This document shows positions 1 through 64,000 of a stretch of DNA of 64,000 bases, in pieces. The position numbers and the translations under genes were made by a program. The number at the start of each line of letters is the position of its first letter. Within the stretch, counting starts at the first letter, position 1. The stretch covers positions 2,666,001 to 2,730,000 of the forward strand of contig NZ_CP134400.1 of assembly GCF_002968285.2 (NCBI RefSeq). Direction: 5' to 3'. The notes beneath the pieces are model-generated. The model made no database searches. It was not told the origin of the DNA and was given only the letters and a program-made list of their open reading frames with translations. The DNA is from Mycobacterium sp. ITM-2016-00318 (GTDB lineage: Bacteria; Actinomycetota; Actinomycetes; Mycobacteriales; Mycobacteriaceae).

Positions 1-636
1 ATCCAAATGGCAAGGGAGAACGCGAAACCCGTCATCGTCGCCACCCAGATGCTGGAGTCGATGATCGAGCACTCACGGCCGACGCGTGCGGAGGCCTCCG
101 ACGTGGCCAACGCCGTGCTCGACGGGGCGGACGCGGTGATGCTGTCCGGCGAAACGTCGGTGGGCAAGTATCCGCTCGAGGCGGTCAAGACGATGGCCCG
201 CATCATTTCGGCGGTCGAGCAGAACTCGGTCGTCGTTCCGCCGCTGACGCACGTGCCGAGAACCAAGCGTGGCGTCATCTCCTATGCCGCCCGCGACATC
301 GGCGAACGGCTCGACGCCAAGGCGCTGGTCGCCTACACGCAGTCGGGCGACACCGTCCGTAGGCTGGCGCGGCTGCACACCCCGCTGCCTCTTCTGGCTT
401 TCACCTCGCTGCCCGAGGTGCGGAGCCAACTGGCGCTGAGCTGGGGTACCGAGACGTTCATCGTGCCGCACATCGATACCACCGACGGGATGATCCGTCA
501 GGTCGACAAATCCCTTCTCGAGCTCGGTCGATACAAGCGCGGCGACCTGGTGGTGATCATCGCTGGCGCTCCGCCGGGCACAGTAGGCTCGACCAACCTG
601 ATCCATGTGCACCGGATCGGGGAGGACGACGTTTAG
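1..636 (+). CDS. pyk: Pyruvate kinase, C-terminal part (5' end outside window)
   Basis: Catalyses the last step of glycolysis, phosphoenolpyruvate plus ADP to pyruvate plus ATP, in the cytosol. The frame is open from the first base, so the gene is cut by the window edge; about 210 C-terminal residues are present. The visible part holds the end of the TIM barrel, with the family stretches [24 protein letters not shown] and [18 protein letters not shown], followed by the C-terminal alpha/beta domain. The stop is 15 bp before tesB, which has its own AAGGAG ribosome site. M. tuberculosis has the same order (pykA Rv1617, tesB1 Rv1618). The internal ATG at position 7 is not a start. Confidence 0.96.
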
Positions 637-651
637 CTAGAAGGAGCCGCA

Positions 652-1521
652 GTGCCGCTTGGAGATTTCGAAGAGCTGCTCGCGGTACTGGAACTCAATC
701 GGATCGACGACGACACCTTCGTCGGGCGCCACCCCAGCAAGAACCCGCCGCGCACTTTCGGCGGTCAGATGATGGCGCAGGCCTTCGTGGCGGCCGCCCG
801 CAGCCTGCCCCGCGAGCTTCCGCCCGGGTCGATCTCTGCGCATTTCATCACCGGCGGTGACCCGACCAAGGATCTGGAGTTTCGCGTCGTCCGGCTGCGT
901 GGCGAGCGCCGCTTCGCCAACCGTCGCGTCGATGTCATGCAAGGCGACGATCTGTTGACCACGGCGATGGTGTCGTTCGTCGACGGCGGGCGCGGGCTCG
1001 AGCACGCGACCGGAATGCCGTATGTGCCAGAGCCGTTGTCGCTGCCGAAGATTGACGATCTGCTCGTCGGCTACGAGGAGACGGTGCCGCACTTCGTCGA
1101 GGCGCTGAGGCCCATTGAGTGGCGTTACACCAACGACCCGGCGTGGGTGATGCGCGACAAGGGTGAGCGACTGGACCACAATCGGGTCTGGCTCAAGGCC
1201 GACGGCCCGATGCCCGACGATCCGGTGTTGCACAGTGCCGCGCTCGTGTACTCGTCTGACACCACGGTCCTCGACTCGATCATCACCACTCATGGCCTGT
1301 CGTGGGGTTACGACCGCATCTTCGCTGCCACCGTCAATCACTCGGTGTGGTTCCACCGTCCGATCCGGTTCGACGAATGGGTGCTGTACTCGACGACGTC
1401 TCCGGTGGCGGCCGACTCGCGCGGTCTGGGCACAGGGCATTTTTTCGACCAGTCCGGGCTGATGGTGGCTACCGTGGTTCAGGAAGGCATCATCAAGTAC
1501 TTCCCGGATGCGAAGCGATGA
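652..1521 (+). CDS. tesB: Acyl-CoA thioesterase II
   Basis: Hydrolyses acyl-CoA to free fatty acid and CoA. The 289-residue length and the two hot-dog halves fit the TesB family; the N-terminal half carries FGGQMMAQAF and the C-terminal half HSVWFHRPIRFDEW and a VVQEG segment containing the conserved Gln. The GTG start at 652 follows an AAGGAG ribosome site by 8 nt. It sits just after pyk, and its TGA overlaps the ATG of the next gene (ATGA), so the two are probably translationally coupled. This is the same arrangement as Rv1618-Rv1619. Confidence 0.93.
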   Translation: MPLGDFEELLAVLELNRIDDDTFVGRHPSKNPPRTFGGQMMAQAFVAAARSLPRELPPGSISAHFITGGDPTKDLEFRVVRLRGERRFANRRVDVMQGDDLLTTAMVSFVDGGRGLEHATGMPYVPEPLSLPKIDDLLVGYEETVPHFVEALRPIEWRYTNDPAWVMRDKGERLDHNRVWLKADGPMPDDPVLHSAALVYSSDTTVLDSIITTHGLSWGYDRIFAATVNHSVWFHRPIRFDEWVLYSTTSPVAADSRGLGTGHFFDQSGLMVATVVQEGIIKYFPDAKR

Positions 1522-2888
1522 AGGTAGGAACGCGGCTCCGAGCCAGCGAGCGGGTCGTCGTGCACGTCGATTCGCCTGCCGTCCGCTGGATCAGCGCGCT
1601 GGCAGTGCTCAGCCTGTCCGGCTGGCTGTTCCTGCTTTACAAGGATTACGGCTGGTCCTTGGCCATTTTGACGGCCGTGGTGCTGATCGCGCGGGGCATC
1701 TTTCTCGGCAGACCCGTGACGGCGGGGCACGCTGTTGCGGCGATGGGCGTGTGCATCGTCGGAGTCGTGACGGCTTTCCTGTCGTTCGATTTGCTCGGCA
1801 ACCTCCTGCTGGTGGCCTCCGCGATGCTGCTGATGTGGCCGACGTCGGCGCGGCCGAACCCGGCCGACCTGCCCCGGGTATTCCGGTTGGTGGATGCGAC
1901 GGCCGGGGACCCGCTCGCACCGTTCGCGATGCAGCCGTCGAAGTGCTTCCACTTCAGCGCCGACGGCACCGCGGCGATCGCCTACCGCACCCGGCTGGGT
2001 TTCGCGGTGGTCAGCGGCGACCCGATCGGTGACGAGGCCCGATTCGAAGCGCTGGTCGCAGATTTCGCGGCGCTGTGCCATATGAGAGGTTGGCGCATCG
2101 TCGTGCTGGGTCGTAGCCAACGCAGGGTAGGCCTGTGGTCGACCGCGGCCGTGTTCGGCCGGAAATTCACACCGGTGCCCATTGGCCGCGACGTGGTGAT
2201 CGAAGTCGCGACTTTCGAAATGGCGGGACGCAAATACCGCAATCTCCGTCAGGCCGTGCAGCGCACCAGAAATTGCGGCCTGACCACCGAAGTCGTTGAC
2301 GAGCAACGCCTCAGCGACACTGTGCGCGCCGAACTGACCGAGGTGATTCTCGCCTCACCGAGCGGGTCACGCACCGAGCGTGGGTTCTCGATGTCGCTCG
2401 ATGGGACGCTCGAGGGCCGCTATCCCGGTATCACGCTGATCGTCGCCCGCGACGGGGCAGGCCGGGTGCAGGGTTTCCACCGGTATGCCACCGTCGGTGG
2501 CGGCACAGAGGTGACCCTCGATGTCCCGTGGCGGCGGTGCGGTGCACCCAACGGCATCGACGAACGGCTGTCTGTGGACATGGTTGTCAAGGCCAGAGAG
2601 CAGGGCGCACAAAGGCTTTCACTCGCCTTCGCAGCCTTCCCCGAAATCTTCACCGACAAGCATCGCAACCTGGCGCGCAGCCTGGTTTTCACCGCGGTGC
2701 ACCTCGGCGACCCGTTGATCTCGCTCGAGTCCCTCTACCGATATCTACGGAAGTTTCACGCGGTGGGCGATCGGCGCTATGTGATGGCAACGCTCACCCA
2801 GGTGGTGCCGTTGTTGATCGTGCTGCTGTCGCTCGAGTTCATGCCTCGGCGAAGACATCTGGTTAGGACGTCGGTCGGGGCGTCGTGA
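1518..2888 (+). CDS. DUF2156 (phosphatidylglycerol lysyltransferase-like) membrane protein, Rv1619-like
   Basis: 456 residues. The first ~110 residues hold four or so hydrophobic segments; residues ~140-440 form a GNAT-like DUF2156 domain related to the C-terminal domain of MprF and the N-terminal domain of mycobacterial LysX, with stretches such as AFVVSGDPIG-like FAVVSGDPIGDE and RNLARSLVF. A short hydrophobic helix lies near the C-terminus. The family often transfers an aminoacyl group from tRNA to lipid, but for this subgroup the substrate is not established, so the activity is inferred. The start at 1518 was chosen because it makes an ATGA overlap with tesB; the longer frame upstream runs inside tesB. 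The 3' end overlaps the convergent DUF4190 gene by 26 bp. Confidence 0.8.
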   Translation: MKVGTRLRASERVVVHVDSPAVRWISALAVLSLSGWLFLLYKDYGWSLAILTAVVLIARGIFLGRPVTAGHAVAAMGVCIVGVVTAFLSFDLLGNLLLVASAMLLMWPTSARPNPADLPRVFRLVDATAGDPLAPFAMQPSKCFHFSADGTAAIAYRTRLGFAVVSGDPIGDEARFEALVADFAALCHMRGWRIVVLGRSQRRVGLWSTAAVFGRKFTPVPIGRDVVIEVATFEMAGRKYRNLRQAVQRTRNCGLTTEVVDEQRLSDTVRAELTEVILASPSGSRTERGFSMSLDGTLEGRYPGITLIVARDGAGRVQGFHRYATVGGGTEVTLDVPWRRCGAPNGIDERLSVDMVVKAREQGAQRLSLAFAAFPEIFTDKHRNLARSLVFTAVHLGDPLISLESLYRYLRKFHAVGDRRYVMATLTQVVPLLIVLLSLEFMPRRRHLVRTSVGAS

Positions 2889-3374
2889 GCGTGACGCTGA
2901 ACTGGTCCTCGACCCGGTTCTGGAACTGGTCCGCGCACTGCTGTACGGCGTCCTGGTCCGAGCCCGCGTCGGACAGGCACTGCATGTAGTCGGTGCCGCC
3001 CACCTCGTTGAAAACCCATAACGACAACACGATGACGACGATGGCCTCGATGATGCTGAGGATGCCGAGCACGATGCCTGCGATGGCGATACCGCCGTTG
3101 GTTGCCTCTCCCCGTTTGGCGCGCTGCCAGCCGAGGAACCCGAGAATCACTGCGACGATGCCGAGCACCACGCCCCCGACGACGGAAATCAGGGCGACGA
3201 TCGCAACGACGAGCGCCGCGATGCCCAGGCCGTTCTTCGGCGCCTGCGGCGGCAAGTCGTAGCCCGCGTAGGGCTGGGGTGGAGGGGGCGGATAACCGCC
3301 GGGGTAGCCGCTACCAGGGGTGGCGGCGGGTACTGAGGGTACTGCGGGTGTTGAGGCGGCTGTGGGTCGGTCAT
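2863..3374 (-). CDS. DUF4190 membrane protein with apparent single-base frameshift
   Basis: Small membrane protein typical of mycobacteria: a Pro/Tyr/Gln-rich N-terminus, two long hydrophobic helices (IAALVVAIVALISVVGG and IAGIVLGILSIIEAI) and a cysteine-containing exported-looking tail. The likely start at 3374 overlaps the hdeD stop by ATGA, and its first residues MTDPQPPQHPQYPQY are the family pattern. However, that frame is lost after about 19 codons, while the frame encoding GYPGGYPPPPP and both helices continues to 2863. The switch lies at a run of four G (+ strand 3317-3320); one extra base there would fuse the frames. Either the gene is broken or there is an assembly indel. An alternative start at 3411 gives an atypical N-terminus inside hdeD. 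Confidence 0.7.
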
Positions 3375-4006
3375 GGCGCCGGGGGCTCGGCAGGTGCCGA
3401 GGGCTCCACACGTGCCGATCGATCCGCGGGGGTGCCGGGTGCGGCGACCGTCTTGGCGGCCTTGCGAATGCCGAACGCCGACACGACCTCGAACACCCCT
3501 AGGACGATTAACGACACACCGGCCACGATGGCCAGGGTGATGATCGATTCAAGGGGAGAGGCCATCACGACGACGCCCGCGATGAGGCTGATCACGCCGA
3601 AGAAGATGTTCCAGCCTCTGGCAGGCAGAGTGGGGTCGCTGATGGCGGCCACCGCGGTCGCCACACCGCGGAAGATGAAGCCGACGCCGATCCAGATGGC
3701 CAGCAGCAAAACCGCATAGCCCTCGCCGAGATGGCGGAACGCGAGCACGGCGAGGATAAGAGCGGCGGCGCCGCTGATGAACAGCAGAACCCTGCCGCCC
3801 GCGTTGACGTGGAGGCTGAACGCCATGACGACCTGGGAGATGCCGGTCACCAGCAGATACGCACCGAACACGATCGCCGTGACCAGAAGCGAGATTCCCG
3901 GCCAGGCAATCACGGTGATGCCGAGTATCACCGCGAGTAACCCGGAAAGCAGCGCCGACTTCCAAAGGTGTGGCAACAGAGGTGGAGCAGCAGCGTAGGT
4001 AGTCAT
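3371..4006 (-). CDS. HdeD family (DUF308) membrane protein
   Basis: 211 residues with six predicted hydrophobic helices arranged as two DUF308 repeats, for example SALLSGLLAVILGITVIAW near the N-terminus and GWNIFFGVISLIAGVVVMA in the second half. HdeD proteins are linked to acid resistance in enterobacteria; in mycobacteria the role is not established. The C-terminal tail (residues ~180-211) is Ala/Pro-rich. The gene is divergent from the amino-acid transporter operon, separated by about 160 bp, and is the first gene of a two-gene unit with the DUF4190 gene. Confidence 0.85.
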   Translation of the reverse strand: MTTYAAAPPLLPHLWKSALLSGLLAVILGITVIAWPGISLLVTAIVFGAYLLVTGISQVVMAFSLHVNAGGRVLLFISGAAALILAVLAFRHLGEGYAVLLLAIWIGVGFIFRGVATAVAAISDPTLPARGWNIFFGVISLIAGVVVMASPLESIITLAIVAGVSLIVLGVFEVVSAFGIRKAAKTVAAPGTPADRSARVEPSAPAEPPAP

Positions 4007-4167
4007 TATCGAAGTGTTTCACAGCGCTTGCGGCACGGATAAGAAATTGCGAGCAACGCGCGGGAAATTCGGTCCGCCAGCACAATAAGCGGAAGCGCGG
4101 CGCAATCACGCCGTCGCGCACTAACCTTCCGTACGTTAACTGCCCAATGCAGAAAGTAGAGGCAACC

Positions 4168-5091
4168 GTGTCAGGTGGATCGGAAATCCGTCGGGGGACG
4201 TTGTGGCGCATCGCAGCGATATTTGCTGCGTCCGCCACCCTCGCCGTATCAGGCTGTTCGGCCGGCAGCGATTCGGGGTCAAGCGAGTCGTCGAGCGCGG
4301 CCCCGTCGGTGAGCGCCGAGAAGGTTGATGCGATCGCGAACACTGTGCCCGAGGCGATCAAGTCATCCGGGAAGCTGATCGTCGGCGTCAACATTCCGTA
4401 CGCGCCCAACGAGTTCAAGGACCCCAGCGGCAAGATCGTCGGCTTCGACGTCGATCTGGTGAACGCGGTTGCGGCCACCCTCGGCCTCGAGGCGGAGTAT
4501 CGCGAGGCGGACTTCGCGAAGATCATCCCGTCCATCCAAGGTGACACCTTCAACATCGGCATGTCGTCCTTCACCGACACCAAGGAGCGCGAGCAGAGTG
4601 TCGATTTCGTCACCTACTTCTCCGCGGGCATCCTGTGGGCGCAGCGGCCTGGCACCCCTATCGATCCGAACAACGCGTGTGGCAAGAAGGTCGCGGTCCA
4701 AGCCACCACGACAGAGGAGACAGAAGAGCTGCCCGCCAAGAGCAAGGCGTGCACGGATGCAGGCAAACCCGCTATTCAGATCATGTCCTTCGACGGGCAG
4801 GACGCCGCCACGAACGCCGTGGTGCTCGGGCAGGCCGACGCCATGTCGGCGGATTCACCTGTCACCTCGTATGCGATCAAGCAGAGCAACGGCAAGCTCG
4901 AAGCCGCGGGCGAGATCGCTGACGCCGCGCCCTACGGCTGGCCGGTGAAGAAGGGTTCGCCGCTCGGGCAGTCGCTCAAGCAGGCGCTCGAGCACCTGAT
5001 CGAAAACGGTAAGTACAAGGAGATCGCCAGCAACTGGGGTGTCGAGGCAGGGATGATCGACAAGCCGGTGATCAACGGCGCGATCAACTAG
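4168..5091 (+). CDS. Polar amino-acid ABC transporter substrate-binding lipoprotein
   Basis: Extracytoplasmic solute-binding protein of family 3 (GlnH/ArtJ/FliY group). A signal peptide ends in a lipobox AVSGC, so the mature protein is a lipoprotein, followed by a Ser-rich tether. Family stretches include VGVNIPYAPNEF, VGFDVDLVNAVAATLG and DFAKIIPSIQGDTFNIGMSSFTD (split over the ligand site). The GTG at 4168 is preferred because AGAGG lies 8 nt upstream; an ATG at 4147 in the same frame would add seven residues but has no ribosome site. It heads an operon with a permease (17 bp gap) and an ATPase. Substrate is probably glutamine, glutamate or a basic amino acid; the sequence alone does not decide. 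Confidence 0.9.
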   Translation: MSGGSEIRRGTLWRIAAIFAASATLAVSGCSAGSDSGSSESSSAAPSVSAEKVDAIANTVPEAIKSSGKLIVGVNIPYAPNEFKDPSGKIVGFDVDLVNAVAATLGLEAEYREADFAKIIPSIQGDTFNIGMSSFTDTKEREQSVDFVTYFSAGILWAQRPGTPIDPNNACGKKVAVQATTTEETEELPAKSKACTDAGKPAIQIMSFDGQDAATNAVVLGQADAMSADSPVTSYAIKQSNGKLEAAGEIADAAPYGWPVKKGSPLGQSLKQALEHLIENGKYKEIASNWGVEAGMIDKPVINGAIN

Positions 5092-5107
5092 GTTTACGGA
5101 TCCGACT

Positions 5108-6037
5108 ATGACTGATGTCGACACGCCGCCGGCCACTTCTCCAGCCGCGATCGATGCCGTTCCACTGCGCCATCCGTGGCGGTGGGTGGCGGCGGTCGTC
5201 ATCATCATCTTGGTGGCGCTGTTCCTGTACGGCGCCGCGACCAACGACGCCTACAGATGGCAGATCTTCGCCAAGTACGTCTTCAACGAGCGGGTGCTGG
5301 CAGTTGGACTGGTCAACACCCTCCAGCTGACCCTCTACTCGATGGTGCTGGCGATCGCGCTCGGTGTGCTTCTGGCGGTGATGCGCTTGTCACCGAATCC
5401 GATCTTCAAGGCGGTGTCCTGGGTCTATCTGTGGATCTTCCGCGGCACTCCGATCTACGTGCAGTTGGTGTTCTGGGGGCTTGTGCCCACGATCTACCAG
5501 AACATTCAGTTGGGCGTCCCGTTCGGGCCCTCGTTCTTCGCGGTAAACCTGCAGGCGCTGTCCATCCCCTTTCTGCTGGCGATCCTCGGCCTAGCACTCA
5601 ACGAAGCCGCCTATATGGCCGAAATCATCCGTGCGGGAATCAGTTCCGTCCCGGAAGGCCAGCTCGAGGCATCCACGGCGCTGGGCATGTCGTGGGGGAT
5701 GGCCATGCGCCGAACGGTGCTACCGCAGGCGATGCGGGTCATCATCCCGCCGACCGGCAACGAAGTCATCAGCATGCTCAAGACGACGTCGCTGGTCACT
5801 GCCGTGCCCTTCACGCTGGACCTGTACGGAATCGCCTCTCGCGAGATCGCCGCCCGCGAATTCGAGCCCGTACCACTGCTACTGGTCGCTGCGTTCTGGT
5901 ATCTGGTGGTGACCAGTGTTCTGATGGTCGGTCAGTATTACCTGGAGAGGTACTACTCCCGCGGTGCATCACGAAAACTGACCGGCAGGCAACTCGAGGC
6001 GCTGGCCAAGGCGCAGATACAGAACCCGGGGATGTGA
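5108..6037 (+). CDS. Polar amino-acid ABC transporter permease
   Basis: 309 residues, HisM/GlnP type inner-membrane permease. About 45 N-terminal residues precede the first helix ([17 protein letters not shown]). The core contains the usual five helices and the EAA loop ([20 protein letters not shown]), which docks with the ATPase. It lies between the binding-protein gene and the ATPase gene with gaps of 16 and 4 bp. Only one permease gene is present, so the transporter is probably a homodimer in the membrane, as in several Gram-positive systems. Confidence 0.92.
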
Positions 6038-6041
6038 CCAG

Positions 6042-6803
6042 ATGACGCCGATGGTGAAGGCCGAGGAGGTCTGCAAGAGCTTCGGGGCGTTGCACGTCCT
6101 CAAGGGCATCACCTTGGAGGTCGGCAAGGGCGAGGTGCTCTGTATGGTCGGGCCTTCGGGCTCGGGCAAGTCCACTTTTTTGCGCTGCATCAACCACTTG
6201 GAAGTGGTCAATGCGGGCCGACTCTACGTCGACGGCGACTTGATCGGCTACCGCGAGTCCGGTTCCAAGTTGCACGAGATATCACCGCGTGTCGCCGCGA
6301 AGCAGCGCCGCGATATCGGCATGGTCTTTCAGCATTTCAATCTGTTCCCACATCGCACCGTGCTGGGCAACATCATCGAGGCGCCGATGAAGGTCAAGGG
6401 AGTGAAGAAGGACGCCGCCCTTGCGCGGGCCAGGGACCTGTTGAATCAAGTGGGGATGGCGGAAAAGGCCGATGCCTATCCTGCGCAGCTGTCCGGAGGC
6501 CAGCAGCAGCGGGTGGCGATCGCCCGTGCGCTCGCGATGAGTCCCAAACTCATGCTGTTCGACGAGCCCACGTCGGCGCTGGACCCCGAACTCGTCGGTG
6601 AGGTCCTCGCGGTGATGAAAAAGCTTGCCGAAGAGGGCATGACGATGGTGGTGGTGACCCACGAGATGGGCTTCGCGAGGGAGGTTGCCGACCAACTCGT
6701 CTTCATGGACGCGGGCGTCGTTGTCGAGAGCGGACCGCCGAGGGACGTGCTCTCCAACCCCCAACACGAGCGAACGAAGGCATTCCTCTCCAAGGTGCTC
6801 TAG
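6042..6803 (+). CDS. Polar amino-acid ABC transporter ATP-binding protein
   Basis: 253 residues, GlnQ/HisP-type ATPase energising the neighbouring permease. Walker A is GPSGSGKST, the Q-loop is [10 protein letters not shown], the signature [15 protein letters not shown] and Walker [15 protein letters not shown], followed by the switch histidine (VVTHEMGF). Last gene of the transporter operon; its TAG shares one base with the GTG of the sensor kinase gene, so transporter and signalling genes are likely co-transcribed. Confidence 0.94.
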
Positions 6804-7936
6804 TGGCCCTGCCGGCGATGACACCGGATCCGGTCACCCCGTTGTGGCGGGCCGCGCAGGTATTCCGCTTGCTGAGTTGCCTTTACGCGCTCGGCTTCCA
6901 GATCGCGATCAACGACGATCTAGAGCATCCGACGATCGGGTGGCTGCTGTTCGCGGCGTTGATCGCATGGAGCACCGCGTGTGCATACGCCTACCTGAAG
7001 GGGTTCGGTCGCCGTCTCACCTGGGTGCTGGCCGAATTCGCCGTCGTGGCGGCGCTGATGCTGTCCACCGAGTTCGTCGCCTCCGAGCAGTGGGCGCTGA
7101 ACAACCAGTCCTGGCCTACCACGCTGTGGGCGACCAACGCGACGATATCCGCCGCGATACTGCTCGGGCCGATCTACGGAATGCTCGGAGGTGTCGTGAT
7201 CGTCGCGGCCAGCACCCTGGCCAAGGGGGTGCTGAACTACGACCTCGGCCGGAACGCGACGGTCGTCATCGAACTCGCCGTCGGCCTCGGTGTCGGTATG
7301 GCGGCGCAGACAGCGCGCCGCGCACACGCCGACCTGGAACGCGCCGCACGGCTGACGGCGCGGACCGAGGAGAGGGAACGGCTGTCCCGGCAGGTGCACG
7401 ACGGCGCCATCCAGGTGCTCGCCCTGGTATCCCGTCGCGGTCGCGAGATCGGCGGTGAGACAGCGGAACTCGCCGAACTCGCCGGTGAGCAGGAGCGTGC
7501 GTTGCGTCGTCTTGTCAGCTCCGCGGATGTCGAACCGAGAGTCGGCGAGCTGACCGACATCGGCGCGTTACTGCGGCAACGGGCAACGGATCGAGTATCG
7601 GTGAGTGTGCCCGCCGAACCGGTGCTGCTCGACGCGACCGTCGCCGAGGAACTGTCCGCAGCGGCGGGCAACGCTCTCGACAACGCCGCCGCGCACGCGG
7701 GACCCGACGCGAAGGCCTATGTGCTGTTGGAGGATCTGGGCGAGTCGGTGACGGTGAGCATCCGCGACGACGGTGTCGGAATCGCGGACGGCAGACTCGA
7801 GGAGGCGGTCGGCGAGGGTCGGTTGGGGATCGCCAAATCCATTGTAGGGCGGATGAATTGGCTCGGCGGCAGCGCGAAGCTGCAAACCGGGCCGGGATGC
7901 GGGACGGAATGGGAACTGACGATACCCCGACGGTGA
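6803..7936 (+). CDS. Sensor histidine kinase (HisKA_3 type)
   Basis: 377 residues. The N-terminal ~165 residues hold five or six hydrophobic segments with no large external sensor domain. A dimerisation helix with the phospho-acceptor His (RQVHDGAIQVLAL, residues ~195-207) and a C-terminal HATPase_c domain (N-box NALDNAAAHA, G-box DDGVGI) follow. This is the NarL/LiaS-like kinase class that pairs with LuxR-type regulators, as found next door. The GTG start overlaps the ABC ATPase stop by one base. The position suggests that it senses something related to amino-acid supply, possibly through the transporter; that is inference. Confidence 0.88.
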   Translation: MALPAMTPDPVTPLWRAAQVFRLLSCLYALGFQIAINDDLEHPTIGWLLFAALIAWSTACAYAYLKGFGRRLTWVLAEFAVVAALMLSTEFVASEQWALNNQSWPTTLWATNATISAAILLGPIYGMLGGVVIVAASTLAKGVLNYDLGRNATVVIELAVGLGVGMAAQTARRAHADLERAARLTARTEERERLSRQVHDGAIQVLALVSRRGREIGGETAELAELAGEQERALRRLVSSADVEPRVGELTDIGALLRQRATDRVSVSVPAEPVLLDATVAEELSAAAGNALDNAAAHAGPDAKAYVLLEDLGESVTVSIRDDGVGIADGRLEEAVGEGRLGIAKSIVGRMNWLGGSAKLQTGPGCGTEWELTIPRR

Positions 7937-8562
7937 TGGTGGTCGACGACCATCCGATCTGGCGCGACGCGGTCGCCCGCGATCTCGCCGACGACGGTTT
8001 CACCGTGGTCGCCACCGCAGACGGTGTGGCGTCGGCCCGGAGGCGGGCCGCGGTCGTCAAACCCGACGTCGTGGTGATGGACATGCGACTGCCCGACGGC
8101 GACGGGGCGCAGGCGACCGCCGAGGTGCTGACTGTCTCGCCGTCGTCGAGGATCCTCGTGCTCTCCGCCTCCGACGAGCGTGACGACGTGCTGGAGGCCG
8201 TGAAGGCGGGCGCCACCGGGTACCTGGTGAAGAGCGCATCGAAGACCGAACTCGGCGACGCCGTGCGGGCGACGGCCGACGGGCGCGCGGTGTTCACCCC
8301 CGGCCTGGCCGGGCTGGTGCTGGGGGAGTACCGGCGGATTGCGCAGGGGCCGGAGTCGAAGTCGGCGCCGAGCCTCACCGAGCGCGAGACCGAGATCCTG
8401 CGCCATGTCGCCAAAGGATTGACCGCCAAGCAGATTGCGGCCCGACTGTCGCTGAGCCACCGCACGGTGGAGAACCACGTGCAGGCGACGTTCCGCAAGT
8501 TGCAGGTCGCCAACCGCGTCGAGTTGGCGCGGTACGCCATCGAACACGGGCTCGATGACTAG
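7897..8562 (+). CDS. LuxR/NarL-family response regulator
   Basis: About 221 residues. The receiver domain has the acidic pair (VVDDHP), the phospho-acceptor Asp in VVVMDMRLPDGDG and the conserved Lys in GYLVKSAS. The C-terminal HTH_LuxR domain (LTERETEILRHVAKGLT through SHRTVENHVQATFRKL) binds DNA. The gene overlaps the 3' end of the kinase gene by about 40 bp; an ATG at 7909 is also possible, while the TTG at 7858 deep inside the kinase gene is unlikely. It forms a cognate pair with the preceding kinase. Confidence 0.9.
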   Translation: MRDGMGTDDTPTVMVVDDHPIWRDAVARDLADDGFTVVATADGVASARRRAAVVKPDVVVMDMRLPDGDGAQATAEVLTVSPSSRILVLSASDERDDVLEAVKAGATGYLVKSASKTELGDAVRATADGRAVFTPGLAGLVLGEYRRIAQGPESKSAPSLTERETEILRHVAKGLTAKQIAARLSLSHRTVENHVQATFRKLQVANRVELARYAIEHGLDD

Positions 8563-8627
8563 ACGGGCCGCGGATTCGGGTAGTCCTACTCATCCGCCGC
8601 ATGCCCGCCTGTTGCGACGATGACGCC

Positions 8628-10412
8628 ATGACCGCACCTGCGCATGCCGTCGTTTCCCGGCTCTCAGCCGATTTCGCCGCAATGTCCGAGCAATTCGCCA
8701 AGGTGTCTGCCGATCTGAATGAGCTGGATCGCGTACTGGCGCAACGCCCCTTCACGCCGCTGCCCGCACCGCAGCCTGCCGCCCCTTATCCACCGCCGCA
8801 CCCGCAGTCGTACATTCCGCCGGCCGCGGTGTACGTCCCACCGCCCCCGCCGCCGCGGGCACCCAGGCCGCCGCGTGACGCCAGCTGGATCGGCAAGGTG
8901 CTGGCCGTCGCCGGGGTGGCCGTGACGCTTGTCGGCGTCGTCCTGCTGCTGGTGCTCGCGGCGCAGGTCGGCATCCTGCGACCCGAAATCCGGGTGGGTG
9001 CAGGAGCTTTGCTCGCCGGCGCGCTCGTCGTCGTCGCGGCCCGCCTGAACGGCCGTCCTGGCGGACGGGTCGGCGCTATCGCGCTGGCAGCCACAGGCAT
9101 CTCCGCGGCCTACATGGACGTCATCGCCGTCACGACCATCTACCACTGGGTGCCCGCATCCGTCGGCCTGGTGATCGCCGCCCTGATCGGCGGCGGCGGC
9201 CTCACGCTGGCGCGCCGTTGGGACTCTCAGCACCTTGGCCTTCTCGTGCTCGTCCCGCTGATCGTGCTCGCCCCGATCGTGAGCGACGGCATCACGATGC
9301 TGCTGATCGCTTTCATGCTCGCCATCTCGGCGGCATCGCTGCTCGTCCAGCTCGGCAAGGACTGGATCTGGCTGCACGGCGCACGCATCGCCGCTCCGAC
9401 CTTGCCCTTGCTGGTCGCGTTGATCGCGGCCCGCATCGGCGACGGCAACGACGCCTGGCTGGCGGGTGGATGCGCGATCGCGGCCACGCTCGCTGTCGTC
9501 GGCGCGCTGCTCTTGCTGCCGTCGACCCACAACCGGATCCCGATGGCGCTGCTGACCGTCGTCGGCGTCTTCCCGGTGCTCTGCACATCGAACGCGCTGG
9601 CACCGGCCGTGGCTGCGTTGATGGCCGCCGGATTGGCTGCGGCGCTGCTCGCGATCGTGCTCGTCGGCGAGCGGCTGCCTGGAGTCACGGCGAGCGTCCG
9701 TCACATCTGGTCGGCCGCCTCGGCGGTGTCTGTGCTGATCGCGGTGACGGTCGCCTTCGACGGTGAGATCGCTGCGCCGGTGCTGCTGGCGCTGGCCGTG
9801 GTGGTCGCCGTCGCGGGCCGTCGCGACAACACCGCGCGGTTCGTGGCCCTGGGTTTCGGCCTCATCGGCGGGCTGCTCTATCTCAGCTACGCGCCACCGA
9901 CATCACTGGTCCGTGCCACGCCGTTGTCGACACCGGATTCGGTCGCCATCCTGGCGTCGAGCACCTTGTTGATCGCGGCGGTAGTGGCCATCATCTGGTC
10001 CTCGATCGGGAGGAGCGTACTCGCCCCGGATGCGGTCCGCGTCCTGATGGCGTGCCTGGCGATGGCTGTCGTGTACTCGGTGACAACGTTCACCGTCACC
10101 GCGGGCGTGCTGGCAGGCGGCGAAAGCGGTGGCTTCTTCGCCGGCCACATGGCCGCCACGATCTGCTGGATCGCAATGGCCGCCACACTCTTCGTGTACG
10201 CCGCGAGGCGCGCCCGCGATGACCGGTCCCTGCCGATCGCCGGCGGGCTGGCGCTCGTCGCGGGCTCGATGGCCAAGCTGTTCCTGTTCGATCTGGGCAC
10301 GCTCGACGGCATGTTCAGGGTCGCGGTATTCATCGTCGTGGGTCTGGTTCTGCTCGGCATGGGGGCCGGGTACGCCAGGCTGCTCGCACAGCAGGATCAG
10401 CAGGACGTGTGA
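8628..10412 (+). CDS. DUF2339 multi-pass membrane protein
   Basis: About 594 residues. A short coiled-coil-like N-terminus is followed by a Pro-rich linker (residues ~45-85, PPPHPQSYIPPAAVYVPP), then roughly 18 hydrophobic helices covering the rest of the chain. This layout matches DUF2339 membrane proteins, whose function is unknown. The ATG at 8628 is chosen because MTAPAHA begins at a clean position 65 bp after the response-regulator gene; an earlier in-frame ATG at 8601 gives an atypical start. No enzymatic motif is visible. Confidence 0.8.
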   Translation: MTAPAHAVVSRLSADFAAMSEQFAKVSADLNELDRVLAQRPFTPLPAPQPAAPYPPPHPQSYIPPAAVYVPPPPPPRAPRPPRDASWIGKVLAVAGVAVTLVGVVLLLVLAAQVGILRPEIRVGAGALLAGALVVVAARLNGRPGGRVGAIALAATGISAAYMDVIAVTTIYHWVPASVGLVIAALIGGGGLTLARRWDSQHLGLLVLVPLIVLAPIVSDGITMLLIAFMLAISAASLLVQLGKDWIWLHGARIAAPTLPLLVALIAARIGDGNDAWLAGGCAIAATLAVVGALLLLPSTHNRIPMALLTVVGVFPVLCTSNALAPAVAALMAAGLAAALLAIVLVGERLPGVTASVRHIWSAASAVSVLIAVTVAFDGEIAAPVLLALAVVVAVAGRRDNTARFVALGFGLIGGLLYLSYAPPTSLVRATPLSTPDSVAILASSTLLIAAVVAIIWSSIGRSVLAPDAVRVLMACLAMAVVYSVTTFTVTAGVLAGGESGGFFAGHMAATICWIAMAATLFVYAARRARDDRSLPIAGGLALVAGSMAKLFLFDLGTLDGMFRVAVFIVVGLVLLGMGAGYARLLAQQDQQDV

Positions 10413-10467
10413 GGCCACTCACACCATAATTTGGAGTGATTCCAGAATACTGCTCGTTGGACTAGGC

Positions 10468-10953
10468 ATGAGCACACGTCGAACTGAAGCGGAAATTCGG
10501 AACTTCCAGGCATCCACCGAGCTCAGTGGCAACCTGCAGCGCGTCCTGGTGGACCTCATCGAACTCCACCTGCAGGGTAAGCAGGCACACTGGACCGTCG
10601 TCGGGACCAACTTCCGCGACCTACACCTGCAGCTCGACGAACTCGTCGATTTCGCCCGCGAGGCCAGCGACACCATCGCCGAGCGCATGCGCGCACTCGA
10701 CGTCGTCCCCGACGGACGCTCTGACACCGTGACTGCGGGCACGTCTCTGCCGCAGTTTCCGGCTTACGAGCACAGCACCGCCGAGGTCGTCGATCTGATC
10801 ACCGCCCGCGTGTACGCGACGGTTGAAGCCCTGCGCGCGGTGCACGACGAGGTCGACGCGGAGGATCCCAGCACCGCCGACATCCTCCATCAGCTCATCG
10901 ACGGGCTGGAGAAGCTGGCCTGGCTGATCAAGTCCGAGAACCGCAAGGTGTGA
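10468..10953 (+). CDS. Dps-family DNA-binding/ferritin-like protein
   Basis: 161 residues. The ferroxidase motif of Dps is present: KQAHWTVVGTNFRDLHLQLDE split as H-x(6)-F-x(3)-H and the following Asp/Glu. Dps forms dodecamers that oxidise and store iron and shield DNA under starvation or oxidative stress. A short cationic N-terminus (MSTRRTEAE) could contact DNA. The start at 10468 is the first ATG after the DUF2339 stop (55 bp gap); a longer open frame upstream belongs to the DUF2339 gene. Mycobacteria often carry two Dps proteins; which one this is was not decided. Confidence 0.9.
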   Translation: MSTRRTEAEIRNFQASTELSGNLQRVLVDLIELHLQGKQAHWTVVGTNFRDLHLQLDELVDFAREASDTIAERMRALDVVPDGRSDTVTAGTSLPQFPAYEHSTAEVVDLITARVYATVEALRAVHDEVDAEDPSTADILHQLIDGLEKLAWLIKSENRKV

Positions 10954-10997
10954 TCGGGCCCGCGCGTGGATGCCGACGATTTGGGTATTCCACGCGC

Positions 10998-11450
10998 GTG
11001 ACAGTGACGAGAGACATCCACGCCTCGCGAAGGCAGGTGTGGGACGTGATCGCGGATGGATGGACCTACTCGCAGTGGGTGGTCGGTAACAGCCGTATGC
11101 GGGCGGTCGACCCGAACTGGCCTGAGGTGGGCTCGACGATCCGCCACTCGATCGGCGTCTGGCCACTGGTGATCGACGACGAGTCGGTCGTCGAGGAGAG
11201 CGTGCCGCAGGAGAAGCTTGTGCTGCATGCCAAGGGCCAGCTCGGTGGAGCTCGAGTCGTGCTGCGGCTCAGCGACATTCCGGACGGCTGCCGGGTGACG
11301 ATGGAGGAGTATCCGGTCAGCGGGCTGGGCGCGCTTGTGCCACGCAAAGTCGGCGACCTGGCCGCGTGGCCGCGCAACCGGGAGACGGTGTGGCGGCTCG
11401 CGGCGATCGCCGAGCGTCTCAAACCGACTGAGCTGTCGTCGGACGACTGA
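10998..11450 (+). CDS. SRPBCC-superfamily (polyketide cyclase/START-like) protein
   Basis: 150 residues with the SRPBCC pattern: first strand VTVTRDIHASRRQVWDVIADGWTY (split), then WVVGNSRMRAVDPNWPEVGS and a C-terminal long helix (RNRETVWRLAAIAERL). Such proteins bind hydrophobic ligands in a deep cavity; the ligand is unknown here. The GTG at 10998 aligns with the usual family start. It follows the dps gene and its 3' end overlaps the convergent cyclase gene by 32 bp. Confidence 0.82.
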   Translation: MTVTRDIHASRRQVWDVIADGWTYSQWVVGNSRMRAVDPNWPEVGSTIRHSIGVWPLVIDDESVVEESVPQEKLVLHAKGQLGGARVVLRLSDIPDGCRVTMEEYPVSGLGALVPRKVGDLAAWPRNRETVWRLAAIAERLKPTELSSDD

Positions 11451-12729
11451 CCTCTTTCAGCTCCGTATTCAGCGGGCGGTCGCCGGTGCGCCTGCCGACC
11501 AGATACCAGGTGTGCATGGGTCCCTTGCCCTTGATGTCCACGAGGCCGCGCTCCTCGAGCACGTACTCGTGCTTCAGCCGTTCATAAACCGGCTGCGGCA
11601 CCTGTATCCGACCTTCGACGTCGGTCGACTCCATCCGGGACGCGACGTTGACCGCGTCACCCCAGACGTCGTAGAAGAATTTGCGGGCCCCGACGACGCC
11701 GGCCACCACCGGCCCCGCTGCCAGCCCGATGCGCAAAGGCACATCGCGGCCCTGTGGATCCTTCAGGTCGGCGACCGCCTCGGCCATGTCCAGGGCCAGA
11801 CAGGCGATGGCCTGGACATGGTCGTGCCGTGGCTCCGGGACACCGCTGACCACCATGTAGGAGTCACCGCTCGTCTTGATCTTCTCCAGCCCGTGCTTGT
11901 CGACGAGCGCGTCCAGGTCGGTGTAGAGCGTGTCGAGGAACCGGACGAGATCGCTGGGCGTCGTATCGCTGGCCCGCTTGGTGTAGCCCGCGATGTCGGC
12001 GAACAGGATCGAGGCGTCGTCGTATTTGTCGGCGATGATGTTGCGACTCGGGTCTTTGAGCCGGGCGGCGATGGACGCAGGCAGGATGTTGGTCAACAGC
12101 GACTCGGACCGCTGATACTCGGCCTCCATCGCCTTTTCGGCACGGTCGATCTCGCGCATCGCGAACCAGATCGTGGCCATCACCATGACCGCGGACCCGA
12201 CGACAGAGCTGATGAAGCCGACGGTCAGTGTCCACGGCGGCCCGAGACCCCTGTCGTTGGGCACGAACAGCTCGAGGGCGATGGTCCCGGCCATCCCGAA
12301 CGCCACGATCGTCGACGCCAGCACGATGCGCTCGATCCCGAACACGAGCACCACGAGCGTCGCCGAGACAAGGAAGTAGAACTGCAGACCCGACCCGGTG
12401 CCCATCGTGTAGCAGATGAACCCGACCGATGCGTATGCGGATGCGAAGAATGTGAGCGGTGCGATCAGCTCGCCGAACCGGTACAGCAGCGGCATCGCGA
12501 CGAAGATCGCGGCGAAGACCAGGTTGAGCACGCCCACCCACCAGGCAGGGCCGCCGAGCACCAGTTGAAAGATGCCGAACACGGCGCTGATCATCGCGGC
12601 GATCCACGCTGCGATCTTGAGGACTCGGAAGCGACTGGAGACGCTTTCGGCGTAGTGCTGCGTCCGGGCGGGCACCACACTCTTCAGTGCCAGCTCGGGC
12701 ATACAGACCGACCGCGCCCTGCGGGTCAT
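11419..12729 (-). CDS. cya: Membrane class III adenylate cyclase, Rv1625c-like
   Basis: 436 residues. Six transmembrane helices lie in residues ~35-190, followed by a linker and a class III catalytic domain. All key residues are visible: metal-binding Asp in FADIAGYT, substrate Lys and second Asp in EKIKTSGDSYMV, and the YDVWGDAVNVASR segment carrying the specificity Asp, transition-state Asn and Arg. This matches the well-studied M. tuberculosis cyclase Rv1625c, which works as a homodimer making cAMP. The position just before tRNA-Leu/pdtaR in the ancestral order also fits Rv1625c-Rv1626, with the integrated elements now in between. The start at 12729 is the longest reasonable one. Confidence 0.92.
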   Translation of the reverse strand: MTRRARSVCMPELALKSVVPARTQHYAESVSSRFRVLKIAAWIAAMISAVFGIFQLVLGGPAWWVGVLNLVFAAIFVAMPLLYRFGELIAPLTFFASAYASVGFICYTMGTGSGLQFYFLVSATLVVLVFGIERIVLASTIVAFGMAGTIALELFVPNDRGLGPPWTLTVGFISSVVGSAVMVMATIWFAMREIDRAEKAMEAEYQRSESLLTNILPASIAARLKDPSRNIIADKYDDASILFADIAGYTKRASDTTPSDLVRFLDTLYTDLDALVDKHGLEKIKTSGDSYMVVSGVPEPRHDHVQAIACLALDMAEAVADLKDPQGRDVPLRIGLAAGPVVAGVVGARKFFYDVWGDAVNVASRMESTDVEGRIQVPQPVYERLKHEYVLEERGLVDIKGKGPMHTWYLVGRRTGDRPLNTELKEVSRPTTAQSV

Positions 12730-12775
12730 GGCAGAAGCCTACTTCGCGGGGTCGGTCGACAGGCCCGTGATGTCG

Positions 12776-13062
12776 CAGGCGCGCGGCCGATCCTCGGCGG
12801 CCTGCTCTGGCGGCGCGGCACCAATGTCGGCGCGGTGGCGGCGATGGCCGTCGGCACCGTCGTGACCCTCGCAACGATGATCATCGTCGGTGACATCTTC
12901 GCGAACGAGCCGATCTACTTCGGGCTGGCGTCGGGTCTGGTGGTTTTCGTATCAGGCAGTTTGCTGAGTAGGCCGACGGCGAACGATGTGATGGCGGAGT
13001 GGGACCGCAGGAGCAGGGCCGAGAGCGCGGCACCCGCGCCTGTGACGGATGCGACAATATAG
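12776..13062 (+). pseudogene. 3' remnant of a sodium:solute symporter (SSS family)
   Basis: About 95 C-terminal codons of a membrane transporter are preserved. The segment ILGGLLWRRGTNVGAVAAM, a hydrophobic helix (VVTLATMIIVG) and a following helix with FGLASGLVVFVSGSLLSR resemble the last two or three helices of SSS symporters. No start codon or upstream helices exist: the frame runs back into the antisense strand of the cyclase gene. This is a truncated, dead gene left after a deletion. Family assignment is from the pattern only. Confidence 0.6.
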
Positions 13063-13102
13063 GTCCGCGTTGTAATGTCAGTTCCCTGCCGTTGGCTTGA
13101 CC

Positions 13103-13938
13103 GTGGGGGACGAGGGCTTGGACCGGCTGTGGTTTCGAAGCGCGGCAATCTGCTGTGCCTTCGCCTCGTGTGCGCTGGCGGCCGGACCGGGCTTCGCAGG
13201 CGTTGCGGTGGCCCATGCGGATCTCTTCGGAATCGACTTCTTCGGTGACGATGACAAATCCGATCTGCATCACCCGCGGCCGGGTTCGGAGGTCAGCGCG
13301 CAGTCGACACGGCCGCAACCGGGATCGCTGCCGCCGAGGCCCCGACAGCCAGGATCGGCAGCACGCCCGACTACGGCGGAGTCTCCGAGACCGCCGCGAT
13401 GCGCTCGCTGGCGAGCGTTCCTGAAGCCGGGGTGACCGCTACGGGCGGCGGTGGAAGCACGCCGCGAACGAACGCCACAGGAAGGCCTGCGAATCTGCCG
13501 CGGGTGTCCTCGGCTCCGGCGACACGCAGCGTCGTGATCCGCAGGGTTCCCCGGCCGGTATCCGCTGGGCCCGCCGAGGCTGCGCCGGCGCTGCCACGGT
13601 CGCCCGTCGCGGCCTTGGCCGCGCCGCCACCCGAGTTCACGGAACCGGAGGTAAGACCGGCGCCGGCCGGGCCGCCCGCACCGGCGTCGGCCGTACCCGG
13701 GGCGAAAGACCCGCTGGCGCCCGGCGACTCGGGGGCTGCGCGGGTGCCCGAGTCCTACCGGGCCGGATATGCGGAATACCTCCGCTCGGCCGATACCGCC
13801 GACATGCTCGTTGCCGCCCTGCCAGGTGCGGCCGGTATCGCAGGATTCACCCTGGTCGGCGCCTATGCCGGCTATCGCCAGGCCAGGACTCTGCAGAAAG
13901 CGCTTTTGGCCCCGGCGCCGACCCGTATCCTGCTGTGA
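13103..13938 (+). pseudogene. Small exported mycobacterial protein, tandem copy 1, apparently frameshifted
   Basis: Paralogue of the next gene. The N-terminal part (frame starting near 13103) encodes a signal peptide ending AVAHADLFGIDFFG, and a second frame, open only after 13248, encodes the rest: TRSVVIRR, a Pro/Ala-rich linker and the conserved C-terminal block GYAEYLRSADTADML, AALPGAAGIAGFTLVGAY and a RILL end. The first frame ends at 13435 without the C-terminal block. A single missing base between about 13249 and 13300 would join them. Either a decayed copy or a sequencing indel. Function unknown. Confidence 0.6.
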
Positions 13939-14026
13939 GCGCGGCTCCAGGTGTGTGAGTGCGGCGAGCAGTGGGTATTCCCTAACGGCTAATGGCGGGG
14001 TGGGTGTCGAGCGAGGACGACCAAGC

Positions 14027-14758
14027 ATGAATTGTTCGTTGGTGCGCAGTGCAATCGGAACAGCGATGGCGTGTGGGGCGTTCGTGACCGGCCCGATGTG
14101 CGTCGGGGTCGCGGTCTCCCACGCGGACCTGCTGGGTGGCGGCGGTGGCGTCGACGTCCTCGGCGTCGACCTGCTTGGCGGCGACAAGAAGGAGGGCGGC
14201 GCGGCGGGAACGCTGGCGCGCGCGAACGGGGTATCAACGGCACCCAGCACACGCAGCGTCGTCATCCGGTCCAAAGCCGCAGCGCCACAGCAAAGTCCGA
14301 GCATTCAGCCTGTCGTCGCGCCTGCGTCGATGCGCACCGTCGCTGCAGAGACGATGGGTGCGCCACTGCTCGAGACGGTGCCCTCGGCGCCGCCGCCCGC
14401 CGCATCACCGCCGATGCCTGCCGCGGTGCCCGTGTCCGTGATGCCACCGGCCGCTCCAGCCGTCGACGTACCCGCGCCTCAAGCAGCGCCGATCACGACG
14501 ACCAACCAGCCGCGTCCGAGTGCGCGTCTCGGGCGCGCTGACGGCTTCTCGCCGAAGTCGAAACTCCCCAACACATTCCGGGTCGGTTATGCGGAGTATC
14601 TGCGAACCGCGACGACGAGCGACATCCTGGCGGCGGCACTGCCCGGCGCGGCCGGTCTCGCGGGGTTCACGATCCTTGGCGCTTACGCGGGTTATCGCCA
14701 GGCCAAGGCGCTGCAGGAGGCGTTGCTGGCACCGGTGCCGACCAGCATTCTGCTGTAG
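14027..14758 (+). CDS. Small exported mycobacterial protein, tandem copy 2
   Basis: 243 residues. A signal peptide covers residues 1 to ~34 (ends VAVSHADLLG), followed by a Gly/Asp-rich patch, TRSVVIRSK, a long Pro/Ala linker and a conserved C-terminal region: FRVGYAEYLRTATTSDIL, a hydrophobic Gly/Ala-rich helix (LPGAAGLAGFTILGAYAGY) and the terminal TSILL. The C-terminal helix could anchor the protein in a membrane or mediate assembly. It shares the whole layout with copy 1, 90 bp upstream. I do not recognise a named family. The ATG at 14027 has a weak ribosome site (GAGGACG 9 nt upstream). Confidence 0.7.
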   Translation: MNCSLVRSAIGTAMACGAFVTGPMCVGVAVSHADLLGGGGGVDVLGVDLLGGDKKEGGAAGTLARANGVSTAPSTRSVVIRSKAAAPQQSPSIQPVVAPASMRTVAAETMGAPLLETVPSAPPPAASPPMPAAVPVSVMPPAAPAVDVPAPQAAPITTTNQPRPSARLGRADGFSPKSKLPNTFRVGYAEYLRTATTSDILAAALPGAAGLAGFTILGAYAGYRQAKALQEALLAPVPTSILL

Positions 14759-14773
14759 CGGCGCAGGCATACG

Positions 14774-14798
14774 GGTGCCCTCGGTGAGATTGGAACTC
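14774..14798 (-). repeat. Degenerate copy of the tRNA-Leu 3' end (old attachment-site remnant)
   Basis: 25 bp matching the acceptor stem and T-arm of the tRNA-Leu gene at 33496-33572, with one mismatch (14792). It is in the same orientation as the copies at 22092 and 33497 and lies in an otherwise empty 275 bp gap (14759-15033) where nothing else was recognised. Probably the original tRNA 3' end displaced by the first integration. Confidence 0.65.
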
Positions 14799-15033
14799 TC
14801 TTTTTCATGCCTTTCCTAGCCCTAGAAATGGCCTCAGCAGCAGAAACTCCAGTTCACGAGAGTACCTGTTTGAGGCAGCCGCGTGGTGAATCGAGGCCGC
14901 CGTAGGTTCGCCAGCCTTCGACCGGTTGAAGATTCGCCCCGCCCCCGAGGCACGGCGTGGCCCGCTACCCGCGGGCCGCATCGCAGCGGCGATATCGCAC
15001 ATGTTGGCCGCCCAGCGGTGACACGATATTGAC

Positions 15034-18000
15034 GTGAGCGATGCTCATGACGGCACTGAGGCAATAATTCACGGCGACCACATGACCGCCACCGGCTTGA
15101 CGTGCGGGTCGTGCGGGGCTGAACTGCGGTCCGCCGACAAGTTCTGCCACGAGTGCGCCGCTTCAGTAGTCGCTGCCCCGACACCCGCGGAGTACAAGCA
15201 AGTCACCGTGCTGTTCGCCGATGTGGTGCGGTCGATGGCTATCGCGGCCGCGCTGGACATGGAGCGGTTGCGCGAGATCGTGACCGATCTGGTGGAGCGC
15301 TCGGCGGCGGTGGTGCGCCGTTACGGCGGGAGTGTGGAGTTCACCGGCGACGGGGTGATGGCGATCTTCGGCGCCCCGGTGGCGTTGGAGGATCACGCTT
15401 TTCGTGCCTGCCTGGCTGCGCTGGCCATCCAGCAGGAGGCGAACCGGTTGGCGGGCGAGGTGGCCCGCCGCGACGGTGTGGCGCTGCGGCTGCGAGTGGG
15501 TCTGAATTCAGGTCGGGTGATCGCCGGGGAGATCGGTTCAGGGTCGTTTGGGTATGGCGCGATCGGTGAGCAGGTCGGAATGGCGCAGCGGATGGAATCG
15601 GTGGCGCCCCCGGGTGGGGTGATGTTGTCGGAGTCGACCGCGCGGCTGGTTGAGCACGCCGTGACGCTGGCTGAACCGGAGTGGGTGCGCATCAAGGGGG
15701 CCGACGAACCGGTGCGCGCACGCCGGCTGGTGGGGATCGGCCCGCGGGAGGGCCTCGTGGGGCGCGCCGAGGCGCCCCTGGTCGGTCGGCGCCAGGAGAT
15801 GGCCGCCCTCGACGCCATCACGGATCAGGCGATCGTTGGCTGCGGTGGTGTCGTGAATGTGGTGGGACCGCCAGGCATCGGCAAGTCCCGGGTGGCGAGG
15901 GAAGCCGCGGCGGCCGCGGCCGGTCGCGGGGTCGAGGTGTTTTGGACCTTCTGTGAATCCCATGCCTGCGAGGTCCCGTTCCATGCGGTGACGCGGCTGC
16001 TGCGGGCGGGCACCGGTGTGGCTGACCTTGACGAGCCAGCCGCCCGGGCCCGGGTCCGGGAACAACTTCGCGATGCCGACCCGCAGGATCTGCTGCTGCT
16101 CGATGATCTGCTGGGCATCGCCGACCCCGATGTGCCGCTGCCCCCGATCGATCCGGATGCGCGGCGGCGGCGGTTGACCGCGCTGATCAATTCGGTCTCC
16201 CTGGCCCGTTCTGATCCGGTCGTCTACGTGATCGAGGATGTGCACTGGATCGATGCGGTCAGCGAGTCGATGTTCGCCGACTTTCTGACTGTGATTCCGG
16301 AGACCCCTTCGGTGGTGTTGGTCACCTACCGCCCCGAGTACCAGGGAGCGCTGACGCGGATGCACGGGGCACAGACGATTTCGCTGGCACCCCTGACGGA
16401 AGATGAGACCACGCGGCTGCTCGATGAGCTGTTGGGAGCCGACTCCTCGGTCACGGCGATCGGGGCGCTGATCGCGGGGCGGGCCGTCGGGAATCCGTTC
16501 TTCGTTGAGGAGATGGTGCGCGAGCTTGCCGAACGCGGGGTGCTGGAGGGTCACCGCGGTGGCTACACATGCCGCACTGACACGGCCGAGGTGAGTGTCC
16601 CCGCCACGCTGCAGGCGGCCATCGCGGCGCGCATCGACCGCCTCGAACCTGGTGCCAAGCAGACGCTCAACGCCGCGGCGGTGATCGGAATGCACTTCAC
16701 CTCGGAGCTGCTCACCGCGCTGGGCATTGATCCTGTGGTGGATGTATTGACCCGCGTCGAGCTGGTCGATCAGGTCCGCTTCACACCATCGGCTGAGTAC
16801 GCTTTCCGCCACCCGCTGATCCGCACGGTCGCCTACGAATCACAGCTCAAGGTCGACCGCGCGCAAATGCACCGCCGCGTGGCTGCCGCGATCGAACAGG
16901 CTGATCCCGCGTCGGCGGACGACAACGCGGCTCTGATTGCCGAGCACGCTGAGGCCGCGGGCGAGGTGGAAGTTGCGTACGGATGGGCCATGCGAGCCGG
17001 GATGTGGTCGACCAACCGCGACGTGACTGCGGCAAGGGTCAGTTGGGAGCGTGCCCGCCGGATCGCCGACTCGTTGCCGATCGACCACCCGAGCAGGCTG
17101 CAGATGCGCATCGCTCCTTGCACCATGCTCTGCGGCAGTAGCTGGCGCGGCGATTATGGGAACATCTCGGACCTGTTCGAGGAGCTGCGCGAGCTATGCA
17201 CACTCGCCGACGATAAGGCGTCGCTGGCCATCGGTATGACCGGGATGCTGGGTGAACACTTCATGCACGCCCGGTTGCGAGAGGCGTCGCGCTGGGCCTC
17301 CGAACAGATGTCGCTGATCGAATCCATCGCGGATCCGATGTTAACGGTTGCACTGTCCGTGGTGGCAAGCGTCGTCAAGTGCGAAACCGGTGAGTTCGCC
17401 GAAGTGCTGCGATGGTCGAACAGGGTCATCGAATTGGCCGACGACGATCCCACCAAAGGCAACCTGTTCATCGGGTCGCCGTTGGCGTGGGCGTTAGCAC
17501 AGCGCGCCTTCGCCCGGTGGGCCCTGGGCCAGCCGGGCTGGCGAGACGACTTCGATCGGGCCGTCGCCACGGCCCAGTCGGCGGACCCGATATCGTATGC
17601 CGCCGTCGTCAATACGCTTTACGGGGCAGCGATTACGTGCGGATTGCTTCTCCCCGACGACGCAGCGGTGGGCGAGATCGATCAGGCTCTGCGGGCCGCG
17701 GAAAGATCAGCCGACGATGTTGCGCTGGGCATCGCGCGAACCGGGCTGGGCGTCGCGCTCCTGCATCGCGCCTCCGCAGCAGACCGCCAGCGCGGACTGG
17801 AGCTGCTAGAGCAGCTCCGTGACATGTGTCTCCATGAGATCTACTACTTGAGCATCTTGCATTTCGGCGAGGTGTATATCGCACGTGAGAGAGCCCGCCG
17901 CGGGGACAGAGCGGGGGCCCTACCGCTCCTGCGGTCCGCCGTCGACGGGATGTTCAATATGGGACATCTCGGGCCCTTCATTCCAGGCACCGGCGTCCTG

Positions 18001-18264
18001 GTGGAGACGCTATTGGCCCGCGGCGGCGAGGATGATGTGCGCGAAGCCCAAGCCGCGATCGACAGGCTGGCGTCCGTGCGCTTCGATGACCATTTGGCTG
18101 TACGCGACATCTGGCTCGCACGTGTGCAGATGCTGATGGCGCAGGCCCACGGTGATGACGCGGCTCACGCGCACTTGCGGGACCGCTACCGTGACATGGC
18201 GAAAACGCTGGGCTTCGAAGGACACATCGCGTGGGGCGACGCAATGGTCGAGGGTGGGGAATAG
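15034..18264 (+). CDS. Zinc-ribbon / class III cyclase / AAA ATPase multidomain regulator
   Basis: 1076 residues. Order: a zinc ribbon (CGSCG...CHEC, residues ~23-42), a class III cyclase homology domain (~55-230), an AAA ATPase (Walker A GPPGIGKS near residue 281, Walker B VVYVIEDVHWID), then a long helical TPR-like region. This is the mycobacterial cyclase-ATPase family, but without the C-terminal LuxR HTH some members carry. In the cyclase domain the metal Asp residues remain (FADVV, FTGDG), while the substrate Lys position is Ser and the transition-state Asn is Gly in GEQVGMAQR, so nucleotide cyclisation is doubtful; it may be a nucleotide sensor. GTG at 15034 or ATG at 15082 could be the start. 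Confidence 0.82.
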   Translation: MSDAHDGTEAIIHGDHMTATGLTCGSCGAELRSADKFCHECAASVVAAPTPAEYKQVTVLFADVVRSMAIAAALDMERLREIVTDLVERSAAVVRRYGGSVEFTGDGVMAIFGAPVALEDHAFRACLAALAIQQEANRLAGEVARRDGVALRLRVGLNSGRVIAGEIGSGSFGYGAIGEQVGMAQRMESVAPPGGVMLSESTARLVEHAVTLAEPEWVRIKGADEPVRARRLVGIGPREGLVGRAEAPLVGRRQEMAALDAITDQAIVGCGGVVNVVGPPGIGKSRVAREAAAAAAGRGVEVFWTFCESHACEVPFHAVTRLLRAGTGVADLDEPAARARVREQLRDADPQDLLLLDDLLGIADPDVPLPPIDPDARRRRLTALINSVSLARSDPVVYVIEDVHWIDAVSESMFADFLTVIPETPSVVLVTYRPEYQGALTRMHGAQTISLAPLTEDETTRLLDELLGADSSVTAIGALIAGRAVGNPFFVEEMVRELAERGVLEGHRGGYTCRTDTAEVSVPATLQAAIAARIDRLEPGAKQTLNAAAVIGMHFTSELLTALGIDPVVDVLTRVELVDQVRFTPSAEYAFRHPLIRTVAYESQLKVDRAQMHRRVAAAIEQADPASADDNAALIAEHAEAAGEVEVAYGWAMRAGMWSTNRDVTAARVSWERARRIADSLPIDHPSRLQMRIAPCTMLCGSSWRGDYGNISDLFEELRELCTLADDKASLAIGMTGMLGEHFMHARLREASRWASEQMSLIESIADPMLTVALSVVASVVKCETGEFAEVLRWSNRVIELADDDPTKGNLFIGSPLAWALAQRAFARWALGQPGWRDDFDRAVATAQSADPISYAAVVNTLYGAAITCGLLLPDDAAVGEIDQALRAAERSADDVALGIARTGLGVALLHRASAADRQRGLELLEQLRDMCLHEIYYLSILHFGEVYIARERARRGDRAGALPLLRSAVDGMFNMGHLGPFIPGTGVLVETLLARGGEDDVREAQAAIDRLASVRFDDHLAVRDIWLARVQMLMAQAHGDDAAHAHLRDRYRDMAKTLGFEGHIAWGDAMVEGGE

Positions 18265-18372
18265 CGGTCAGGGAATGCGTCGAGCGCGATCGACCTCATC
18301 GGGCCGTGGTTGTCGCGTTGCGGGCTGTACGTTTCGACGCCGGGCAGCGTGCCTGAAGGCCGGCGAGAACCA

Positions 18373-20169
18373 TCAGGAACCGTGGCCGTCGCCGCCAGAC
18401 GCGCCAAGTGAGGAGCTGCCGGTCGACGACGAAGCGGCTGACGACGATGCGGCCGAGGAGCGTGCGCCGGTGGCCGCCCCCGCGCCGGCCGCGCCGGTTC
18501 GGGTAGTCGGCCGCTCGCCTTCGCTGCGGTGGGATCGGTCGGGGAGCTGCTCGGTCACCCCGAGCGAATCGCGCACCCCCGGCCGAGTCTTCGCCGGCTG
18601 ACCGGCACGCTTCGCTGGCTTGGGCGTCGAGGCGCTAGCCGAAGGCTCGGGCGTTGCCGTGGTGGACGACGCGGACGCACCGGCTGACGCCGACGGCACA
18701 TGCTGGATTCGCGTCGGCGTGTCAACCGACGTCACCTGATGGGTGCGGTTGCCGTGCCGGTCGACGTCGCCCGCTGGGTTCCGGTCGCCGTTCCCGTCGA
18801 CGGTCACCAATTGAGTTTGGTCGCCGTTCCCGTCGACAGTCCCCTGCTCGGTTTGGGTCGGCGTGTCCTTCGACGTCACCTGGCGGAAGATGTCGGCTGT
18901 AGCGGTTTCGGTGGCCGGTGCCGCAAGAGTGACCGGCGCGGGAATGCTCAGCAGCGATGGCAAGCCGACGATGGCCAGGGCGTTGTTGGTGCCCTCGCCG
19001 ACCGCGTTGACAAGATCGGTGGCCACCTTCACCGGGTTGAGCGGCGGGATGAGCCGTGCTGGGGTGGGTTCCCCCGGCAGGATGCTGCGGTCGTAGCCGA
19101 GTTCCACGAGCACCCGGAAGAACTGCTCGACCACGTCGATCAGCGGCTCGGGCACCCCGATCATGCGCAGCGGGGCGAACAACGGCAGGTCTTCGGTCTC
19201 GAAGAAGTAGTAGTCGGTGTCGCCGGTCTTGGTGTGGATGGGCGACGGTGTGCCCGGGTCAGCCAGGCTGGGTTCGAGGTCATACGGATGCACGTAGAGG
19301 GCGCCCAGAAGCGCGTTCGCGGTGGAGACGAGGTTGAGCGGGTACAGCGGGAAGTCGGAGGCGCCGTCGTACTGCCGGAGGATCTCGACCGTGTCGAACT
19401 GGGTGTCGGTCTGCGCGGGACCGTTTAAGGACACGTCGAGAATCGGGATGTAGAGGCCAGGGAACCGGCTGGCAATGCCGCCGTTGGGCAGGTTGGGGTC
19501 ACCGCTCAGCACGAAGTCGATGTCTGGGGCGTCGGTCCGCTCTGGGTACTGCTCGGCCAGCTTCTGCTTCTCGATGTTCGCGACGACCGCGCCCTGCGAG
19601 TAGCCGTAGATCACCAGACCCTCGTTGGGATGTGCGGCTATCGCATCCTCCAGGTTGGTCACCCCGCCCCGCACCGATCCGCCGAAGGTGCGATCGAACA
19701 GCCCTGACAGCTTCCACAGCGGCTCATCCGGCCAGCCGGGGCCATTGAGACCCCAGACGCTCTGCGGCCCGATCACGAACCAAACGAGGCGAGAGAACCC
19801 CGTGATGGGCCAAAACTCCATGGGGGCCGTTACCGGGATGTAGTCGATGTCCTGGCGTGGATGGGTCGGCGCGATGAAATGGTCCCTGACAGCGTCGATG
19901 TAGGCCTGGTCGGGCGTCGGAACGGTGGTGCCGCCCAGGACCAGGGCGGTCCTGTCAGGTGGTGGCACATAAAGGCAGTCGGTGGTGTTGCCGGGGCAGG
20001 GACTGCCTGCGGGTGGTGCGTCCGCCGACGCCGACGGGGTCGTGGCCGCCACTACCAGGGCTGCGACGCCGATCGACACCGTCATCCGGGTTGCGTTGCG
20101 CCGAACATTCCGTATTCCCGGCGCGACCGCCAACGCCCGAATCCGACCGATGTGTCTTGCGGTACCCAT
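18373..20169 (-). CDS. PE-PPE-domain serine hydrolase, exported
   Basis: 598 residues. A signal peptide (VAALVVAATTPSASA) is followed by a PE-PPE domain alpha/beta hydrolase (residues ~50-330) with the nucleophile elbow GYSQG; related proteins are esterases or lipases or make trehalose polyphleates. The C-terminal ~250 residues are low complexity: several copies of a VDGNGD-type motif, then Ser/Ala/Thr-rich sequence. The ATG at 20169 has GGAGG seven nt upstream; 20172 is also possible. The gene is convergent with the cyclase/ATPase gene (108 bp gap) and has a perfect 18 bp palindrome upstream. Confidence 0.8.
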   Translation of the reverse strand: MGTARHIGRIRALAVAPGIRNVRRNATRMTVSIGVAALVVAATTPSASADAPPAGSPCPGNTTDCLYVPPPDRTALVLGGTTVPTPDQAYIDAVRDHFIAPTHPRQDIDYIPVTAPMEFWPITGFSRLVWFVIGPQSVWGLNGPGWPDEPLWKLSGLFDRTFGGSVRGGVTNLEDAIAAHPNEGLVIYGYSQGAVVANIEKQKLAEQYPERTDAPDIDFVLSGDPNLPNGGIASRFPGLYIPILDVSLNGPAQTDTQFDTVEILRQYDGASDFPLYPLNLVSTANALLGALYVHPYDLEPSLADPGTPSPIHTKTGDTDYYFFETEDLPLFAPLRMIGVPEPLIDVVEQFFRVLVELGYDRSILPGEPTPARLIPPLNPVKVATDLVNAVGEGTNNALAIVGLPSLLSIPAPVTLAAPATETATADIFRQVTSKDTPTQTEQGTVDGNGDQTQLVTVDGNGDRNPAGDVDRHGNRTHQVTSVDTPTRIQHVPSASAGASASSTTATPEPSASASTPKPAKRAGQPAKTRPGVRDSLGVTEQLPDRSHRSEGERPTTRTGAAGAGAATGARSSAASSSAASSSTGSSSLGASGGDGHGS

Positions 20170-20267
20170 CATCCGTCCTCCACATGGGTCCTGGCGAAAT
20201 CGATGGCCCACCGCGTCCGGTGTCGAGTTCCGCGAGGGAATCTTCCTCGCGTGCGGTGCGAAGGAGC

Positions 20268-20285
20268 GCAGTAGTGCACTACTGC
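20268..20285. promoter_or_regulatory. Perfect 18 bp palindrome upstream of the PE-PPE gene
   Basis: GCAGTAGTGCACTACTGC is a perfect inverted repeat about 100 bp upstream of the hydrolase start. The size and symmetry fit an operator for a dimeric repressor of TetR or GntR type. The regulator is not identified. Confidence 0.5.
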
Positions 20286-20340
20286 AATCTCGCCCGGTTT
20301 CGGCGCGGTCCTAACGTAGCCGCGAACCTAAGACTCAAGG

Positions 20341-20592
20341 TCAGCGGAGCGCCCGAGCGATCCGCGTCTGGCGCTGCCCGCGAACGTCATCGGCACACTC
20401 CCCAAACCAACTGTCTTGTACAGCCCGCTCGCGCTCAAGCCGCCCCTCGGCGTTTCGGTTGCGGCGCAACCGCATTCCTTCCGCGCACCAAGTTTCACCC
20501 TTCTCGATCGTGGCGACGGTGCGACCGTTGCGCTGGACGCAGTACCGCCCGGCGGGCAGGGGGCCGCGGGCCTGACTCTCAGTTATTAGCAC
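20341..20592 (-). CDS. Hypothetical small ORF (doubtful)
   Basis: 83 codons starting at an ATG; composition is Arg-rich in its second half. It overlaps the next upstream frame (20586-20864) by 7 bp, as in phage gene clusters, and contains GRYCVQRNGRTVATIEKG, which looks protein-like. No family recognised. It lies in the 640 bp stretch (20212-20853) between the hydrolase and the integrase remnant, which otherwise holds only the palindrome. May be debris of the older element. Confidence 0.25.
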   Translation of the reverse strand: MLITESQARGPLPAGRYCVQRNGRTVATIEKGETWCAEGMRLRRNRNAEGRLERERAVQDSWFGECADDVRGQRQTRIARALR

Positions 20593-20864
20593 CGCCCCTT
20601 CCCTGTCACGCTTCGGCGTCGTCGTGATCCGCCCCTCGCGCGCCCCCCAACCCGCTCGCGCTGCGGAGCGCTGCGGCCGGGGTCGAAGGGCACTGGGCGG
20701 GCGGGGACAGAAGTCGCTGCGGCAATCCGCTCAGCTTCACCAAGGGTCAGGGTCTTGATCTTGGAAGAGTCGACTCCGGCGGGTTCGGCGGCGCCGGTGC
20801 GGGTCCGCAGTGCCTTGGCGCGCGTGATGTGTTCAAGTTCCATTGTCTTCGTTATGGCTGTCAC
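20586..20864 (-). CDS. Hypothetical small ORF divergent from the integrase remnant (doubtful)
   Basis: 92 codons; the first half (MELEHITRAKALRTRTG, KIKTLTLGEAERIAAATS) looks plausible as a small helical protein, the second half is Arg/Gly-rich. It starts 10 bp inside the integrase 5' end on the other strand. Could be a remnant of a control gene of the older element; no recognised domain. Confidence 0.25.
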   Translation of the reverse strand: MTAITKTMELEHITRAKALRTRTGAAEPAGVDSSKIKTLTLGEAERIAAATSVPARPVPFDPGRSAPQRERVGGRARGGSRRRRSVTGKGRC

Positions 20865-22065
20865 CAGGAATCAGCGGGTAGGGATCGACGACCGTTGGAC
20901 CAGGCGCGTCAAGGGTCCAGACGGCCGGATGGTCACTGCCGACTCGGCCCTGAAGGGCAAGGTGACGCGCTGGCGCGTTCGATGGGTGGTCGACGGGCGC
21001 GAGCACTCCAAAGTGTTCGACCGCAAGGTAGACGCGCAGGCGCACCTGGACGGGCTGACGGCTGAAGTCGTCCGGGGCACCTACGTTTCCCCGCGCAAGT
21101 CCGCTGCCCTCTTCAAGACCGTCGCCGATGAATGCTTACAGGGCAAGGGGTCTCGGAAACCCAAGACGGTCGCCGGTTACAACAGCCTGTTGGACACGCT
21201 CATCCTGCCGCGCTGGGGTGATATGAGGTTGGCCGACATCACGCACGGTGAGCTACAGCGGTGGATCAACGCGCTATAGGCGAACGGGTCCACCCGCACA
21301 GAGGGCAACGGCCTTTCGGCGTCCCGGGTCATCCAGACACACCAGTGCATGTCGGCAATCCTCAAATACGCCATCCGTACCGAACGCCTGGCAAGAAACG
21401 TCGCGGACAGCATCGAGCTGCCGCGCAAGGGTGACTCCCAGCGCCGGTACCTGACCCACGAGCAATTGCAGACCCTTGCCGCTGAGGCGGGACGATTCGA
21501 GACGTTGACGCTCGTGCTCAGGTATTGCGGCCTGCGCTTCGGTGAAGCTGTCGCGCTGCGGGGAAGAGACGTCAAGGACAAGACAATCACCGTTAGGTCG
21601 TCGGTGACGAACGTGACGGGTCGGGGGTTAGTGGAGGACACCACCAAGACGGGCAAGGCGCGTTGGGCGCCGGTGCCGGGTCTGGTATGGGAAGGCTGAA
21701 GAATGAACTGCCCGCCGACCCCGACGCGCTGGTGTTCCCCGGCAAGGGGGATACCTAACTACTGGCGAATACCGGTGGGTGTTCGACCGCCGCGACCAAG
21801 TCCGGTGTGCCGGGACTGGTACCGCACGAGCTGCGGCACACGTGTGCCTCCCTGGCTATCGCGTCCGGCGCGAACGTGCTCGCCGTGCAACGCCTGCTCG
21901 GTCACCTCACCGCGTCGATGACCCCAGGATCGCTACGGCCATCTGTTCAGCGGTGACTTGACGAGGGTGGCGAAGCGCTTGGATACCGCAGCCAAGGCTG
22001 CCCGCAAGACTGCTGCGGTACCACTGCGGTATCCGGCAGATTCGGTATCGAATAGATCGGCCTAG
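20854..22065 (+). pseudogene. Decayed tyrosine integrase of the older element
   Basis: Aligns by eye over its length with the intact integrase at 32261-33484. The arm-binding N-terminus and SAM-like core are open to an in-frame TAG at 21277-21279 (WINAL then stop, where the intact gene has Ser), then GLSASRVIQTHQ, CGLRFGEAVALRG with catalytic Arg, and NVTGRGLVEDTTK follow to a stop at 21697. After at least one frameshift the catalytic PHELRHTCASLAIASGANV block appears near 21822, and after another the YGHLF end with the catalytic Tyr near 21937. At least one nonsense and two frame changes make it non-functional. It ends 27 bp before the attachment-site repeat at 22092. Confidence 0.88.
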
Positions 22066-22091
22066 ATACGGGCTCTGGACTGCGAATACGG

Positions 22092-22140
22092 GGTGCCCTC
22101 GGTGAGATTCGAACTCACACTGTACGGGTTTTGAATCCGT
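22092..22140 (-). repeat. attL: 49 bp exact copy of the tRNA-Leu 3' end
   Basis: Identical over 49 bp to 33497-33545 and in direct orientation; it stops exactly at the anticodon stem. It is the left boundary of the intact satellite and, at the same time, the right boundary of the older element. The base before it is G, so the CCA end of the tRNA is not preserved, and no 5' tRNA half is present; it is not a functional tRNA. Confidence 0.9.
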
Positions 22141-22238
22141 CTTATCTGACATTAGTCAGTGCAAGCTGCGTTGGTTGTCCGACAAAGCAGCAGGTCAGAC
22201 GGTTGGTTGTGTTGGCGGGCTACGGCTGTTGTCGAATC

Positions 22239-22262
22239 TACTGCGGACGCTCTGCGGACGGT
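22239..22262 (+). other. Candidate integrase arm-type sites, left arm
   Basis: Two direct copies of CTGCGGACG (22241-22249 and 22252-22260), centred 11 bp apart, about 100 bp inside attL in a gene-free stretch. The same pair with the same spacing occurs inside attR (33420-33439). This is what would be expected for the arm-binding sites of a lambda/L5-type integrase. Confidence 0.5.
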
Positions 22263-22312
22263 GCGAATGCTGTACCTCGTCGCGTCGGCGTCCGTCGTTT
22301 CAGCCGCCGCCT

Positions 22313-22819
22313 TCAGTCGAAAAGGTGCGGACATCCAATCGCGATTTCCATGAGCGTGGTTGCCAGGACAAACAGAGCCGCTAGACCAAAGAGGAGGAGT
22401 CCGCCTATCCACGTACGGTAACCCGGAAACGCCTTCCGGTTCTTTGACTGGCGAGGTCTGGGCGTTAGCTTGTCAATCCAGCCCCCGTCGACGCCTTCCT
22501 GGTCACGAGCCTTTGCAAACGTGTGGCCGTGTACCGGGACGTCCATCTTCCACTCCCTCTTTTCGACGTCTTCCAACCAGTGGGCGTCATATATCTCGGC
22601 CTGGCGATGCCGAGCCATCAGGGTGATGCAGAGGAATGTGACCAGTAGGGATAGCAAAGAGCTAATAATTCGGGCGGAGTTACTAGAGTCTGCACCCACT
22701 GCAATCGTGAATAAGAATGCCTGTGCTGTCAGACTGAGAACTGGCACCTGCCAGACGAGGTTGTCCCATTGAAGGCGTCGCGCAGCAACGACTGAGTACA
22801 CGACTTCCGGTGTCGGCAT
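22313..22819 (-). CDS. Membrane protein next to attL, possible cargo
   Basis: 168 residues with three hydrophobic helices (VLSLTAQAFLFTIAVGA, SLLSLLVTFLCITLMA and a C-terminal one with GGLLLFGLAALFVLATTL) separated by a ~65-residue charged cytoplasmic-looking loop. I do not recognise a named family. Genes placed between the last structural gene and the attachment site of phages and satellites are often lysogenic cargo such as superinfection exclusion or defence; this is inference from position only. It starts 72 bp downstream of the head-stopper stop. Confidence 0.7.
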   Translation of the reverse strand: MPTPEVVYSVVAARRLQWDNLVWQVPVLSLTAQAFLFTIAVGADSSNSARIISSLLSLLVTFLCITLMARHRQAEIYDAHWLEDVEKREWKMDVPVHGHTFAKARDQEGVDGGWIDKLTPRPRQSKNRKAFPGYRTWIGGLLLFGLAALFVLATTLMEIAIGCPHLFD

Positions 22820-22891
22820 GGTCGCAATGCTGTCAGAAGAAGGAAGCGACGGGGGGCCAAGCAGTTGCGGCGTGTCACGTCGCCGCAGTAA

Positions 22892-23236
22892 TCAGCCCGC
22901 GACCCGTCGCAAATGGACCAGAACGCCAGGTGTGAATCTGAATGGGCCGTGGTTGTAATCCTGGGATTGTCCGATGACTTCGTACTGCCCGTCGGGTAGG
23001 TCGATGACGTCGTATGCTCCCGCTGGAAAATCAGCAGGCGCGAAGAGGTCAACGTCGGTCACGACCAGGTCGTCGGGGCGCGGTTCGAAGCTTGACGCAA
23101 CCGACCAGCCGTACACCTTCGCTGCGGTGCCAGGGCTGTCCTTCGGCGGGGTGTAGACGGCGGTTTCGCTCCCGTACCCGTTGACCGGGCCTGCACTGTA
23201 GGTGTGCAGCCCGACCTCCAATAGTTGCGGGAACAT
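22892..23236 (-). CDS. Head-to-tail stopper / head completion protein
   Basis: 114 residues. The sequence is beta-rich with PPKDSPGTAAKVYGW near the N-terminus, VTDVDLFAPADFPAGAYD in the middle and PDGQYEVIGQSQDYNHGPF near the end, a pattern typical of phage head-tail stoppers that close the neck. It begins directly after the stop of the adaptor gene with no gap. It is the last recognisable structural gene; the tail genes that would come next in a complete siphophage are absent. Confidence 0.7.
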   Translation of the reverse strand: MFPQLLEVGLHTYSAGPVNGYGSETAVYTPPKDSPGTAAKVYGWSVASSFEPRPDDLVVTDVDLFAPADFPAGAYDVIDLPDGQYEVIGQSQDYNHGPFRFTPGVLVHLRRVAG

Positions 23237-23554
23237 CTACACGGCTCGCTTGCGGTAGCGATTGAGGACGAACAGTTCGGCCAGTGTCCAGCCTTGGAAT
23301 GCGCCGCGCAGCGAATGGCTGAACGGGCCGCTAGTTAGGTCGTGGGCCAATCCGGAAGGGTTGGACACCATGCGGGCGGCGGCGGTGACGATGACCGCAT
23401 CCAACTCTTCGTTGGGTTCCCATTCGCTTCCGCCGCGCACGTACGCCTTGACCATCACAGTCACTATCGGGATGGCCTGCTCGGCGGTCGTCAGGATGGC
23501 GGCGTCCTCGGGCCTGCCGAGGAACGCCGCCACCTGATACGGCTCGACAGTCAC
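23237..23554 (-). CDS. Head-tail adaptor (gp6-like) protein
   Basis: About 105 residues from the GTG at 23554, which shares a base with the stop of the major capsid gene. Helical, with EPYQVAAFLGRPEDAAI at the start, a central helix (EELDAVIVTAAARMVSNPSG) and ALRG-like HSLRGAFQGWTLAELFVLNRYRK at the end: the usual layout of adaptors that bind the portal and count DNA-end contacts. The longer frame reaching 23620 runs inside the capsid gene. Position after the capsid gene fits. Confidence 0.72.
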   Translation of the reverse strand: MTVEPYQVAAFLGRPEDAAILTTAEQAIPIVTVMVKAYVRGGSEWEPNEELDAVIVTAAARMVSNPSGLAHDLTSGPFSHSLRGAFQGWTLAELFVLNRYRKRAV

Positions 23555-24399
23555 TAGCTGCCCGGAGTGACGAGGACGACGACAGCCTTGGGCTGAAGCA
23601 GCCCGAGGTCGTAGCGGCATGTGACCCGCAGACCGACCTGGTCGTACTCCGCGTACCGCTCGGTGAGCACCGTCACCGAAGGTGCGACATCGCGAGCGAC
23701 AGCCACCTGGTTGAAGTCAGCCAGAATCGCGGTGCCCTCCGGAATCTTGTTGGTCGGCGTCACCGGGATTCCGAACAAGCGGTAGGTCGGGCCGTCGGTG
23801 ACATCGGACTCGAGGAGGTACTTCTTGGAGCCGGTCGCTTCCTTGAGCTTGCGGAGCTTGACGAAGTCGCCGCCGTTGAACAGCCACCGGTTGGGCATGA
23901 CTTCGTTAGCCACGCAGGTGCCGATGGCGTCGAGGAGACTGTCTGCATCTGTGACGTCCAACTCGGTGGTGACGGTGCCCGCCTGGTGGAGAAGGCCGCG
24001 GATGGAGTCCGAGGCAGCATTGCCGGTCAACAGTGCAAGGTCCAGCTTGTCGCTGACGTCCTTGACAAGGCGGGCCTTCAAGACTGCGTCGATACCGATA
24101 ACCGACTGCCGCACAAGCTCGTTGGTGTAGCGCAGAATGACCTTCAGCGATTTGCGCTCGGTCGGCATCAACACAAGTTCGTCGAAGTCGACATCGGCGG
24201 TGTCGGGAATCAATCCGCCCTCACCGACGAACCCAACGGTGGCGCCGGAAACGAGCTTTGGTACACGCAGCACACCTGACGTGTCGAAGATGCGCGGGCC
24301 GCTGGAAAGCACCACCGAAGCGGCTTCGAGCGGCTGCACTAGAAGTGAACTGACTTGGTCGGCAAGCAATTCGGGATTGGTGGCAGTTGTTTCAGCCAT
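23554..24399 (-). CDS. HK97-fold major capsid protein
   Basis: 281 residues. N-arm with LLVQPLEAASVVLSSGPRIF, then GFVGEGGLIPDTADVDFDELVL, ERKSLKVILRYTNELVRQS, and a C-terminal A-domain containing GLRVTCRYDLGLLQPKA. These are the features of the short HK97-type capsid proteins of actinophages, which lack a long N-terminal delta domain and use a separate scaffold. No prohead protease gene is nearby, consistent with that type. A weak AGGA lies upstream of the ATG. Builds the satellite's own procapsid. Confidence 0.88.
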   Translation of the reverse strand: MAETTATNPELLADQVSSLLVQPLEAASVVLSSGPRIFDTSGVLRVPKLVSGATVGFVGEGGLIPDTADVDFDELVLMPTERKSLKVILRYTNELVRQSVIGIDAVLKARLVKDVSDKLDLALLTGNAASDSIRGLLHQAGTVTTELDVTDADSLLDAIGTCVANEVMPNRWLFNGGDFVKLRKLKEATGSKKYLLESDVTDGPTYRLFGIPVTPTNKIPEGTAILADFNQVAVARDVAPSVTVLTERYAEYDQVGLRVTCRYDLGLLQPKAVVVLVTPGS

Positions 24400-24508
24400 A
24401 GATGAGTCCTGTTCCAGACAAAGGGATTAGGGAAACCCGTGCCACCAGGACAACGATGGGGGCCGGCCACCAGGACCGACCCCACCAGAATACCTGTAGA
24501 GACCGCGA

Positions 24509-24991
24509 TTAAGGAATGACGCCACCTATTGATTTCCAATGGGTCGTTAGCTCTTCCTTCATCGGCTCTTCTAGGTCTTGCCTCGACTTTTCTAAAGCCT
24601 CCCGCACCGACTCCTGGTTCGTCTCATCAAGCTGTCGGGCAAGATCCTCGCCTTCTTGCTTCCACCCCGGTGCCAGATGCTTATCGATGAACTCCTCCGT
24701 TGCCTGGATTTGAGGATGGGCCCCAGCGTCTTTCGCCCTCTCGTAAAGCTCGCGTAGCTCGTAGGGGCGTCGTTGGTCGAGGATGTATTCGGCGTCTACG
24801 ACTATCCCGCGTCTCACCGGAATGCCGTATCTCAGAGCGACTGCGATATCCGAGGGCATCTGCGGTCGCTCAGCGTCCTGCCAACCGCCAATGGTTTCAA
24901 GATTGCCGCCCATCTCCACGTATCTGCTCGGCGACAGTTGCTCGAAGGTCGTCCACTGCAATACGCCATCGGGCCTAACCAAATACATCAT
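24509..24991 (-). CDS. Unknown protein between scaffold and capsid genes
   Basis: 160 residues. N-terminal half mixed alpha/beta (DGVLQWTTFEQLSPSRY, GGWQDAERPQMPS), C-terminal ~60 residues a highly charged helix that could form a coiled coil (EDLARQLDETNQESVREALE). I recognise no family. Its position between the scaffold and capsid genes suggests a morphogenesis role; in capsid-forming satellites a capsid-size or host-phage interaction function is possible, but that is speculation. 109 bp separate it from the capsid start. Confidence 0.65.
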   Translation of the reverse strand: MMYLVRPDGVLQWTTFEQLSPSRYVEMGGNLETIGGWQDAERPQMPSDIAVALRYGIPVRRGIVVDAEYILDQRRPYELRELYERAKDAGAHPQIQATEEFIDKHLAPGWKQEGEDLARQLDETNQESVREALEKSRQDLEEPMKEELTTHWKSIGGVIP

Positions 24992-25006
24992 CAGCCGATG
25001 TCCCCC

Positions 25007-25456
25007 TTATCCGGCTTTATTTCTCAGGATTGCGGCAAGGTCGACGGTAGCGGGTGAGGCTGACACGCCCTGGCCAATTTGACCGGCGGGTCGTCGTGCG
25101 GCCAGATGCGGTTTCCGAGCCACAAGGTCTTCAATTGCGGACGTCAGGGTGCCCGGGTCATCAAGATGGTCTTCGGAGAAGGGAAGGTCCGCAGGATCTG
25201 CTAGACGTCCCGTGGAGCGGACAAGTTCGTTGTGCAGGCGGTGAGCGAGTTCGTCGGCCCGCTGTGCTCGCTGCCGGTACTTGCCGTTTTCCTGCCGTAG
25301 TTGTTCGACGTAGGCACGGCTGAAGGAGTCGGCTTCGGTTTCGTCGGTTTCGGCCGGCGCCTCCTCCGGCGCCTGCTTAATACGTTCATCAGTTGCACCT
25401 TCCTGTTCGTCGGTGGTGTCCTCCACCGGGTTTTCGTCAAGCTGTTGCTCGGTCAT
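25007..25456 (-). CDS. Capsid scaffolding protein
   Basis: 149 residues, very acidic N-terminus (Glu/Asp/Thr-rich, residues 1-45), a central helix with heptad-like pattern (YVEQLRQENGKYRQRAQRAD), and a short basic C-terminal end (VDLAAILRNKAG) that resembles the capsid-binding helix of siphophage scaffolds. Order portal, minor head protein, scaffold, capsid is standard for actinophages. The start overlaps the 3' end of the minor head protein gene by 20 bp. Confidence 0.78.
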   Translation of the reverse strand: MTEQQLDENPVEDTTDEQEGATDERIKQAPEEAPAETDETEADSFSRAYVEQLRQENGKYRQRAQRADELAHRLHNELVRSTGRLADPADLPFSEDHLDDPGTLTSAIEDLVARKPHLAARRPAGQIGQGVSASPATVDLAAILRNKAG

Positions 25457-26036
25457 TTCTCTCCAATCGTCGTGTGTATCCGGTGCTTTGGATGTTTCGT
25501 GCCGTTACGGGACTTTGGACACATTCGCAGCCTTTGTGGCGGGGCATCGGGTGGTTGGCGGGCCACATCCGGCCTTCTCTCCACCACCAGGTACAGAGTT
25601 GGCACGGGTCGGCGTCGAGTTGCCGCACCCACGCCTTGACGAGGGGTTGTCGAGGCATCGCCTCGCCGAACGCTGTTGTGGCGCTCTCTAGCGGCTCTGA
25701 GCGGGCCAGGCGGGACACAATAGCCTCGGGGACGTCTGATTCCTTGGTGACGTCAAGCAGCGTTGTTGTGGCGGCCTTCAGCAGCCGTGCCGAGTCGTCG
25801 GCTGACGGCAGCACTCCCACAACCGTTGCGGCGGTGCCGGTTTGCACCGTGACGATTGCGGCGAGAGCTAGGTCGGCGAGGGCGTAGGCGCGGGCATTGG
25901 CCTGCGCTATCGCGGCGGCGATAAGGGCTGTTGCTTCCTCGGCGGTCAACTGACCCGCCAGGTAACGGCTGTAGACGGCTTGGACGTGTCGGTCGCTGCT
26001 GTCGGCTAGAGCGATGAGTTCGTCTTGGTAGGTCAC
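25437..26036 (-). CDS. Minor head protein (MuF-like)
   Basis: About 199 residues from GTG 26036, which overlaps the portal stop (GTGA). The N-terminal half is helical (ALIAAAIAQANARAYALAD); the C-terminal half carries the Cys/His pattern CQLCTWWWREG and HPMPRHKGCEC, typical of the MuF-type head morphogenesis domain. Such proteins are packaged inside the head next to the portal, sometimes ejected with DNA. The longer frame to 26231 lies inside the portal gene. No toxin domain is visible at the C-terminus. Confidence 0.78.
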   Translation of the reverse strand: MTYQDELIALADSSDRHVQAVYSRYLAGQLTAEEATALIAAAIAQANARAYALADLALAAIVTVQTGTAATVVGVLPSADDSARLLKAATTTLLDVTKESDVPEAIVSRLARSEPLESATTAFGEAMPRQPLVKAWVRQLDADPCQLCTWWWREGRMWPANHPMPRHKGCECVQSPVTARNIQSTGYTRRLERNDRATA

Positions 26037-27343
26037 GACGCCAACCTGGTGAGGTCGACGCCAGCGCTGTCTAATGCTTCGGTGCGGCGGGCGACTCGTA
26101 TCTGGGCGATTTCGTCGTCTGTGTAGCCGAGGCGTTGCAGTGCGTAGGAGGCGGGTAGCAGGCCGGCGGCGAAGAGTTTGGTGACGGCGTCGGCCTCCTG
26201 TGCGACGCTGCGCGTGCTGGCGTCGGCCCATTGCACGCGGGCATCAACTTGGAGCGGGTCTGTCCCATCGCGGACAGCGACCATCAACCGCGCGACGTCC
26301 TCCCAGCTTCTACCGAACTGCTGCTGGCGAGCCTCGGCCCGTGCGGTGAGGGATGCCTCGGCGGCGCGGAGGGCGTCGGCCGACGTGACGCTGTCCTGCA
26401 TCACGCCGCAGTAGTGCGCAGGCAATGCAGAGACGGCCATGACTTGGCCGAGGAGGACGCGGACGGCGGCCTCATATCCGGCGAGGTCGGCGGCTTGCAG
26501 TTGTCCGAACTTCGCGGCTTCGTTCTCCGACAGCATCATCCGGTTGCCTTCGGGGAATGGGTTGACCGCTTCGGTTTCGCCGGTTTCGCCGCCGTCGTCG
26601 TCGAGGACGGGTTCCTCGGTCAGTTCGATGCCGGATGCCCAACGCCGCGGCCTGCCGACGTACTCGGATGTGACCATCATGTCGGCGAGCGTCTTGTTCA
26701 GCCCGTCGCACAACGGTCGAAGGTCTTCAATCTCAGATACGCCTTCGTCGAGGATGCGGTCACTGTTGAGCAACCGGACTACCGGGACGACACCAAGCGG
26801 GTTCGCAATCGACTCAACCGCTTTGAAGCCGTGAATCGTGGCACCGGTCGCGTTGGACCGGTACCGCACGATTTCGTCGGGGCCGTAAAGGACAGCTTCG
26901 GTGCCGGTGTCGGTTTCCCAGCGTTTAACGGCGGCGGTGATGCGGCGGGTACCGGGGTCGCGCACGCAGGCCATCTGCTTCGCAGACTCCACGGTCACTA
27001 GGGGCTGGCCTAGCCGGTCCGCCCAGACGATGACGTACGAGGAGCCGAGGAGCAGCGCTTCGCGGTGGGCGGTCGCGCTGTCTTGGTCCATGTCGTTGCG
27101 TAGCCAGTCGTCCCAGATGTCGACTCCGCTGTATCCGGTGACGCGCAACCGTTCGGTCAGACTGGTGACCGCAAGGCGCGGCAGGTTCGACGCCATGCGG
27201 CCGAACCGGGTTCCTAACGCTTCCTTTGCTTCTGGTGACAGGTAGGCCAGCGGTTGGGTGCCTGAGTAGTACCGCTCGAGGTCGGCGTACTTGGCGGCGG
27301 CCTCGTCGAGTCGCTGCAAAAGGATTTGAAGTAGGTCGTTCAT
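26033..27343 (-). CDS. Portal protein (SPP1 gp6-like)
   Basis: 436 residues. N-terminal RYYSGTQPLAY-like segment (YYSGTQPLAYL), NLPRLAVTSLTERLRV, REALLLGSSYVIVWAD, then GVVPVVRLLNSD and the long clip/stem helix region with SALPAHYCGVMQDSVTSADALR, all typical of the actinophage Phage_prot_Gp6 portal. It forms the dodecameric ring through which DNA enters. Overlaps the terminase stop by 4 bp and the minor head protein start by 4 bp. Confidence 0.9.
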   Translation of the reverse strand: MNDLLQILLQRLDEAAAKYADLERYYSGTQPLAYLSPEAKEALGTRFGRMASNLPRLAVTSLTERLRVTGYSGVDIWDDWLRNDMDQDSATAHREALLLGSSYVIVWADRLGQPLVTVESAKQMACVRDPGTRRITAAVKRWETDTGTEAVLYGPDEIVRYRSNATGATIHGFKAVESIANPLGVVPVVRLLNSDRILDEGVSEIEDLRPLCDGLNKTLADMMVTSEYVGRPRRWASGIELTEEPVLDDDGGETGETEAVNPFPEGNRMMLSENEAAKFGQLQAADLAGYEAAVRVLLGQVMAVSALPAHYCGVMQDSVTSADALRAAEASLTARAEARQQQFGRSWEDVARLMVAVRDGTDPLQVDARVQWADASTRSVAQEADAVTKLFAAGLLPASYALQRLGYTDDEIAQIRVARRTEALDSAGVDLTRLAS

Positions 27344-28809
27344 TTGAAGCTCACTGCTCTCTTTCGTTTCTTGTGAGTTGCGCGCCAGGTAGCGCGGGAA
27401 TGCGCCATCACCAGGCAGGCGGCGAGGTCGATTTTTCGGGCAGCCCGAGACCGGGAGGCTTTGGCGAGGCGGATGCCTCGGGCGTCCTCGACGATGACGG
27501 CGGCGGCGACGTGCTCGGCGAGTTGCCGGTCACCGGAGTGTGTGAGGCGGCCGTTGACTGCAGCCGAGTACAGGTCACCGGTCGCAACTGTCAGTCGTGC
27601 CGGTGAGTGTGGGAACTCAACCACCGGCAACTGTTCTGCTTCAAGCGCTTGTAGCGTGCGGGTCCAACGGAAGGGGTCGGCGACAATCTCCTGTACCCGC
27701 CAGCGCCTGCAGGCTTCTCGTATCTCATGTTCGACCTCGGCGACGGGCACGCGGTAGGAATCATCGCCGTTGCGGCGTTGCCATACCTTGATGGTGTCAA
27801 AGTGTGGCTCCGTCGAGACGGTTCCCGCCAGCAGGGCGGTTGTGTCGTCCGAGAATGAGCCATCAAGCGCAATGATGACTTCCGCGCCATGAGCTATGCC
27901 TTGTCCGGTCGACCGTCCTTCCCATACTCCGACGGGTAGGAAGGCACCGTCGGTGTCGGTGGCGAACTGACACAATCGGGCGCGGCGGAATGTCGCGTCA
28001 CGGGTCTTGGGAGGCAACAGCGCGTGCATGGCATCGCGGTGCAGGAAGTCATCTAAAGCCGGGTTGGCCAACTCCCAGCAGTGGGTGCAATCGGCTGGGT
28101 GGTCCTCGAAACCTGCCGCGGAGAATTCACGCCACACGAGCGATGTGTCTTCGGGGTGGTCGGCCGCATAGTTGCGGAGGTCTGCGAGTACTTGGTTGTT
28201 CGGGTCCGGTCCCGGCGTCCCGATGGCGATGAGCGTCGACGTTTCCCGCTTGCCTTGCGCCAGTGTCAGCACTTCGTAGGAGTCGCGGTTCGCTACCCCG
28301 GCCTCGTCGAGGATGGCGAGGGTGTAGTCCAAGCCCTCCAGCCGTTTCGGTTCCGCAGGCAGGCAATGGAAGTGCGCGTCCCGCGACGGGATGTAGAGCC
28401 TTTCCTTGAACACCTGGCATCGCGACGACAAGTCGTCGTGTAGCTCGACCATGCGGCGGGCGATGCCGAACACGATGCCGGCCTGCCGCTCATCGACCGC
28501 GACGACGCACACGACAGCGCCTTCGCCGCCGCAGAAGAAGCGGTACAACCCGTAGGCGGCGACCAGCGTCGATTTGCCCTGCCCACGCGGCAACATCCAA
28601 CCCGCGGTACGCGGCTGCACCTCAGCATCGAGAACAGACCCGACGAGATCCCGCTGCCAATCCCTCAGCCGCAGCGGCGTCTTGGCACCTTTTCCCTTCG
28701 GAACCTTCACGTAGGTCTCGCAGAACCTTGAGAAGCGCGCAGACCCTGCCGACCGAGGCCGCCACGGCAACGGGCTATCGTCGACAGCCGACTTTGGCCC
28801 GGCCTTCAT
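27340..28809 (-). CDS. Large terminase subunit
   Basis: 489 residues. ATPase half: adenine-binding DWQRDLVGSVLD, Walker A LPRGQGKSTL and Walker B YTLAILDEAG with the following motif III region LIAIGTPG. Nuclease half: Asp clusters IIALDGSFSDDTT, IVADPFRW and KIDLAACLVMAH. Packages DNA into the satellite's own capsid. The ATG at 28809 overlaps the HNH gene stop as ATGA. No separate small terminase subunit is recognisable; one of the small upstream genes may fill that role. Confidence 0.9.
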   Translation of the reverse strand: MKAGPKSAVDDSPLPWRPRSAGSARFSRFCETYVKVPKGKGAKTPLRLRDWQRDLVGSVLDAEVQPRTAGWMLPRGQGKSTLVAAYGLYRFFCGGEGAVVCVVAVDERQAGIVFGIARRMVELHDDLSSRCQVFKERLYIPSRDAHFHCLPAEPKRLEGLDYTLAILDEAGVANRDSYEVLTLAQGKRETSTLIAIGTPGPDPNNQVLADLRNYAADHPEDTSLVWREFSAAGFEDHPADCTHCWELANPALDDFLHRDAMHALLPPKTRDATFRRARLCQFATDTDGAFLPVGVWEGRSTGQGIAHGAEVIIALDGSFSDDTTALLAGTVSTEPHFDTIKVWQRRNGDDSYRVPVAEVEHEIREACRRWRVQEIVADPFRWTRTLQALEAEQLPVVEFPHSPARLTVATGDLYSAAVNGRLTHSGDRQLAEHVAAAVIVEDARGIRLAKASRSRAARKIDLAACLVMAHSRATWRATHKKRKRAVSFK

Positions 28810-29483
28810 GGCAAGCTCCGGCCATGACTCCTGAAATCCTGGTGAACCTGACTTTTCTCTTCGGTGTGTTCGCGATAGGGACCGCGTTCGGCGACTTGCT
28901 TAAGGACTCCGGCACTCCGAACATCAGAAACATCGGCCGTGCGATCAAGTTCAACACAGGAGTCCTCACAGGCATGTTCGGAATGCTCGGTGCCCTTTCC
29001 TCTGGCTTTCGGGAGGGTTGGGTTCTCATTCTCTTCGGCGTGCTGATATTGGTTATGGTGTGGCTTGTTTGGCGCTTCCTTGACGCACGCGCCGAGGAGC
29101 GAGACGGCAGTATGTAACGCCCTCTGTGCCTTGCCTCGGGTGCTTGAAGTCGAGTCGTTAGGGTCACCGCCCCTGGTGCTTCCTGGGCGTGCTGAGCCGC
29201 GTTTGCGGTTGCATGGTCCACAGCACACGTCGATGTCAATGAGGCGGATGGGTTTGCCTTCAGCTTTGCGTTTCCATGCGCTGGGTAGGTGGTCGGCTTG
29301 CAGGTCTTCTGTTGCGCCGCAGTCTGTGCAGAACGTTTGGAGGCGGCGAGCTCGTCGTGACAGTTCGTCCCATCGCCAGTCGTAACCGCGTGCTTGTCGG
29401 TTGCGGGTGTCCTTCAGTTGGTGTTGTGGGCAGCGGTTGAGGTCGGACAGTTCACCGCATTGGAGGCACGGCTTCATCGTCAC
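28806..29483 (-). CDS. HNH endonuclease with antisense-overlapped C-terminal extension
   Basis: 225 residues. The N-terminal ~105 residues form an HNH domain: CLQCGE, CTDCGATEDLQADHLPSAW with the catalytic His, and VCCGPCNRKRG. HNH proteins beside the terminase assist packaging cleavage in many cos phages. The C-terminal ~120 residues are hydrophilic, His/Asn/Glu-rich and unlike other HNH proteins; that part is exactly antisense to the membrane-protein frame at 28824-29117. The ATGA junctions at both ends (upstream gene at 29480, terminase at 28809) support the full frame. GTG 29483 or ATG 29477 may be the start. Confidence 0.72.
   Translation of the reverse strand: MTMKPCLQCGELSDLNRCPQHQLKDTRNRQARGYDWRWDELSRRARRLQTFCTDCGATEDLQADHLPSAWKRKAEGKPIRLIDIDVCCGPCNRKRGSARPGSTRGGDPNDSTSSTRGKAQRALHTAVSLLGACVKEAPNKPHHNQYQHAEENENPTLPKARGKGTEHSEHACEDSCVELDRTADVSDVRSAGVLKQVAERGPYREHTEEKSQVHQDFRSHGRSLP
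28824..29117 (+). CDS. Small membrane protein antisense to the HNH gene
   Basis: 97 residues with two or three hydrophobic helices (LTFLFGVFAIGTAFG, FNTGVLTGMFGMLGA and GWVLILFGVLILVMVWLVW), ending in a charged tail. It is the only rightward frame within the leftward block and lies wholly opposite the HNH C-terminal extension. Its third codon positions look GC-richer than those of the opposing frame, which favours it being translated, but the ribosome site is poor. A possible cargo or lysis-like gene; the alternative is that it is a shadow of the HNH gene. Confidence 0.45.
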   Translation: MTPEILVNLTFLFGVFAIGTAFGDLLKDSGTPNIRNIGRAIKFNTGVLTGMFGMLGALSSGFREGWVLILFGVLILVMVWLVWRFLDARAEERDGSM

Positions 29484-29734
29484 CGCTCTTCCTCCTCGCG
29501 CATTGCGAGTGTGGCGATGCAGCCGCGGATGGCGGTCACACCTAACTCTGTGTGCAGGAGCGGGACGATGGTCTGGTAAACGTCGAGGATTGCCTGGATG
29601 AGGTTGGTTACTCGTTGTTCGTCGTTGGCTTCCTTGAGGATGAGGTTGCAGCCTTCGACATTGGCGACGCTGTAGTGGGCGATGAGCGCCGCTGCGCGGC
29701 GGGCGTCGGTAACGGTGACGAATGCGTTCGTCAT
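29480..29734 (-). CDS. Small hypothetical satellite protein
   Basis: 84 residues, helical, with TDARRAAALIAHYSVANVEG and LIQAILDVYQTIVPLLHTELG. Both ends overlap neighbours by 4 bp (ATGA upstream, GTGA downstream), which supports real translation. No recognised family; its place before the HNH and terminase genes would suit a small terminase or a DNA-binding accessory protein, but nothing in the sequence proves it. Confidence 0.62.
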   Translation of the reverse strand: MTNAFVTVTDARRAAALIAHYSVANVEGCNLILKEANDEQRVTNLIQAILDVYQTIVPLLHTELGVTAIRGCIATLAMREEEER

Positions 29735-29901
29735 TTGGTGTGTCCTTTGCGTAGGTGGTCGGCTGCGTCGTCGAGGAAGTCGTGAAACGCTTCGATGGTT
29801 ACGACGTTCATCGTTGTTGTGCGAGCGGCAAGTTTGTGGAATCGGCTGCGCAGGTTGAGCCTTGCGAGACGCAACGCGTCATCGCAGCTTTGTATTGGCA
29901 T
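29731..29901 (-). CDS. 56-residue hypothetical protein
   Basis: Short frame with an ATG at 29901, a GGGAG ribosome site about 7 nt upstream, and a TGA overlapping the next ATG (ATGA). The N-terminal half is Arg-rich (LRLARLNLRSRFHKLAAR), the C-terminal half acidic (FHDFLDDAADHL). Found by translating the gap between recognised genes; the overlap architecture matches the rest of the operon. Confidence 0.55.
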   Translation of the reverse strand: MPIQSCDDALRLARLNLRSRFHKLAARTTTMNVVTIEAFHDFLDDAADHLRKGHTK

Positions 29902-29905
29902 TGGG

Positions 29906-30067
29906 TTACTCCCATTTCATGGCGGCGACGATTGCGTCGGCCAGTTTTTCGTGGTCGGTCGTTGAATGACGGGTCCTGCATTTGTCGCAGATACGGCTCA
30001 GGTTGCGGGTGCGGTTCTTCCGACAGGTCCGGCACAGGCGAGGACGGGTGCGGCGTCTCCCGTTCAT
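29906..30067 (-). CDS. 53-residue zinc-ribbon protein
   Basis: Two CxxC pairs (LCRTCRKN and ICDKCRTR) about 17 residues apart form a likely zinc ribbon, after an Arg-rich start. The ATG at 30067 overlaps the stop of the upstream ATPase gene (ATGA); the stop is 4 bp before the next start. Small zinc-ribbon proteins of this kind are common in actinophage early operons and probably bind nucleic acid. Confidence 0.62.
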   Translation of the reverse strand: MNGRRRTRPRLCRTCRKNRTRNLSRICDKCRTRHSTTDHEKLADAIVAAMKWE

Positions 30068-31158
30068 GTGTTCTTCTCCTGGTACCAGGTCTTGTATGCC
30101 TTTCGTGCGCGTTCATCGCGCCACGCGAGGCGGCGTCTTGCGTCACGTGCTGACTTCGGGTGGGGGTCGAGTGCTTCGACTGCGGCGACATCGTCGGGCG
30201 GCGCGATTTCGGCGGGGTTGCGCGTTCCAGGCTCGGGCGGCCGGATGTAAGCGCGCGTGACGTCACCGTCGACTTCCATGACGAACTTCCCAGCGACGGG
30301 TTCTTTATCGCTAGCTGGTGATTCCTGCCGCAATCCGCCGTGTCGGTCCTTTTGGATGGTGATCCATGCCGAGCCGCCCTTTCCGGGCGTGAATGGTTTG
30401 TCAACTGACACTCGAAGCGATGAGCCGCCGGCAGCGCGTTTCTTGGCGGCGGTCCCGGTTGCGCCGTAACTGCGTGACTCGGCGCCCTTGGAGATGTGGT
30501 CGATTGCAGCGACCGCGGCGCCAGTCTTGGCAAGTGCCTTGATGACCGACCTGTGCACGGCGGTGAATTCATCTGCGCTGTTGCTGTTGGCTTTATAGAG
30601 CGGCATCAACTCGCCGATGGAGTCGAGCACAACGAAGGTCGGTAACCATGTCGCCATGTGCGCGACAATCCGCGTCAAGTGGAGGGCGTCGTCAGGCTCC
30701 GTATACAAGAACCGGCTGTCGTCTCGAAGTACCGTCGTGCTCGCGCCCAAGGCCAGCAGACGCGCAACCGTGGCATCGGGACCGTTGTGGTCGAGGTCGA
30801 GGCGGAGGACGTTGCCGCCGTCGTTCAGCACCTGGACCGTGCCGAAGTCGCACAACATGGTCTTGCCCGCTTCGGAGTCGCCGAAGACGACATTGACCTG
30901 ACCGCGGTAAAACAATCCGATGCCGTCGTCGCGGCGGCAGATTTCCGGTGTCGGGGAGTCGATAGTGCCATCCAGCAACTCACCAATATTCACGTAGTCG
31001 TCTGGACGGAAGCGGGATACAGCCTCGTCTAGCTCTTCCTCTGACCTGCGGGTTCTCGGCCGGGATGCAACCGCACCCAGGTATCCGGTTGCATCCCACG
31101 GCGGCTCGTCCTCGGCAGGAGGTATGTCACGATAAGGGTCTTCTAGCAAACTCGTCAC
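30064..31158 (-). CDS. RecA-like/AAA ATPase (RepA/DnaB-type replication protein)
   Basis: About 364 residues from GTG 31158, which overlaps the preceding gene by GTGA. Walker A is GDSEAGKTML (residue ~95), Walker B FVVLDSIGEL, followed by AAIDHISKG and a sensor segment GGSSLRVSVDKPF. This is the hexameric AAA_25/RepA helicase-like fold used by many plasmids and phages for replication or strand exchange. In this element it is the only candidate replication protein, so it likely starts or supports satellite replication after induction. The C-terminal ~60 residues are Arg/Ala-rich. Confidence 0.82.
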   Translation of the reverse strand: MTSLLEDPYRDIPPAEDEPPWDATGYLGAVASRPRTRRSEEELDEAVSRFRPDDYVNIGELLDGTIDSPTPEICRRDDGIGLFYRGQVNVVFGDSEAGKTMLCDFGTVQVLNDGGNVLRLDLDHNGPDATVARLLALGASTTVLRDDSRFLYTEPDDALHLTRIVAHMATWLPTFVVLDSIGELMPLYKANSNSADEFTAVHRSVIKALAKTGAAVAAIDHISKGAESRSYGATGTAAKKRAAGGSSLRVSVDKPFTPGKGGSAWITIQKDRHGGLRQESPASDKEPVAGKFVMEVDGDVTRAYIRPPEPGTRNPAEIAPPDDVAAVEALDPHPKSARDARRRLAWRDERARKAYKTWYQEKNT

Positions 31159-31415
31159 GCAGCCTCCCGCTGATACCGGGTGACCAGCTCTGCGGCACGT
31201 GCACGGGCGGCGTCGTCGAGTTCGGGCCAAATTTCCCTGAGTACGTTGACGGCACCGCGGGCGAATCCCCAACGGAAGCCATAGGCGACGAGCCCGGTTG
31301 ATGGCCGATGCGGTCGGCGTTGGTGGGTACGATGGTGTTGAACCAGGTCCTCAACCGTGTTCTTGACGGCGTCTCCGTAGCCCGCGGAGGCGTCGTTTTC
31401 GTTGTATTGGTTCAT
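31155..31415 (-). CDS. Small hypothetical early protein
   Basis: 86 residues from ATG 31415 (ATGA overlap with the excisionase gene). It begins NQYNENDASAGYGDAV, has a basic middle (HHRTHQRRPHRPS) and a C-terminal helical segment (GAVNVLREIWPELDD). No recognised domain. Second gene of the leftward early operon, between excisionase and replication ATPase; a longer frame to 31532 would overlap the excisionase gene and is rejected. Confidence 0.65.
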   Translation of the reverse strand: MNQYNENDASAGYGDAVKNTVEDLVQHHRTHQRRPHRPSTGLVAYGFRWGFARGAVNVLREIWPELDDAARARAAELVTRYQREAA

Positions 31416-31594
31416 GCTGTGGCGGACTCCAGACTTTCGAGCCATGCCAGCACTGTGGACCGCTTCCACACCCGGCGTCGGCCGATTTTCAATGACGCTG
31501 GGCCGCTTCCGATATGCGCGAAATAGCGCCAAGTACTCTCCGGTGTCCCAGTGAGCGCCTCGAGGTCGGCTGCGGAAAGGTACTCATTCTCCAC
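31412..31594 (-). CDS. Excisionase-like (AlpA/MerR-type HTH) protein
   Basis: 60 residues with a winged-helix pattern of the Xis/AlpA group: YLSAADLEALTGTPESTW, then GPASLKIGRRRVWKRSTV. Such proteins bend DNA at attachment sites and direct integrase toward excision; AlpA-type members also activate PICI genes. First gene of the leftward operon, divergent from the repressor gene, so induction would express it first. Confidence 0.85.
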   Translation of the reverse strand: MENEYLSAADLEALTGTPESTWRYFAHIGSGPASLKIGRRRVWKRSTVLAWLESLESATA

Positions 31595-31622
31595 AAGCGC
31601 CTCCTTCCTTTAGTAGGGAGCA

Positions 31623-31637
31623 TCCCGTCTATCGGGA
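31623..31637. promoter_or_regulatory. Candidate operator between excisionase and repressor genes
   Basis: Inverted repeat TCCCG-N5-CGGGA in the 110 bp divergent control region (31595-31704). It lies just upstream of the excisionase start (31594) on one side and the repressor on the other, where a repressor operator is expected. Short arms, so only a candidate. Confidence 0.35.
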
Positions 31638-31704
31638 ATACCAACGCTGTCATTCAACCTCACGTTGATTGCGTTTGCAACCCATAAGAGGTATGTTTCC
31701 GCTC

Positions 31705-32277
31705 ATGGGGATACCGCAGCAGCTGCGAACCGCTTTCAGGGAACGGGTCAAAGACGAACGCAATCGCCGAAACTGGACTCAGGCTGAAGTAGCAAGGATG
31801 TTGTCAGACAAGGGAATTGACAATATGCGTAACACTGCGGTGGCGAAGATTGAGAGTGGCGAGCGGGAAGTCAAACTCGATGAGGCTGTCGGTTTCGCTG
31901 ACCTGTTCGGCGTGTCGCTCGACTCACTGCTCGGTAGGAAAGCCGGCGCAGGTGATGACTTAGCGTTCGCCTTCCGCGGCTTGCGTGACGTCGCTCGACA
32001 GTCGATGCACGAGATATCGCTGACAGTGGGAACGCTCCGAGAAAGATGGACGGACCTAACCGCCTTCGAGTTCGACGGCAGGAGCGAACTCGAGGCTCTT
32101 GTTGCCGAGGCGGGTGATGCGCTTATGAATGCGTCTAGCGCGATGTTCCATGTCACTGCCTTCGAGTTATCAGAAGGCGCAGATGTCCAGCCGAGTGCGG
32201 ACCTAGTGCAGCAGAGGGCATTAGAGCTGCTCCTTCAGCTTTCGAGCGAGGAGGTTAACAATGAAGCGGAGTCGTAG
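31705..32277 (+). CDS. XRE-family repressor
   Basis: 190 residues from ATG 31705; ATG 31693 is an alternative. N-terminal HTH_XRE domain (RVKDERNRRNWTQAEVAR, recognition region NTAVAKIESGEREVKLDE) and a C-terminal helical domain without the Ala-Gly/Ser-Lys features of a self-cleaving LexA-type peptidase. This suggests derepression by a helper-encoded antirepressor rather than RecA cleavage, as in PICIs. Divergent from the excisionase operon; its 3' end overlaps the integrase start by 17 bp, so both are probably made from the lysogenic transcript. Confidence 0.82.
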   Translation: MGIPQQLRTAFRERVKDERNRRNWTQAEVARMLSDKGIDNMRNTAVAKIESGEREVKLDEAVGFADLFGVSLDSLLGRKAGAGDDLAFAFRGLRDVARQSMHEISLTVGTLRERWTDLTAFEFDGRSELEALVAEAGDALMNASSAMFHVTAFELSEGADVQPSADLVQQRALELLLQLSSEEVNNEAES

Positions 32278-33484
32278 GGCTGGGGTTGAGGACCGCTGGA
32301 ATAAGACGGTCCGGGATGCCCACGGAAACGCGAAGACCGTGCCCAGCGCGAATGACGGCAAGGGCAAGCGATGGCGTGCCCGCTATGTCGACGACAGGGG
32401 CCGCGAACACGCGAAGGTGTTCACACGCAAGGTCGACGGCCAGCAGTGGCTCGACAAGCAGGTATCCGACCAAGTAACCGGTTCGTGGACCGACCCGAAA
32501 CTGTCAGGGGAGACGTTCGGGGTGTTGGCCGACCGGTGGATCCAAACGAAGGCGACAAGAGCGCCTAAGACGGTCGCCGGGTACCGGTCGCTGCTCGATG
32601 TTGTGGTACTGCCGCGTTGGCGTGACGTGCCGCTGCGGGACGTGTCCTTCGAGGACTTGCAGCAATGGGTGAGCGCCCTGTCGGTCGATGGGTCGAGCCG
32701 GTTCGAGGGCAGGGGTTTGAGTGCGTCGCGGGTGATTCAGGCTCATCAGGTTGTCAGTCAGGTACTCCGGTATGCGGTCAAGGCCAAGCATCTGCCCGCG
32801 AATCCGGCCGAAGGAATCGAGTTGCCGCGCAAGCCGGAGGTCGAACAGAGGTACCTAACGCATGAGCAACTGCACCGTCTGGCGGTGGCGTCGGGACGGC
32901 TGAGAACCTTGGTGCTGGTGCTGGGCTATTGCGGGTTGCGGTTTGGTGAGGCGGCGGCACTGCGGGTCGGTGATGTGAACCTGCCTGCGCGGCGGATACG
33001 TGTCAGCCGTTCGGTGACCAACGTGACCGGGAGAGGTCTGGTCGAGGGTCCGACGAAGAACCACAGCGCCCGCAGCGTCCCGGTGCCGCGGTTCCTTGCC
33101 CCGCTGCTCGAAACAGAGATAGGGGAGCGGCCGGAAACCGAGTTGCTGTTCGCGTCGCGGCGCGGCGGCTACGTCACCGAGGGTGAGGTTCGGTGGGTGT
33201 TCGACCCGGCGGCAACGGCTGTCGGTGAGGACGGGCTGACGCCGCACGAGTTGCGTCACACGTGCGCGAGTCTGGCGATTGCCGCTGGGGCCAACGTGAA
33301 GGTGTTGCAGACCCTTCTCGGACACAAGACAGCGACGCTGACGCTCGACCGCTACGGCCATTTGTTCCCCGACGACTTGGGACGGATTGCGGACGCTTTC
33401 GACGCGGCCGCTCAAACTACTGCGGACGGACTGCGGACGGCAGCCCCCCTTAGGGCTGTTTCACCAGCCGAAAATAGGCTATGA
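32261..33484 (+). CDS. int: Tyrosine integrase
   Basis: 407 residues. An N-terminal arm-binding region (residues ~1-60), a SAM-like core-binding domain, and the catalytic domain with Arg in CGLRFGEAAALRVGD, HELRHTCASLAIAAG (His, Arg), LLGHKTATLTLDRYGHLF with His and the nucleophile Tyr. It catalyses integration at, and with the excisionase excision from, the tRNA-Leu site 13 bp downstream. Intact, in contrast to its homologue at 20854-22065, with which it shares its whole length by eye. Confidence 0.93.
   Translation: MKRSRRAGVEDRWNKTVRDAHGNAKTVPSANDGKGKRWRARYVDDRGREHAKVFTRKVDGQQWLDKQVSDQVTGSWTDPKLSGETFGVLADRWIQTKATRAPKTVAGYRSLLDVVVLPRWRDVPLRDVSFEDLQQWVSALSVDGSSRFEGRGLSASRVIQAHQVVSQVLRYAVKAKHLPANPAEGIELPRKPEVEQRYLTHEQLHRLAVASGRLRTLVLVLGYCGLRFGEAAALRVGDVNLPARRIRVSRSVTNVTGRGLVEGPTKNHSARSVPVPRFLAPLLETEIGERPETELLFASRRGGYVTEGEVRWVFDPAATAVGEDGLTPHELRHTCASLAIAAGANVKVLQTLLGHKTATLTLDRYGHLFPDDLGRIADAFDAAAQTTADGLRTAAPLRAVSPAENRL
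33418..33443 (+). other. Candidate integrase arm-type sites, right arm
   Basis: CTGCGGACG at 33420-33428 and 33431-33439, 11 bp apart, inside the 3' end of the integrase gene and ~57 bp from attR; a TTGCGGACG variant lies at 33387. It matches the pair inside attL. Confidence 0.45.
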
Positions 33485-33495
33485 GCTGGGCATTG

Positions 33496-33572
33496 TGGTG
33501 CCCTCGGTGAGATTCGAACTCACACTGTACGGGTTTTGAATCCGTTTCCTCTGCCAGTTGGGATACGAGGGC
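33496..33572 (-). tRNA. tRNA-Leu (anticodon CAA), integration target
   Basis: Cloverleaf on the minus strand: 7 bp acceptor GCCCTCG/CGAGGGC, T-arm GTGAG-TTCGAAT-CTCAC, GG in the D-loop, discriminator A and an encoded CCA. The anticodon loop TTCAAAA reads CAA (Leu codon UUG). The variable region is only about 5 nt, although leucine tRNAs normally have a long variable arm; the D-stem also has a mismatch. Its 3' end comes from the integrated element. It is divergent from pdtaR, 79 bp away. Confidence 0.85.
33497..33545 (-). repeat. attR: 49 bp overlap with the functional tRNA-Leu gene
   Basis: Identical to 22092-22140. It forms the 3' two-thirds of the complete tRNA gene, so integration of the element restores the tRNA. 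The crossover must lie somewhere within these 49 bp. Confidence 0.9.
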
Positions 33573-33650
33573 GCAAGAAGCAGTCGGCTTTCCACCATAG
33601 AGGATCCCCTGAGGTCGCTGACTCGGCCCACGACCGCCACAATGGCACCC

Positions 33651-34280
33651 ATGACCGGCGCACCGACTGACGAAGCCAAGCCGCACCGTGTGCTCATCGC
33701 GGAGGACGAAGCCCTCATCCGGCTCGACCTGGCCGAGATGCTGCGCGAGGAGGGGTACGAAGTCGTCGGCGAGGCCGGCGACGGGCAGGAAGCCGTGGAA
33801 CTTGCCGAAAGCCTCAAGCCCGACCTGGTGATCATGGACGTCAAGATGCCGCGCCGCGACGGCATCGACGCGGCATCAGAGATAGCGGGCAAGCGCATCG
33901 CGCCGATCGTGGTGCTGACCGCCTTCAGCCAACGCGAACTGGTCGAGCGGGCCCGCGACGCCGGTGCCATGGCCTACCTCGTCAAGCCGTTCTCGATGAG
34001 CGATCTGATCCCCGCGATCGAGCTAGCGGTGAGCCGGTTCAGTGAGATCAGCGCTCTGGAGCGAGAAGTCGCGACGCTGTCCGACCGGCTCGAGACACGC
34101 AAGCTCGTCGAGCGGGCGAAGGGCTTACTCCAGGCCAAGCATCAGATGTCCGAGCCCGAGGCGTTCAAGTGGATTCAGCGGGCGGCGATGGATCGCCGGA
34201 CGACGATGCGGCGCGTTGCCGAGGTGGTGCTGGAGACCCTCGATGCGCCGGAGGGCGCCGCGCCGTCGAGCGACCAATAG
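33651..34280 (+). CDS. pdtaR: ANTAR-type response regulator PdtaR
   Basis: 209 residues, closely resembling M. tuberculosis Rv1626. Receiver domain with the acidic triad (AEDEALIRLDLAEML), phospho-acceptor VIMDVKMPRRDG and conserved Lys in AYLVKPFSMSD, then a coiled linker and an ANTAR RNA-binding domain (LVERAKGLLQAKHQMSEPEAFKW split across two helices). It is a phosphorylation-controlled antiterminator paired with the kinase PdtaS encoded elsewhere; in mycobacteria it affects envelope and stress adaptation. ATG 33651 is preferred; ATG 33642 is also possible. Confidence 0.93.
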   Translation: MTGAPTDEAKPHRVLIAEDEALIRLDLAEMLREEGYEVVGEAGDGQEAVELAESLKPDLVIMDVKMPRRDGIDAASEIAGKRIAPIVVLTAFSQRELVERARDAGAMAYLVKPFSMSDLIPAIELAVSRFSEISALEREVATLSDRLETRKLVERAKGLLQAKHQMSEPEAFKWIQRAAMDRRTTMRRVAEVVLETLDAPEGAAPSSDQ

Positions 34281-34397
34281 GCGGAAAACGAGCACCACGG
34301 CCATGCGTTGGCTATGTTCTACCCGAAGCGTCAGCGCACTGGCTGCTTGAAGCCAGATCGTCGATGCCGATTAAAACATTGAGTCGGAGGTGGAAAC

Positions 34398-35609
34398 GTG
34401 CGCGGTCGCGTGGCACGGAGCGCAGTAGCGCTCGGTAGCGCAGGGCTTGTGGTGCTCAGCATGGCTGCCTGTCAGCAGTCCAAGCCCGAAGAGGGGAAAC
34501 CTGAGACAGACCTGAAGATCGTCGAGCAGGTACAGATCGACGAGAAGGGTGGCGAGGTCAAGGCATCCCAGGGCGCGGCGGCCGCCGATCCCGCAGGCGA
34601 CGGCAAGGCCAACTGCCCGCCGGTGTCCATCGCCATGGCGGGTGCGCTCAACGGCCCGGACGCGGCACTAGGTATCAACATCAAGAACGGTGTGCAGCTG
34701 GCCATCGACAAGCACAACGCCGCCAACAAGGGCTGCCAGATCCAGCTGAAGCCGTTCGACACCGAGGGCGATCCGCAGAAGGCGACAGCGATCGCACCGC
34801 AGATCGTCGACGACCAGTACACGATCGGCCTTGTCGGCCCGGCATTCTCGGGTGAGACGAAGGCCACCGGCGGCGTCTTCAATCAGGCCGGTCTGGTCGC
34901 GGTGACCGCTTCGGCGACGAACCCCACGCTCAGCGAGAACGGTTGGAAGACCTTCTTCCGAGGCCTGGCCAACGACGCCGTTCAGGGCCCGTCGGTCGCG
35001 AACTACATGAAGACCGGTCTCAAGTACGAGAAGGTCTGCGTCATCGACGACAGCACCGACTACGGGCTCGGCCTGGCGACCGCCGTGCGCGACACGCTCG
35101 GTGCGACGGCCGATTCCGGCTGTAACATCTCGGTGAAGAAGGGCGACAAGGACTTCTCCGCCGCGGTGACTCAGGTCAAGGGAGTCAACCCCAAAGCCGT
35201 GTTCTACGGCGGCTACTACTCGGAGGCGGCTCCGCTCGTCCAGCAGCTCAAGGACGGCGGCTTCGAAGGCACCTTCGTCAGCGCCGACGGTACGAAGGAC
35301 CCGCAGTTCGTCAGCCAGGCCGGTGAAGCCGCCAAGGATGCGATCCTGTCCTGCCCGTGCGGCCCTGCCACAGGACCGTTCGCCGAGGAGTACCAGAAGA
35401 AGTTCAACGCCGAGGCGGGCACCTACAGCGCTGAGGGTTACGACCTGGGCACCATCCTGGTGAAGGGCATCGACTCGGGCGCCATCACGCGCCCTGCGCT
35501 GCTCGACTTCGTGAAGAACTACAACGGCCAGGGGGTGGCGCGCAACTACCAGTGGAGCCCCACCGGTGAGCTCACCACCAATTTGATCTGGATCTTCAAG
35601 GTCCAGTAA
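34398..35609 (+). CDS. livJ: Branched-chain amino-acid ABC transporter substrate-binding lipoprotein
   Basis: 403 residues. Signal peptide with lipobox SMAAC (Cys 25) and an acidic tether, then a type I periplasmic-binding fold: PPVSIAMAGALNGPDAALG, ATAIAPQIVDDQYTIGLVG-like segment, VTASATNPTLSENGWKTFF and YGGYYSEAAPLVQQLKDGG. Binds Leu/Ile/Val or similar ligands. GTG 34398 has GGAGG 10 nt upstream. First gene of the Liv operon; a strong terminator hairpin follows it, so binding protein is likely made in excess over the membrane genes. Confidence 0.92.
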   Translation: MRGRVARSAVALGSAGLVVLSMAACQQSKPEEGKPETDLKIVEQVQIDEKGGEVKASQGAAAADPAGDGKANCPPVSIAMAGALNGPDAALGINIKNGVQLAIDKHNAANKGCQIQLKPFDTEGDPQKATAIAPQIVDDQYTIGLVGPAFSGETKATGGVFNQAGLVAVTASATNPTLSENGWKTFFRGLANDAVQGPSVANYMKTGLKYEKVCVIDDSTDYGLGLATAVRDTLGATADSGCNISVKKGDKDFSAAVTQVKGVNPKAVFYGGYYSEAAPLVQQLKDGGFEGTFVSADGTKDPQFVSQAGEAAKDAILSCPCGPATGPFAEEYQKKFNAEAGTYSAEGYDLGTILVKGIDSGAITRPALLDFVKNYNGQGVARNYQWSPTGELTTNLIWIFKVQ

Positions 35610-35621
35610 TCCTGCGGGCGA

Positions 35622-35654
35622 AGCGCGTCCGAGACTGAAGAGCTCGGACGCGCT
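35622..35654 (+). terminator. Intergenic hairpin after livJ (terminator or attenuating stem-loop)
   Basis: Perfect 12 bp arms, AGCGCGTCCGAG and CTCGGACGCGCT, around a 9 nt loop, followed by TTCGCTT. The loop lies 13 bp after the livJ stop and 39 bp before livH. It may stop most transcripts or protect the livJ mRNA 3' end, giving more binding protein than permease. Confidence 0.75.
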
Positions 35655-35692
35655 TTCGCTTCAGATAACCTGCGCGAGGAGCCCGCCGCCGG

Positions 35693-36730
35693 ATGATCCA
35701 CGAGTGCGTCGACCAGTACGCGTGCCTAGCTGCGGACATCAACTTCAATGTCGAGAACCTGCGAACCGGCTTCTGGCAGTTGACGATCGATGGACTCTCG
35801 TGGGGTGCCATTTACGCGCTGGTTGCCGTCGGCTACACCCTGGTGTTCGGTGTGCTTCGGCTGATCAACTTCGCACACTCCGAAATCTTCATGCTCGGCA
35901 TGTTCGGCGCGTACTTCGCGCTCGACGTCATCATGGGCTTCACACCGAGCGGTAACGCGTACAACAAGGGCATCGTCCTGACGATCGTTTACCTGGGCGT
36001 AGCGATGCTGTTCGCGATGCTGGTTTCCGGCTCGGCGGCCGTCGGGTTGGAGTTCGTCGCGTATCGACCGCTCCGAAAACGGGGCGCGCGGTCGCTGACC
36101 TTCCTGATCACCGCGATCGGGATGTCGTTCGTCCTGCAGGAGTTCGTGCACTTCGTTCTGCCCAAACTGCTCAAGGGCTACGGCGGCAGCAATGCACAGC
36201 GGCCCATCATCCTGGTGCAGCCGAAGACGCAGTTCACCATCTTCGGCGCCTCGGTCTCCAACGTCACGATCGTGATCATCGTGGCGGCGTTGGTCCTCGC
36301 GCTGCTGACCGACATCGCGATCAACCGGACGAAGTTCGGCCGAGGTATTCGTGCCGTTGCGCAGGACCCGACCACCGCGACGTTGATGGGCGTCTCGCGC
36401 GAGCGCATCATCATGACCACGTTCCTGATCGGCGGGCTGCTGGCCGGCGCCGCGGCGCTGCTGTACACACTCAAGGTGCCGCAGGGCATCATCTACTCCG
36501 GCGGGTTCCTGTTGGGTATCAAGGCTTTCTCGGCGGCAGTGCTCGGCGGTATCGGCAACCTGCGCGGTGCCCTTCTCGGCGGCCTGCTGCTCGGCATCAT
36601 GGAGAATTACGGGCAGGCCGTCTTCGGCACGCAGTGGCGAGATGTCATCGCCTTCGCGCTCCTCGTTCTGGTGCTGTTGATCCGGCCGACCGGGATACTC
36701 GGTGAGAGCCTCGGGAAGGCACGCGCATGA
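35693..36730 (+). CDS. livH: Branched-chain amino-acid ABC transporter permease LivH
   Basis: 345 residues with about eight helices. LivH features: GLSWGAIYALVAVGYTLVFGV (split over the first helix), NFAHSEIFMLGMFGAY, and the ATPase-contact loop RAVAQDPTTATLMGVSRER followed by LGGIGNLRGALLGGLLLG. Forms a heterodimer with LivM. The ATG at 35693 gives a 30-residue N-terminal tail; a start closer to the first helix cannot be excluded. Overlaps livM by ATGA. Confidence 0.92.
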   Translation: MIHECVDQYACLAADINFNVENLRTGFWQLTIDGLSWGAIYALVAVGYTLVFGVLRLINFAHSEIFMLGMFGAYFALDVIMGFTPSGNAYNKGIVLTIVYLGVAMLFAMLVSGSAAVGLEFVAYRPLRKRGARSLTFLITAIGMSFVLQEFVHFVLPKLLKGYGGSNAQRPIILVQPKTQFTIFGASVSNVTIVIIVAALVLALLTDIAINRTKFGRGIRAVAQDPTTATLMGVSRERIIMTTFLIGGLLAGAAALLYTLKVPQGIIYSGGFLLGIKAFSAAVLGGIGNLRGALLGGLLLGIMENYGQAVFGTQWRDVIAFALLVLVLLIRPTGILGESLGKARA

Positions 36731-37929
36731 GCGAGAAATCGGAGGCAGCAAAAGAGGCGCGCGCGAAACGCCTCCTCGCGCCGGGCGATGGTCTGCGCAC
36801 CTGGTGGGACGGTCTGTCGCGGAGCCAGAAGTGGGTCTTCGGCGTGCTGCTGTTCGGCGCTGTCGCCCTGCTGCCGCTGTACACCCCGCCGTTCCTCGAC
36901 ACCCCCGGCATCAGCTTCGGCGGAACCATGGCGCAGTTCGCGATGGTCGCGATCATCGCGATCGGCCTCAATGTCGTGGTCGGCCAGGCGGGCCTGCTCG
37001 ACCTCGGTTACGTCGGCTTCTACGCCGTCGGCGCCTACACGGTCGCGCTGCTGACCAGTCCCGACAGCCCATGGAACAAGGTCGGACCCACGGGCTTCTT
37101 CAGCACGCCGTGGGCCTGGCTGTCCTGTGTGCCGCTGGCGATGGCCATCACCGCGCTGGCCGGCCTGATCCTCGGCTTCCCGACGCTTCGTCTGCGCGGT
37201 GACTATCTGGCGATCGTCACGCTGGGATTCGGCGAGATCATCCGGCTCATGGCCGACAACCTGGCCGACACCACCGGCGGCCCGCGTGGCCTCAACGAGG
37301 TCGCGTTCCCACGCCTCGCCGAGAGCGAGAAACTGCCCGAAGGGGTGTTCTCGAGCGCCAATTCGACCGGCGAGGCGAACTACGGCACCTGGTGGTTCTG
37401 GCTCGGGCTGATTCTCATCGTCGCCATCTTGATGCTCGTCGGCAACCTGGAACGCAGCCGGGTCGGCCGCGCCTGGATTGCTGTCCGGGAGGACGAGGAC
37501 GCCGCAGAGGTCATGGGCGTGAACACTTTCCGGTTCAAGCTGTGGGCATTCGTGATCGGCGCGGCCATCGGCGGACTTTCGGGGGCGCTGTACGCCGGAC
37601 AGGTGCAGTATGTCGCACCGCCGACGTTCAACATCATCAACTCGATGCTCTTCCTGTGTGCGGTCGTCCTCGGCGGGCAGGGCAACAAGCTCGGGGTGAT
37701 CTTCGGCGCGTTCATCATCGTGTATCTGCCCAACCGTCTGCTCGGCGTCGAGTTCCTCGGAATCAATCTCGGCGACTTGAAATATCTATTCTTCGGGCTC
37801 GCGCTCGTCGTGCTGATGATCTTCCGTCCCGAGGGTCTGTTCCCAGCCCGTCAGCAACTGCTGGCCTACGGCAAGGCCGCGCGCGATCTGCTGGGGACCA
37901 AACCTGCAGAGAAGGAGCCGGCCGCATGA
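36727..37929 (+). CDS. livM: Branched-chain amino-acid ABC transporter permease LivM
   Basis: 400 residues. A charged N-terminal tail of ~35 residues precedes the helices. LivM motifs: [21 protein letters not shown] (helix), [20 protein letters not shown], and [22 protein letters not shown] (contact loop). Partner of LivH. Starts within the livH stop and its own stop overlaps the livG start (ATGA), so the three are translationally coupled. Confidence 0.93.
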
Positions 37930-38807
37930 GCACACCATTGCCCGGCGCCGACGAATCTTCGCTGACGCCAGGAGCAGAGAAGACGATCGAAGAACTCGCC
38001 AGTGTGCATCGGGAGATCCACGCCGCCGAAGGCGAAGTCCTCTTGCAGACAAGGGAATTGACCGTCAAGTTCGGCGGGCTGACGGCGTTGGACTCGGTAA
38101 CGTTCGACATCCGCCGTGGCGAGATCCTCGGGATGATCGGACCGAACGGTGCAGGCAAGACCACCTGCTTCAATGCGATCACCGGTGTCTATCGGCCCAC
38201 CTCCGGCTCGGTGATCTTCGACGGCGCGCCACTGGGCCGCATCAAGCGGCACCAGATCACCCGCAAGGGCATCGCCCGCACCTTCCAGAACATCCGCCTT
38301 TTCGGGGAGATGACCGCGTTGGAGAACGTGATGGTCGGCACCGATGCCCGTCACCACACGTCGGTGCCGGGGGCGCTCGTGCGCACCCCTCGGCATCGCC
38401 GCGAGGAGAAATCGGCCGTCGAGCGCTCAGCGGCGCTGCTGCACTTCGTCGGCATCGCGCACCGCGGCGAGGAGAAGGCGAGAAACCTGCCCTACGGTGA
38501 CCAGCGGCGCCTCGAGATCGCGCGTGCGCTGGCCACCGAGCCGAAGCTGCTGTGCCTCGATGAGCCGGCGGCCGGCTTCAACCCGAGCGAGAAGTCCGCA
38601 TTGATCGAGCTGATCCAGAAGATCCGCGACGACGGCTATACGGTGCTTCTCATCGAACATGACATGCGACTGGTGATGGGCGTGACCGACCGAATCGTGG
38701 TGCTGGAGTTCGGCCGAAAGATCGCCGACGGGCTGCCTGCGGAGATCCGCGAGGACCCGAAGGTCATCGCCGCTTACCTGGGGGTGCCCGATGACGAACT
38801 CTCCTGA
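37926..38807 (+). CDS. livG: Branched-chain amino-acid ABC transporter ATPase LivG
   Basis: 293 residues from ATG 37926; the frame upstream belongs to the antisense or shadow of livM. Walker [10 protein letters not shown], signature region [15 protein letters not shown] (LivG-type) and Walker [16 protein letters not shown], switch His in [10 protein letters not shown]. About 40 extra N-terminal residues precede the ABC domain. The last 17 bp overlap livF. Confidence 0.93.
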
Positions 38808-39540
38808 CATCGACGACCGGCCCGTCCTACTCGAAGCCCGCGACATCGTCGTGCACTACGGACGTATCCAGGCGCTTCATGGTGTCTCGCTCGTGGTGCG
38901 CCAGGGCGAGTTGGTTACCCTGCTCGGTTCCAACGGCGCGGGCAAGACGACGATCATGCGGGCGATCTCCGGGCTGCGCCCGCTGACGTCGGGCTCGGTT
39001 TGGTTCGAGGGCAACGACATCAGCCGCGTCAAGGCGCACCGGCGGGTGACCGACGGCCTGATCCAGGCTCCGGAGGGGCGCGGCGTTTTCCCGGGCATGA
39101 CCGTCGTCGAGAACCTGGAAATGGGTTGCTACGGCCGCAAGTTCGCGTCCAAGGCCGAACACAAGGAGCACCTTGACTGGGTGCTCGAGACGTTCCCCCG
39201 GCTCGCCGAACGGAAGAACCAGGTGGGCGGCACGCTATCCGGCGGCGAGCAGCAGATGCTGGCGATCGGTCGCGCGCTGATGGCGCGGCCGCGGGTGCTG
39301 TTGCTCGACGAGCCGTCGATGGGGCTGGCGCCCATGGTGATATCGCAGATCTTCAAGATCATCGCCGATATCAACGCCCAGGGCACCACGGTGCTGCTCG
39401 TCGAACAGAACGCGCAGCAGGCACTCACGCGCTCCGATCGTGCCTACATCTTGGAAACGGGCGACATCACCCGTGAAGGCAACGCCCGTGCGCTGTTGGA
39501 GGACGACAGCATTCGGGCCGCATATCTCGGCGTCGCCTGA
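38791..39540 (+). CDS. livF: Branched-chain amino-acid ABC transporter ATPase LivF
   Basis: 249 residues. Walker A GSNGAGKTT, Q-loop region IQAPEGRGVFPGMTVVENL (LivF hallmark), signature LSGGEQQMLAIGRAL, Walker B LLLDEPSMGLAPM and LLVEQNAQQAL. Pairs with LivG on the LivHM permease. Last gene of the Liv operon; the next gene begins 7 bp later and may be co-transcribed. Confidence 0.93.
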   Translation: MTNSPDIDDRPVLLEARDIVVHYGRIQALHGVSLVVRQGELVTLLGSNGAGKTTIMRAISGLRPLTSGSVWFEGNDISRVKAHRRVTDGLIQAPEGRGVFPGMTVVENLEMGCYGRKFASKAEHKEHLDWVLETFPRLAERKNQVGGTLSGGEQQMLAIGRALMARPRVLLLDEPSMGLAPMVISQIFKIIADINAQGTTVLLVEQNAQQALTRSDRAYILETGDITREGNARALLEDDSIRAAYLGVA

Positions 39541-39547
39541 ATCCCTC

Positions 39548-40462
39548 GTGCCCAACCGCATTCGGGCCCTGCTCGGCATCGAGTACCCGATCGTCCAGGC
39601 GCCGATGACGTACATCGCCCGCGCGGAACTCGCCGCCGCAGTGTCGGAGGCGGGCGGACTCGGAGTGATAGAGACGCTGACAGCCGAGGGGCAGGCGGAC
39701 CTGCGTCGTGTCCGCACGCTCACCGACAAGCCGGTCGGGGCCAACCTGATGATTCAGGGCTGGAAGAAGGACCCGTCGATCGTCCACGTGCTCCACGACG
39801 CGGGCGTGAACCACGTCTTCACCTCGGCAGGCGATCCCGCCTTGTTCACCGAACGGCTTCACGAAGCGGGAATGACGGTCGTGCACGTCGTCGGCTCGCT
39901 TCGTGCGGCGCAGAAGGCTCTCGATGCGGGCGTCGACGCCTTGGTGGTCGAGGGAGTGGAGGGCGGCGGATTCAAGTCTGCCCTCGGTGCGTCGACGATG
40001 GTGTTGCTACCGCTTGTCGCCGAGCGCGTCGACCTCCCGATCATCGCCGCAGGCGGCATGTGCGACGCACGGTCCACCGCCGCGGCAGTGGTTCTCGGCG
40101 CGGAAGGCGTGCAGATGGGAACCAGGATGCTCGCGAGCCGAGAGTCGTTGGTCCACAGCAACTTCAAGAACGCGATCCTCGCCGCGAGCGATTCGGGCAC
40201 AGTACTTCTCGACATCCCCGGCAACCCGACGATGCGGGTGCTGCGGGCGGGGCTCGCAGCGCGCGTTGCGGCTCACGATCCCGAAGCCCAGCTGCTCGGC
40301 AAGGTCACCGAACTGTACTTCGACGGCGATATGGACGCCAGTGTCGCCAACACCGGTCAGGTGTCCTCACGGATCGACGAGCTCTTGCCTGTCGCCGAGA
40401 TCGTGCGTGGCACGTGGGCCGAGATCGAAGCGGTGCTGGACGCCGCAAGGTCACGAGTCTAA
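39548..40462 (+). CDS. Nitronate monooxygenase-like flavoprotein
   Basis: 304 residues from GTG 39548. TIM-barrel FMN enzyme of the 2-nitropropane dioxygenase/NMO family: IEYPIVQAPMTYIARAELA at the start, GGLGVIETL, GVDALVVEGVEGGG, and PIIAAGGMCDARSTAAAVVLGAEGVQMGTR (FMN phosphate loop, split). Family members oxidise nitronates or act as enoyl reductases; the actual substrate is unknown. The segment upstream of 39548 in the same frame lies in livF and is not coding. Likely the tail of the Liv operon. Confidence 0.85.
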   Translation: MPNRIRALLGIEYPIVQAPMTYIARAELAAAVSEAGGLGVIETLTAEGQADLRRVRTLTDKPVGANLMIQGWKKDPSIVHVLHDAGVNHVFTSAGDPALFTERLHEAGMTVVHVVGSLRAAQKALDAGVDALVVEGVEGGGFKSALGASTMVLLPLVAERVDLPIIAAGGMCDARSTAAAVVLGAEGVQMGTRMLASRESLVHSNFKNAILAASDSGTVLLDIPGNPTMRVLRAGLAARVAAHDPEAQLLGKVTELYFDGDMDASVANTGQVSSRIDELLPVAEIVRGTWAEIEAVLDAARSRV

Positions 40463-40719
40463 GGCGACCAGGAGCCCGGCACATCGACCCGGAAACCACC
40501 AAGGTTCCGTCGCCCAACCAACGAGCCCCGACGCCTTGACGATCTAGGCCTCGACATTGACTTCACCGTTTCGCCGGCGGAGTACGCCGTGTTCGCGAAG
40601 CCGTCGGTGAACCACCACAGGCGGCCGTCATGCCACCGCGGACCCTCGCCGTAAACGATGGCGCCGACGAAATTCCGGCGCGGGAATGGCGCGTCCTCCC
40701 CGACAGTGCAAATCAGCAA
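40459..40719 (-). pseudogene. 5' remnant of an SMP-30/gluconolactonase-like gene
   Basis: About 45 codons resemble the first blade of SMP-30/gluconolactonase proteins: FVGAIVYGEGPRWHDGRLWWFTDG. After that the frame turns to unrelated Arg-rich sequence and stops at 40459, overlapping the NMO gene by 4 bp. The remaining ~240 residues expected for the family are missing, so this is a truncated gene. The 350 bp gap 40463-40814 contains only this stump and a palindrome. Confidence 0.55.
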
Positions 40720-40777
40720 CGCCGTAAATTGATCTAACGTCCATTCCGCGGATTTTTCGCCGTTTCGCTGGCAAAGT

Positions 40778-40791
40778 CTGTGTCGACACAG
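40778..40791. promoter_or_regulatory. 14 bp palindrome before the O-methyltransferase
   Basis: CTGTGTCGACACAG is a perfect inverted repeat 24 bp upstream of the methyltransferase start and may be an operator for a dimeric regulator. No regulator gene is adjacent. Confidence 0.45.
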
Positions 40792-40814
40792 CGGTGATCC
40801 GACGGAGGTGGGCC

Positions 40815-41846
40815 ATGCCCGAAAACGCCCTAGATCCCTCTCATATCTTGCAGGTGGGCACGGGCTTCTTCGCCTCGAAGACCCTGCTTTCGGCGGTCGA
40901 GCTGGGTGTGTTCACCGTGCTCGACAATGAGCCATCGCTCCGCGGTGCGGAGCTCGGTGACCGGCTGAAATTGCACAGTAGAGCCACCTACGACTTTCTC
41001 GACGCCTTGGTGGCGCTCGGCTTTCTGGCGAGGGAGGGTGATGGACCGAGCGGCCGGTACAGCAACACGGCGGAAGCGTCGGCGTTCCTGAGCAGAAGCA
41101 GCCCGCGCTACGTCGGCGGACTACTGGAAATGCTCAACGCGCGACTCTTCGGGTTCTGGAACGACCTGACCGAGGCGCTGCACACCGGCCAACCGCAGAA
41201 CGAGCTGAAGCGCAGCGGGCACTCCATGTTCGAGGAGGTCTACGCGGACCCAAAGCGTCTCGAGCAGTTCTTGCTTGCGATGCAAGGCATTTCGACACCG
41301 AACTTCCAAGCGCTAAGCGAGACGTTCGATTTCACGGGTTATCAGACGCTTTGCGATGTCGGCGGCGCCAACGGCCAACTCTCTATTGTCGTGGCTAACC
41401 GCCACCCACATCTCCGGCTGACCAGCCTCGATCTGCCGGCAGTCACCGCCATCGCGGAGAAAACCGTCGCGGCGGCGGGGCTGACCGATCGTGTTCAGTG
41501 CATCAGCGGCGATTGCTTCGCAGAACCGTTTCCCGCAGCCGACATCATCACCATGGGCATGATTCTGCACGACTGGAATCTCGACAAGAAGATGCAGCTC
41601 ATCCAGTCGGCCTATGACGCACTGCCTGAAGGAGGAGCTTTCATCGTCGTCGAGAACCTGATCGACGATGCCCGACGGCAGAACGCATTTGGCTTGCTGA
41701 TGTCGCTCAACATGTTGATCGAATTCGGTGACGGCTTTGATTTCACGGGCGCCGACTTTACGGGCTGGTGCACCGAGGTCGGCTTCCGCAGAGTCGAGAT
41801 CACCCCGCTGGTCGGACCGGCGAGTGCTGGCATCGCCTACAAGTGA
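40815..41846 (+). CDS. SAM-dependent O-methyltransferase (COMT/ASMT-like)
   Basis: 343 residues. N-terminal dimerisation/winged-helix domain (FFASKTLLSAVELGVF, LHSRATYDFLDALVALGFL), then a Rossmann fold with the SAM motif LCDVGGANGQLSIV, acidic end of the next strand (LTSLDLP), and the catalytic His in MILHDWNLD. Plant-type small-molecule O-methyltransferases of this class act on hydroxylated aromatics or polyketides; the substrate is unknown. ATG 40815 follows GGAGGTGGG. It is convergent with the thiolase gene, 9 bp apart. Confidence 0.88.
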   Translation: MPENALDPSHILQVGTGFFASKTLLSAVELGVFTVLDNEPSLRGAELGDRLKLHSRATYDFLDALVALGFLAREGDGPSGRYSNTAEASAFLSRSSPRYVGGLLEMLNARLFGFWNDLTEALHTGQPQNELKRSGHSMFEEVYADPKRLEQFLLAMQGISTPNFQALSETFDFTGYQTLCDVGGANGQLSIVVANRHPHLRLTSLDLPAVTAIAEKTVAAAGLTDRVQCISGDCFAEPFPAADIITMGMILHDWNLDKKMQLIQSAYDALPEGGAFIVVENLIDDARRQNAFGLLMSLNMLIEFGDGFDFTGADFTGWCTEVGFRRVEITPLVGPASAGIAYK

Positions 41847-41855
41847 CGTCTGATC

Positions 41856-43055
41856 TCAGCGAGCGACGATGACTGAGGAGCCGTGGCCGAAGAGGCCCTG
41901 GTTGGCGGTGACGCCGACGGTGGCGCCCTCGACCTGGCGGCCGGTGGCTTGCCCCTTCAGTTGCCAGGTCAACTCGCAGACCTGCGCGATGGCCTGGGCG
42001 GGTATCGCTTCGCCGAAGCAGGCCAAGCCGCCCGAAGGGTTGACCGGAACCTTGCCGCCGATCGTCGTCGCACCGCTACGCAGAAGCTGCTCGGCCTCGC
42101 CCTTCTTGCACAGGCCGAGGTGCTCGTACCAGTCGAGTTCCAACGCGGTCGACAGGTCGTAAACCTCGGCGAGGCTGACGTCCTCGGGGCCGATACCGGC
42201 CTCGGCGTAGGCGGCGTCGAGGATCTGGTCCTTGAACACGCGCTCCGGCGCTGCCACGGCAGCGGTGGAATCGGTTGCGATGTCGGGCAATTCGGGCAGA
42301 TGCTGAGGATACTGCGGCGTGACGGTGCTGACCGCGCGCACCGACGGCACTCCTTCGACCGACCCGAGGTGCTTCTCGGCGAACGACTTGCTGGCCACGA
42401 TCAACGCGGCCGCCCCGTCGGACGTCGCGCAGATATCCAACTGGCGCAAGGGGTCTGCCACAACCGGACTGGCCAGAACATCCTCGACGGAGCTCTCCTT
42501 GCGGTAACGCGCGTTGGGGTTCTCCAGCCCGTGGCGGGCGTTTTTGACCTTGACCCCGGCGAAGTCCTCGGCGGTGGCGCCGAAGAGGTCCATCCGCCGC
42601 CGCGCCAGCAGCGCGAAATACACCGGGTTCATCGCACCGATCAGGTGGAACCGCTGCCAGTCCGGATCGTTGCGGCGTTCCCCACCGACCGGGGCGAACG
42701 CGCCCTTGGGCGTGGTGTCGGCGCCGATGACGAGCGCGACGTCGCAGAAGCCGGCCAGGATTTGCGCGCGGGCGCTCTGCAACGCCTGCGATCCGCTGGC
42801 GCATGCCGCGTAACTGGAGCTGACGGGCACGCCGTTCCAGCCGAGCTTCTGGGCGAACGTCGAGCCGGCGATGAAGCCCGGATAGCCGTTGCGGATGGTG
42901 TCCGCGCCCGCCACGAGCTGGATCTGGCGCCAGTCCAGCCCGGCCTCGGCGAGCGCCGCGCGCGCGGCGACGACGCCGTACTCGGTGAAGTCACGGCCCC
43001 ACTTGCCCCACGGGTGCATGCCCGCGCCGAGGATGTACAGCGGTTCCGGGCTCAT
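41856..43055 (-). CDS. SCP2-type thiolase / lipid-transfer protein, Rv1627c-like
   Basis: 399 residues. Thiolase fold with the nucleophile Cys in SSSYAACASGSQAL, GGLACFGEAIPAQAI and the C-terminal GLFGHGSSVIV catalytic His region. Such thiolases of the nonspecific lipid-transfer class act with a DUF35 partner, often in side-chain degradation of steroids by thiolysis or retro-aldol cleavage. The gene overlaps the DUF35 gene by 4 bp, the same pair as Rv1628c-Rv1627c. A KstR-like palindrome precedes the operon. Confidence 0.88.
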   Translation of the reverse strand: MSPEPLYILGAGMHPWGKWGRDFTEYGVVAARAALAEAGLDWRQIQLVAGADTIRNGYPGFIAGSTFAQKLGWNGVPVSSSYAACASGSQALQSARAQILAGFCDVALVIGADTTPKGAFAPVGGERRNDPDWQRFHLIGAMNPVYFALLARRRMDLFGATAEDFAGVKVKNARHGLENPNARYRKESSVEDVLASPVVADPLRQLDICATSDGAAALIVASKSFAEKHLGSVEGVPSVRAVSTVTPQYPQHLPELPDIATDSTAAVAAPERVFKDQILDAAYAEAGIGPEDVSLAEVYDLSTALELDWYEHLGLCKKGEAEQLLRSGATTIGGKVPVNPSGGLACFGEAIPAQAIAQVCELTWQLKGQATGRQVEGATVGVTANQGLFGHGSSVIVAR

Positions 43056-43486
43056 GCGATCCTCCAGGCGTGCACGATGCGCTCGACACCGTCGTCGTCG
43101 ACGAACAGCGGCATGGTCGTCAGCTCCATTTCCATGCCGACCTTCAGATCGGCGGCCAAGGTGCCCTCGACGACCTTCCCCAACACGATCAGACCCTCAT
43201 CGGCGAGCTGCACCGCGGCGATCGCGAACGGCTCGAAGGGATCCGGCGCCGGATAGGGCGCCGGCGGGGGATACCGGTTCTCGGTGTAGCTCCACAGCGT
43301 CCCGCGACGCGACAGCGGCACCTGGGCCAGGTCGTCGCCGTCGCAGGCGGGGTTGGGGCAGTTGTTCGAACGCGGCGGAAAGACGTAGGTACCGCACTGA
43401 TGGCACTTGCCGCCGATCAGATAGGGCAGCCCGGATCCGTCGGTGGCGAACCACCCGTCTATCGCGGGTTGAGTAGAAGCTGACAC
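43052..43486 (-). CDS. DUF35 OB-fold zinc-ribbon protein, Rv1628c-like
   Basis: 144 residues. A rubredoxin-like zinc ribbon (KCHQCGT and CPNPACDG) and an OB-fold (RRGTLWSYTENRYPPPAPYP, GLIVLGKVVEG). DUF35 proteins bind and activate the neighbouring thiolase or aldolase, forming a heteromeric complex. First gene of the two-gene operon; ATG 43486 lies about 30 bp downstream of the KstR-like palindrome. Confidence 0.86.
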   Translation of the reverse strand: MSASTQPAIDGWFATDGSGLPYLIGGKCHQCGTYVFPPRSNNCPNPACDGDDLAQVPLSRRGTLWSYTENRYPPPAPYPAPDPFEPFAIAAVQLADEGLIVLGKVVEGTLAADLKVGMEMELTTMPLFVDDDGVERIVHAWRIA

Positions 43487-43514
43487 CTGGGTCAGCGTAC
43501 CGATTCACGTCCCG

Positions 43515-43534
43515 AACTGAAACGTGTTCCAGTT
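43515..43534 (-). promoter_or_regulatory. KstR-like operator upstream of the DUF35-thiolase operon
   Basis: A 20 bp palindrome with the core AAACGTGTTC (AACTG-N-AAC-N2-GTT-N-CAGTT) matches the KstR consensus shape TNNNAACNNGTTNNNA. It sits 29 bp upstream of the DUF35 start. KstR represses cholesterol catabolism genes in mycobacteria, so the operon may be sterol-induced. The match is by eye. Confidence 0.6.
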
Positions 43535-43546
43535 TGTCGCCGGGCC

Positions 43547-43645
43547 TCATGCTCCGTCGCCGACCTCCAGGAGGATGCGTAACAGATCCTCCGGGTTGTC
43601 CCGCATCAGGTTGTGCGCGCCGACGAGCCCGTCAGCGCCGCCGCG
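43547..43645 (-). pseudogene. C-terminal stump of an alpha/beta hydrolase-like gene
   Basis: The last ~30 codons of a protein (GLVGAHNLMRDNPEDLLRIL, then an acidic end and a stop at 43547) remain upstream of polA on the other strand. The His and following segment resemble the C-terminus of alpha/beta hydrolases; nothing of the upstream part survives. It lies between the KstR-like site and the polA promoter. Confidence 0.4.
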
Positions 43646-43679
43646 CGTCCTGATCGATCGGGCTCGTCGGCTACTGAAC

Positions 43680-43701
43680 TGTCAGCGCCCGTGCATAGAG
43701 T
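43680..43701 (+). promoter_or_regulatory. PafBC-type DNA-damage promoter of polA
   Basis: TGTCAGCG-N8-TAGAGT, one base off the mycobacterial RecA-independent damage promoter TTGTCRGTG-N8-TAnnnT. The TAGAGT ends seven bases before the polA GTG, so the transcript would begin at the start codon (leaderless). Confidence 0.65.
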
Positions 43702-43707
43702 AGGGCC

Positions 43708-46416
43708 GTGATCGCAAGCGCTACGGCCGAGAAGGCGACTCAGAAGCCGACATTGATGCTGCTGGACGGCAATTCGCTGGCGTTTCGGGCCTTCTACGCA
43801 CTGCCCGCCGAAAACTTCAAGACCCAGGGCGGGCTGACCACCAACGCGGTCTACGGGTTCACGGCGATGCTGATCAACCTGTTGCGCGATGAGCAGCCCA
43901 GTCACATCGCCGCCGCGTTCGACGTGTCCCGGCAGACGTTCCGGCTGGAGAAGTACCCGGAGTACAAAGCGGGCCGGTCGGCGACGCCCGACGAGTTCCG
44001 CGGTCAGATCGACATCACCAAGGAGGTGCTCGGCGCGCTCGGCATCACCGTGCTGGCCGAGCCCGGCTTCGAGGCCGACGACGTGATCGCCACGCTGGCT
44101 ACGCAGGCCGAGGACGAGGGTTACCGGGTCCTCGTCGTGACCGGCGACCGTGACTCGCTGCAGTTGGTCAGCGACGACGTCACGGTGCTGTATCCGCGCA
44201 AGGGTGTCAGCGAGCTGACCAGGTTCACCCCCGATGCCGTCGTCGAGAAGTACGGGCTCACCCCGCAGCAGTACCCCGACTTCGCCGCGCTGCGCGGCGA
44301 CCCGAGCGACAACCTGCCCGGCATTCCCGGCGTCGGGGAGAAGACGGCGACGAAGTGGATCGCCGAATACGGCTCGCTGCAGGCCCTCGTCGACAAGGTC
44401 GACACCGTGAAGGGCAAGGTCGGCGACGCGCTGCGGGCGAACATCTCGAGCGTGGTGCTTAACCGCGAGCTCACCGACCTCGTCAAAGACGTCCCGCTGG
44501 CACAGACCCCGGACACGCTGCGGATGCAGCCGTGGGACCGCGACCAGATCCACAGGTTGTTCGACGACCTTGAGTTCCGGGTGCTGCGGGACCGGTTGTT
44601 CGAGACGCTGGCCTCCGCCGACCCCGAGGTCGATCAGGGCTTCGACGTCCGCGGTGGCGCCCTCGAGGCAGGCGAACTGGCCAACTGGCTGTCCGAGCAC
44701 ACCACGGGCAAGCGGTCCGGGATGGCGGTCATCGGCACGCACCTGGCGTTCGACGCCGACGCGACGGCGCTGGCGATCGTGGCCGGAGACGGCGACGGCC
44801 GCTACCTCGACACCGCAGGCCTGCATCCCGACGACGAGGCCGCGCTGGCGTCGTGGCTCGCGGACACGGATGCGCCCAAGGCACTGCACGAGGCCAAGCT
44901 CGCCATTCACGACCTGGAAGGCCGCGGCTGGAAGTTGCGCGGGATCACCTCCGACACCGCGCTCGCCGCCTATCTGGTGCGTCCCGGGCAACGCAGCTTC
45001 GCCCTCGACGACCTGTCGCTCCGGTATCTGAAGCGTGAGCTTCGCGCAGATAACCCTGAGCAGCAACAGCTTTCGTTACTCGATGACAGCGACGGCATCG
45101 ACGACCAGGCGGTGCAGACGTCGATTCTGCGGGCCAGCGCGGTGATGGATCTCGCCGACGCGCTGGACGAGGAGCTGGCCCGTATCGAGTCCTCCTCATT
45201 GCTCGGCGACATGGAGCTGCCGGTGCAGCGGGTGCTGGCCGAGATGGAGACCGCGGGCATCGCTGTGGACCTCGGCCATCTATCGGAGCTGCAGAGCGAG
45301 TTCGCCGATCAGATCAGGGACGCGGCGGAGGCGGCCTACGGCGTGATCGGTAAGCAGATCAACCTCGGCTCGCCCAAGCAGCTGCAGGTGGTGCTGTTCG
45401 ACGAGCTGGAAATGCCGAAGACCAAGCGCACCAAGACCGGTTACACCACCGACGCGGACGCGCTGCAGTCGTTGTTCGACAAGACCGGCCATCCGTTCCT
45501 CCAGCACCTGCTGGCGCACCGCGACGTCACGAGGCTCAAGGTGACCGTCGACGGGCTGCTGAACTCGGTGGCCTCCGACGGCCGGATCCACACGACCTTC
45601 AATCAGACCATCGCCGCAACGGGCCGGTTGTCGTCCACGGAACCGAATCTGCAGAACATCCCGATCCGCACCGACGCCGGCCGTCGTATCCGCGACGGGT
45701 TCGTCGTAGGTCAGGGCTTCGACGAGCTGATGACCGCCGACTACAGCCAGATCGAGATGCGGATCATGGCGCACCTGTCGCAGGACGAGGGCCTCATCGA
45801 AGCGTTCCGCACCGGGGAGGATCTGCACTCCTTCGTCGCCTCCCGCGCGTTCTCCGTCCCGATCGACGAGGTCACCGCCGAACTGCGGCGCCGCGTCAAG
45901 GCGATGAGCTACGGGCTGGCCTACGGGTTGAGCGCGTACGGCCTTGCCGCGCAACTGAAGATCTCCACCGAAGAGGCCAAGGTGCAGATGGAGCAGTACT
46001 TCGACCGGTTCGGAGGCGTCCGCGACTACCTGCGTGACGTCGTCGAGCAGGCGCGCAAAGACGGCTACACGTCGACCGTGTTCGGCAGACGGCGCTATCT
46101 CCCAGAACTGGACAGCAGCAACCGCAACGTTCGCGAGGCGGCCGAGCGCGCTGCCCTGAACGCCCCGATCCAGGGCAGCGCGGCCGACATCATCAAGGTG
46201 GCGATGATCGACGTCGACAAGGCGCTCAAGGATGAAGGCCTCAAGTCCCGCATGCTGCTACAGGTGCACGACGAGTTGCTGTTCGAGGTGGCGAACGGCG
46301 AACGCGAGCAGGTCGAGAAACTGGTGCGCGACAAGATGGGCAGCGCCTATCCGCTGAATGTGCCGCTGGAGGTGTCGGTGGGATATGGCCGGAGCTGGGA
46401 CGCCGCCGCGCACTAA
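43708..46416 (+). CDS. polA: DNA polymerase I
   Basis: 902 residues. Residues ~1-300: 5'-3' exonuclease (LMLLDGNSLAFRAFYAL, DPSDNLPGIPGVGEKTATKW). Residues ~310-500: a 3'-5' exonuclease-like domain with its acidic residues not evident, as in other mycobacterial PolA enzymes. Residues ~520-902: polymerase with motif A TADYSQIEMRI, motif B RRRVKAMSYGLAYGLSAYG and motif C LLQVHDELLFE. It fills gaps in repair and matures Okazaki fragments. GTG 43708 is supported by the promoter position. The 3' end overlaps prsW by 4 bp. Confidence 0.96.
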   Translation: MIASATAEKATQKPTLMLLDGNSLAFRAFYALPAENFKTQGGLTTNAVYGFTAMLINLLRDEQPSHIAAAFDVSRQTFRLEKYPEYKAGRSATPDEFRGQIDITKEVLGALGITVLAEPGFEADDVIATLATQAEDEGYRVLVVTGDRDSLQLVSDDVTVLYPRKGVSELTRFTPDAVVEKYGLTPQQYPDFAALRGDPSDNLPGIPGVGEKTATKWIAEYGSLQALVDKVDTVKGKVGDALRANISSVVLNRELTDLVKDVPLAQTPDTLRMQPWDRDQIHRLFDDLEFRVLRDRLFETLASADPEVDQGFDVRGGALEAGELANWLSEHTTGKRSGMAVIGTHLAFDADATALAIVAGDGDGRYLDTAGLHPDDEAALASWLADTDAPKALHEAKLAIHDLEGRGWKLRGITSDTALAAYLVRPGQRSFALDDLSLRYLKRELRADNPEQQQLSLLDDSDGIDDQAVQTSILRASAVMDLADALDEELARIESSSLLGDMELPVQRVLAEMETAGIAVDLGHLSELQSEFADQIRDAAEAAYGVIGKQINLGSPKQLQVVLFDELEMPKTKRTKTGYTTDADALQSLFDKTGHPFLQHLLAHRDVTRLKVTVDGLLNSVASDGRIHTTFNQTIAATGRLSSTEPNLQNIPIRTDAGRRIRDGFVVGQGFDELMTADYSQIEMRIMAHLSQDEGLIEAFRTGEDLHSFVASRAFSVPIDEVTAELRRRVKAMSYGLAYGLSAYGLAAQLKISTEEAKVQMEQYFDRFGGVRDYLRDVVEQARKDGYTSTVFGRRRYLPELDSSNRNVREAAERAALNAPIQGSAADIIKVAMIDVDKALKDEGLKSRMLLQVHDELLFEVANGEREQVEKLVRDKMGSAYPLNVPLEVSVGYGRSWDAAAH

Positions 46417-47657
46417 GGACCGGTAGCGCGGGATCCCGCAAGGCCCTGCAGAGCAGGCGCACCGGCGCGGGCCCCGTACACGGCGTAGGTCTCCTCGACA
46501 AGCAGCGCGTTGACGCGCTCATCGCCGAAGCCGCGGTCGATGCGATCACGCACGAATGCCAGCTCGACCACTTGGTGGGCGAAGGTCTTGACGGACTTCG
46601 CTGCCGACTTGCCGCCCATCCGGCGGGCGTGGCCGATCGCCGCCTTGCGGCTCTTGATCGAACCGAGCCAGGTCGCCTCGCTCGGGCTCACCAGGCCTGC
46701 CGCCACCATTCCCGGCAGCTTCTGCGCGGTGATCCGCTGTTCTTTGCGCCTGCTGGCGACGCCGAGCCAGATGATCAAAACGAAGATCGGCACCATCCAC
46801 AGGAAGTACACCCCGAAATAGGCGCCGATGCCGAGCAGCGACGAGCCGTTCCACAGCCCGTGCATGATCACTGCGCCGATATAGCCGAGCAGGATGCAGC
46901 CGAACTTGGCGAGGGCGTTCCGCTTCCGCAGCGCATACCACACGCCGATACCGAAGAACGTGGTGAACAGCGAATGCGCGAACGGCGCCATGATGAGCCG
47001 CATCGCGGCGGTGACAAGCGAGTCGCCGACGGTCTCGCCACCGCCGATGTACAGGATGTCCTCTAGCCACGCGAACCCTGCACCGACCAGGCCGGCATAG
47101 ACAAAGCAGTCGGTCAGCGAGTTCAGCTCGTTGCGGCGCCGTCCGGTCATCATCAGCAGGAGAAACAGGCCCTTGGCTGCCTCTTCGGTCAGCGGCGCCC
47201 CCAGCACGATCGTGACTGGGCTGGCACCTTCGGTCGCGCCCGGATTGATGGCCGCCTCGGCAACGAGTTGCAGTATCGACGCGATGATGACGGCCACCGA
47301 CGCGCCCCACAGGAAGGCCAGCACCAGCAGCCGGGGCGGCTCTGGCTCCCAGCGGTCCAGCCACAGATAAGCGAGCAGGACGATCGTCATCGCGATGCTG
47401 GACATCACGAATCCGATCGAGGTGCCGACGGGATTCAACGCCGTCAACGCGATGATGATCAGACCCGCGATGGTGCCCAGCAGGATCAGCACGCCCAACG
47501 GCGCTCCCACCTTGCGGACCTTCTTCTGTATCGGCGGGTACGGCGGACCGTAGGCGAGCGGATGGGAAGGCGGACCGGCGTAGGACACCAGAGCAGGGTA
47601 GCGGTGAGCAACGCTGGAATCCGGTTTCGGGGCGGTCCATTTGTCGATTGGCGACAT
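46413..47657 (-). CDS. PrsW-family intramembrane glutamic protease
   Basis: 414 residues from ATG 47657 (MSPIDKW). A Pro-rich N-terminal tail is followed by about eight helices. PrsW motifs: PLTEEAAKGLFLLL with the EE pair, YAGLVGAGFAWLEDILY, MAPFAHSLFT and MHGLWN. PrsW enzymes cleave membrane proteins such as anti-sigma factors; the substrate here is unknown. A cytoplasmic tail of ~100 residues at the C-terminus is mycobacterial. The open frame upstream of 47657 is antisense to the acyl-CoA synthetase gene and is not coding. Confidence 0.88.
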   Translation of the reverse strand: MSPIDKWTAPKPDSSVAHRYPALVSYAGPPSHPLAYGPPYPPIQKKVRKVGAPLGVLILLGTIAGLIIIALTALNPVGTSIGFVMSSIAMTIVLLAYLWLDRWEPEPPRLLVLAFLWGASVAVIIASILQLVAEAAINPGATEGASPVTIVLGAPLTEEAAKGLFLLLMMTGRRRNELNSLTDCFVYAGLVGAGFAWLEDILYIGGGETVGDSLVTAAMRLIMAPFAHSLFTTFFGIGVWYALRKRNALAKFGCILLGYIGAVIMHGLWNGSSLLGIGAYFGVYFLWMVPIFVLIIWLGVASRRKEQRITAQKLPGMVAAGLVSPSEATWLGSIKSRKAAIGHARRMGGKSAAKSVKTFAHQVVELAFVRDRIDRGFGDERVNALLVEETYAVYGARAGAPALQGLAGSRATGP

Positions 47658-47687
47658 CAGTTCGAGTCGCGGCGTTAGCTTGCGGAG

Positions 47688-49238
47688 ATGTACACGGGGG
47701 AGCACGTCCGCACGCGGCCCGACCAGGCGGCGTTCATCATGGCCGGCACGGGCGAGGCGGTGACATACGCCGAACTCGATGCCCGGTCGAATCGCTTGGC
47801 GCACTTTTTGCGCGGTGTCGGACTCAACAGGCTCGACCACTACGCGATCTTCATGGAGAACAACGCGCGATACCTCGAATGCTGCGGAGCGGGCGAACGC
47901 TCCGGCCTGTACTACACGTGCATCAACTCGTTCCTGACCGCAGACGAGGTCGCCTACGTCGTCAACAACAGCGAATCGCAGGTGCTGATCTTCTCCGAGG
48001 AGAAGCGCGCAATCGCCACGGAGGTGCTCGGGCAATGCCCGTCGGTGAAGGTCGCTGTGGTCGCCGACGGTCCCGGCGACGGACGCGCTGTCGTCAACCT
48101 CGACGAGGCCGTAAAGGATTACCCCGCAACTCCCGTCGCCGATGAGGGCCTGGGTACGTCGATGCTGTACTCGTCGGGAACGACGGGCAGGCCCAAGGGC
48201 ATTCTCCGGCCGCTCCCGTTGCAGCCACCTTCGCAGAACTTGCCGGTGCTCGACTTCATCACGAAGATCTGGCGCTACCGCGACGGCATGTCCTACCTGT
48301 CGCCTGCGCCGCTCTACCACTCTGCGCCGCAGGGCGGCGTCGGCCTCACCATCCGGATGGGTGGCACGGCCGTGATCATGGAGCACTTCGACCCCGAGCT
48401 GTACCTGATGCTGGTCGAGAGGTACCGCCCGACGCATACCCAGCTGGTGCCCACAATGTTCTCCCGCATGCTCAAACTGCCCGCGGAAGTACGGGCCAGA
48501 TACGACGTGTCCTCGCTCGAGGTCGCCATTCATGCCGCCGCGCCGTGTCCACCGCAGGTCAAGGAGCAGATGATCGATTGGTGGGGACCGGTCCTGCTGG
48601 AGTACTACAGCGCCACGGAACTGCTCGGATTCGCCGTATGCGACAGCGCGGAGTGGCTGACCCACCGCGGCACCGTCGGCAAGGTGATCTCCGGGCAGAT
48701 ATGCGTGCTCGACGACGACATGAGGCCTGCGGCCAAGGGGCAACCGGGCACGCTGTGGTTCAAGACCATGAGCGACTTCTCGTACTTCAACGATCCGCAG
48801 AAGACCGCTGAGTCGCGCTCCGCCGACGGCACGATGACCACCGTCGGCGACGTCGGCTATGTCGATGACGACGGCTATCTTTATCTCACCGACCGCGCGA
48901 CGTTCATGATCATCTCCGGCGGTGTGAACATCTACCCGCAGGAATGCGAGAACCTGCTGATCACGCACCCCAAAGTGGCCGACGCGGCGGTGTTCGGGGT
49001 GCCGAACGACGATCTCGGAGAAGAGGTGAAGGCGGTCGTGCAGCCGATGCCCGGAATCGATGCCGGTCAGGACTTCGCGGACGAACTGCTGACGTTCTGC
49101 AGCGAACACCTCTCCAGACAGAAGGTGCCGCGCTCGATCGACTTCGAAGCGGAGCTACCGCGACTGCCGACGGGGAAGTTGTACAAGCGCCTGCTTCGAG
49201 ACCGGTACTGGAATGATCATGCGACCCGGATCGTGTGA
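47688..49238 (+). CDS. Acyl-CoA synthetase (FadD4-like)
   Basis: 516 residues, ANL superfamily. Core motifs: YSSGTTGRPKGIL (A3), EYYSATELLGF (A5), VGDVGYVDDDGYLYLTDR (A7), and PTGKLYKRLLRD with the C-terminal catalytic Lys. It activates a fatty or other carboxylic acid to the CoA thioester using ATP. A bent N-terminus resembles the FadD4 group rather than long-chain FadD. It is divergent from prsW, with a 30 bp gap, and 201 bp upstream of rpsA. Confidence 0.88.
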   Translation: MYTGEHVRTRPDQAAFIMAGTGEAVTYAELDARSNRLAHFLRGVGLNRLDHYAIFMENNARYLECCGAGERSGLYYTCINSFLTADEVAYVVNNSESQVLIFSEEKRAIATEVLGQCPSVKVAVVADGPGDGRAVVNLDEAVKDYPATPVADEGLGTSMLYSSGTTGRPKGILRPLPLQPPSQNLPVLDFITKIWRYRDGMSYLSPAPLYHSAPQGGVGLTIRMGGTAVIMEHFDPELYLMLVERYRPTHTQLVPTMFSRMLKLPAEVRARYDVSSLEVAIHAAAPCPPQVKEQMIDWWGPVLLEYYSATELLGFAVCDSAEWLTHRGTVGKVISGQICVLDDDMRPAAKGQPGTLWFKTMSDFSYFNDPQKTAESRSADGTMTTVGDVGYVDDDGYLYLTDRATFMIISGGVNIYPQECENLLITHPKVADAAVFGVPNDDLGEEVKAVVQPMPGIDAGQDFADELLTFCSEHLSRQKVPRSIDFEAELPRLPTGKLYKRLLRDRYWNDHATRIV

Positions 49239-49295
49239 TTGTGCCTGGTCATGATCGACCTGCTCACGGGACCGGGTTTGTCCAGCCTGTACACA

Positions 49296-49311
49296 GTCGA
49301 GTAACCTCGAC
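49296..49311. promoter_or_regulatory. Inverted repeat in the rpsA upstream region
   Basis: GTCGAG-TAAC-CTCGAC lies in the 201 bp gap between the synthetase gene and rpsA, 129 bp before the rpsA start. It may be a promoter-associated operator or a 5' leader hairpin of the S1 mRNA. Confidence 0.3.
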
Positions 49312-49439
49312 CGGTACCCGTCTGTGGTTTTGCGATCTCTGCTGCGGGTGCGGAGCACACCTCGGTGCCTGCGCGCCGAGGCCAATAATTCGAACGTCCC
49401 AAGTCCCTACGACCAAACCTGTCCGGAGCAACCCACCAC

Positions 49440-50888
49440 ATGCCAAGCCCCTCCGTCACCTCGCCGCAAGTAGCCGTCAACGACATCGGCTCGAGCGAGG
49501 ACTTTCTCGCCGCCATCGACAAGACCATCAAATACTTCAACGATGGCGACATCGTCGAGGGAACCATCGTCAAGGTTGACCGTGACGAAGTTCTGCTCGA
49601 CATCGGTTACAAGACCGAAGGCGTAATCCCTTCCCGAGAGCTCTCCATCAAGCACGACGTCGACCCCAACGAGGTTGTGTCCGTCGGCGATGAGGTCGAA
49701 GCCCTCGTTCTCACCAAGGAGGACAAGGAAGGCCGCCTGATCCTGTCCAAGAAGCGTGCACAGTACGAGCGCGCCTGGGGCACCATCGAAGAGCTCAAGG
49801 AGAAGGACGAGGCCGTCAAGGGCACCGTCATCGAGGTCGTCAAGGGCGGCCTCATCCTCGACATCGGCCTGCGTGGCTTCCTGCCCGCCTCGCTGGTGGA
49901 GATGCGTCGTGTCCGGGATCTGCAGCCGTACATCGGCAAGGAGATCGAGGCCAAGATCATCGAGCTGGACAAGAACCGCAACAACGTGGTGCTGAGCCGC
50001 CGCGCCTGGCTGGAGCAGACCCAGTCTGAGGTGCGCAGCGAGTTCCTCAACCAGCTGCAGAAGGGCGCCATCCGCAAGGGTGTGGTGTCCTCCATCGTCA
50101 ACTTCGGCGCGTTCGTCGATCTCGGCGGCGTCGACGGCCTGGTGCACGTTTCGGAGCTGTCCTGGAAGCACATCGACCATCCGTCGGAGGTCGTACAGGT
50201 CGGCGACGAGGTCACCGTCGAGGTACTCGACGTCGACATGGACCGTGAGCGGGTTTCGTTGTCGCTCAAGGCGACTCAGGAAGACCCTTGGCGTCACTTC
50301 GCCCGTACGCATGCTATCGGCCAGATCGTTCCCGGCAAGGTCACCAAGCTGGTGCCCTTCGGTGCGTTCGTTCGCGTCGAGGAGGGCATTGAGGGCCTGG
50401 TGCACATCTCCGAGCTCGCTGAGCGTCACGTCGAGGTGCCCGACCAGGTGGTCGCCGTCGGCGACGACGCCATGGTCAAGGTCATCGACATCGACCTCGA
50501 GCGTCGCCGCATCTCGCTGAGCCTCAAGCAGGCCAACGAGGACTACACCGAGGAGTTCGACCCGTCGAAGTACGGCATGGCCGACAGCTACGACGAGCAG
50601 GGCAACTACATCTTCCCCGAGGGCTTCGATTCCGAGACCAACGAATGGCTCGAGGGCTTCGAGAAGCAGCGCGACGAGTGGGAGGCCCGCTACGCCGAGG
50701 CCGAGCGCAGGCACAAGATGCACACCACTCAGATGGAGAAGTTCGCAGCGGCAGAAGCAGAAGCAGCCGCGGCCCCCTCCGGAGCCAATGGTGGTGCACC
50801 GCGTGCCGAGGAGCAGTCGGCGGGTGGATCGCTGGCAAGCGACGCTCAGCTGGCGGCGCTTCGGGAGAAGCTGGCCGGCAGCGCCTAG
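49440..50888 (+). CDS. rpsA: 30S ribosomal protein S1
   Basis: 482 residues. Four S1 OB-fold repeats: GDIVEGTIVKVDRDEVLLD, KGTVIEVVKGGLILDIG, GVVSSIVNFGAFVDLGG (split) and GKVTKLVPFGAFVRVEEG, followed by a mycobacterial C-terminal tail with YAEAERRHKMHTTQMEKF and an Ala-rich end. It binds mRNA on the 30S subunit; RpsA was also proposed to bind pyrazinoic acid in M. tuberculosis, a disputed role. ATG 49440 follows a weak ribosome site (GGAGCAACC). Confidence 0.96.
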   Translation: MPSPSVTSPQVAVNDIGSSEDFLAAIDKTIKYFNDGDIVEGTIVKVDRDEVLLDIGYKTEGVIPSRELSIKHDVDPNEVVSVGDEVEALVLTKEDKEGRLILSKKRAQYERAWGTIEELKEKDEAVKGTVIEVVKGGLILDIGLRGFLPASLVEMRRVRDLQPYIGKEIEAKIIELDKNRNNVVLSRRAWLEQTQSEVRSEFLNQLQKGAIRKGVVSSIVNFGAFVDLGGVDGLVHVSELSWKHIDHPSEVVQVGDEVTVEVLDVDMDRERVSLSLKATQEDPWRHFARTHAIGQIVPGKVTKLVPFGAFVRVEEGIEGLVHISELAERHVEVPDQVVAVGDDAMVKVIDIDLERRRISLSLKQANEDYTEEFDPSKYGMADSYDEQGNYIFPEGFDSETNEWLEGFEKQRDEWEARYAEAERRHKMHTTQMEKFAAAEAEAAAAPSGANGGAPRAEEQSAGGSLASDAQLAALREKLAGSA

Positions 50889-50903
50889 TCGGCGTCTGAC
50901 CGG

Positions 50904-52064
50904 ATGATTCGTATCGGTCTGACCGGCGGCATCGGCGCCGGAAAGTCGACGGTGTCCGCCGCGTTCAACGATTGTGGCGGCATCATCGTCGACGGGGACG
51001 TGATTGCCCGGGAAGTCGTCGAACCGGGAACAGAGGGACTGGCGTCTCTCGTCGACGCATTCGGCGACGACATCCTGCGCGAAGACGGCGCGTTGAATCG
51101 GCCCGCCCTGGCGGCCAAGGCGTTCGTCGACGACGAGAAGCGCCAACTTCTCAACGGCATCGTGCACCCCCTGGTGGCCCGGCGGCGTGAGGAAATAATC
51201 GCCGCCGTCTCCGCCGACGCCGTCGTCGTCGAGGACATCCCCCTGCTCGTGGAGACGGGGTTGGCGCCCATGTTTCCCCTTGTGGTGGTCGTCCACGCCG
51301 ATGAGCAGACCAGAGTCGAGCGGCTGATCAAACGCGGAATGGACGAGGCGGACGCCCGTGCCCGGATAGCCGCTCAGGCATCCGAGGAAGAGCGCCGCGC
51401 GATCGCCGATGTGCTGCTTGACAATTCGGGTTCGCGGGGCGACTTGGTGGAACACGCGCGGGACATCTGGTATCAGCGGGTACTGCCGCTTGCGCACAAC
51501 ATCCGCACCCGAGAGTCGGTGCGCGTCCCGCCGGACCTGGTGCCGTACCACCCGGCTTGGGCCGACGATGCCCGCCGCATCGTCAACCGGCTGACGATGG
51601 CGTGCGGGCACAAGGCCCTGCGGGTGGATCACATCGGGTCGACGGCGGTCGAGGGCCTCGACGCCAAGGATGTCATCGACATCCAGGTGACCGTCGAATC
51701 ACTCGATATCGCAGACGAACTCGTCACCGCTCTCACCGATGTCGGCTACCCACGCATCGACCACATCACGAGCGATGTTCCGCACGAAGGCGATCCGTCA
51801 CAATGGCGCAAGCGTATTCACGGGGCAGCGGATCCCGGGCGTCCGGCGAACGTGAACGTTCGCGTCAACGGCTGGCCGAACCAGCGGTTCGCGCTCCTGT
51901 TCGTGGACTGGCTGAGGGCCAACCCCGGCGTGCGCGACGACTACCTGGCGGCCAAACGGAAGGCACTCGAGACGCCGGACTACGCCGAGGCGAAGGAACC
52001 GTGGTTCCTCGACGCGTACGGGCGAGCCACCGCATGGGCCGACTCGACCGGTTGGAAGCCGTAA
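50904..52064 (+). CDS. coaE: Dephospho-CoA kinase fused to a GrpB/UPF0157 domain
   Basis: 386 residues. N-terminal ~200: P-loop kinase with IGLTGGIGAGKSTV and DGDVIAREVV, which phosphorylates dephospho-CoA in the last step of CoA synthesis. C-terminal ~185: a GrpB/UPF0157 nucleotidyltransferase-like domain (VDHIGSTAVEGLDAKDVIDI). Mycobacterial CoaE has this two-domain form, and the extra domain was reported to help folding and regulate activity in M. tuberculosis CoaE. Starts 15 bp after rpsA, probably on the same transcript. Confidence 0.94.
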   Translation: MIRIGLTGGIGAGKSTVSAAFNDCGGIIVDGDVIAREVVEPGTEGLASLVDAFGDDILREDGALNRPALAAKAFVDDEKRQLLNGIVHPLVARRREEIIAAVSADAVVVEDIPLLVETGLAPMFPLVVVVHADEQTRVERLIKRGMDEADARARIAAQASEEERRAIADVLLDNSGSRGDLVEHARDIWYQRVLPLAHNIRTRESVRVPPDLVPYHPAWADDARRIVNRLTMACGHKALRVDHIGSTAVEGLDAKDVIDIQVTVESLDIADELVTALTDVGYPRIDHITSDVPHEGDPSQWRKRIHGAADPGRPANVNVRVNGWPNQRFALLFVDWLRANPGVRDDYLAAKRKALETPDYAEAKEPWFLDAYGRATAWADSTGWKP

Positions 52065-52067
52065 CCG

Positions 52068-52601
52068 TCAGGCGGACTGGGGCGCCGCGTCGGCAGACGG
52101 TGCGACCGGCGCCAATACATCGGCGCCAGGTGTGTCAAGCGGGGCGCCGCACTGCAGCGTGCCGTACATCGGGTCGTCTTTCACGCGGAACAGCCTCGGC
52201 GCGATGAACTGATCGGCCTGCGCGACGATCTGATCGTCGACCAATATCTCGCAGTGCAGATTCGACCCGTACGGCCAGTCGATCGAGACCGTCATGCCCG
52301 CCAGTTTCGGGTCGGACATCACAGTGTTGACCTCGAAGGTACTTCCCGGAAGCAGCGTCGGCTGCTCGCTGTTGACGTTCGCGTCGTCGGCCTTGTAGGC
52401 GACCACCGCTCCGCGCGACGTGCCGTCGGCGCGGGCGCGGTAGATGACGTTGCGCAGCACGCCCGGGTCGCCCTGGGCGGCGGGGTCCGTTTGCGGCGGG
52501 ATGTCTGGATCTGCCAGCGCGGGCGCGGGGATTAACTGGGAACCGACGATGAGGGTCGCCAGTGCGGCGGCGGTGATCCAGCCGCGCTCGGTGAGACTCA
52601 T
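52068..52601 (-). CDS. Secreted hypothetical protein
   Basis: 177 residues with an N-terminal signal peptide (AAALATLIVGSQLIPAPALA) and a folded region with two cysteines (LHCEILVDDQ and LQCGAPLDT) that may form a disulfide, ending in an Ala/Pro-rich tail. Seen in mycobacteria as a conserved exported protein; no function known. Convergent with coaE with a 3 bp gap. Confidence 0.72.
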   Translation of the reverse strand: MSLTERGWITAAALATLIVGSQLIPAPALADPDIPPQTDPAAQGDPGVLRNVIYRARADGTSRGAVVAYKADDANVNSEQPTLLPGSTFEVNTVMSDPKLAGMTVSIDWPYGSNLHCEILVDDQIVAQADQFIAPRLFRVKDDPMYGTLQCGAPLDTPGADVLAPVAPSADAAPQSA

Positions 52602-52611
52602 GGCAGGGACC

Positions 52612-53088
52612 CTACGCTTTGCGCCAGGTCAGTTCCAAGCCGTTGCCAGAAAGCCAACGCTGGAGGTCATAGCCGTTTCGGGACAGTCCCTCGACGGCGC
52701 CCAGCGCGCTGCGAACCGCCTGCTCGCCGATCCGGGGCGTGAGTAACCCGTGCCGCACTGCGGTCAGGAGTTCGTCGACGTCCTCCATCTCCACGCCCTC
52801 TCCTGTGCGCAGCACGAGGTCGAGATAGTGGTCCTCGGAGTGCCAGACCTTGGCGCCCGCCGTATAGCGGCCCACGTCGAGATAGAAGTCCTGGTCGCGT
52901 TCGTGACCCGGATTGAAATGAAAGATCGATGCTCGCAATCCGAGCGATGGCAACAGCCAGGACTGCAGGTAGTGGAACTGGGCCCGGCCGGGCGTCGGCC
53001 GGGCCATGTACAGACCCCACGGTGTCACCGTGTACTCGTCGACGTCGCGTTCGATCCCCTTGGGATCGGTGTTGGTCCGGGCGACCAA
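52612..53088 (-). CDS. DUF402 protein (FomD-like), Rv1632c-like
   Basis: 158 residues from a TTG at 53088. The DUF402 domain is visible: WGLYMARPTPGRAQFHYL, FHFNPGHERDQDFYLDVGRY and YLDLVLRTGEGVEMEDVDEL with the acidic metal-binding residues. The family hydrolyses nucleoside diphosphates or related phosphate esters. The frame continues upstream with IHPPKHEKFDLVARTN, which resembles the usual N-terminus MHPPKHE of relatives; the codon in the Met position is ATC (53118-53116), so the true start may be a non-standard ATC or the TTG. Divergent from uvrB. Confidence 0.78.
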   Translation of the reverse strand: MVARTNTDPKGIERDVDEYTVTPWGLYMARPTPGRAQFHYLQSWLLPSLGLRASIFHFNPGHERDQDFYLDVGRYTAGAKVWHSEDHYLDLVLRTGEGVEMEDVDELLTAVRHGLLTPRIGEQAVRSALGAVEGLSRNGYDLQRWLSGNGLELTWRKA

Positions 53089-53205
53089 GTCGAATTTCTC
53101 GTGCTTGGGAGGGTGGATAGACCAAGCATAGGCTCGGCGAACAGGTTCGGCGGGCAGGAGCGTTGGGCCCCGTCGAAGGCAGCGGTCGACCGGGGAATGT
53201 CACGG

Positions 53206-53227
53206 TGTCGGTGCGTGGTTCTACCCT
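53206..53227 (+). promoter_or_regulatory. PafBC-type DNA-damage promoter of uvrB
   Basis: TGTCGGTG-N8-TACCCT matches the mycobacterial RecA-independent damage promoter (TTGTCRGTG-N8-TAnnnT) in every defined position except the first T. The TACCCT ends seven bases before the ATG at 53234, implying a leaderless mRNA starting there. It also decides the uvrB start. Confidence 0.75.
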
Positions 53228-53233
53228 GTGAAC

Positions 53234-55390
53234 ATGGCTTTCGCTACCGAACACCCCATCCTGGCGCACTCCGAGTACCGCCCGGTCGAGGCGATGGTGC
53301 GCACCGGTGGCCGGTTCGAGGTCGTCAGCGAATACCAGCCGGCGGGCGACCAGCCCGCTGCGATCGACGAGCTGGAACGTCGCATAAGGGCGGGGGAGCG
53401 CGACGTGGTACTGCTCGGCGCGACGGGCACCGGCAAGTCGGCGACCACCGCCTGGCTGGTCGAGCGGCTGCAGCGGCCGACGCTGGTGATGGCGCCCAAC
53501 AAGACGCTCGCTGCGCAGCTGGCCAACGAGCTCCGGGAGATGCTGCCGAACAACGCTGTTGAGTACTTCGTCTCGTACTACGACTACTACCAGCCAGAGG
53601 CGTACATCGCCCAGACCGACACGTACATCGAGAAGGACAGTTCGATCAACGACGACGTGGAGCGGCTGAGGCACTCCGCGACGTCGAGTCTGCTGTCACG
53701 GCGGGACGTGGTGGTGGTCGCGTCGGTGTCGTGCATCTACGGCCTCGGCACGCCGCAGTCCTATATGGACCGGTCCGTCGAGGTGCGGGTCGGGGAGGAG
53801 ATACCCCGCGATGCGCTGCTGCGGTTGCTCGTCGACGTTCAGTACACCCGCAACGACATGGCATTCACCCGTGGCTCGTTCAGGGTGCGCGGCGACACCG
53901 TCGAGATCATCCCGTCCTACGAGGAACTCGCGGTGCGCATCGAGTTCTTCGGCGACGAGGTCGAGGCTTTGTACTATCTGCATCCGCTGACCGGTGACGT
54001 CGTCCGCAAGGTCGACTCGCTGCGGATCTTTCCGGCGACTCATTACGTGGCGGGCCCCGAGCGGATGGCTCATGCGATCTCGACGATCGAGCAGGAGCTC
54101 GAGGAGCGGCTGGCAGAGCTGGAGAAGCAGGGCAAACTGCTTGAGGCGCAACGGCTTCGGATGCGGACCAATTATGACGTCGAGATGATGCGGCAGGTCG
54201 GCTTCTGCTCGGGCATCGAGAACTATTCGCGGCACATCGATGCCCGACCGGCAGGCTCGGCGCCCGCCACGTTGCTGGACTACTTCCCGGAGGACTTCCT
54301 GCTGGTCATCGACGAGTCGCATGTGACGGTGCCTCAGATCGGCGGCATGTATGAAGGCGACATCTCCAGAAAGCGCAACCTCGTCGATTTCGGTTTCCGG
54401 CTGCCGTCGGCGATCGACAACAGGCCGCTGACCTGGGAGGAGTTCGCAGACCGGATCGGGCAGACGGTTTATCTGTCGGCCACGCCCGGCCCGTACGAGC
54501 TCAGCCAGACCGGCGGCGAGTTCGTTGAACAGGTCATTCGGCCGACCGGGCTCGTGGACCCGCAGGTGGTGGTCAAGCCGACGAGGGGCCAGATCGACGA
54601 CCTCATCGGGGAGATCCGCAAGCGCACCGATCTCGACGAGCGGGTGCTGGTCACTACGCTCACCAAGAAGATGGCCGAGGACCTCACCGACTACATGTTG
54701 GAGATGGGCATCCGGACCAGATATCTGCATTCCGAGGTCGATACGCTGCGCCGGGTGGAGCTGCTGCGTCAGCTGCGGCTCGGAGAGTACGACGTGCTCG
54801 TGGGCATCAACCTGCTGCGGGAGGGCCTTGACCTACCCGAGGTGTCACTGGTGGCGATCTTGGACGCCGACAAGGAGGGCTTCCTGCGGTCGCCGCGAAG
54901 CCTGATCCAGACCATCGGGCGAGCGGCCCGCAACGTGTCCGGCGAGGTGCACATGTATGCCGACACGATGACCGATTCGATGAAGCAGGCCATCGACGAG
55001 ACCGAGCGCAGGCGGGCCAAGCAGATCGCCTACAACGAAGAGAGGGGCCTCAATCCGCAGCCGCTGCGCAAGAAGATCGCCGACATCCTCGACCAGGTCT
55101 ACCGCGAGGCAGACGACACCGACGTCGAGATCGGCGGCTCGGGGCGCAACGCCTCGCGCGGACGTCGCGCGCCGGGTGAGCCGGGCAGGGCGGTCAGCGC
55201 CGGGATCATCGAGGGCCGCGATACCTCCAATATGCCGCGGGCCGAGCTCGCCGACCTCATCAAGGATCTGACCGCTCAGATGATGGCTGCCGCACGCGAC
55301 CTGCAGTTCGAGTTGGCCGCCCGAATCAGGGACGAGATCGCGGACCTGAAGAAGGAACTGCGCGGCATGGATGCGGCCGGTCTGAAATAG
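53234..55390 (+). CDS. uvrB: Excinuclease ABC subunit B
   Basis: 718 residues. Walker [12 protein letters not shown], the beta-hairpin [13 protein letters not shown], Walker [10 protein letters not shown], helicase motifs [26 protein letters not shown] (split) and QTIGRAARN, and the C-terminal UVR motif ([17 protein letters not shown]). It is the damage-verifying subunit of nucleotide excision repair. ATG 53234 is chosen because the promoter above starts the transcript there; GTG 53228 is the alternative. The N-terminus carries ~20 extra residues before the usual [15 protein letters not shown]. Confidence 0.96.
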
Positions 55391-55393
55391 CTT

Positions 55394-55415
55394 GATCTCA
55401 ACCGCGGTTGAGGTC
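55394..55415 (+). promoter_or_regulatory. MerR-type operator/promoter of the MFS gene
   Basis: A 22 bp palindrome with one mismatch, core CTCAACCGCGGTTGAG. It lies between TTGATC (55392) and TACGGT (55417), a 19 bp spacer, which is the stretched geometry of MerR/SoxR-controlled promoters. Transcription would start near the second GTG (55430) of the MFS gene. Confidence 0.55.
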
Positions 55416-55420
55416 ATACG

Positions 55421-56827
55421 GTGTCTGACGTGACTGAGACCGCGACGATCAAGCCGGGCAGCTGGCGCGAGCTGCTCGGCCGCGAACGGATCGGCACCGC
55501 GACGCTGCTGGCCGGTGGCGTCGGCCTGTATGCGACCAACGAGTTCCTCACCATCAGCTTGTTGCCGAGCACGGTCGCCGACATCGGTGGCCAACGGTTC
55601 TACGCGTGGGTCATCGCGGTGTACCTGGTTGGCTCCGTTGTCGCCGCTGCCGCGGTCAACCCGGTCCTCGTCAGATTCGGGCCGCGGGCGTCGTACCTGT
55701 TGACCCTCGCCATCTTTGGGATCGGCACGCTGGGCTGTGCCCTCGCGCCGACCATGGAACTGCTGCTTGTGGCCCGCACCGTGCAGGGTGCGGCAGGCGG
55801 CATGCTGGCGGGTCTTGGCTATGCGGTCATCAGCTCCGCACTGCCGAACCGGCTGTGGACACGGGCGTCGGCTCTGGTGTCGGCGATGTGGGGGGTCAGC
55901 GTCATCATCGGGCCTGCCGTGGGCGGGGTATTCGCCCAATTCGGCATCTGGCGTTGGGCTTTCGGGTCATTGGTGATCATGACGGCAGCCATGGCCGCTC
56001 TGGTGCCGGGCGCGCTCCCGGCCCGGCGGCCGAGTGACTGTTCGCCACCGGCGATCCCGCGAATTCCGGTGTGGTCGCTGCTGTTACTCGGTGCCGCTGC
56101 GCTCGCGATCAGTGTCGCGGGGGTGGCGCGGGCGCCACTCGCCACCTTCGGCCTGCTCGCCGCAGGCGCCGGGCTTGTCGCACTGTTCCTCTACGTCGAA
56201 GGTCGCACGAAAGCGACTGTCCTGCCGCGCGCGGCATTCGCCCCCGGTCCCTTGAAGTGGATGTACGTCACGATCGGGCTGCTGATGGCCGCGACGATGG
56301 CCGACATGTACGTGCCGCTGTTCGCGCAGCACCTGGCGGGCATGGTGCCCGCAGCGGCCGGGTTCTTCGGCGCGGTGCTGGCGATCGGGTGGACGGCGTC
56401 GGAGGTCGCGAGTGCGTCGGCCACCCGTACCCGCAGCATCGTCCGCCTTGTCGCGTTGTCTCCTGTGCTCATGGCGGTCGGGCTGGCGGTCGGCGCGCTG
56501 ATACTGGGACGTCATCTTTCGTGGCCGCTGATCGTGGCGTGGGCCGTCGGCTTGTTCATCGCTGGTTGCGGTGTGGGCATCGCCTGGCCTCACCTGTCCG
56601 CGTGGATCATGGGTGCCGTCGAGGATCCGGTGGAAGCCGGCACCGCAGCGGCCGCGATCAACACCGTCCAGCTGATCTCCGGCGCGTTCGGCGCGGGGTT
56701 GGCCGGTGTCGTCGTGAACATGACCCATGGCGGGGACGCCGTGGCGGCGCGGTGGTTGTTCACCGTGTTCGCGGTGCTGGCCGCGGTCGGCTTGGCGGCG
56801 TCGTATCGCGCATCGCGCGGGCGCTAG
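55421..56827 (+). CDS. MFS drug efflux transporter, Rv1634-like
   Basis: 468 residues, about 14 helices of the DHA2 type. Motifs include LGYAVISSALPNRLWTRASA-like region (LPNRLWTRASALVSAMWG) and GPAVGGVFAQFGIWRW at the central motif C area, and GFFGAVLAIGWTASEVASA late. A predicted proton-driven exporter of drugs or lipids. GTG 55421 or GTG 55430 may be the start; the palindromic promoter favours 55430. Follows uvrB by 30 bp. Confidence 0.88.
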   Translation: MSDVTETATIKPGSWRELLGRERIGTATLLAGGVGLYATNEFLTISLLPSTVADIGGQRFYAWVIAVYLVGSVVAAAAVNPVLVRFGPRASYLLTLAIFGIGTLGCALAPTMELLLVARTVQGAAGGMLAGLGYAVISSALPNRLWTRASALVSAMWGVSVIIGPAVGGVFAQFGIWRWAFGSLVIMTAAMAALVPGALPARRPSDCSPPAIPRIPVWSLLLLGAAALAISVAGVARAPLATFGLLAAGAGLVALFLYVEGRTKATVLPRAAFAPGPLKWMYVTIGLLMAATMADMYVPLFAQHLAGMVPAAAGFFGAVLAIGWTASEVASASATRTRSIVRLVALSPVLMAVGLAVGALILGRHLSWPLIVAWAVGLFIAGCGVGIAWPHLSAWIMGAVEDPVEAGTAAAAINTVQLISGAFGAGLAGVVVNMTHGGDAVAARWLFTVFAVLAAVGLAASYRASRGR

Positions 56828-56839
56828 TGTCGGACGAAC

Positions 56840-57328
56840 GTGGACGGACGGCCGCTGTATGCCGGTCACGCCGAGCTGGACTGGCCTGAAGCGCCGTACG
56901 CCCAGTTGTGGCACGCGATCACTCTGCTGCGCGAGTTTCGCGGGGACGGGCACATCGCCGCGTTGGTCGCACACGGGCTCAGCGGTATCGAGGCACTGAT
57001 CACCCATGTCGCGACGGGAACGGGCTTCACCCCCGAATTCGGCAGACGCCTGCGCGGCTGGAGCCGCGAGCAGTGGTCGGAAGGAGTCGAGGGTTTAGCG
57101 GCACGGGGTGTGCTCGACGCCGATGGCCGGCTGACGGCCGCGGGTCATGAACTCCGCGGCAAGGTCGAGGACCTCACCGACGAACTGGCCTACGCCCCAT
57201 GGCGTTCGGTACCTGACGACGATCTCCAGGAACTTGTGGCGCTAAGGGAGGTCATCCGGGAGTGCGTACGCGTTGCCGGCGTCTTTCCGTCGAACGCATT
57301 CGGCCCGCGGTACGGGCAGCACCGCTAG
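56840..57328 (+). pseudogene. SCO6745-family protein lacking its N-terminal half
   Basis: 162 codons from GTG 56840 align with the second half of SCO6745-type proteins: HAELDWPEAPYAQLWHAITL, FRGDGHIAALVAHGLSG and a winged-helix-like end (RGVLDADGRLTAAGHELRG). The usual ~110 N-terminal residues are missing; the MFS gene ends 12 bp upstream, so no room remains. Either a 5'-truncated gene or a domain that works alone. The family function is not well known. Confidence 0.55.
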
Positions 57329-57466
57329 AGCTAGCCGGGCCCTCGCCGAGCTGACGGATCAATTTGCTTGAGCCGGATTCTGCGGCGTCGTGACGGCGCC
57401 GTTGCCCTCGGTCGCAACAGCCTTCGCGATAGTCTTTGTGCCAGCGCCTATGCAAGGGAGCCACAA

Positions 57467-58738
57467 ATGTCCGACGATAACCGGCAGGCGACCCATGGCA
57501 GTGCACAGCAGTTTGCGCAGGGTCGTCCCCTCTACCTCGGCACCGTGGTTCAATTCGCTCTGCGTTTGGTGATCGTCGTCTTCGTTGCCGTCACCTTGCT
57601 GTCCGAACCGCCGAGCAGGCATCAGTGGATCTGTGTTGCCATCCTCTGCGCATACGCCGCGATCGTCGGCTGCTGGAGCGTGTGGGCGTTGCGCTCCGGA
57701 TGGCGAGCGTCCAGCAGAACACGGGTGACCCTGCTGGGGATCGCCGCCGACGTCGCGACCCTCTCTGCCCTCTCGGTATTGACCGGGATCACCTCACCGG
57801 AGGTCTGGACCTCGGACCTGATGGCCGACGCGTTGTTCCTGATTCCGTTGATCGCCGCGGCCCAGTTGGATCCCGTCATCAACGCCGTGATGGCGATTCC
57901 GACGGTGGCGGCGTTCCTGGTGACGTGCGCGGTCACGAAAACCCTGAACGAGGAGCCCTGGACGTCGATTGCGCTGAATACGTTCGTGCTGGCCGCACTG
58001 TTCGCGGCGTCCGTGGCGGTGTCGAACATCCAGCGGGACAGGGTCGTCATGATCGTCGACCTCGCCGAGCAACGTACGCGCTTGCTGCAGGACATGCTCG
58101 GTCTGGAAAAGCGTGAGCGCCAGGATATCTCGGAGCGTCTGCACGACGGTGCCCTGCAATATGTGCTGGTGGCTCGCCAAGACATGGATGACCTGCGGGA
58201 CGGCTCGGCCGACGCGGTGGATCGGGTGGATGCAGCGCTCGTCGAGTGTTCAGGGCTGCTGCGCGACGTGGTCCGCGAACTCCATCCCGCTGTCCTTGCC
58301 AGGTCAGGTCTGAAGGCGGCCGTCGAGACGTTGGCAGCAGGCATCGGCACCCGCAACGGCTTGGTGGTCAACCTCGACGCGCGGACGTGGCCCGACGACG
58401 TGCGCACCGGCGCGGATCACGTGCTCTACGGTGTCGCCAGGGAGGCATTGACCAACGTCGTCAAACATGCTCGCGCCGAGAATGTTTGGGTGGAGTTGGA
58501 ACTCCGCGATGGCCGCGCCACCTTGCGGATCGCCGACGACGGCGTCGGCATCTCTGAGGCCAAGCTCTCTGAGAGCCTCGAGAACGGCCATATCGGTATG
58601 GCCTCGACACGCACGAAAGTTCTTGCCGCCGAGGGCCAGTTCGATGTCAGGTCCACGTCGCCGGGAACAGAGGTGACGGTCAGCATCCCCCTGGATGTCG
58701 CGGCCGTCGACAGCACCGCCGAACTGGCCGCGCTCTAG
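57467..58738 (+). CDS. Orphan sensor histidine kinase (HisKA_3 type)
   Basis: 423 residues from ATG 57467. About six hydrophobic helices in residues ~25-200, then a DHp helix with the phospho-acceptor ERLHDGALQYVLVARQD, and a HATPase_c domain (REALTNVVKHARA N-box, DDGVGISEAK). DesK/NarX-like. No response regulator gene is adjacent, unlike the pair near 7-8.5 kb. Followed by tRNA-Cys. Confidence 0.85.
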   Translation: MSDDNRQATHGSAQQFAQGRPLYLGTVVQFALRLVIVVFVAVTLLSEPPSRHQWICVAILCAYAAIVGCWSVWALRSGWRASSRTRVTLLGIAADVATLSALSVLTGITSPEVWTSDLMADALFLIPLIAAAQLDPVINAVMAIPTVAAFLVTCAVTKTLNEEPWTSIALNTFVLAALFAASVAVSNIQRDRVVMIVDLAEQRTRLLQDMLGLEKRERQDISERLHDGALQYVLVARQDMDDLRDGSADAVDRVDAALVECSGLLRDVVRELHPAVLARSGLKAAVETLAAGIGTRNGLVVNLDARTWPDDVRTGADHVLYGVAREALTNVVKHARAENVWVELELRDGRATLRIADDGVGISEAKLSESLENGHIGMASTRTKVLAAEGQFDVRSTSPGTEVTVSIPLDVAAVDSTAELAAL

Positions 58739-58799
58739 CGATCATCGCGAGCGAAATGCTTCTGCGCGCCTGCCGGCAACGGCATAGTGACTTCGCGAT

Positions 58800-58870
58800 G
58801 CGGGTGTGGCTGAGCGGATAGGCAGCGGCCTGCAAAGCCGTGCACACGGGTTCGAATCCCGTCACTCGCT
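58800..58870 (+). tRNA. tRNA-Cys (GCA)
   Basis: Acceptor GCGGGTG/CACTCGC (one G-T pair), anticodon stem GCGGC/GCCGT with loop CTGCAAA (anticodon GCA), T-arm CGGG-TTCGAAT-CCCG. No CCA is encoded. Its 3' end overlaps the stop codon of the convergent udgX gene by 9 bp. Confidence 0.93.
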
Positions 58871-59509
58871 CAAATCCGCCACCACGCGCAAGTCGGCGAC
58901 CAACGCGTCGAACGCCTTGTCCCGGTCCTCCTGCGGACCGCGCAGGATCGCCGACGGGTGTATGGTCGCGACCACCTGCGGGTCGACGTCGAGATTCACC
59001 TGCTTGTCGTCGGCGGGGAGTCGAAGCACCTCGCCGCGATGCTGAGTCAGCCGAAAGCTGCTACCCATCAACGATTTAGCGGCCGTCGCACCCAGCAACA
59101 CGACGACATCGGGCTGTATCGCATCGAGTTCGGTCAGTAACCACGGTCGACACGACACCACCTCGGTCCGGCTCGGTGTCTTGTGGATGCGTCGCTGTCC
59201 GCGCTCCTCGAATTTGAAGTGCTTCACCGCATTTGTCACGTAGACGCGTTCACGGTCGATGCCTGCGGCGACGAGCGCCTTGTCCAATAATCTGCCTGCC
59301 GGACCGACGAACGGTCGACCTGCCCTGTCCTCCTGGTCGCCCGGTTGCTCACCGACGAATACGACTTTCGCGTCCGCCGACCCGGCTCCGAACACCGTTT
59401 GGGTGGCATTGCGATAGAGGTCACAGCCCTTGCAGGCCTGCGATGCGTCTGACAACGCGGTCAAGTCGTCGGTGTCGGGCACGAACGCCGCGGCGCTGAG
59501 CGAGGCCAT
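58862..59509 (-). CDS. udgX: UdgX-type uracil-DNA glycosylase
   Basis: 215 residues from ATG 59509 (a GTG at 59533 is possible). Family-4-like uracil-DNA glycosylase with a 4Fe-4S cysteine pattern (CKGCDLYRNA and the later Cys), motif GEQPGDQED and the catalytic IHPSAI. The insertion RRIHKTPSRTEV corresponds to the KRRIH loop of UdgX from M. smegmatis, whose His forms a covalent bond with the abasic sugar, making a tight suicide complex; here the loop reads QRRIH. The gene terminates inside tRNA-Cys on the opposite strand. Confidence 0.85.
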   Translation of the reverse strand: MASLSAAAFVPDTDDLTALSDASQACKGCDLYRNATQTVFGAGSADAKVVFVGEQPGDQEDRAGRPFVGPAGRLLDKALVAAGIDRERVYVTNAVKHFKFEERGQRRIHKTPSRTEVVSCRPWLLTELDAIQPDVVVLLGATAAKSLMGSSFRLTQHRGEVLRLPADDKQVNLDVDPQVVATIHPSAILRGPQEDRDKAFDALVADLRVVADLSE

Positions 59510-59571
59510 GCGACCGGAGTACCCGCTGCGCACCCGCTAACCCTGCGTGGCTCTAACTTCGTGTAGCCGCT

Positions 59572-59596
59572 GTCACGTCTGAGGCGCCGACGTGAC
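59572..59596. promoter_or_regulatory. Inverted repeat between udgX and the stress protein gene
   Basis: 8 bp arms GTCACGTC and GACGTGAC around a 9 nt spacer, in the 212 bp divergent region 59510-59721. Possible regulator site or hairpin; the regulator is not known. Confidence 0.35.
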
Positions 59597-59721
59597 GTTC
59601 ACGGCGTCGAGAGCGCGAAGTCCCAGGACACCGCCTCTCCCGCCGGTGGATACTCCCATGTTTGCCGGACCACGGGTTAGGGTCGTTCGTTGGCGGTGCA
59701 AACGACTCTGGGAGGGTATGA

Positions 59722-60168
59722 ATGAGTGGCTATCAGACCGTGGTGGTCGGCACGGACGGATCGGATTCGTCGTTACGTGCGGTGGACAAGGCCGGTCAGA
59801 TCGCCGCGGGTTCGGGCGCCAAGGTGATCGTGGCGACCGCCTACTTCCCGCAGAGCGAGGATCAACGGGCTGCCGACGTCCTCAAGGACGAGGGCTACAA
59901 GATGTCGGGCAACGCGCCGATCTACGCGATCCTCCGTGAGGCGAAGGACCGCGCGGCCGCGGCAGGGGCAACGGACGTCGAGGAGAAGGCCGTCGTCGGC
60001 GCACCTGTTGACGCCCTCGTCGACCTGGCCGCCGAAGTCAACGCCGACCTGCTCGTCGTCGGCAACGTCGGCCTGAGCACCATCGCGGGTCGGCTGCTCG
60101 GCTCGGTGCCCGCCAACGTCGCGCGGCGCTCGAAGACCGACGTGCTGATCGTTCACACCACGCCGTAG
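59722..60168 (+). CDS. Universal stress protein, Rv1636-like (cAMP-binding type)
   Basis: 148 residues, single UspA domain: VVVGTDGSDSSLRAVDKA at the start, GAPVDALVDLA, and the nucleotide loop GNVGLSTIAGRLLGSVP near the end. Closely resembles M. tuberculosis Rv1636 (and its M. smegmatis counterpart), which binds cAMP with high affinity and is abundant in the cell. Two cyclase-domain genes lie in the same window. GGGAGGG provides the ribosome site. Confidence 0.92.
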   Translation: MSGYQTVVVGTDGSDSSLRAVDKAGQIAAGSGAKVIVATAYFPQSEDQRAADVLKDEGYKMSGNAPIYAILREAKDRAAAAGATDVEEKAVVGAPVDALVDLAAEVNADLLVVGNVGLSTIAGRLLGSVPANVARRSKTDVLIVHTTP

Positions 60169-60184
60169 CCTTCGGGGCGCGGAC

Positions 60185-61069
60185 CTACGTCGCCGACGCC
60201 TTGGATATCTCGGCGATCGCCGCGTCCAGCGTCGCGTTGAATTCCTCGTCGCTCTGCTGGGCGGTCAATCCCTCGGTCAGAGCACGGGAGAAGCTGGCGA
60301 TCACGCCGGTGTTGCGCGCGAGCTTCTCACATGCCTCGTCGCGGCTGTAGCCACCCGAAAGCGCGACCACGCGAACCACGTTGGGGTGCTCGACGAGTTC
60401 CCGGTAGAGGTTGTCGGTGTCGGGCAGCGTCAGCTTCAGCATGACCTTCTGGCCTTCGCCGAGCTGGTTCAGCCCGTCGAGCAGACCGGCCTTGAGCTGG
60501 ACCTCGGCCTCGGCCTTCCGCGCGCTGTGGATGTCGACCTCTGGCTCGATGATCGGCACGAGGCCCTTGGCGAGGACCTGCTGGCCGATCTCGAACTGCT
60601 GCGTGACGACGGCGTCCAGGCCGGCCCCCGGCAGCTTGATGACCGACCGCTCCTTGGTGCCGAAGACCCCGTTGGCCACCGCCCGGTCCAGCAGATCGTC
60701 GAGGCCGGGCATCGGCTTCATCGTCTGGGCGCCGTCCTGCTCGTCGTTGAGGCCCTTGTCGATCTTGAGGAACGGCACGATGCCCTTCACGTTCCACAGA
60801 TAGTCCGCCGACGGTCGGCCCTCGATCTGGCGGTCCATCGTCATCTCGAACAGGATCGCGCCCATGATCCGGCCCGCGTCGAAGGCGGGGCTGGTGATGA
60901 TGCGGGTCCGCATCTCGTGCACCAGGTCGAACATCTCGTCGTCGCCCGAGTACGAGTCCTCGGCGATGCCGTACAGCTTCAGCGCTTTGGGGGTGCTGCC
61001 GCCGCTCTGGTCGAGTGCCGCGATGAAGCCGGCGCCGCTGTGCGCCTTGTTGAACTGGTCGGTGTTCAC
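60185..61069 (-). CDS. Class I fructose-bisphosphate aldolase
   Basis: 294 residues from GTG 61069, which has an AAAGGG site 5 nt upstream. Class I aldolase pattern: [39 protein letters not shown] and the Schiff-base Lys region KVMLKLTLP, then [13 protein letters not shown]. Cleaves fructose 1,6-bisphosphate through a Lys Schiff base, unlike the zinc class II enzyme (Fba) also found in mycobacteria. Convergent with the stress protein gene (16 bp). Confidence 0.9.
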
Positions 61070-61194
61070 GTCTGCCCTTTCTTCGTCATCAGGCAATCTA
61101 GCGCTGACCGGACAGCCGATTGACAGCCGCCTCGGTCAAATCTCCATCATTCCCGATCTGGGGTGGGACACTCCGGCTGACGGAAGGGTCAAAC

Positions 61195-62502
61195 ATGACG
61201 TCGACACTGCATCCGACCGGAATCGCCCGCCGTGAGAACGGTGTGCCTCCCCCCGAAGTGCCGCTCGGCGACATCGACCTGGGCTCGATCGGGTTCTGGG
61301 ACCTCGACGGGGACCTACGCGACGGAGCATTCGCGACGCTGCGACGCGAGTCGCCGATCGCGTTCTTCGATGTCGCGGATTTCCCCGGGTGGCCTGCAGG
61401 GCCTGGCCACTGGGCGCTGACCAGGTACGACGACATCCACCATGCGAGCCGCCATCCCGAGGTCTTCAGCTCCGTACCGACGTGCTCGTCATTGAACGAC
61501 GTCCCGCCCGAGATCGCGGAGTTCTCCGGTTCGATGATAAACCTCGACGACCCGCGCCATCTGCGGCTGCGCACGATCGTCAACCGAGCGTTCACGCCGA
61601 AGGTGGTGGCCCGCATCGAGGGCAGCGTGCGAGACCGGGCACGCACGATCGTGTCAAACATGGTCGCCAGCCATAACGATGCCAAGGCCGAATTCGTCGC
61701 CGAGGCTTCTGGCTTGCTTCCACTACAGGTGATCTGCGACATGATGGGCATTCCAGAAGAGGACGAGGCGAAGATCTTCCACTGGACCAACGTGATGTTG
61801 GGAGTCGGTGACGAGGAAGTGGCCGGCGAATACGCCGACGTCGTCGCGGTGCTCGGCGAGATCGTCGAGTATGCAATGGGTCTCGCCGAGGAACGACGCG
61901 CCCATCCAGGTGAGGACCTCACCACCAGCCTCGTTCAGGCCGAGGTCGACGGTGAGCGCCTCACATCGGTCGACATCGCGTCGTTCTTCATCCTGCTGTC
62001 GGCTGCGGGCAACGAGACGACGCGCAACGCCATCAGTCACGGGATGGTGGCACTCACCCGGTACCCCGAGGAACGGGAGAAGTGGTGGGCGGATTTCGAC
62101 GGCCTGGCAGCCACGGCGGTCGAGGAGATCGTCCGATGGGCATGCCCGGTCATCTACATGCGACGCACTTTGACCCAGGACGTCGAGATGCGCGGCATCG
62201 AGATGAATGCGGGGGCCAAGGTTTCGATGTGGTACAACTCAGGCAACCGCGATGAAGCCAAGTTCGACAGGCCGTGGCTTTTCGACCTGGCCCGGGATCC
62301 CAACCCGCAGATGGGGTTTGGTGGTGGCGGTGCGCACTTCTGCCTGGGTGCGAACCTGGCGCGCCGGGAAATTCGTGTGCTGTTCGAAGAACTTCACCGT
62401 CAGGTACCCGACATCGTGGCCGTGGAGGAGCCGTCGCTTCTGCACTCCGCTTTTCTGCACGGCATCAAGCGGTTGCCCGTTGCGTGGACGCCGCCCGCAT
62501 GA
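61195..62502 (+). CDS. Cytochrome P450
   Basis: 435 residues. Heme-binding loop GGGGAHFCLGANLARR with the thiolate Cys, I-helix oxygen motif AAGNETTRNA, K-helix E-x-x-R (VEEIVRWACP region) and FSSVPTCSSLNDVPPE early. The pattern resembles mycobacterial sterol/fatty-acid oxidising P450s (CYP124/125/142 group), but the subfamily is undetermined. ATG 61195 follows GGAAGGG. No ferredoxin gene is adjacent. Convergent with the SDR gene, 9 bp. Confidence 0.9.
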   Translation: MTSTLHPTGIARRENGVPPPEVPLGDIDLGSIGFWDLDGDLRDGAFATLRRESPIAFFDVADFPGWPAGPGHWALTRYDDIHHASRHPEVFSSVPTCSSLNDVPPEIAEFSGSMINLDDPRHLRLRTIVNRAFTPKVVARIEGSVRDRARTIVSNMVASHNDAKAEFVAEASGLLPLQVICDMMGIPEEDEAKIFHWTNVMLGVGDEEVAGEYADVVAVLGEIVEYAMGLAEERRAHPGEDLTTSLVQAEVDGERLTSVDIASFFILLSAAGNETTRNAISHGMVALTRYPEEREKWWADFDGLAATAVEEIVRWACPVIYMRRTLTQDVEMRGIEMNAGAKVSMWYNSGNRDEAKFDRPWLFDLARDPNPQMGFGGGGAHFCLGANLARREIRVLFEELHRQVPDIVAVEEPSLLHSAFLHGIKRLPVAWTPPA

Positions 62503-62511
62503 CGGACTTCG

Positions 62512-63375
62512 TCACCGCAGGACGCGGCTGAACTGCCGGAGCGGGTGGATGCCGTGAAGGTCGCGGTACGACGGGGGGCGTCGGCCGCCGTCGTCGTCGA
62601 TGCCGTACTCGCGTGCCAGCTCAGCGCCGATCCATGTCTGACCGCTCTTCTCCATCAGCGCAGGATCGTTGAACAGCGCCCAGATCAGGTGGCCGGTCAA
62701 TTCGGGGGTCTCGGCGATATCGAGCAGGCCGCCGAACTTCTCCGGGTCGCCCGCCACGAGGTTCTTCAACCGCTCGGTCAGCAGGATGCCCATCCAGATG
62801 GACACCGAGGCGACGCCGAACTCCTCGAAGTCGACGGCCATGTCGGCGGCCATCTTGTCCACCCCGGCCTTGTGCACGCCGTACGACGGCCCGAAGACGT
62901 AGTGCGCCGCACCGGGCGCGGATGTGAAGACGACCAGCCCGCGGCGCTGCGGGATCATCAGCGGCGCGGCATGCACCGTGGCGATGTAGGCGCTGCGAAG
63001 CCCGACGTCGAGGATGTCGATGACGTTGGTCGGCTTGTCCCAGAATGGTGTCCTCGCCATCATCTCGTCGCGGATGATCGCGGCGTTGTTGACCAGGATG
63101 TCCAATCGGCCCTGCTCACGGGCCACCCGGTCGAACAGCGCCTGGGTCTGCTCGTCGTCGGCGTGGTCGACGGGCGCGGCGATGCCTTCACCGCCCGCCG
63201 CCGTCACCAACTCGGCGGTCTCATGGATCGTTCCGGCCAGCGGGGACTGCCCGGGCGTCTCGGTGCGTCCCGTGACGTAGACGGTGCACCCGTGGCTGCC
63301 CAGCGCGTGGGCGATTCCGCGCCCCGCGCCCCGGCTCGCCCCTGTGACGACGGCGACCGTCTTGTCGGCGGCCAT
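62512..63375 (-). CDS. Short-chain dehydrogenase/reductase
   Basis: 287 residues from ATG 63375. Rossmann motif TGASRGAGRGIA, NNAAII, catalytic Ser in VVFTSAPG and the YGVHK (Y-x3-K) pair. NAD(P)-dependent oxidation or reduction of an unknown alcohol or ketone; it looks like the mycobacterial SDR group near P450 and sterol genes. The start overlaps the metallo-hydrolase stop by one base (TGATG), so they form one operon. The frame reaching 63534 lies inside the hydrolase gene. Confidence 0.88.
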   Translation of the reverse strand: MAADKTVAVVTGASRGAGRGIAHALGSHGCTVYVTGRTETPGQSPLAGTIHETAELVTAAGGEGIAAPVDHADDEQTQALFDRVAREQGRLDILVNNAAIIRDEMMARTPFWDKPTNVIDILDVGLRSAYIATVHAAPLMIPQRRGLVVFTSAPGAAHYVFGPSYGVHKAGVDKMAADMAVDFEEFGVASVSIWMGILLTERLKNLVAGDPEKFGGLLDIAETPELTGHLIWALFNDPALMEKSGQTWIGAELAREYGIDDDGGRRPPSYRDLHGIHPLRQFSRVLR

Positions 63376-64000
63376 CACCAACCGCGCTCTCTCCATTCGG
63401 CGAGGTGCGGCCGCTCGGCGCCCAGTGTGGTGTCGTCGCCGTGACCCGGGTAGACAACCGTCGAGTCGCCGTAGACGTCGAAGACGCGGTCGCTGACATC
63501 GCCGAGAAGCTTCTCGAAATCGCCCTCCTGCCATGTCTTGCCGACCCCGCCGGGAAACAGGCAGTCGCCGGTGAACAGGTGGGTCGCGTCATCCGCCCCT
63601 TCGAGGGCCAGCGCGACCGAGCCCGGTGTGTGGCCCCGCAGGTGGATGACGGCGAAGGACAGCTCGCCGATCTTGATCGTGTCGCCGTGGGCCAGGAACC
63701 GGACCGGCTTCACCGGGAGCGGCTCTGAGTCGAGTTCGTGAGCCGCGGTGGGCGCGCCGGTGGCCTTCGCCACGGCGTCCAACGCCTGGATGTGGTCCCA
63801 GTGCTGGTGGCTGGTGACGATGAGCGACAGCTTGGGCGCGTACCGCTCGATCAGCTCGAGCAGGATCTCGGCGTCGTTCGCGGCGTCGATGAGTAGCGTT
63901 TCGCCGGTCCGGGAACACGTGATCAGGTAGGCGTTGTTGTCCATCTTGCCCACCGAGACCTTGACGATCGACGCGCCGTCGATCGTGCGGCGAGCGGCGC
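63375..64000 (-). CDS. MBL-fold metallo-hydrolase, Rv1637c-like (5' end outside window)
   Basis: Frame open to the window edge, so the start is not seen. Zinc motif TSHQHWDHIQALD, further ligands in HLRGHTPGSV, FTGDCLFPGG and VYPGHGDDTT: the glyoxalase II type dinuclear metal site. A hydroxyacylglutathione-hydrolase-like enzyme; in mycobacteria the thiol could be mycothiol. The ATG at 63953 lies inside conserved sequence (KVSVGKMDNNAYL) and is not the true start. Same end-gene as Rv1637c in M. tuberculosis. Confidence 0.9.
   Translation of the reverse strand, partial: AARRTIDGASIVKVSVGKMDNNAYLITCSRTGETLLIDAANDAEILLELIERYAPKLSLIVTSHQHWDHIQALDAVAKATGAPTAAHELDSEPLPVKPVRFLAHGDTIKIGELSFAVIHLRGHTPGSVALALEGADDATHLFTGDCLFPGGVGKTWQEGDFEKLLGDVSDRVFDVYGDSTVVYPGHGDDTTLGAERPHLAEWRERGW

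Follow-up and report, generated by a model that had tools for sequence, protein, structure and literature searches.

An integrated element of about 11.4 kb occupies positions 22092–33545 of the window, that is, of the whole stretch of 64,000 nucleotides analysed from Mycobacterium sp. ITM-2016-00318. It is bounded by a 49-bp direct repeat, the attL core (22092–22140) being an exact copy of the attR core (33497–33545; neither is assigned a strand). No repeat of this length is expected by chance (0 in 100 shuffles), and there is no third copy in the window even when up to three mismatches are allowed. The attR core lies within a tRNA-Leu(CAA) gene called by ARAGORN (33496–33572, minus strand), which is the integration target. 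Both the exact repeats and the tRNA-Leu target had been proposed in a first-pass annotation made from the sequence, and both are borne out here. For six of nine relatives, a second att copy was not found within the fetched stretch.

A decayed second integrase, unmentioned in that annotation, lies outside the unit (approximately 20755–21972, plus strand), adjoining the left repeat on its outer side. It carries one stop and one frame change, matches the element's own integrase at 54% and 68%, and has the same offset from the att site as the intact gene to within one base; it is what is left of an integrase from an earlier element in the same tRNA gene.

The genes for integration and regulation lie next to the target. 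A tyrosine integrase (32261–33484, plus strand; PF00589, E 4e-25; phrog_1, E 3e-71) is accompanied by an HTH_3 repressor (31669–32277, plus strand; PF01381, E 6e-9; phrog_8, E 1.5e-10), which is divergent from the excisionase operon. The excisionase itself (31412–31594, minus strand) is a MerR/AlpA-like HTH protein (HTH_17, E 2.6e-6) with 47 matched loci by tblastn (E ≤ 0.01, itself and duplicate genomes counted). All three had been named as such beforehand, and the family matches agree. An open frame for an 86-residue protein (31155–31415, minus strand) overlaps both its neighbours, and has relatives at 36–39% in loci L037 and L048 when the longer open reading frame is used as the query. The ATPase that follows (30064–31158, minus strand; 53–54% in L022 and L023) had been called RecA-like; this holds in the sense of an AAA_25 match (PF13481, E 2.8e-8), while the RecA family itself matches at E 0.02 only. 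It is probably a replication or recombination helper. Two small proteins complete this section, one of 56 residues (29731–29901, minus strand; a 59% relative in L056) and one of 84 residues directly before the HNH gene (29480–29734, minus strand), which is conserved, with 33 matches in 23 loci, itself counted. At the other end of the element lies a 168-residue accessory protein (22313–22819, minus strand) with no family over the cut-off and, in the loci searched, no tblastn match but itself, which by eye resembles a membrane protein. Ten proteins scanned with PADLOC gave nothing convincing as a defence gene, the best match being the excisionase to the mad1 small HTH protein (E 1.2e-4).

The remaining genes, all on the minus strand, form a head and packaging module. 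The large terminase (TerL, 27340–28809; PF03354 and PF20441; phrog_9, E 6e-78), the portal (26033–27343; PF05133, E 2e-36; phrog_104, E 7e-112) and the major capsid protein (23554–24399; PF05065, E 2.6e-37; TIGR01554) are firmly identified, as the first-pass annotation had them. The capsid aligns to TIGR01554 from model position 106, so that the N-terminal part of the HK97 model is missing, and its AlphaFold model matches the HK97 fold, with GTA and encapsulin chains among the fold matches. The HNH endonuclease (28806–29483; 54–66% in L022–L025) and the scaffolding protein (25007–25456, conserved between portal and capsid) are matched as previously assigned, if weakly (phrog_4234, E 4e-4, and the head scaffolding family phrog_233, E 1e-4). 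The HNH protein is conserved up to about residue 130, and the C-terminal remainder poorly so. For the protein at 25437–26036, previously called a minor head protein, the family scans gave no match, but its position after the portal and its relatives (31–67%, in part of the loci) make this a probable assignment. A protease role is also conceivable, because the gene at the same position in Mycobacterium phage Avani is labelled head maturation protease; Avani gp5 corresponds to Pfam VG15. Between scaffold and capsid is a 160-residue protein (24509–24991) with no family match and a single relative, encoded in L069 (61%) immediately before the capsid gene of that locus.

Of the two neck proteins proposed earlier, the stopper, or head closure protein (22892–23236, the last gene of the module), is the better founded, with phrog_763 at E 1.9e-22 and 45% identity to gp10 of Avani, which is labelled a head-tail adaptor there and a head-to-tail stopper in Demsculpinboyz. 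The head-tail adaptor (23237–23554) has a GTG start that overlaps the capsid stop, and is conserved directly 3′ of the capsid gene. Its longer open reading frame matches phrog_137 at E 7.5e-4, the nearest relative of its predicted fold is a phage connector at a weak E of 0.03, and a search of the phage collection gave nothing similar to it.

Among the element's own open reading frames scanned against Pfam and PHROGs, which take in part of the short six-frame ones, no family for a tail protein, lysin or holin passed, as had been claimed; the sole tail-family matches, in capsid and scaffold, are at E 0.3. The same is seen in 15 of the 28 bounded relatives from the genus: for 116 of their 118 leftover frames of at least 70 residues, none of the families listed (25 of 72 PHROG and 25 of 26 Pfam families) belongs to a tail or to lysis. 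Ten frames downstream of the capsid yielded one connector, one transposase and no tail. No head maturation protease family was recognised in the element's own proteins by Pfam or PHROGs, and no small terminase (TerS) in its open reading frames. Frames between HNH and TerL in L022 and L024, considered as small terminases, recur in only four and three loci, themselves counted, and were rejected.

In tailed phages the adaptor and the stopper join the head to the tail. That both are kept here, and that no lysis gene is recognised, makes it highly improbable that the element is a minimal virus whose complete infectious particles need no helper tail, a reading that would account for the lack of a known helper and has a parallel in the tail-less prophages described for marine Vibrio in the available part of PMC11630473.

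The family to which the element belongs is widespread. A capsid relative is present in 42 of 248 genomes of the genus, the source genome among them, and in the other 206 no capsid was matched at E 1e-20. From the 41 further positive genomes every capsid match was fetched, which gave 47 loci, and the block TerL-portal-scaffold-capsid-adaptor is found in 40 of these. The loci without it are L064–L066, which have distant capsids, L052, L067 and L068, which are cut by contig ends, and L055, which has no TerL for no reason that we found. The search for the same block in other mycobacterial genomes had been suggested with tRNA-Leu as the site; it turns out that 53 distinct elements, from Actinomycetota, can be bounded at 24 kinds of gene (23 tRNA types and tmRNA).

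The main head genes of these relatives have open frames. In all 29 bounded elements of the genus, this one included, the matches to TerL, portal, scaffold and capsid are uninterrupted; the frames are free of stops in 28 for HNH, 28 for the integrase and 25 for the adaptor, the last figure probably reflecting a query that starts before the true start. L037, which is not among these 29, has a TerL match split in two. Compared with L022, dN/dS is 0.07 for TerL, 0.11 for portal and 0.15 for capsid, at dS values of 1.4–1.9, which are therefore near saturation. Such purifying selection would also be expected of a head domesticated by the host, as a GTA-like or encapsulin-like shell, and HK97-fold shells are used in this way elsewhere, as the GTA and encapsulin fold matches recall. 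However, the variable sites and hosts, the intact-looking integration module, the 206 of 248 genomes without such a capsid match and the candidate cos site described below all point to mobility, and make domestication extremely improbable.

The host genome was searched for the rest of a phage. It has a single PF05065 capsid family match, no PF10145 tape measure (a family that misses some tape measure proteins), and no match to the tape measure of L268 or to the Avani minor tail protein gp19, a query that matches 27 of 246 genomes of the genus. Tail and lysis genes elsewhere as a split prophage, or inactivated capsid and terminase genes throughout the relatives, had been named beforehand as grounds for abandoning the satellite reading; these searches, which covered capsid and tail genes, gave no such tail, and the TerL and capsid frames of the 29 bounded elements are open. 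Avani-type prophages were considered as resident helpers and rejected, since the satellite capsid occurs in 3 of the 27 tail-positive genomes, against 42 of 248 overall. The best phage matches of the stopper are from Avanivirus, which are therefore the first helpers to try.

The length of the elements is remarkably uniform, 52 of the 53 bounded ones measuring 9.4–11.4 kb (mean 10.6, SD 0.44). In a test on the 52 left after dropping L026 (12,855 bp, carrying a transposase), with kinship ignored, the SD of the total length was 441 bp against 849 bp for permuted segments, and none of 5000 permutations was as narrow. Lengths come from elements with a tRNA- or tmRNA-linked repeat, which 12 of the 40 block-bearing loci do not have; among the 80 named loci 42 gave no length, and the weakest bound is that of L023, a 15-base match. 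Since the segments are more variable than the total, the length itself seems to be constrained, as expected for DNA filling a fixed small capsid.

This bears on the possibility that the element is an ordinary phage decayed by deletion of its tail, its lysis genes and much of its replication region. It is integrated, its tail and lysis genes are not recognised, and a decayed phage-type gene adjoins it; however, there is no reason to expect that phages decaying separately would arrive at the same block in 40 of 47 loci, at 24 kinds of tRNA or tmRNA gene, with the main head genes open and a constrained length, and we consider decay very unlikely. By the same comparison the earlier proposal, of a satellite with its own capsid and motor that uses a helper's tail, is strengthened.

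Marine PICMI satellites reportedly package concatemers. A satellite of the present kind might likewise place at least two genome copies in each head, in a larger, T=4-type capsid, and a fixed multiple would constrain the unit length equally well. This seems unlikely, though less so than decay, as an own capsid and a motor cutting at cos allow a single unit to be packaged and as the family mean of 10.6 kb falls inside the published genome range for T=3 (8.1–17.1 kb). Tailed phages are predicted to include a T=3 architecture of about 11.8 kb and 43 nm, which in 2020 was called missing among the solved ones.

A candidate cos core (29106–29120, minus strand) sits where the conserved portion of the HNH gene ends, upstream of TerL. 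Its profile score is 20.3, compared with a control maximum of 5.3; it has two core mismatches and the G-rich half is missing, and 67 of 142 regions do not pass the profile. A TTA codon is found at the candidate site in 17 of 17 cases, against 50 of 1332 (kinship ignored, as in the motif tests). In IMG/VR a 22-base cos motif occurs in eight contigs only, seven of them already on the capsid list. The idea that the site is shared with larger viruses was rejected, because the motif searches gave these eight contigs and one other, all of 8.8–11.5 kb, and hence no helper was found in this way; L275 and L282 are the new contigs. Terminal repeats, a sign of packaged forms, were seen in none of 80 IMG/VR contigs, which have only two repeats of 15–19 bases near ends. 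Packaging from cos usually requires a small terminase, and that none is recognised here counts against the satellite reading.

On the basis of these observations we conclude that the element is very probably a phage satellite that builds its own capsid and steals a tail, a conclusion drawn from genes and their comparison. The repressor would keep it silent in the tRNA-Leu gene until infection by a helper, or induction, led the excisionase and integrase to set it free as a circle of some 11.4 kb. This circle may be copied with the AAA ATPase and a polymerase of helper or host. The late operon would then supply portal, scaffold, capsid, TerL and HNH; the scaffold would assemble a small HK97-fold head, probably with no protease, and TerL and HNH would cut the DNA at the candidate cos between their genes and fill the head. 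Adaptor and stopper would close it and fit the tail of a long-tailed helper, to which lysis is left. The fully specified form of this scheme, in which a single unit of about 10.6 kb fills a T=3 HK97-fold head that a scaffold assembles with no protease, is packaged by a cos motor working without TerS, and has its length held by selection across Actinomycetota, is advanced tentatively, as a possibility somewhat short of an even bet.

What emerges is a uniform, well-delimited group of capsid-encoding satellites from mycobacteria and from Actinomycetota beyond them, for which a packaging length, a cos candidate and a first helper to try can be named. Phage parasitism in mycobacteria would thus become directly testable, such satellites may influence which phages grow on which strains, and structural virologists could draw on them for naturally occurring heads of the small HK97-fold type that they have sought.

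Among known systems, Avani has the same gene order (HNH-TerL-portal-scaffold-capsid-adaptor-stopper) and the similar stopper, but it is a complete phage, equipped with tail genes, TerS and an annotated protease; in its first 20.8 kb its other head proteins gave no tblastn match. The cf-PICIs, as outlined in the accessible text of PMC10690885, share an own capsid, portal, connectors, TerL and HNH, and use of the helper's tail. They differ in having a protease and TerS, neither recognisable here, where there is a separate scaffold; thus the portal and connectors typical of them are found (the adaptor weakly), and the protease and the combined TerS, TerL and HNH are not. The solved capsid of the cf-PICI EcCI2 is among the fold matches, at 19% identity.

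A shared order (TerL-portal-scaffold-capsid-adaptor-stopper), with a tyrosine integrase and no annotated protease or tail genes, is shown by the Streptomyces satellite MulchRoom (OQ784832). The same account (PMC10690885, as far as available) describes its particles, which had small heads of 43.7 nm and tails of helper length. It also gives differences: 14.8 kb, direct terminal repeats, an annotated TerS, no HNH beside the terminase and a virulent helper. By tblastn only its portal (24%) and integrase (26%) match, and its capsid gave a very weak profile match (E 0.003, 16 proteins searched), near the chance-level 0.006 of the Avani capsid.

Abad et al. (2023; PMC10654092), in the part of the paper available, list candidate PICIs from mycobacteria that carry tyrosine integrases and sit at tRNA genes. 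Terminase and scaffold are present in some, and SatelliteFinder is reported to have found 62% of the candidates as well. The authors group phiRv1 and phiRv2 of M. tuberculosis, also small integrated elements, with these candidates; phiRv1 has a serine integrase, going by the title of a work cited there, and the present element a tyrosine integrase (PF00589), which would set the two apart. Their candidates are defined by integrase and capsid alone, and here too an integrase gene and one for a major capsid protein share a single phage-like region in a mycobacterial genome, at a tRNA site as in theirs. Since such PICIs are already listed, the element joins a known kind, as far as description allows it to be likened; the length constraint, the candidate cos site and the definition by head genes come from the present work and not from the available account, and the length constraint and cos candidate appear to be new.

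An exact 49-bp direct repeat flanks the element, as the first-pass annotation had claimed; its two copies begin 11,405 bp apart. The right copy lies inside tRNA-Leu(CAA), adjoining a response-regulator gene similar to pdtaR. The integrase (32261-33484, plus strand) marks the integrase end, next to an HTH_3 repressor (31669-32277, plus strand). Divergent from the repressor, the minus strand encodes in order an HTH_17 excisionase, an 86-aa protein, an AAA_25/RecA-like ATPase, two small proteins and HNH, followed by TerL, portal, a probable minor head protein, scaffold, a 160-aa protein without assignment, capsid, adaptor, stopper and an accessory protein. These genes mostly overlap or are closely spaced, the widest gap being 29902-30063. 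The integrase, repressor, excisionase, ATPase, HNH, TerL, portal, scaffold, capsid and two neck proteins first proposed are all among them.

A capsid search identified relatives in 42 of 248 genus genomes, including the element's own. The regions around all other capsid matches were fetched (47 loci), and 40 have the full block TerL-portal-scaffold-capsid-adaptor in unchanged order; of the remaining seven, three have a distant capsid only and four are missing part of the block. The block is present in other mycobacterial genomes, where it had been suggested to look for it, and the comparison indicates that the element is a family member and not an isolated relic. Named genomes supplied 81 stretches with a capsid relative (80 kept), from Mycobacterium, Nocardia, Gordonia, Tsukamurella, Nesterenkonia, Janibacter, Cryobacterium, Nocardioides and others; IMG/VR has 189 (80 kept). 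No capsid or TerL match at 60% identity or above was found in 50,697 phage records, the top identities among the 25 matches listed being 27% for capsid and 32% for TerL.

TerL identity to the element splits 52 relatives into two groups (33–39% and 47–83%) that do not parallel portal or capsid identity, and so head modules seem to have been swapped between elements. The integrases are also diverse (23–70% identity), and primase/polymerase-type genes replace or accompany the AAA ATPase in some relatives. The capsid genes of loci L037 (contig shared with L209), L038, L204 and L213 have an apparent in-frame insertion of roughly 90–100 residues near residue 128, seen as split matches within one open frame and long match spans. 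The tRNA-bounded stretches at loci L065 and L066, 9.5 and 10.0 kb long, have distant capsids (27–28%) and no matching TerL or portal; L065 carries primase/polymerase-type genes. They are possibly another satellite group.

Repeats associated with a tRNA or tmRNA gene defined the element bounds, in a search able to detect lengths of about 5.4 to 20 kb within fetched stretches. Among the 29 bounded genus elements that have the core block, 28 are 10,050–11,405 bp long; the outlier, L026 (12,855 bp), has a transposase gene. The tmRNA gene is the integration site of L026 and L227. Merging genus and named genomes, with each element counted once, gives 53 elements, 52 of them at 9,437–11,405 bp (mean 10,606 bp, SD 441). 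The 53 are distributed over 23 tRNA types plus tmRNA. The SD is 599 bp for the segment preceding TerL, 371 bp for the one running from TerL to the capsid end, and 477 bp for the one following the capsid, and their lengths correlate negatively (-0.23 to -0.52). When segments were permuted among elements the SD became 849 bp, and the observed 441 was reached in 0 of 5000 trials; for the 28 genus elements by themselves, total length has an SD of 372 bp versus 650 bp if independent (0 of 5000 permutations), relatedness being uncorrected in both. The simplest reading is that a fixed capsid keeps total length under selection. A published model for T=3 predicts 11.78 kb (8.1–17.1) and 42.8 nm (PMC7762592).

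The element's capsid aligns to TIGR01554 only from model position 106, which indicates that the N-terminal delta domain is missing. In HK97 this domain is a built-in scaffold removed by a protease. Here a separate scaffold gene precedes the capsid gene, and family searches of the element's proteins found no protease family; the head is probably made without one. The gene directly after portal (25437-26036) has no family match and corresponds in position to an Avani gene labelled head maturation protease, which Pfam assigns to VG15, and its product may for these reasons still have a protease role. The capsid AlphaFold model (mean pLDDT 79) matches HK97-fold capsids at 15–20% identity among the 50 matches listed, including those of HK97, mycobacteriophage Bxb1 and cf-PICI EcCI2. 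For the adaptor model (pLDDT 78) there was no fold match at E < 0.001, with a mycobacteriophage Douge connector protein (E 0.03) at the top, ahead of B. subtilis YqbG (E 1.1) and a Bxb1 connector (E 2.0).

A candidate cos site lies upstream of TerL, traced across 142 distinct regions including the element's. GTTACACACC is exact in 31 and, allowing one mismatch, is present in 53, the shuffled expectations being 0.4 and 7.05; the core in the element is GCGTTACATACTGCC (29120-29106, minus strand). A 50-base profile built from the 31 exact regions, also covering the end of the HNH gene, put 44 of the other 111 above every one of 142 shuffled controls; 67 of the 142 failed, and the element passes (20.3 versus a control maximum of 5.3). 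Seventeen of 140 distinct HNH frames read through the site, encoding K[AP]x..LHT there. All 17 use TTA for this leucine, compared with 50 of 1332 other leucine codons across the 140 frames, a bias that suggests the DNA itself is conserved. An HNH-cos-terminase arrangement is known in HNH-bearing cos phages.

Left of the element are a large cyclase/AAA protein (15034-18264), a PE-PPE-domain protein (18373-20211) and a decayed tyrosine integrase (20755-21972), which abuts attL on its outer side in the orientation of the intact integrase. It has the same att offset as the intact one, within one base. In genome G021 the same tRNA holds a different element, whose integrase matches the decayed one at 72–76% identity across two pieces. 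The decayed gene is a remnant of an earlier element at this tRNA-Leu, a site that has thus been occupied more than once. The G021 element (locus L268, 3024-13729, contig 34; about 10.6 kb) encodes an integrase, HNH, a tape measure protein of 1061 aa and a distant capsid (27%); relatives of the tape measure were found in 22 of 198 genus genomes. Terminase and portal were unrecognised among nine proteins scanned from the G021 element. For 6 of 9 relatives, tRNA-Leu is present in the fetched stretch and a second att copy is absent from it. In two relatives (L269, L270) the tRNA-Leu end is repeated as a 25-bp copy about 15–17 kb from the tRNA, which suggests other islands at this hotspot.

No PF10145 tape measure was found in the host genome, which has a single capsid family match; Avani gp19 and the L268 tape measure also had no match there, and so no full prophage of these types was seen to reside in it. 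The mycobacteriophage Avani has the order HNH-TerS-TerL-portal-protease-scaffold-capsid-adaptor-stopper (gene 3, labelled hypothetical, being taken as TerL by its place), and its gp10 is 45% identical to the element's stopper. Avani then continues into neck and tail genes, whereas the element's late operon ends at the point where the tail genes follow. In titles and abstract beginnings, with subscription papers mostly outside the scope, neither a length constraint nor a cos site was found described for this family. Candidate mycobacterial PICIs at tRNA genes, defined by integrase plus capsid and some with terminase and scaffold, are reported by Abad et al. (2023), who call phiRv1/2 PICI-like (PMC10654092), and a survey of actinobacterial prophages had earlier raised the suspicion that small elements are satellites (PMC10023795). 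The element has the same head plan as the Streptomyces satellite MulchRoom, whose particles are described with small heads and helper-length tails (PMC10690885).
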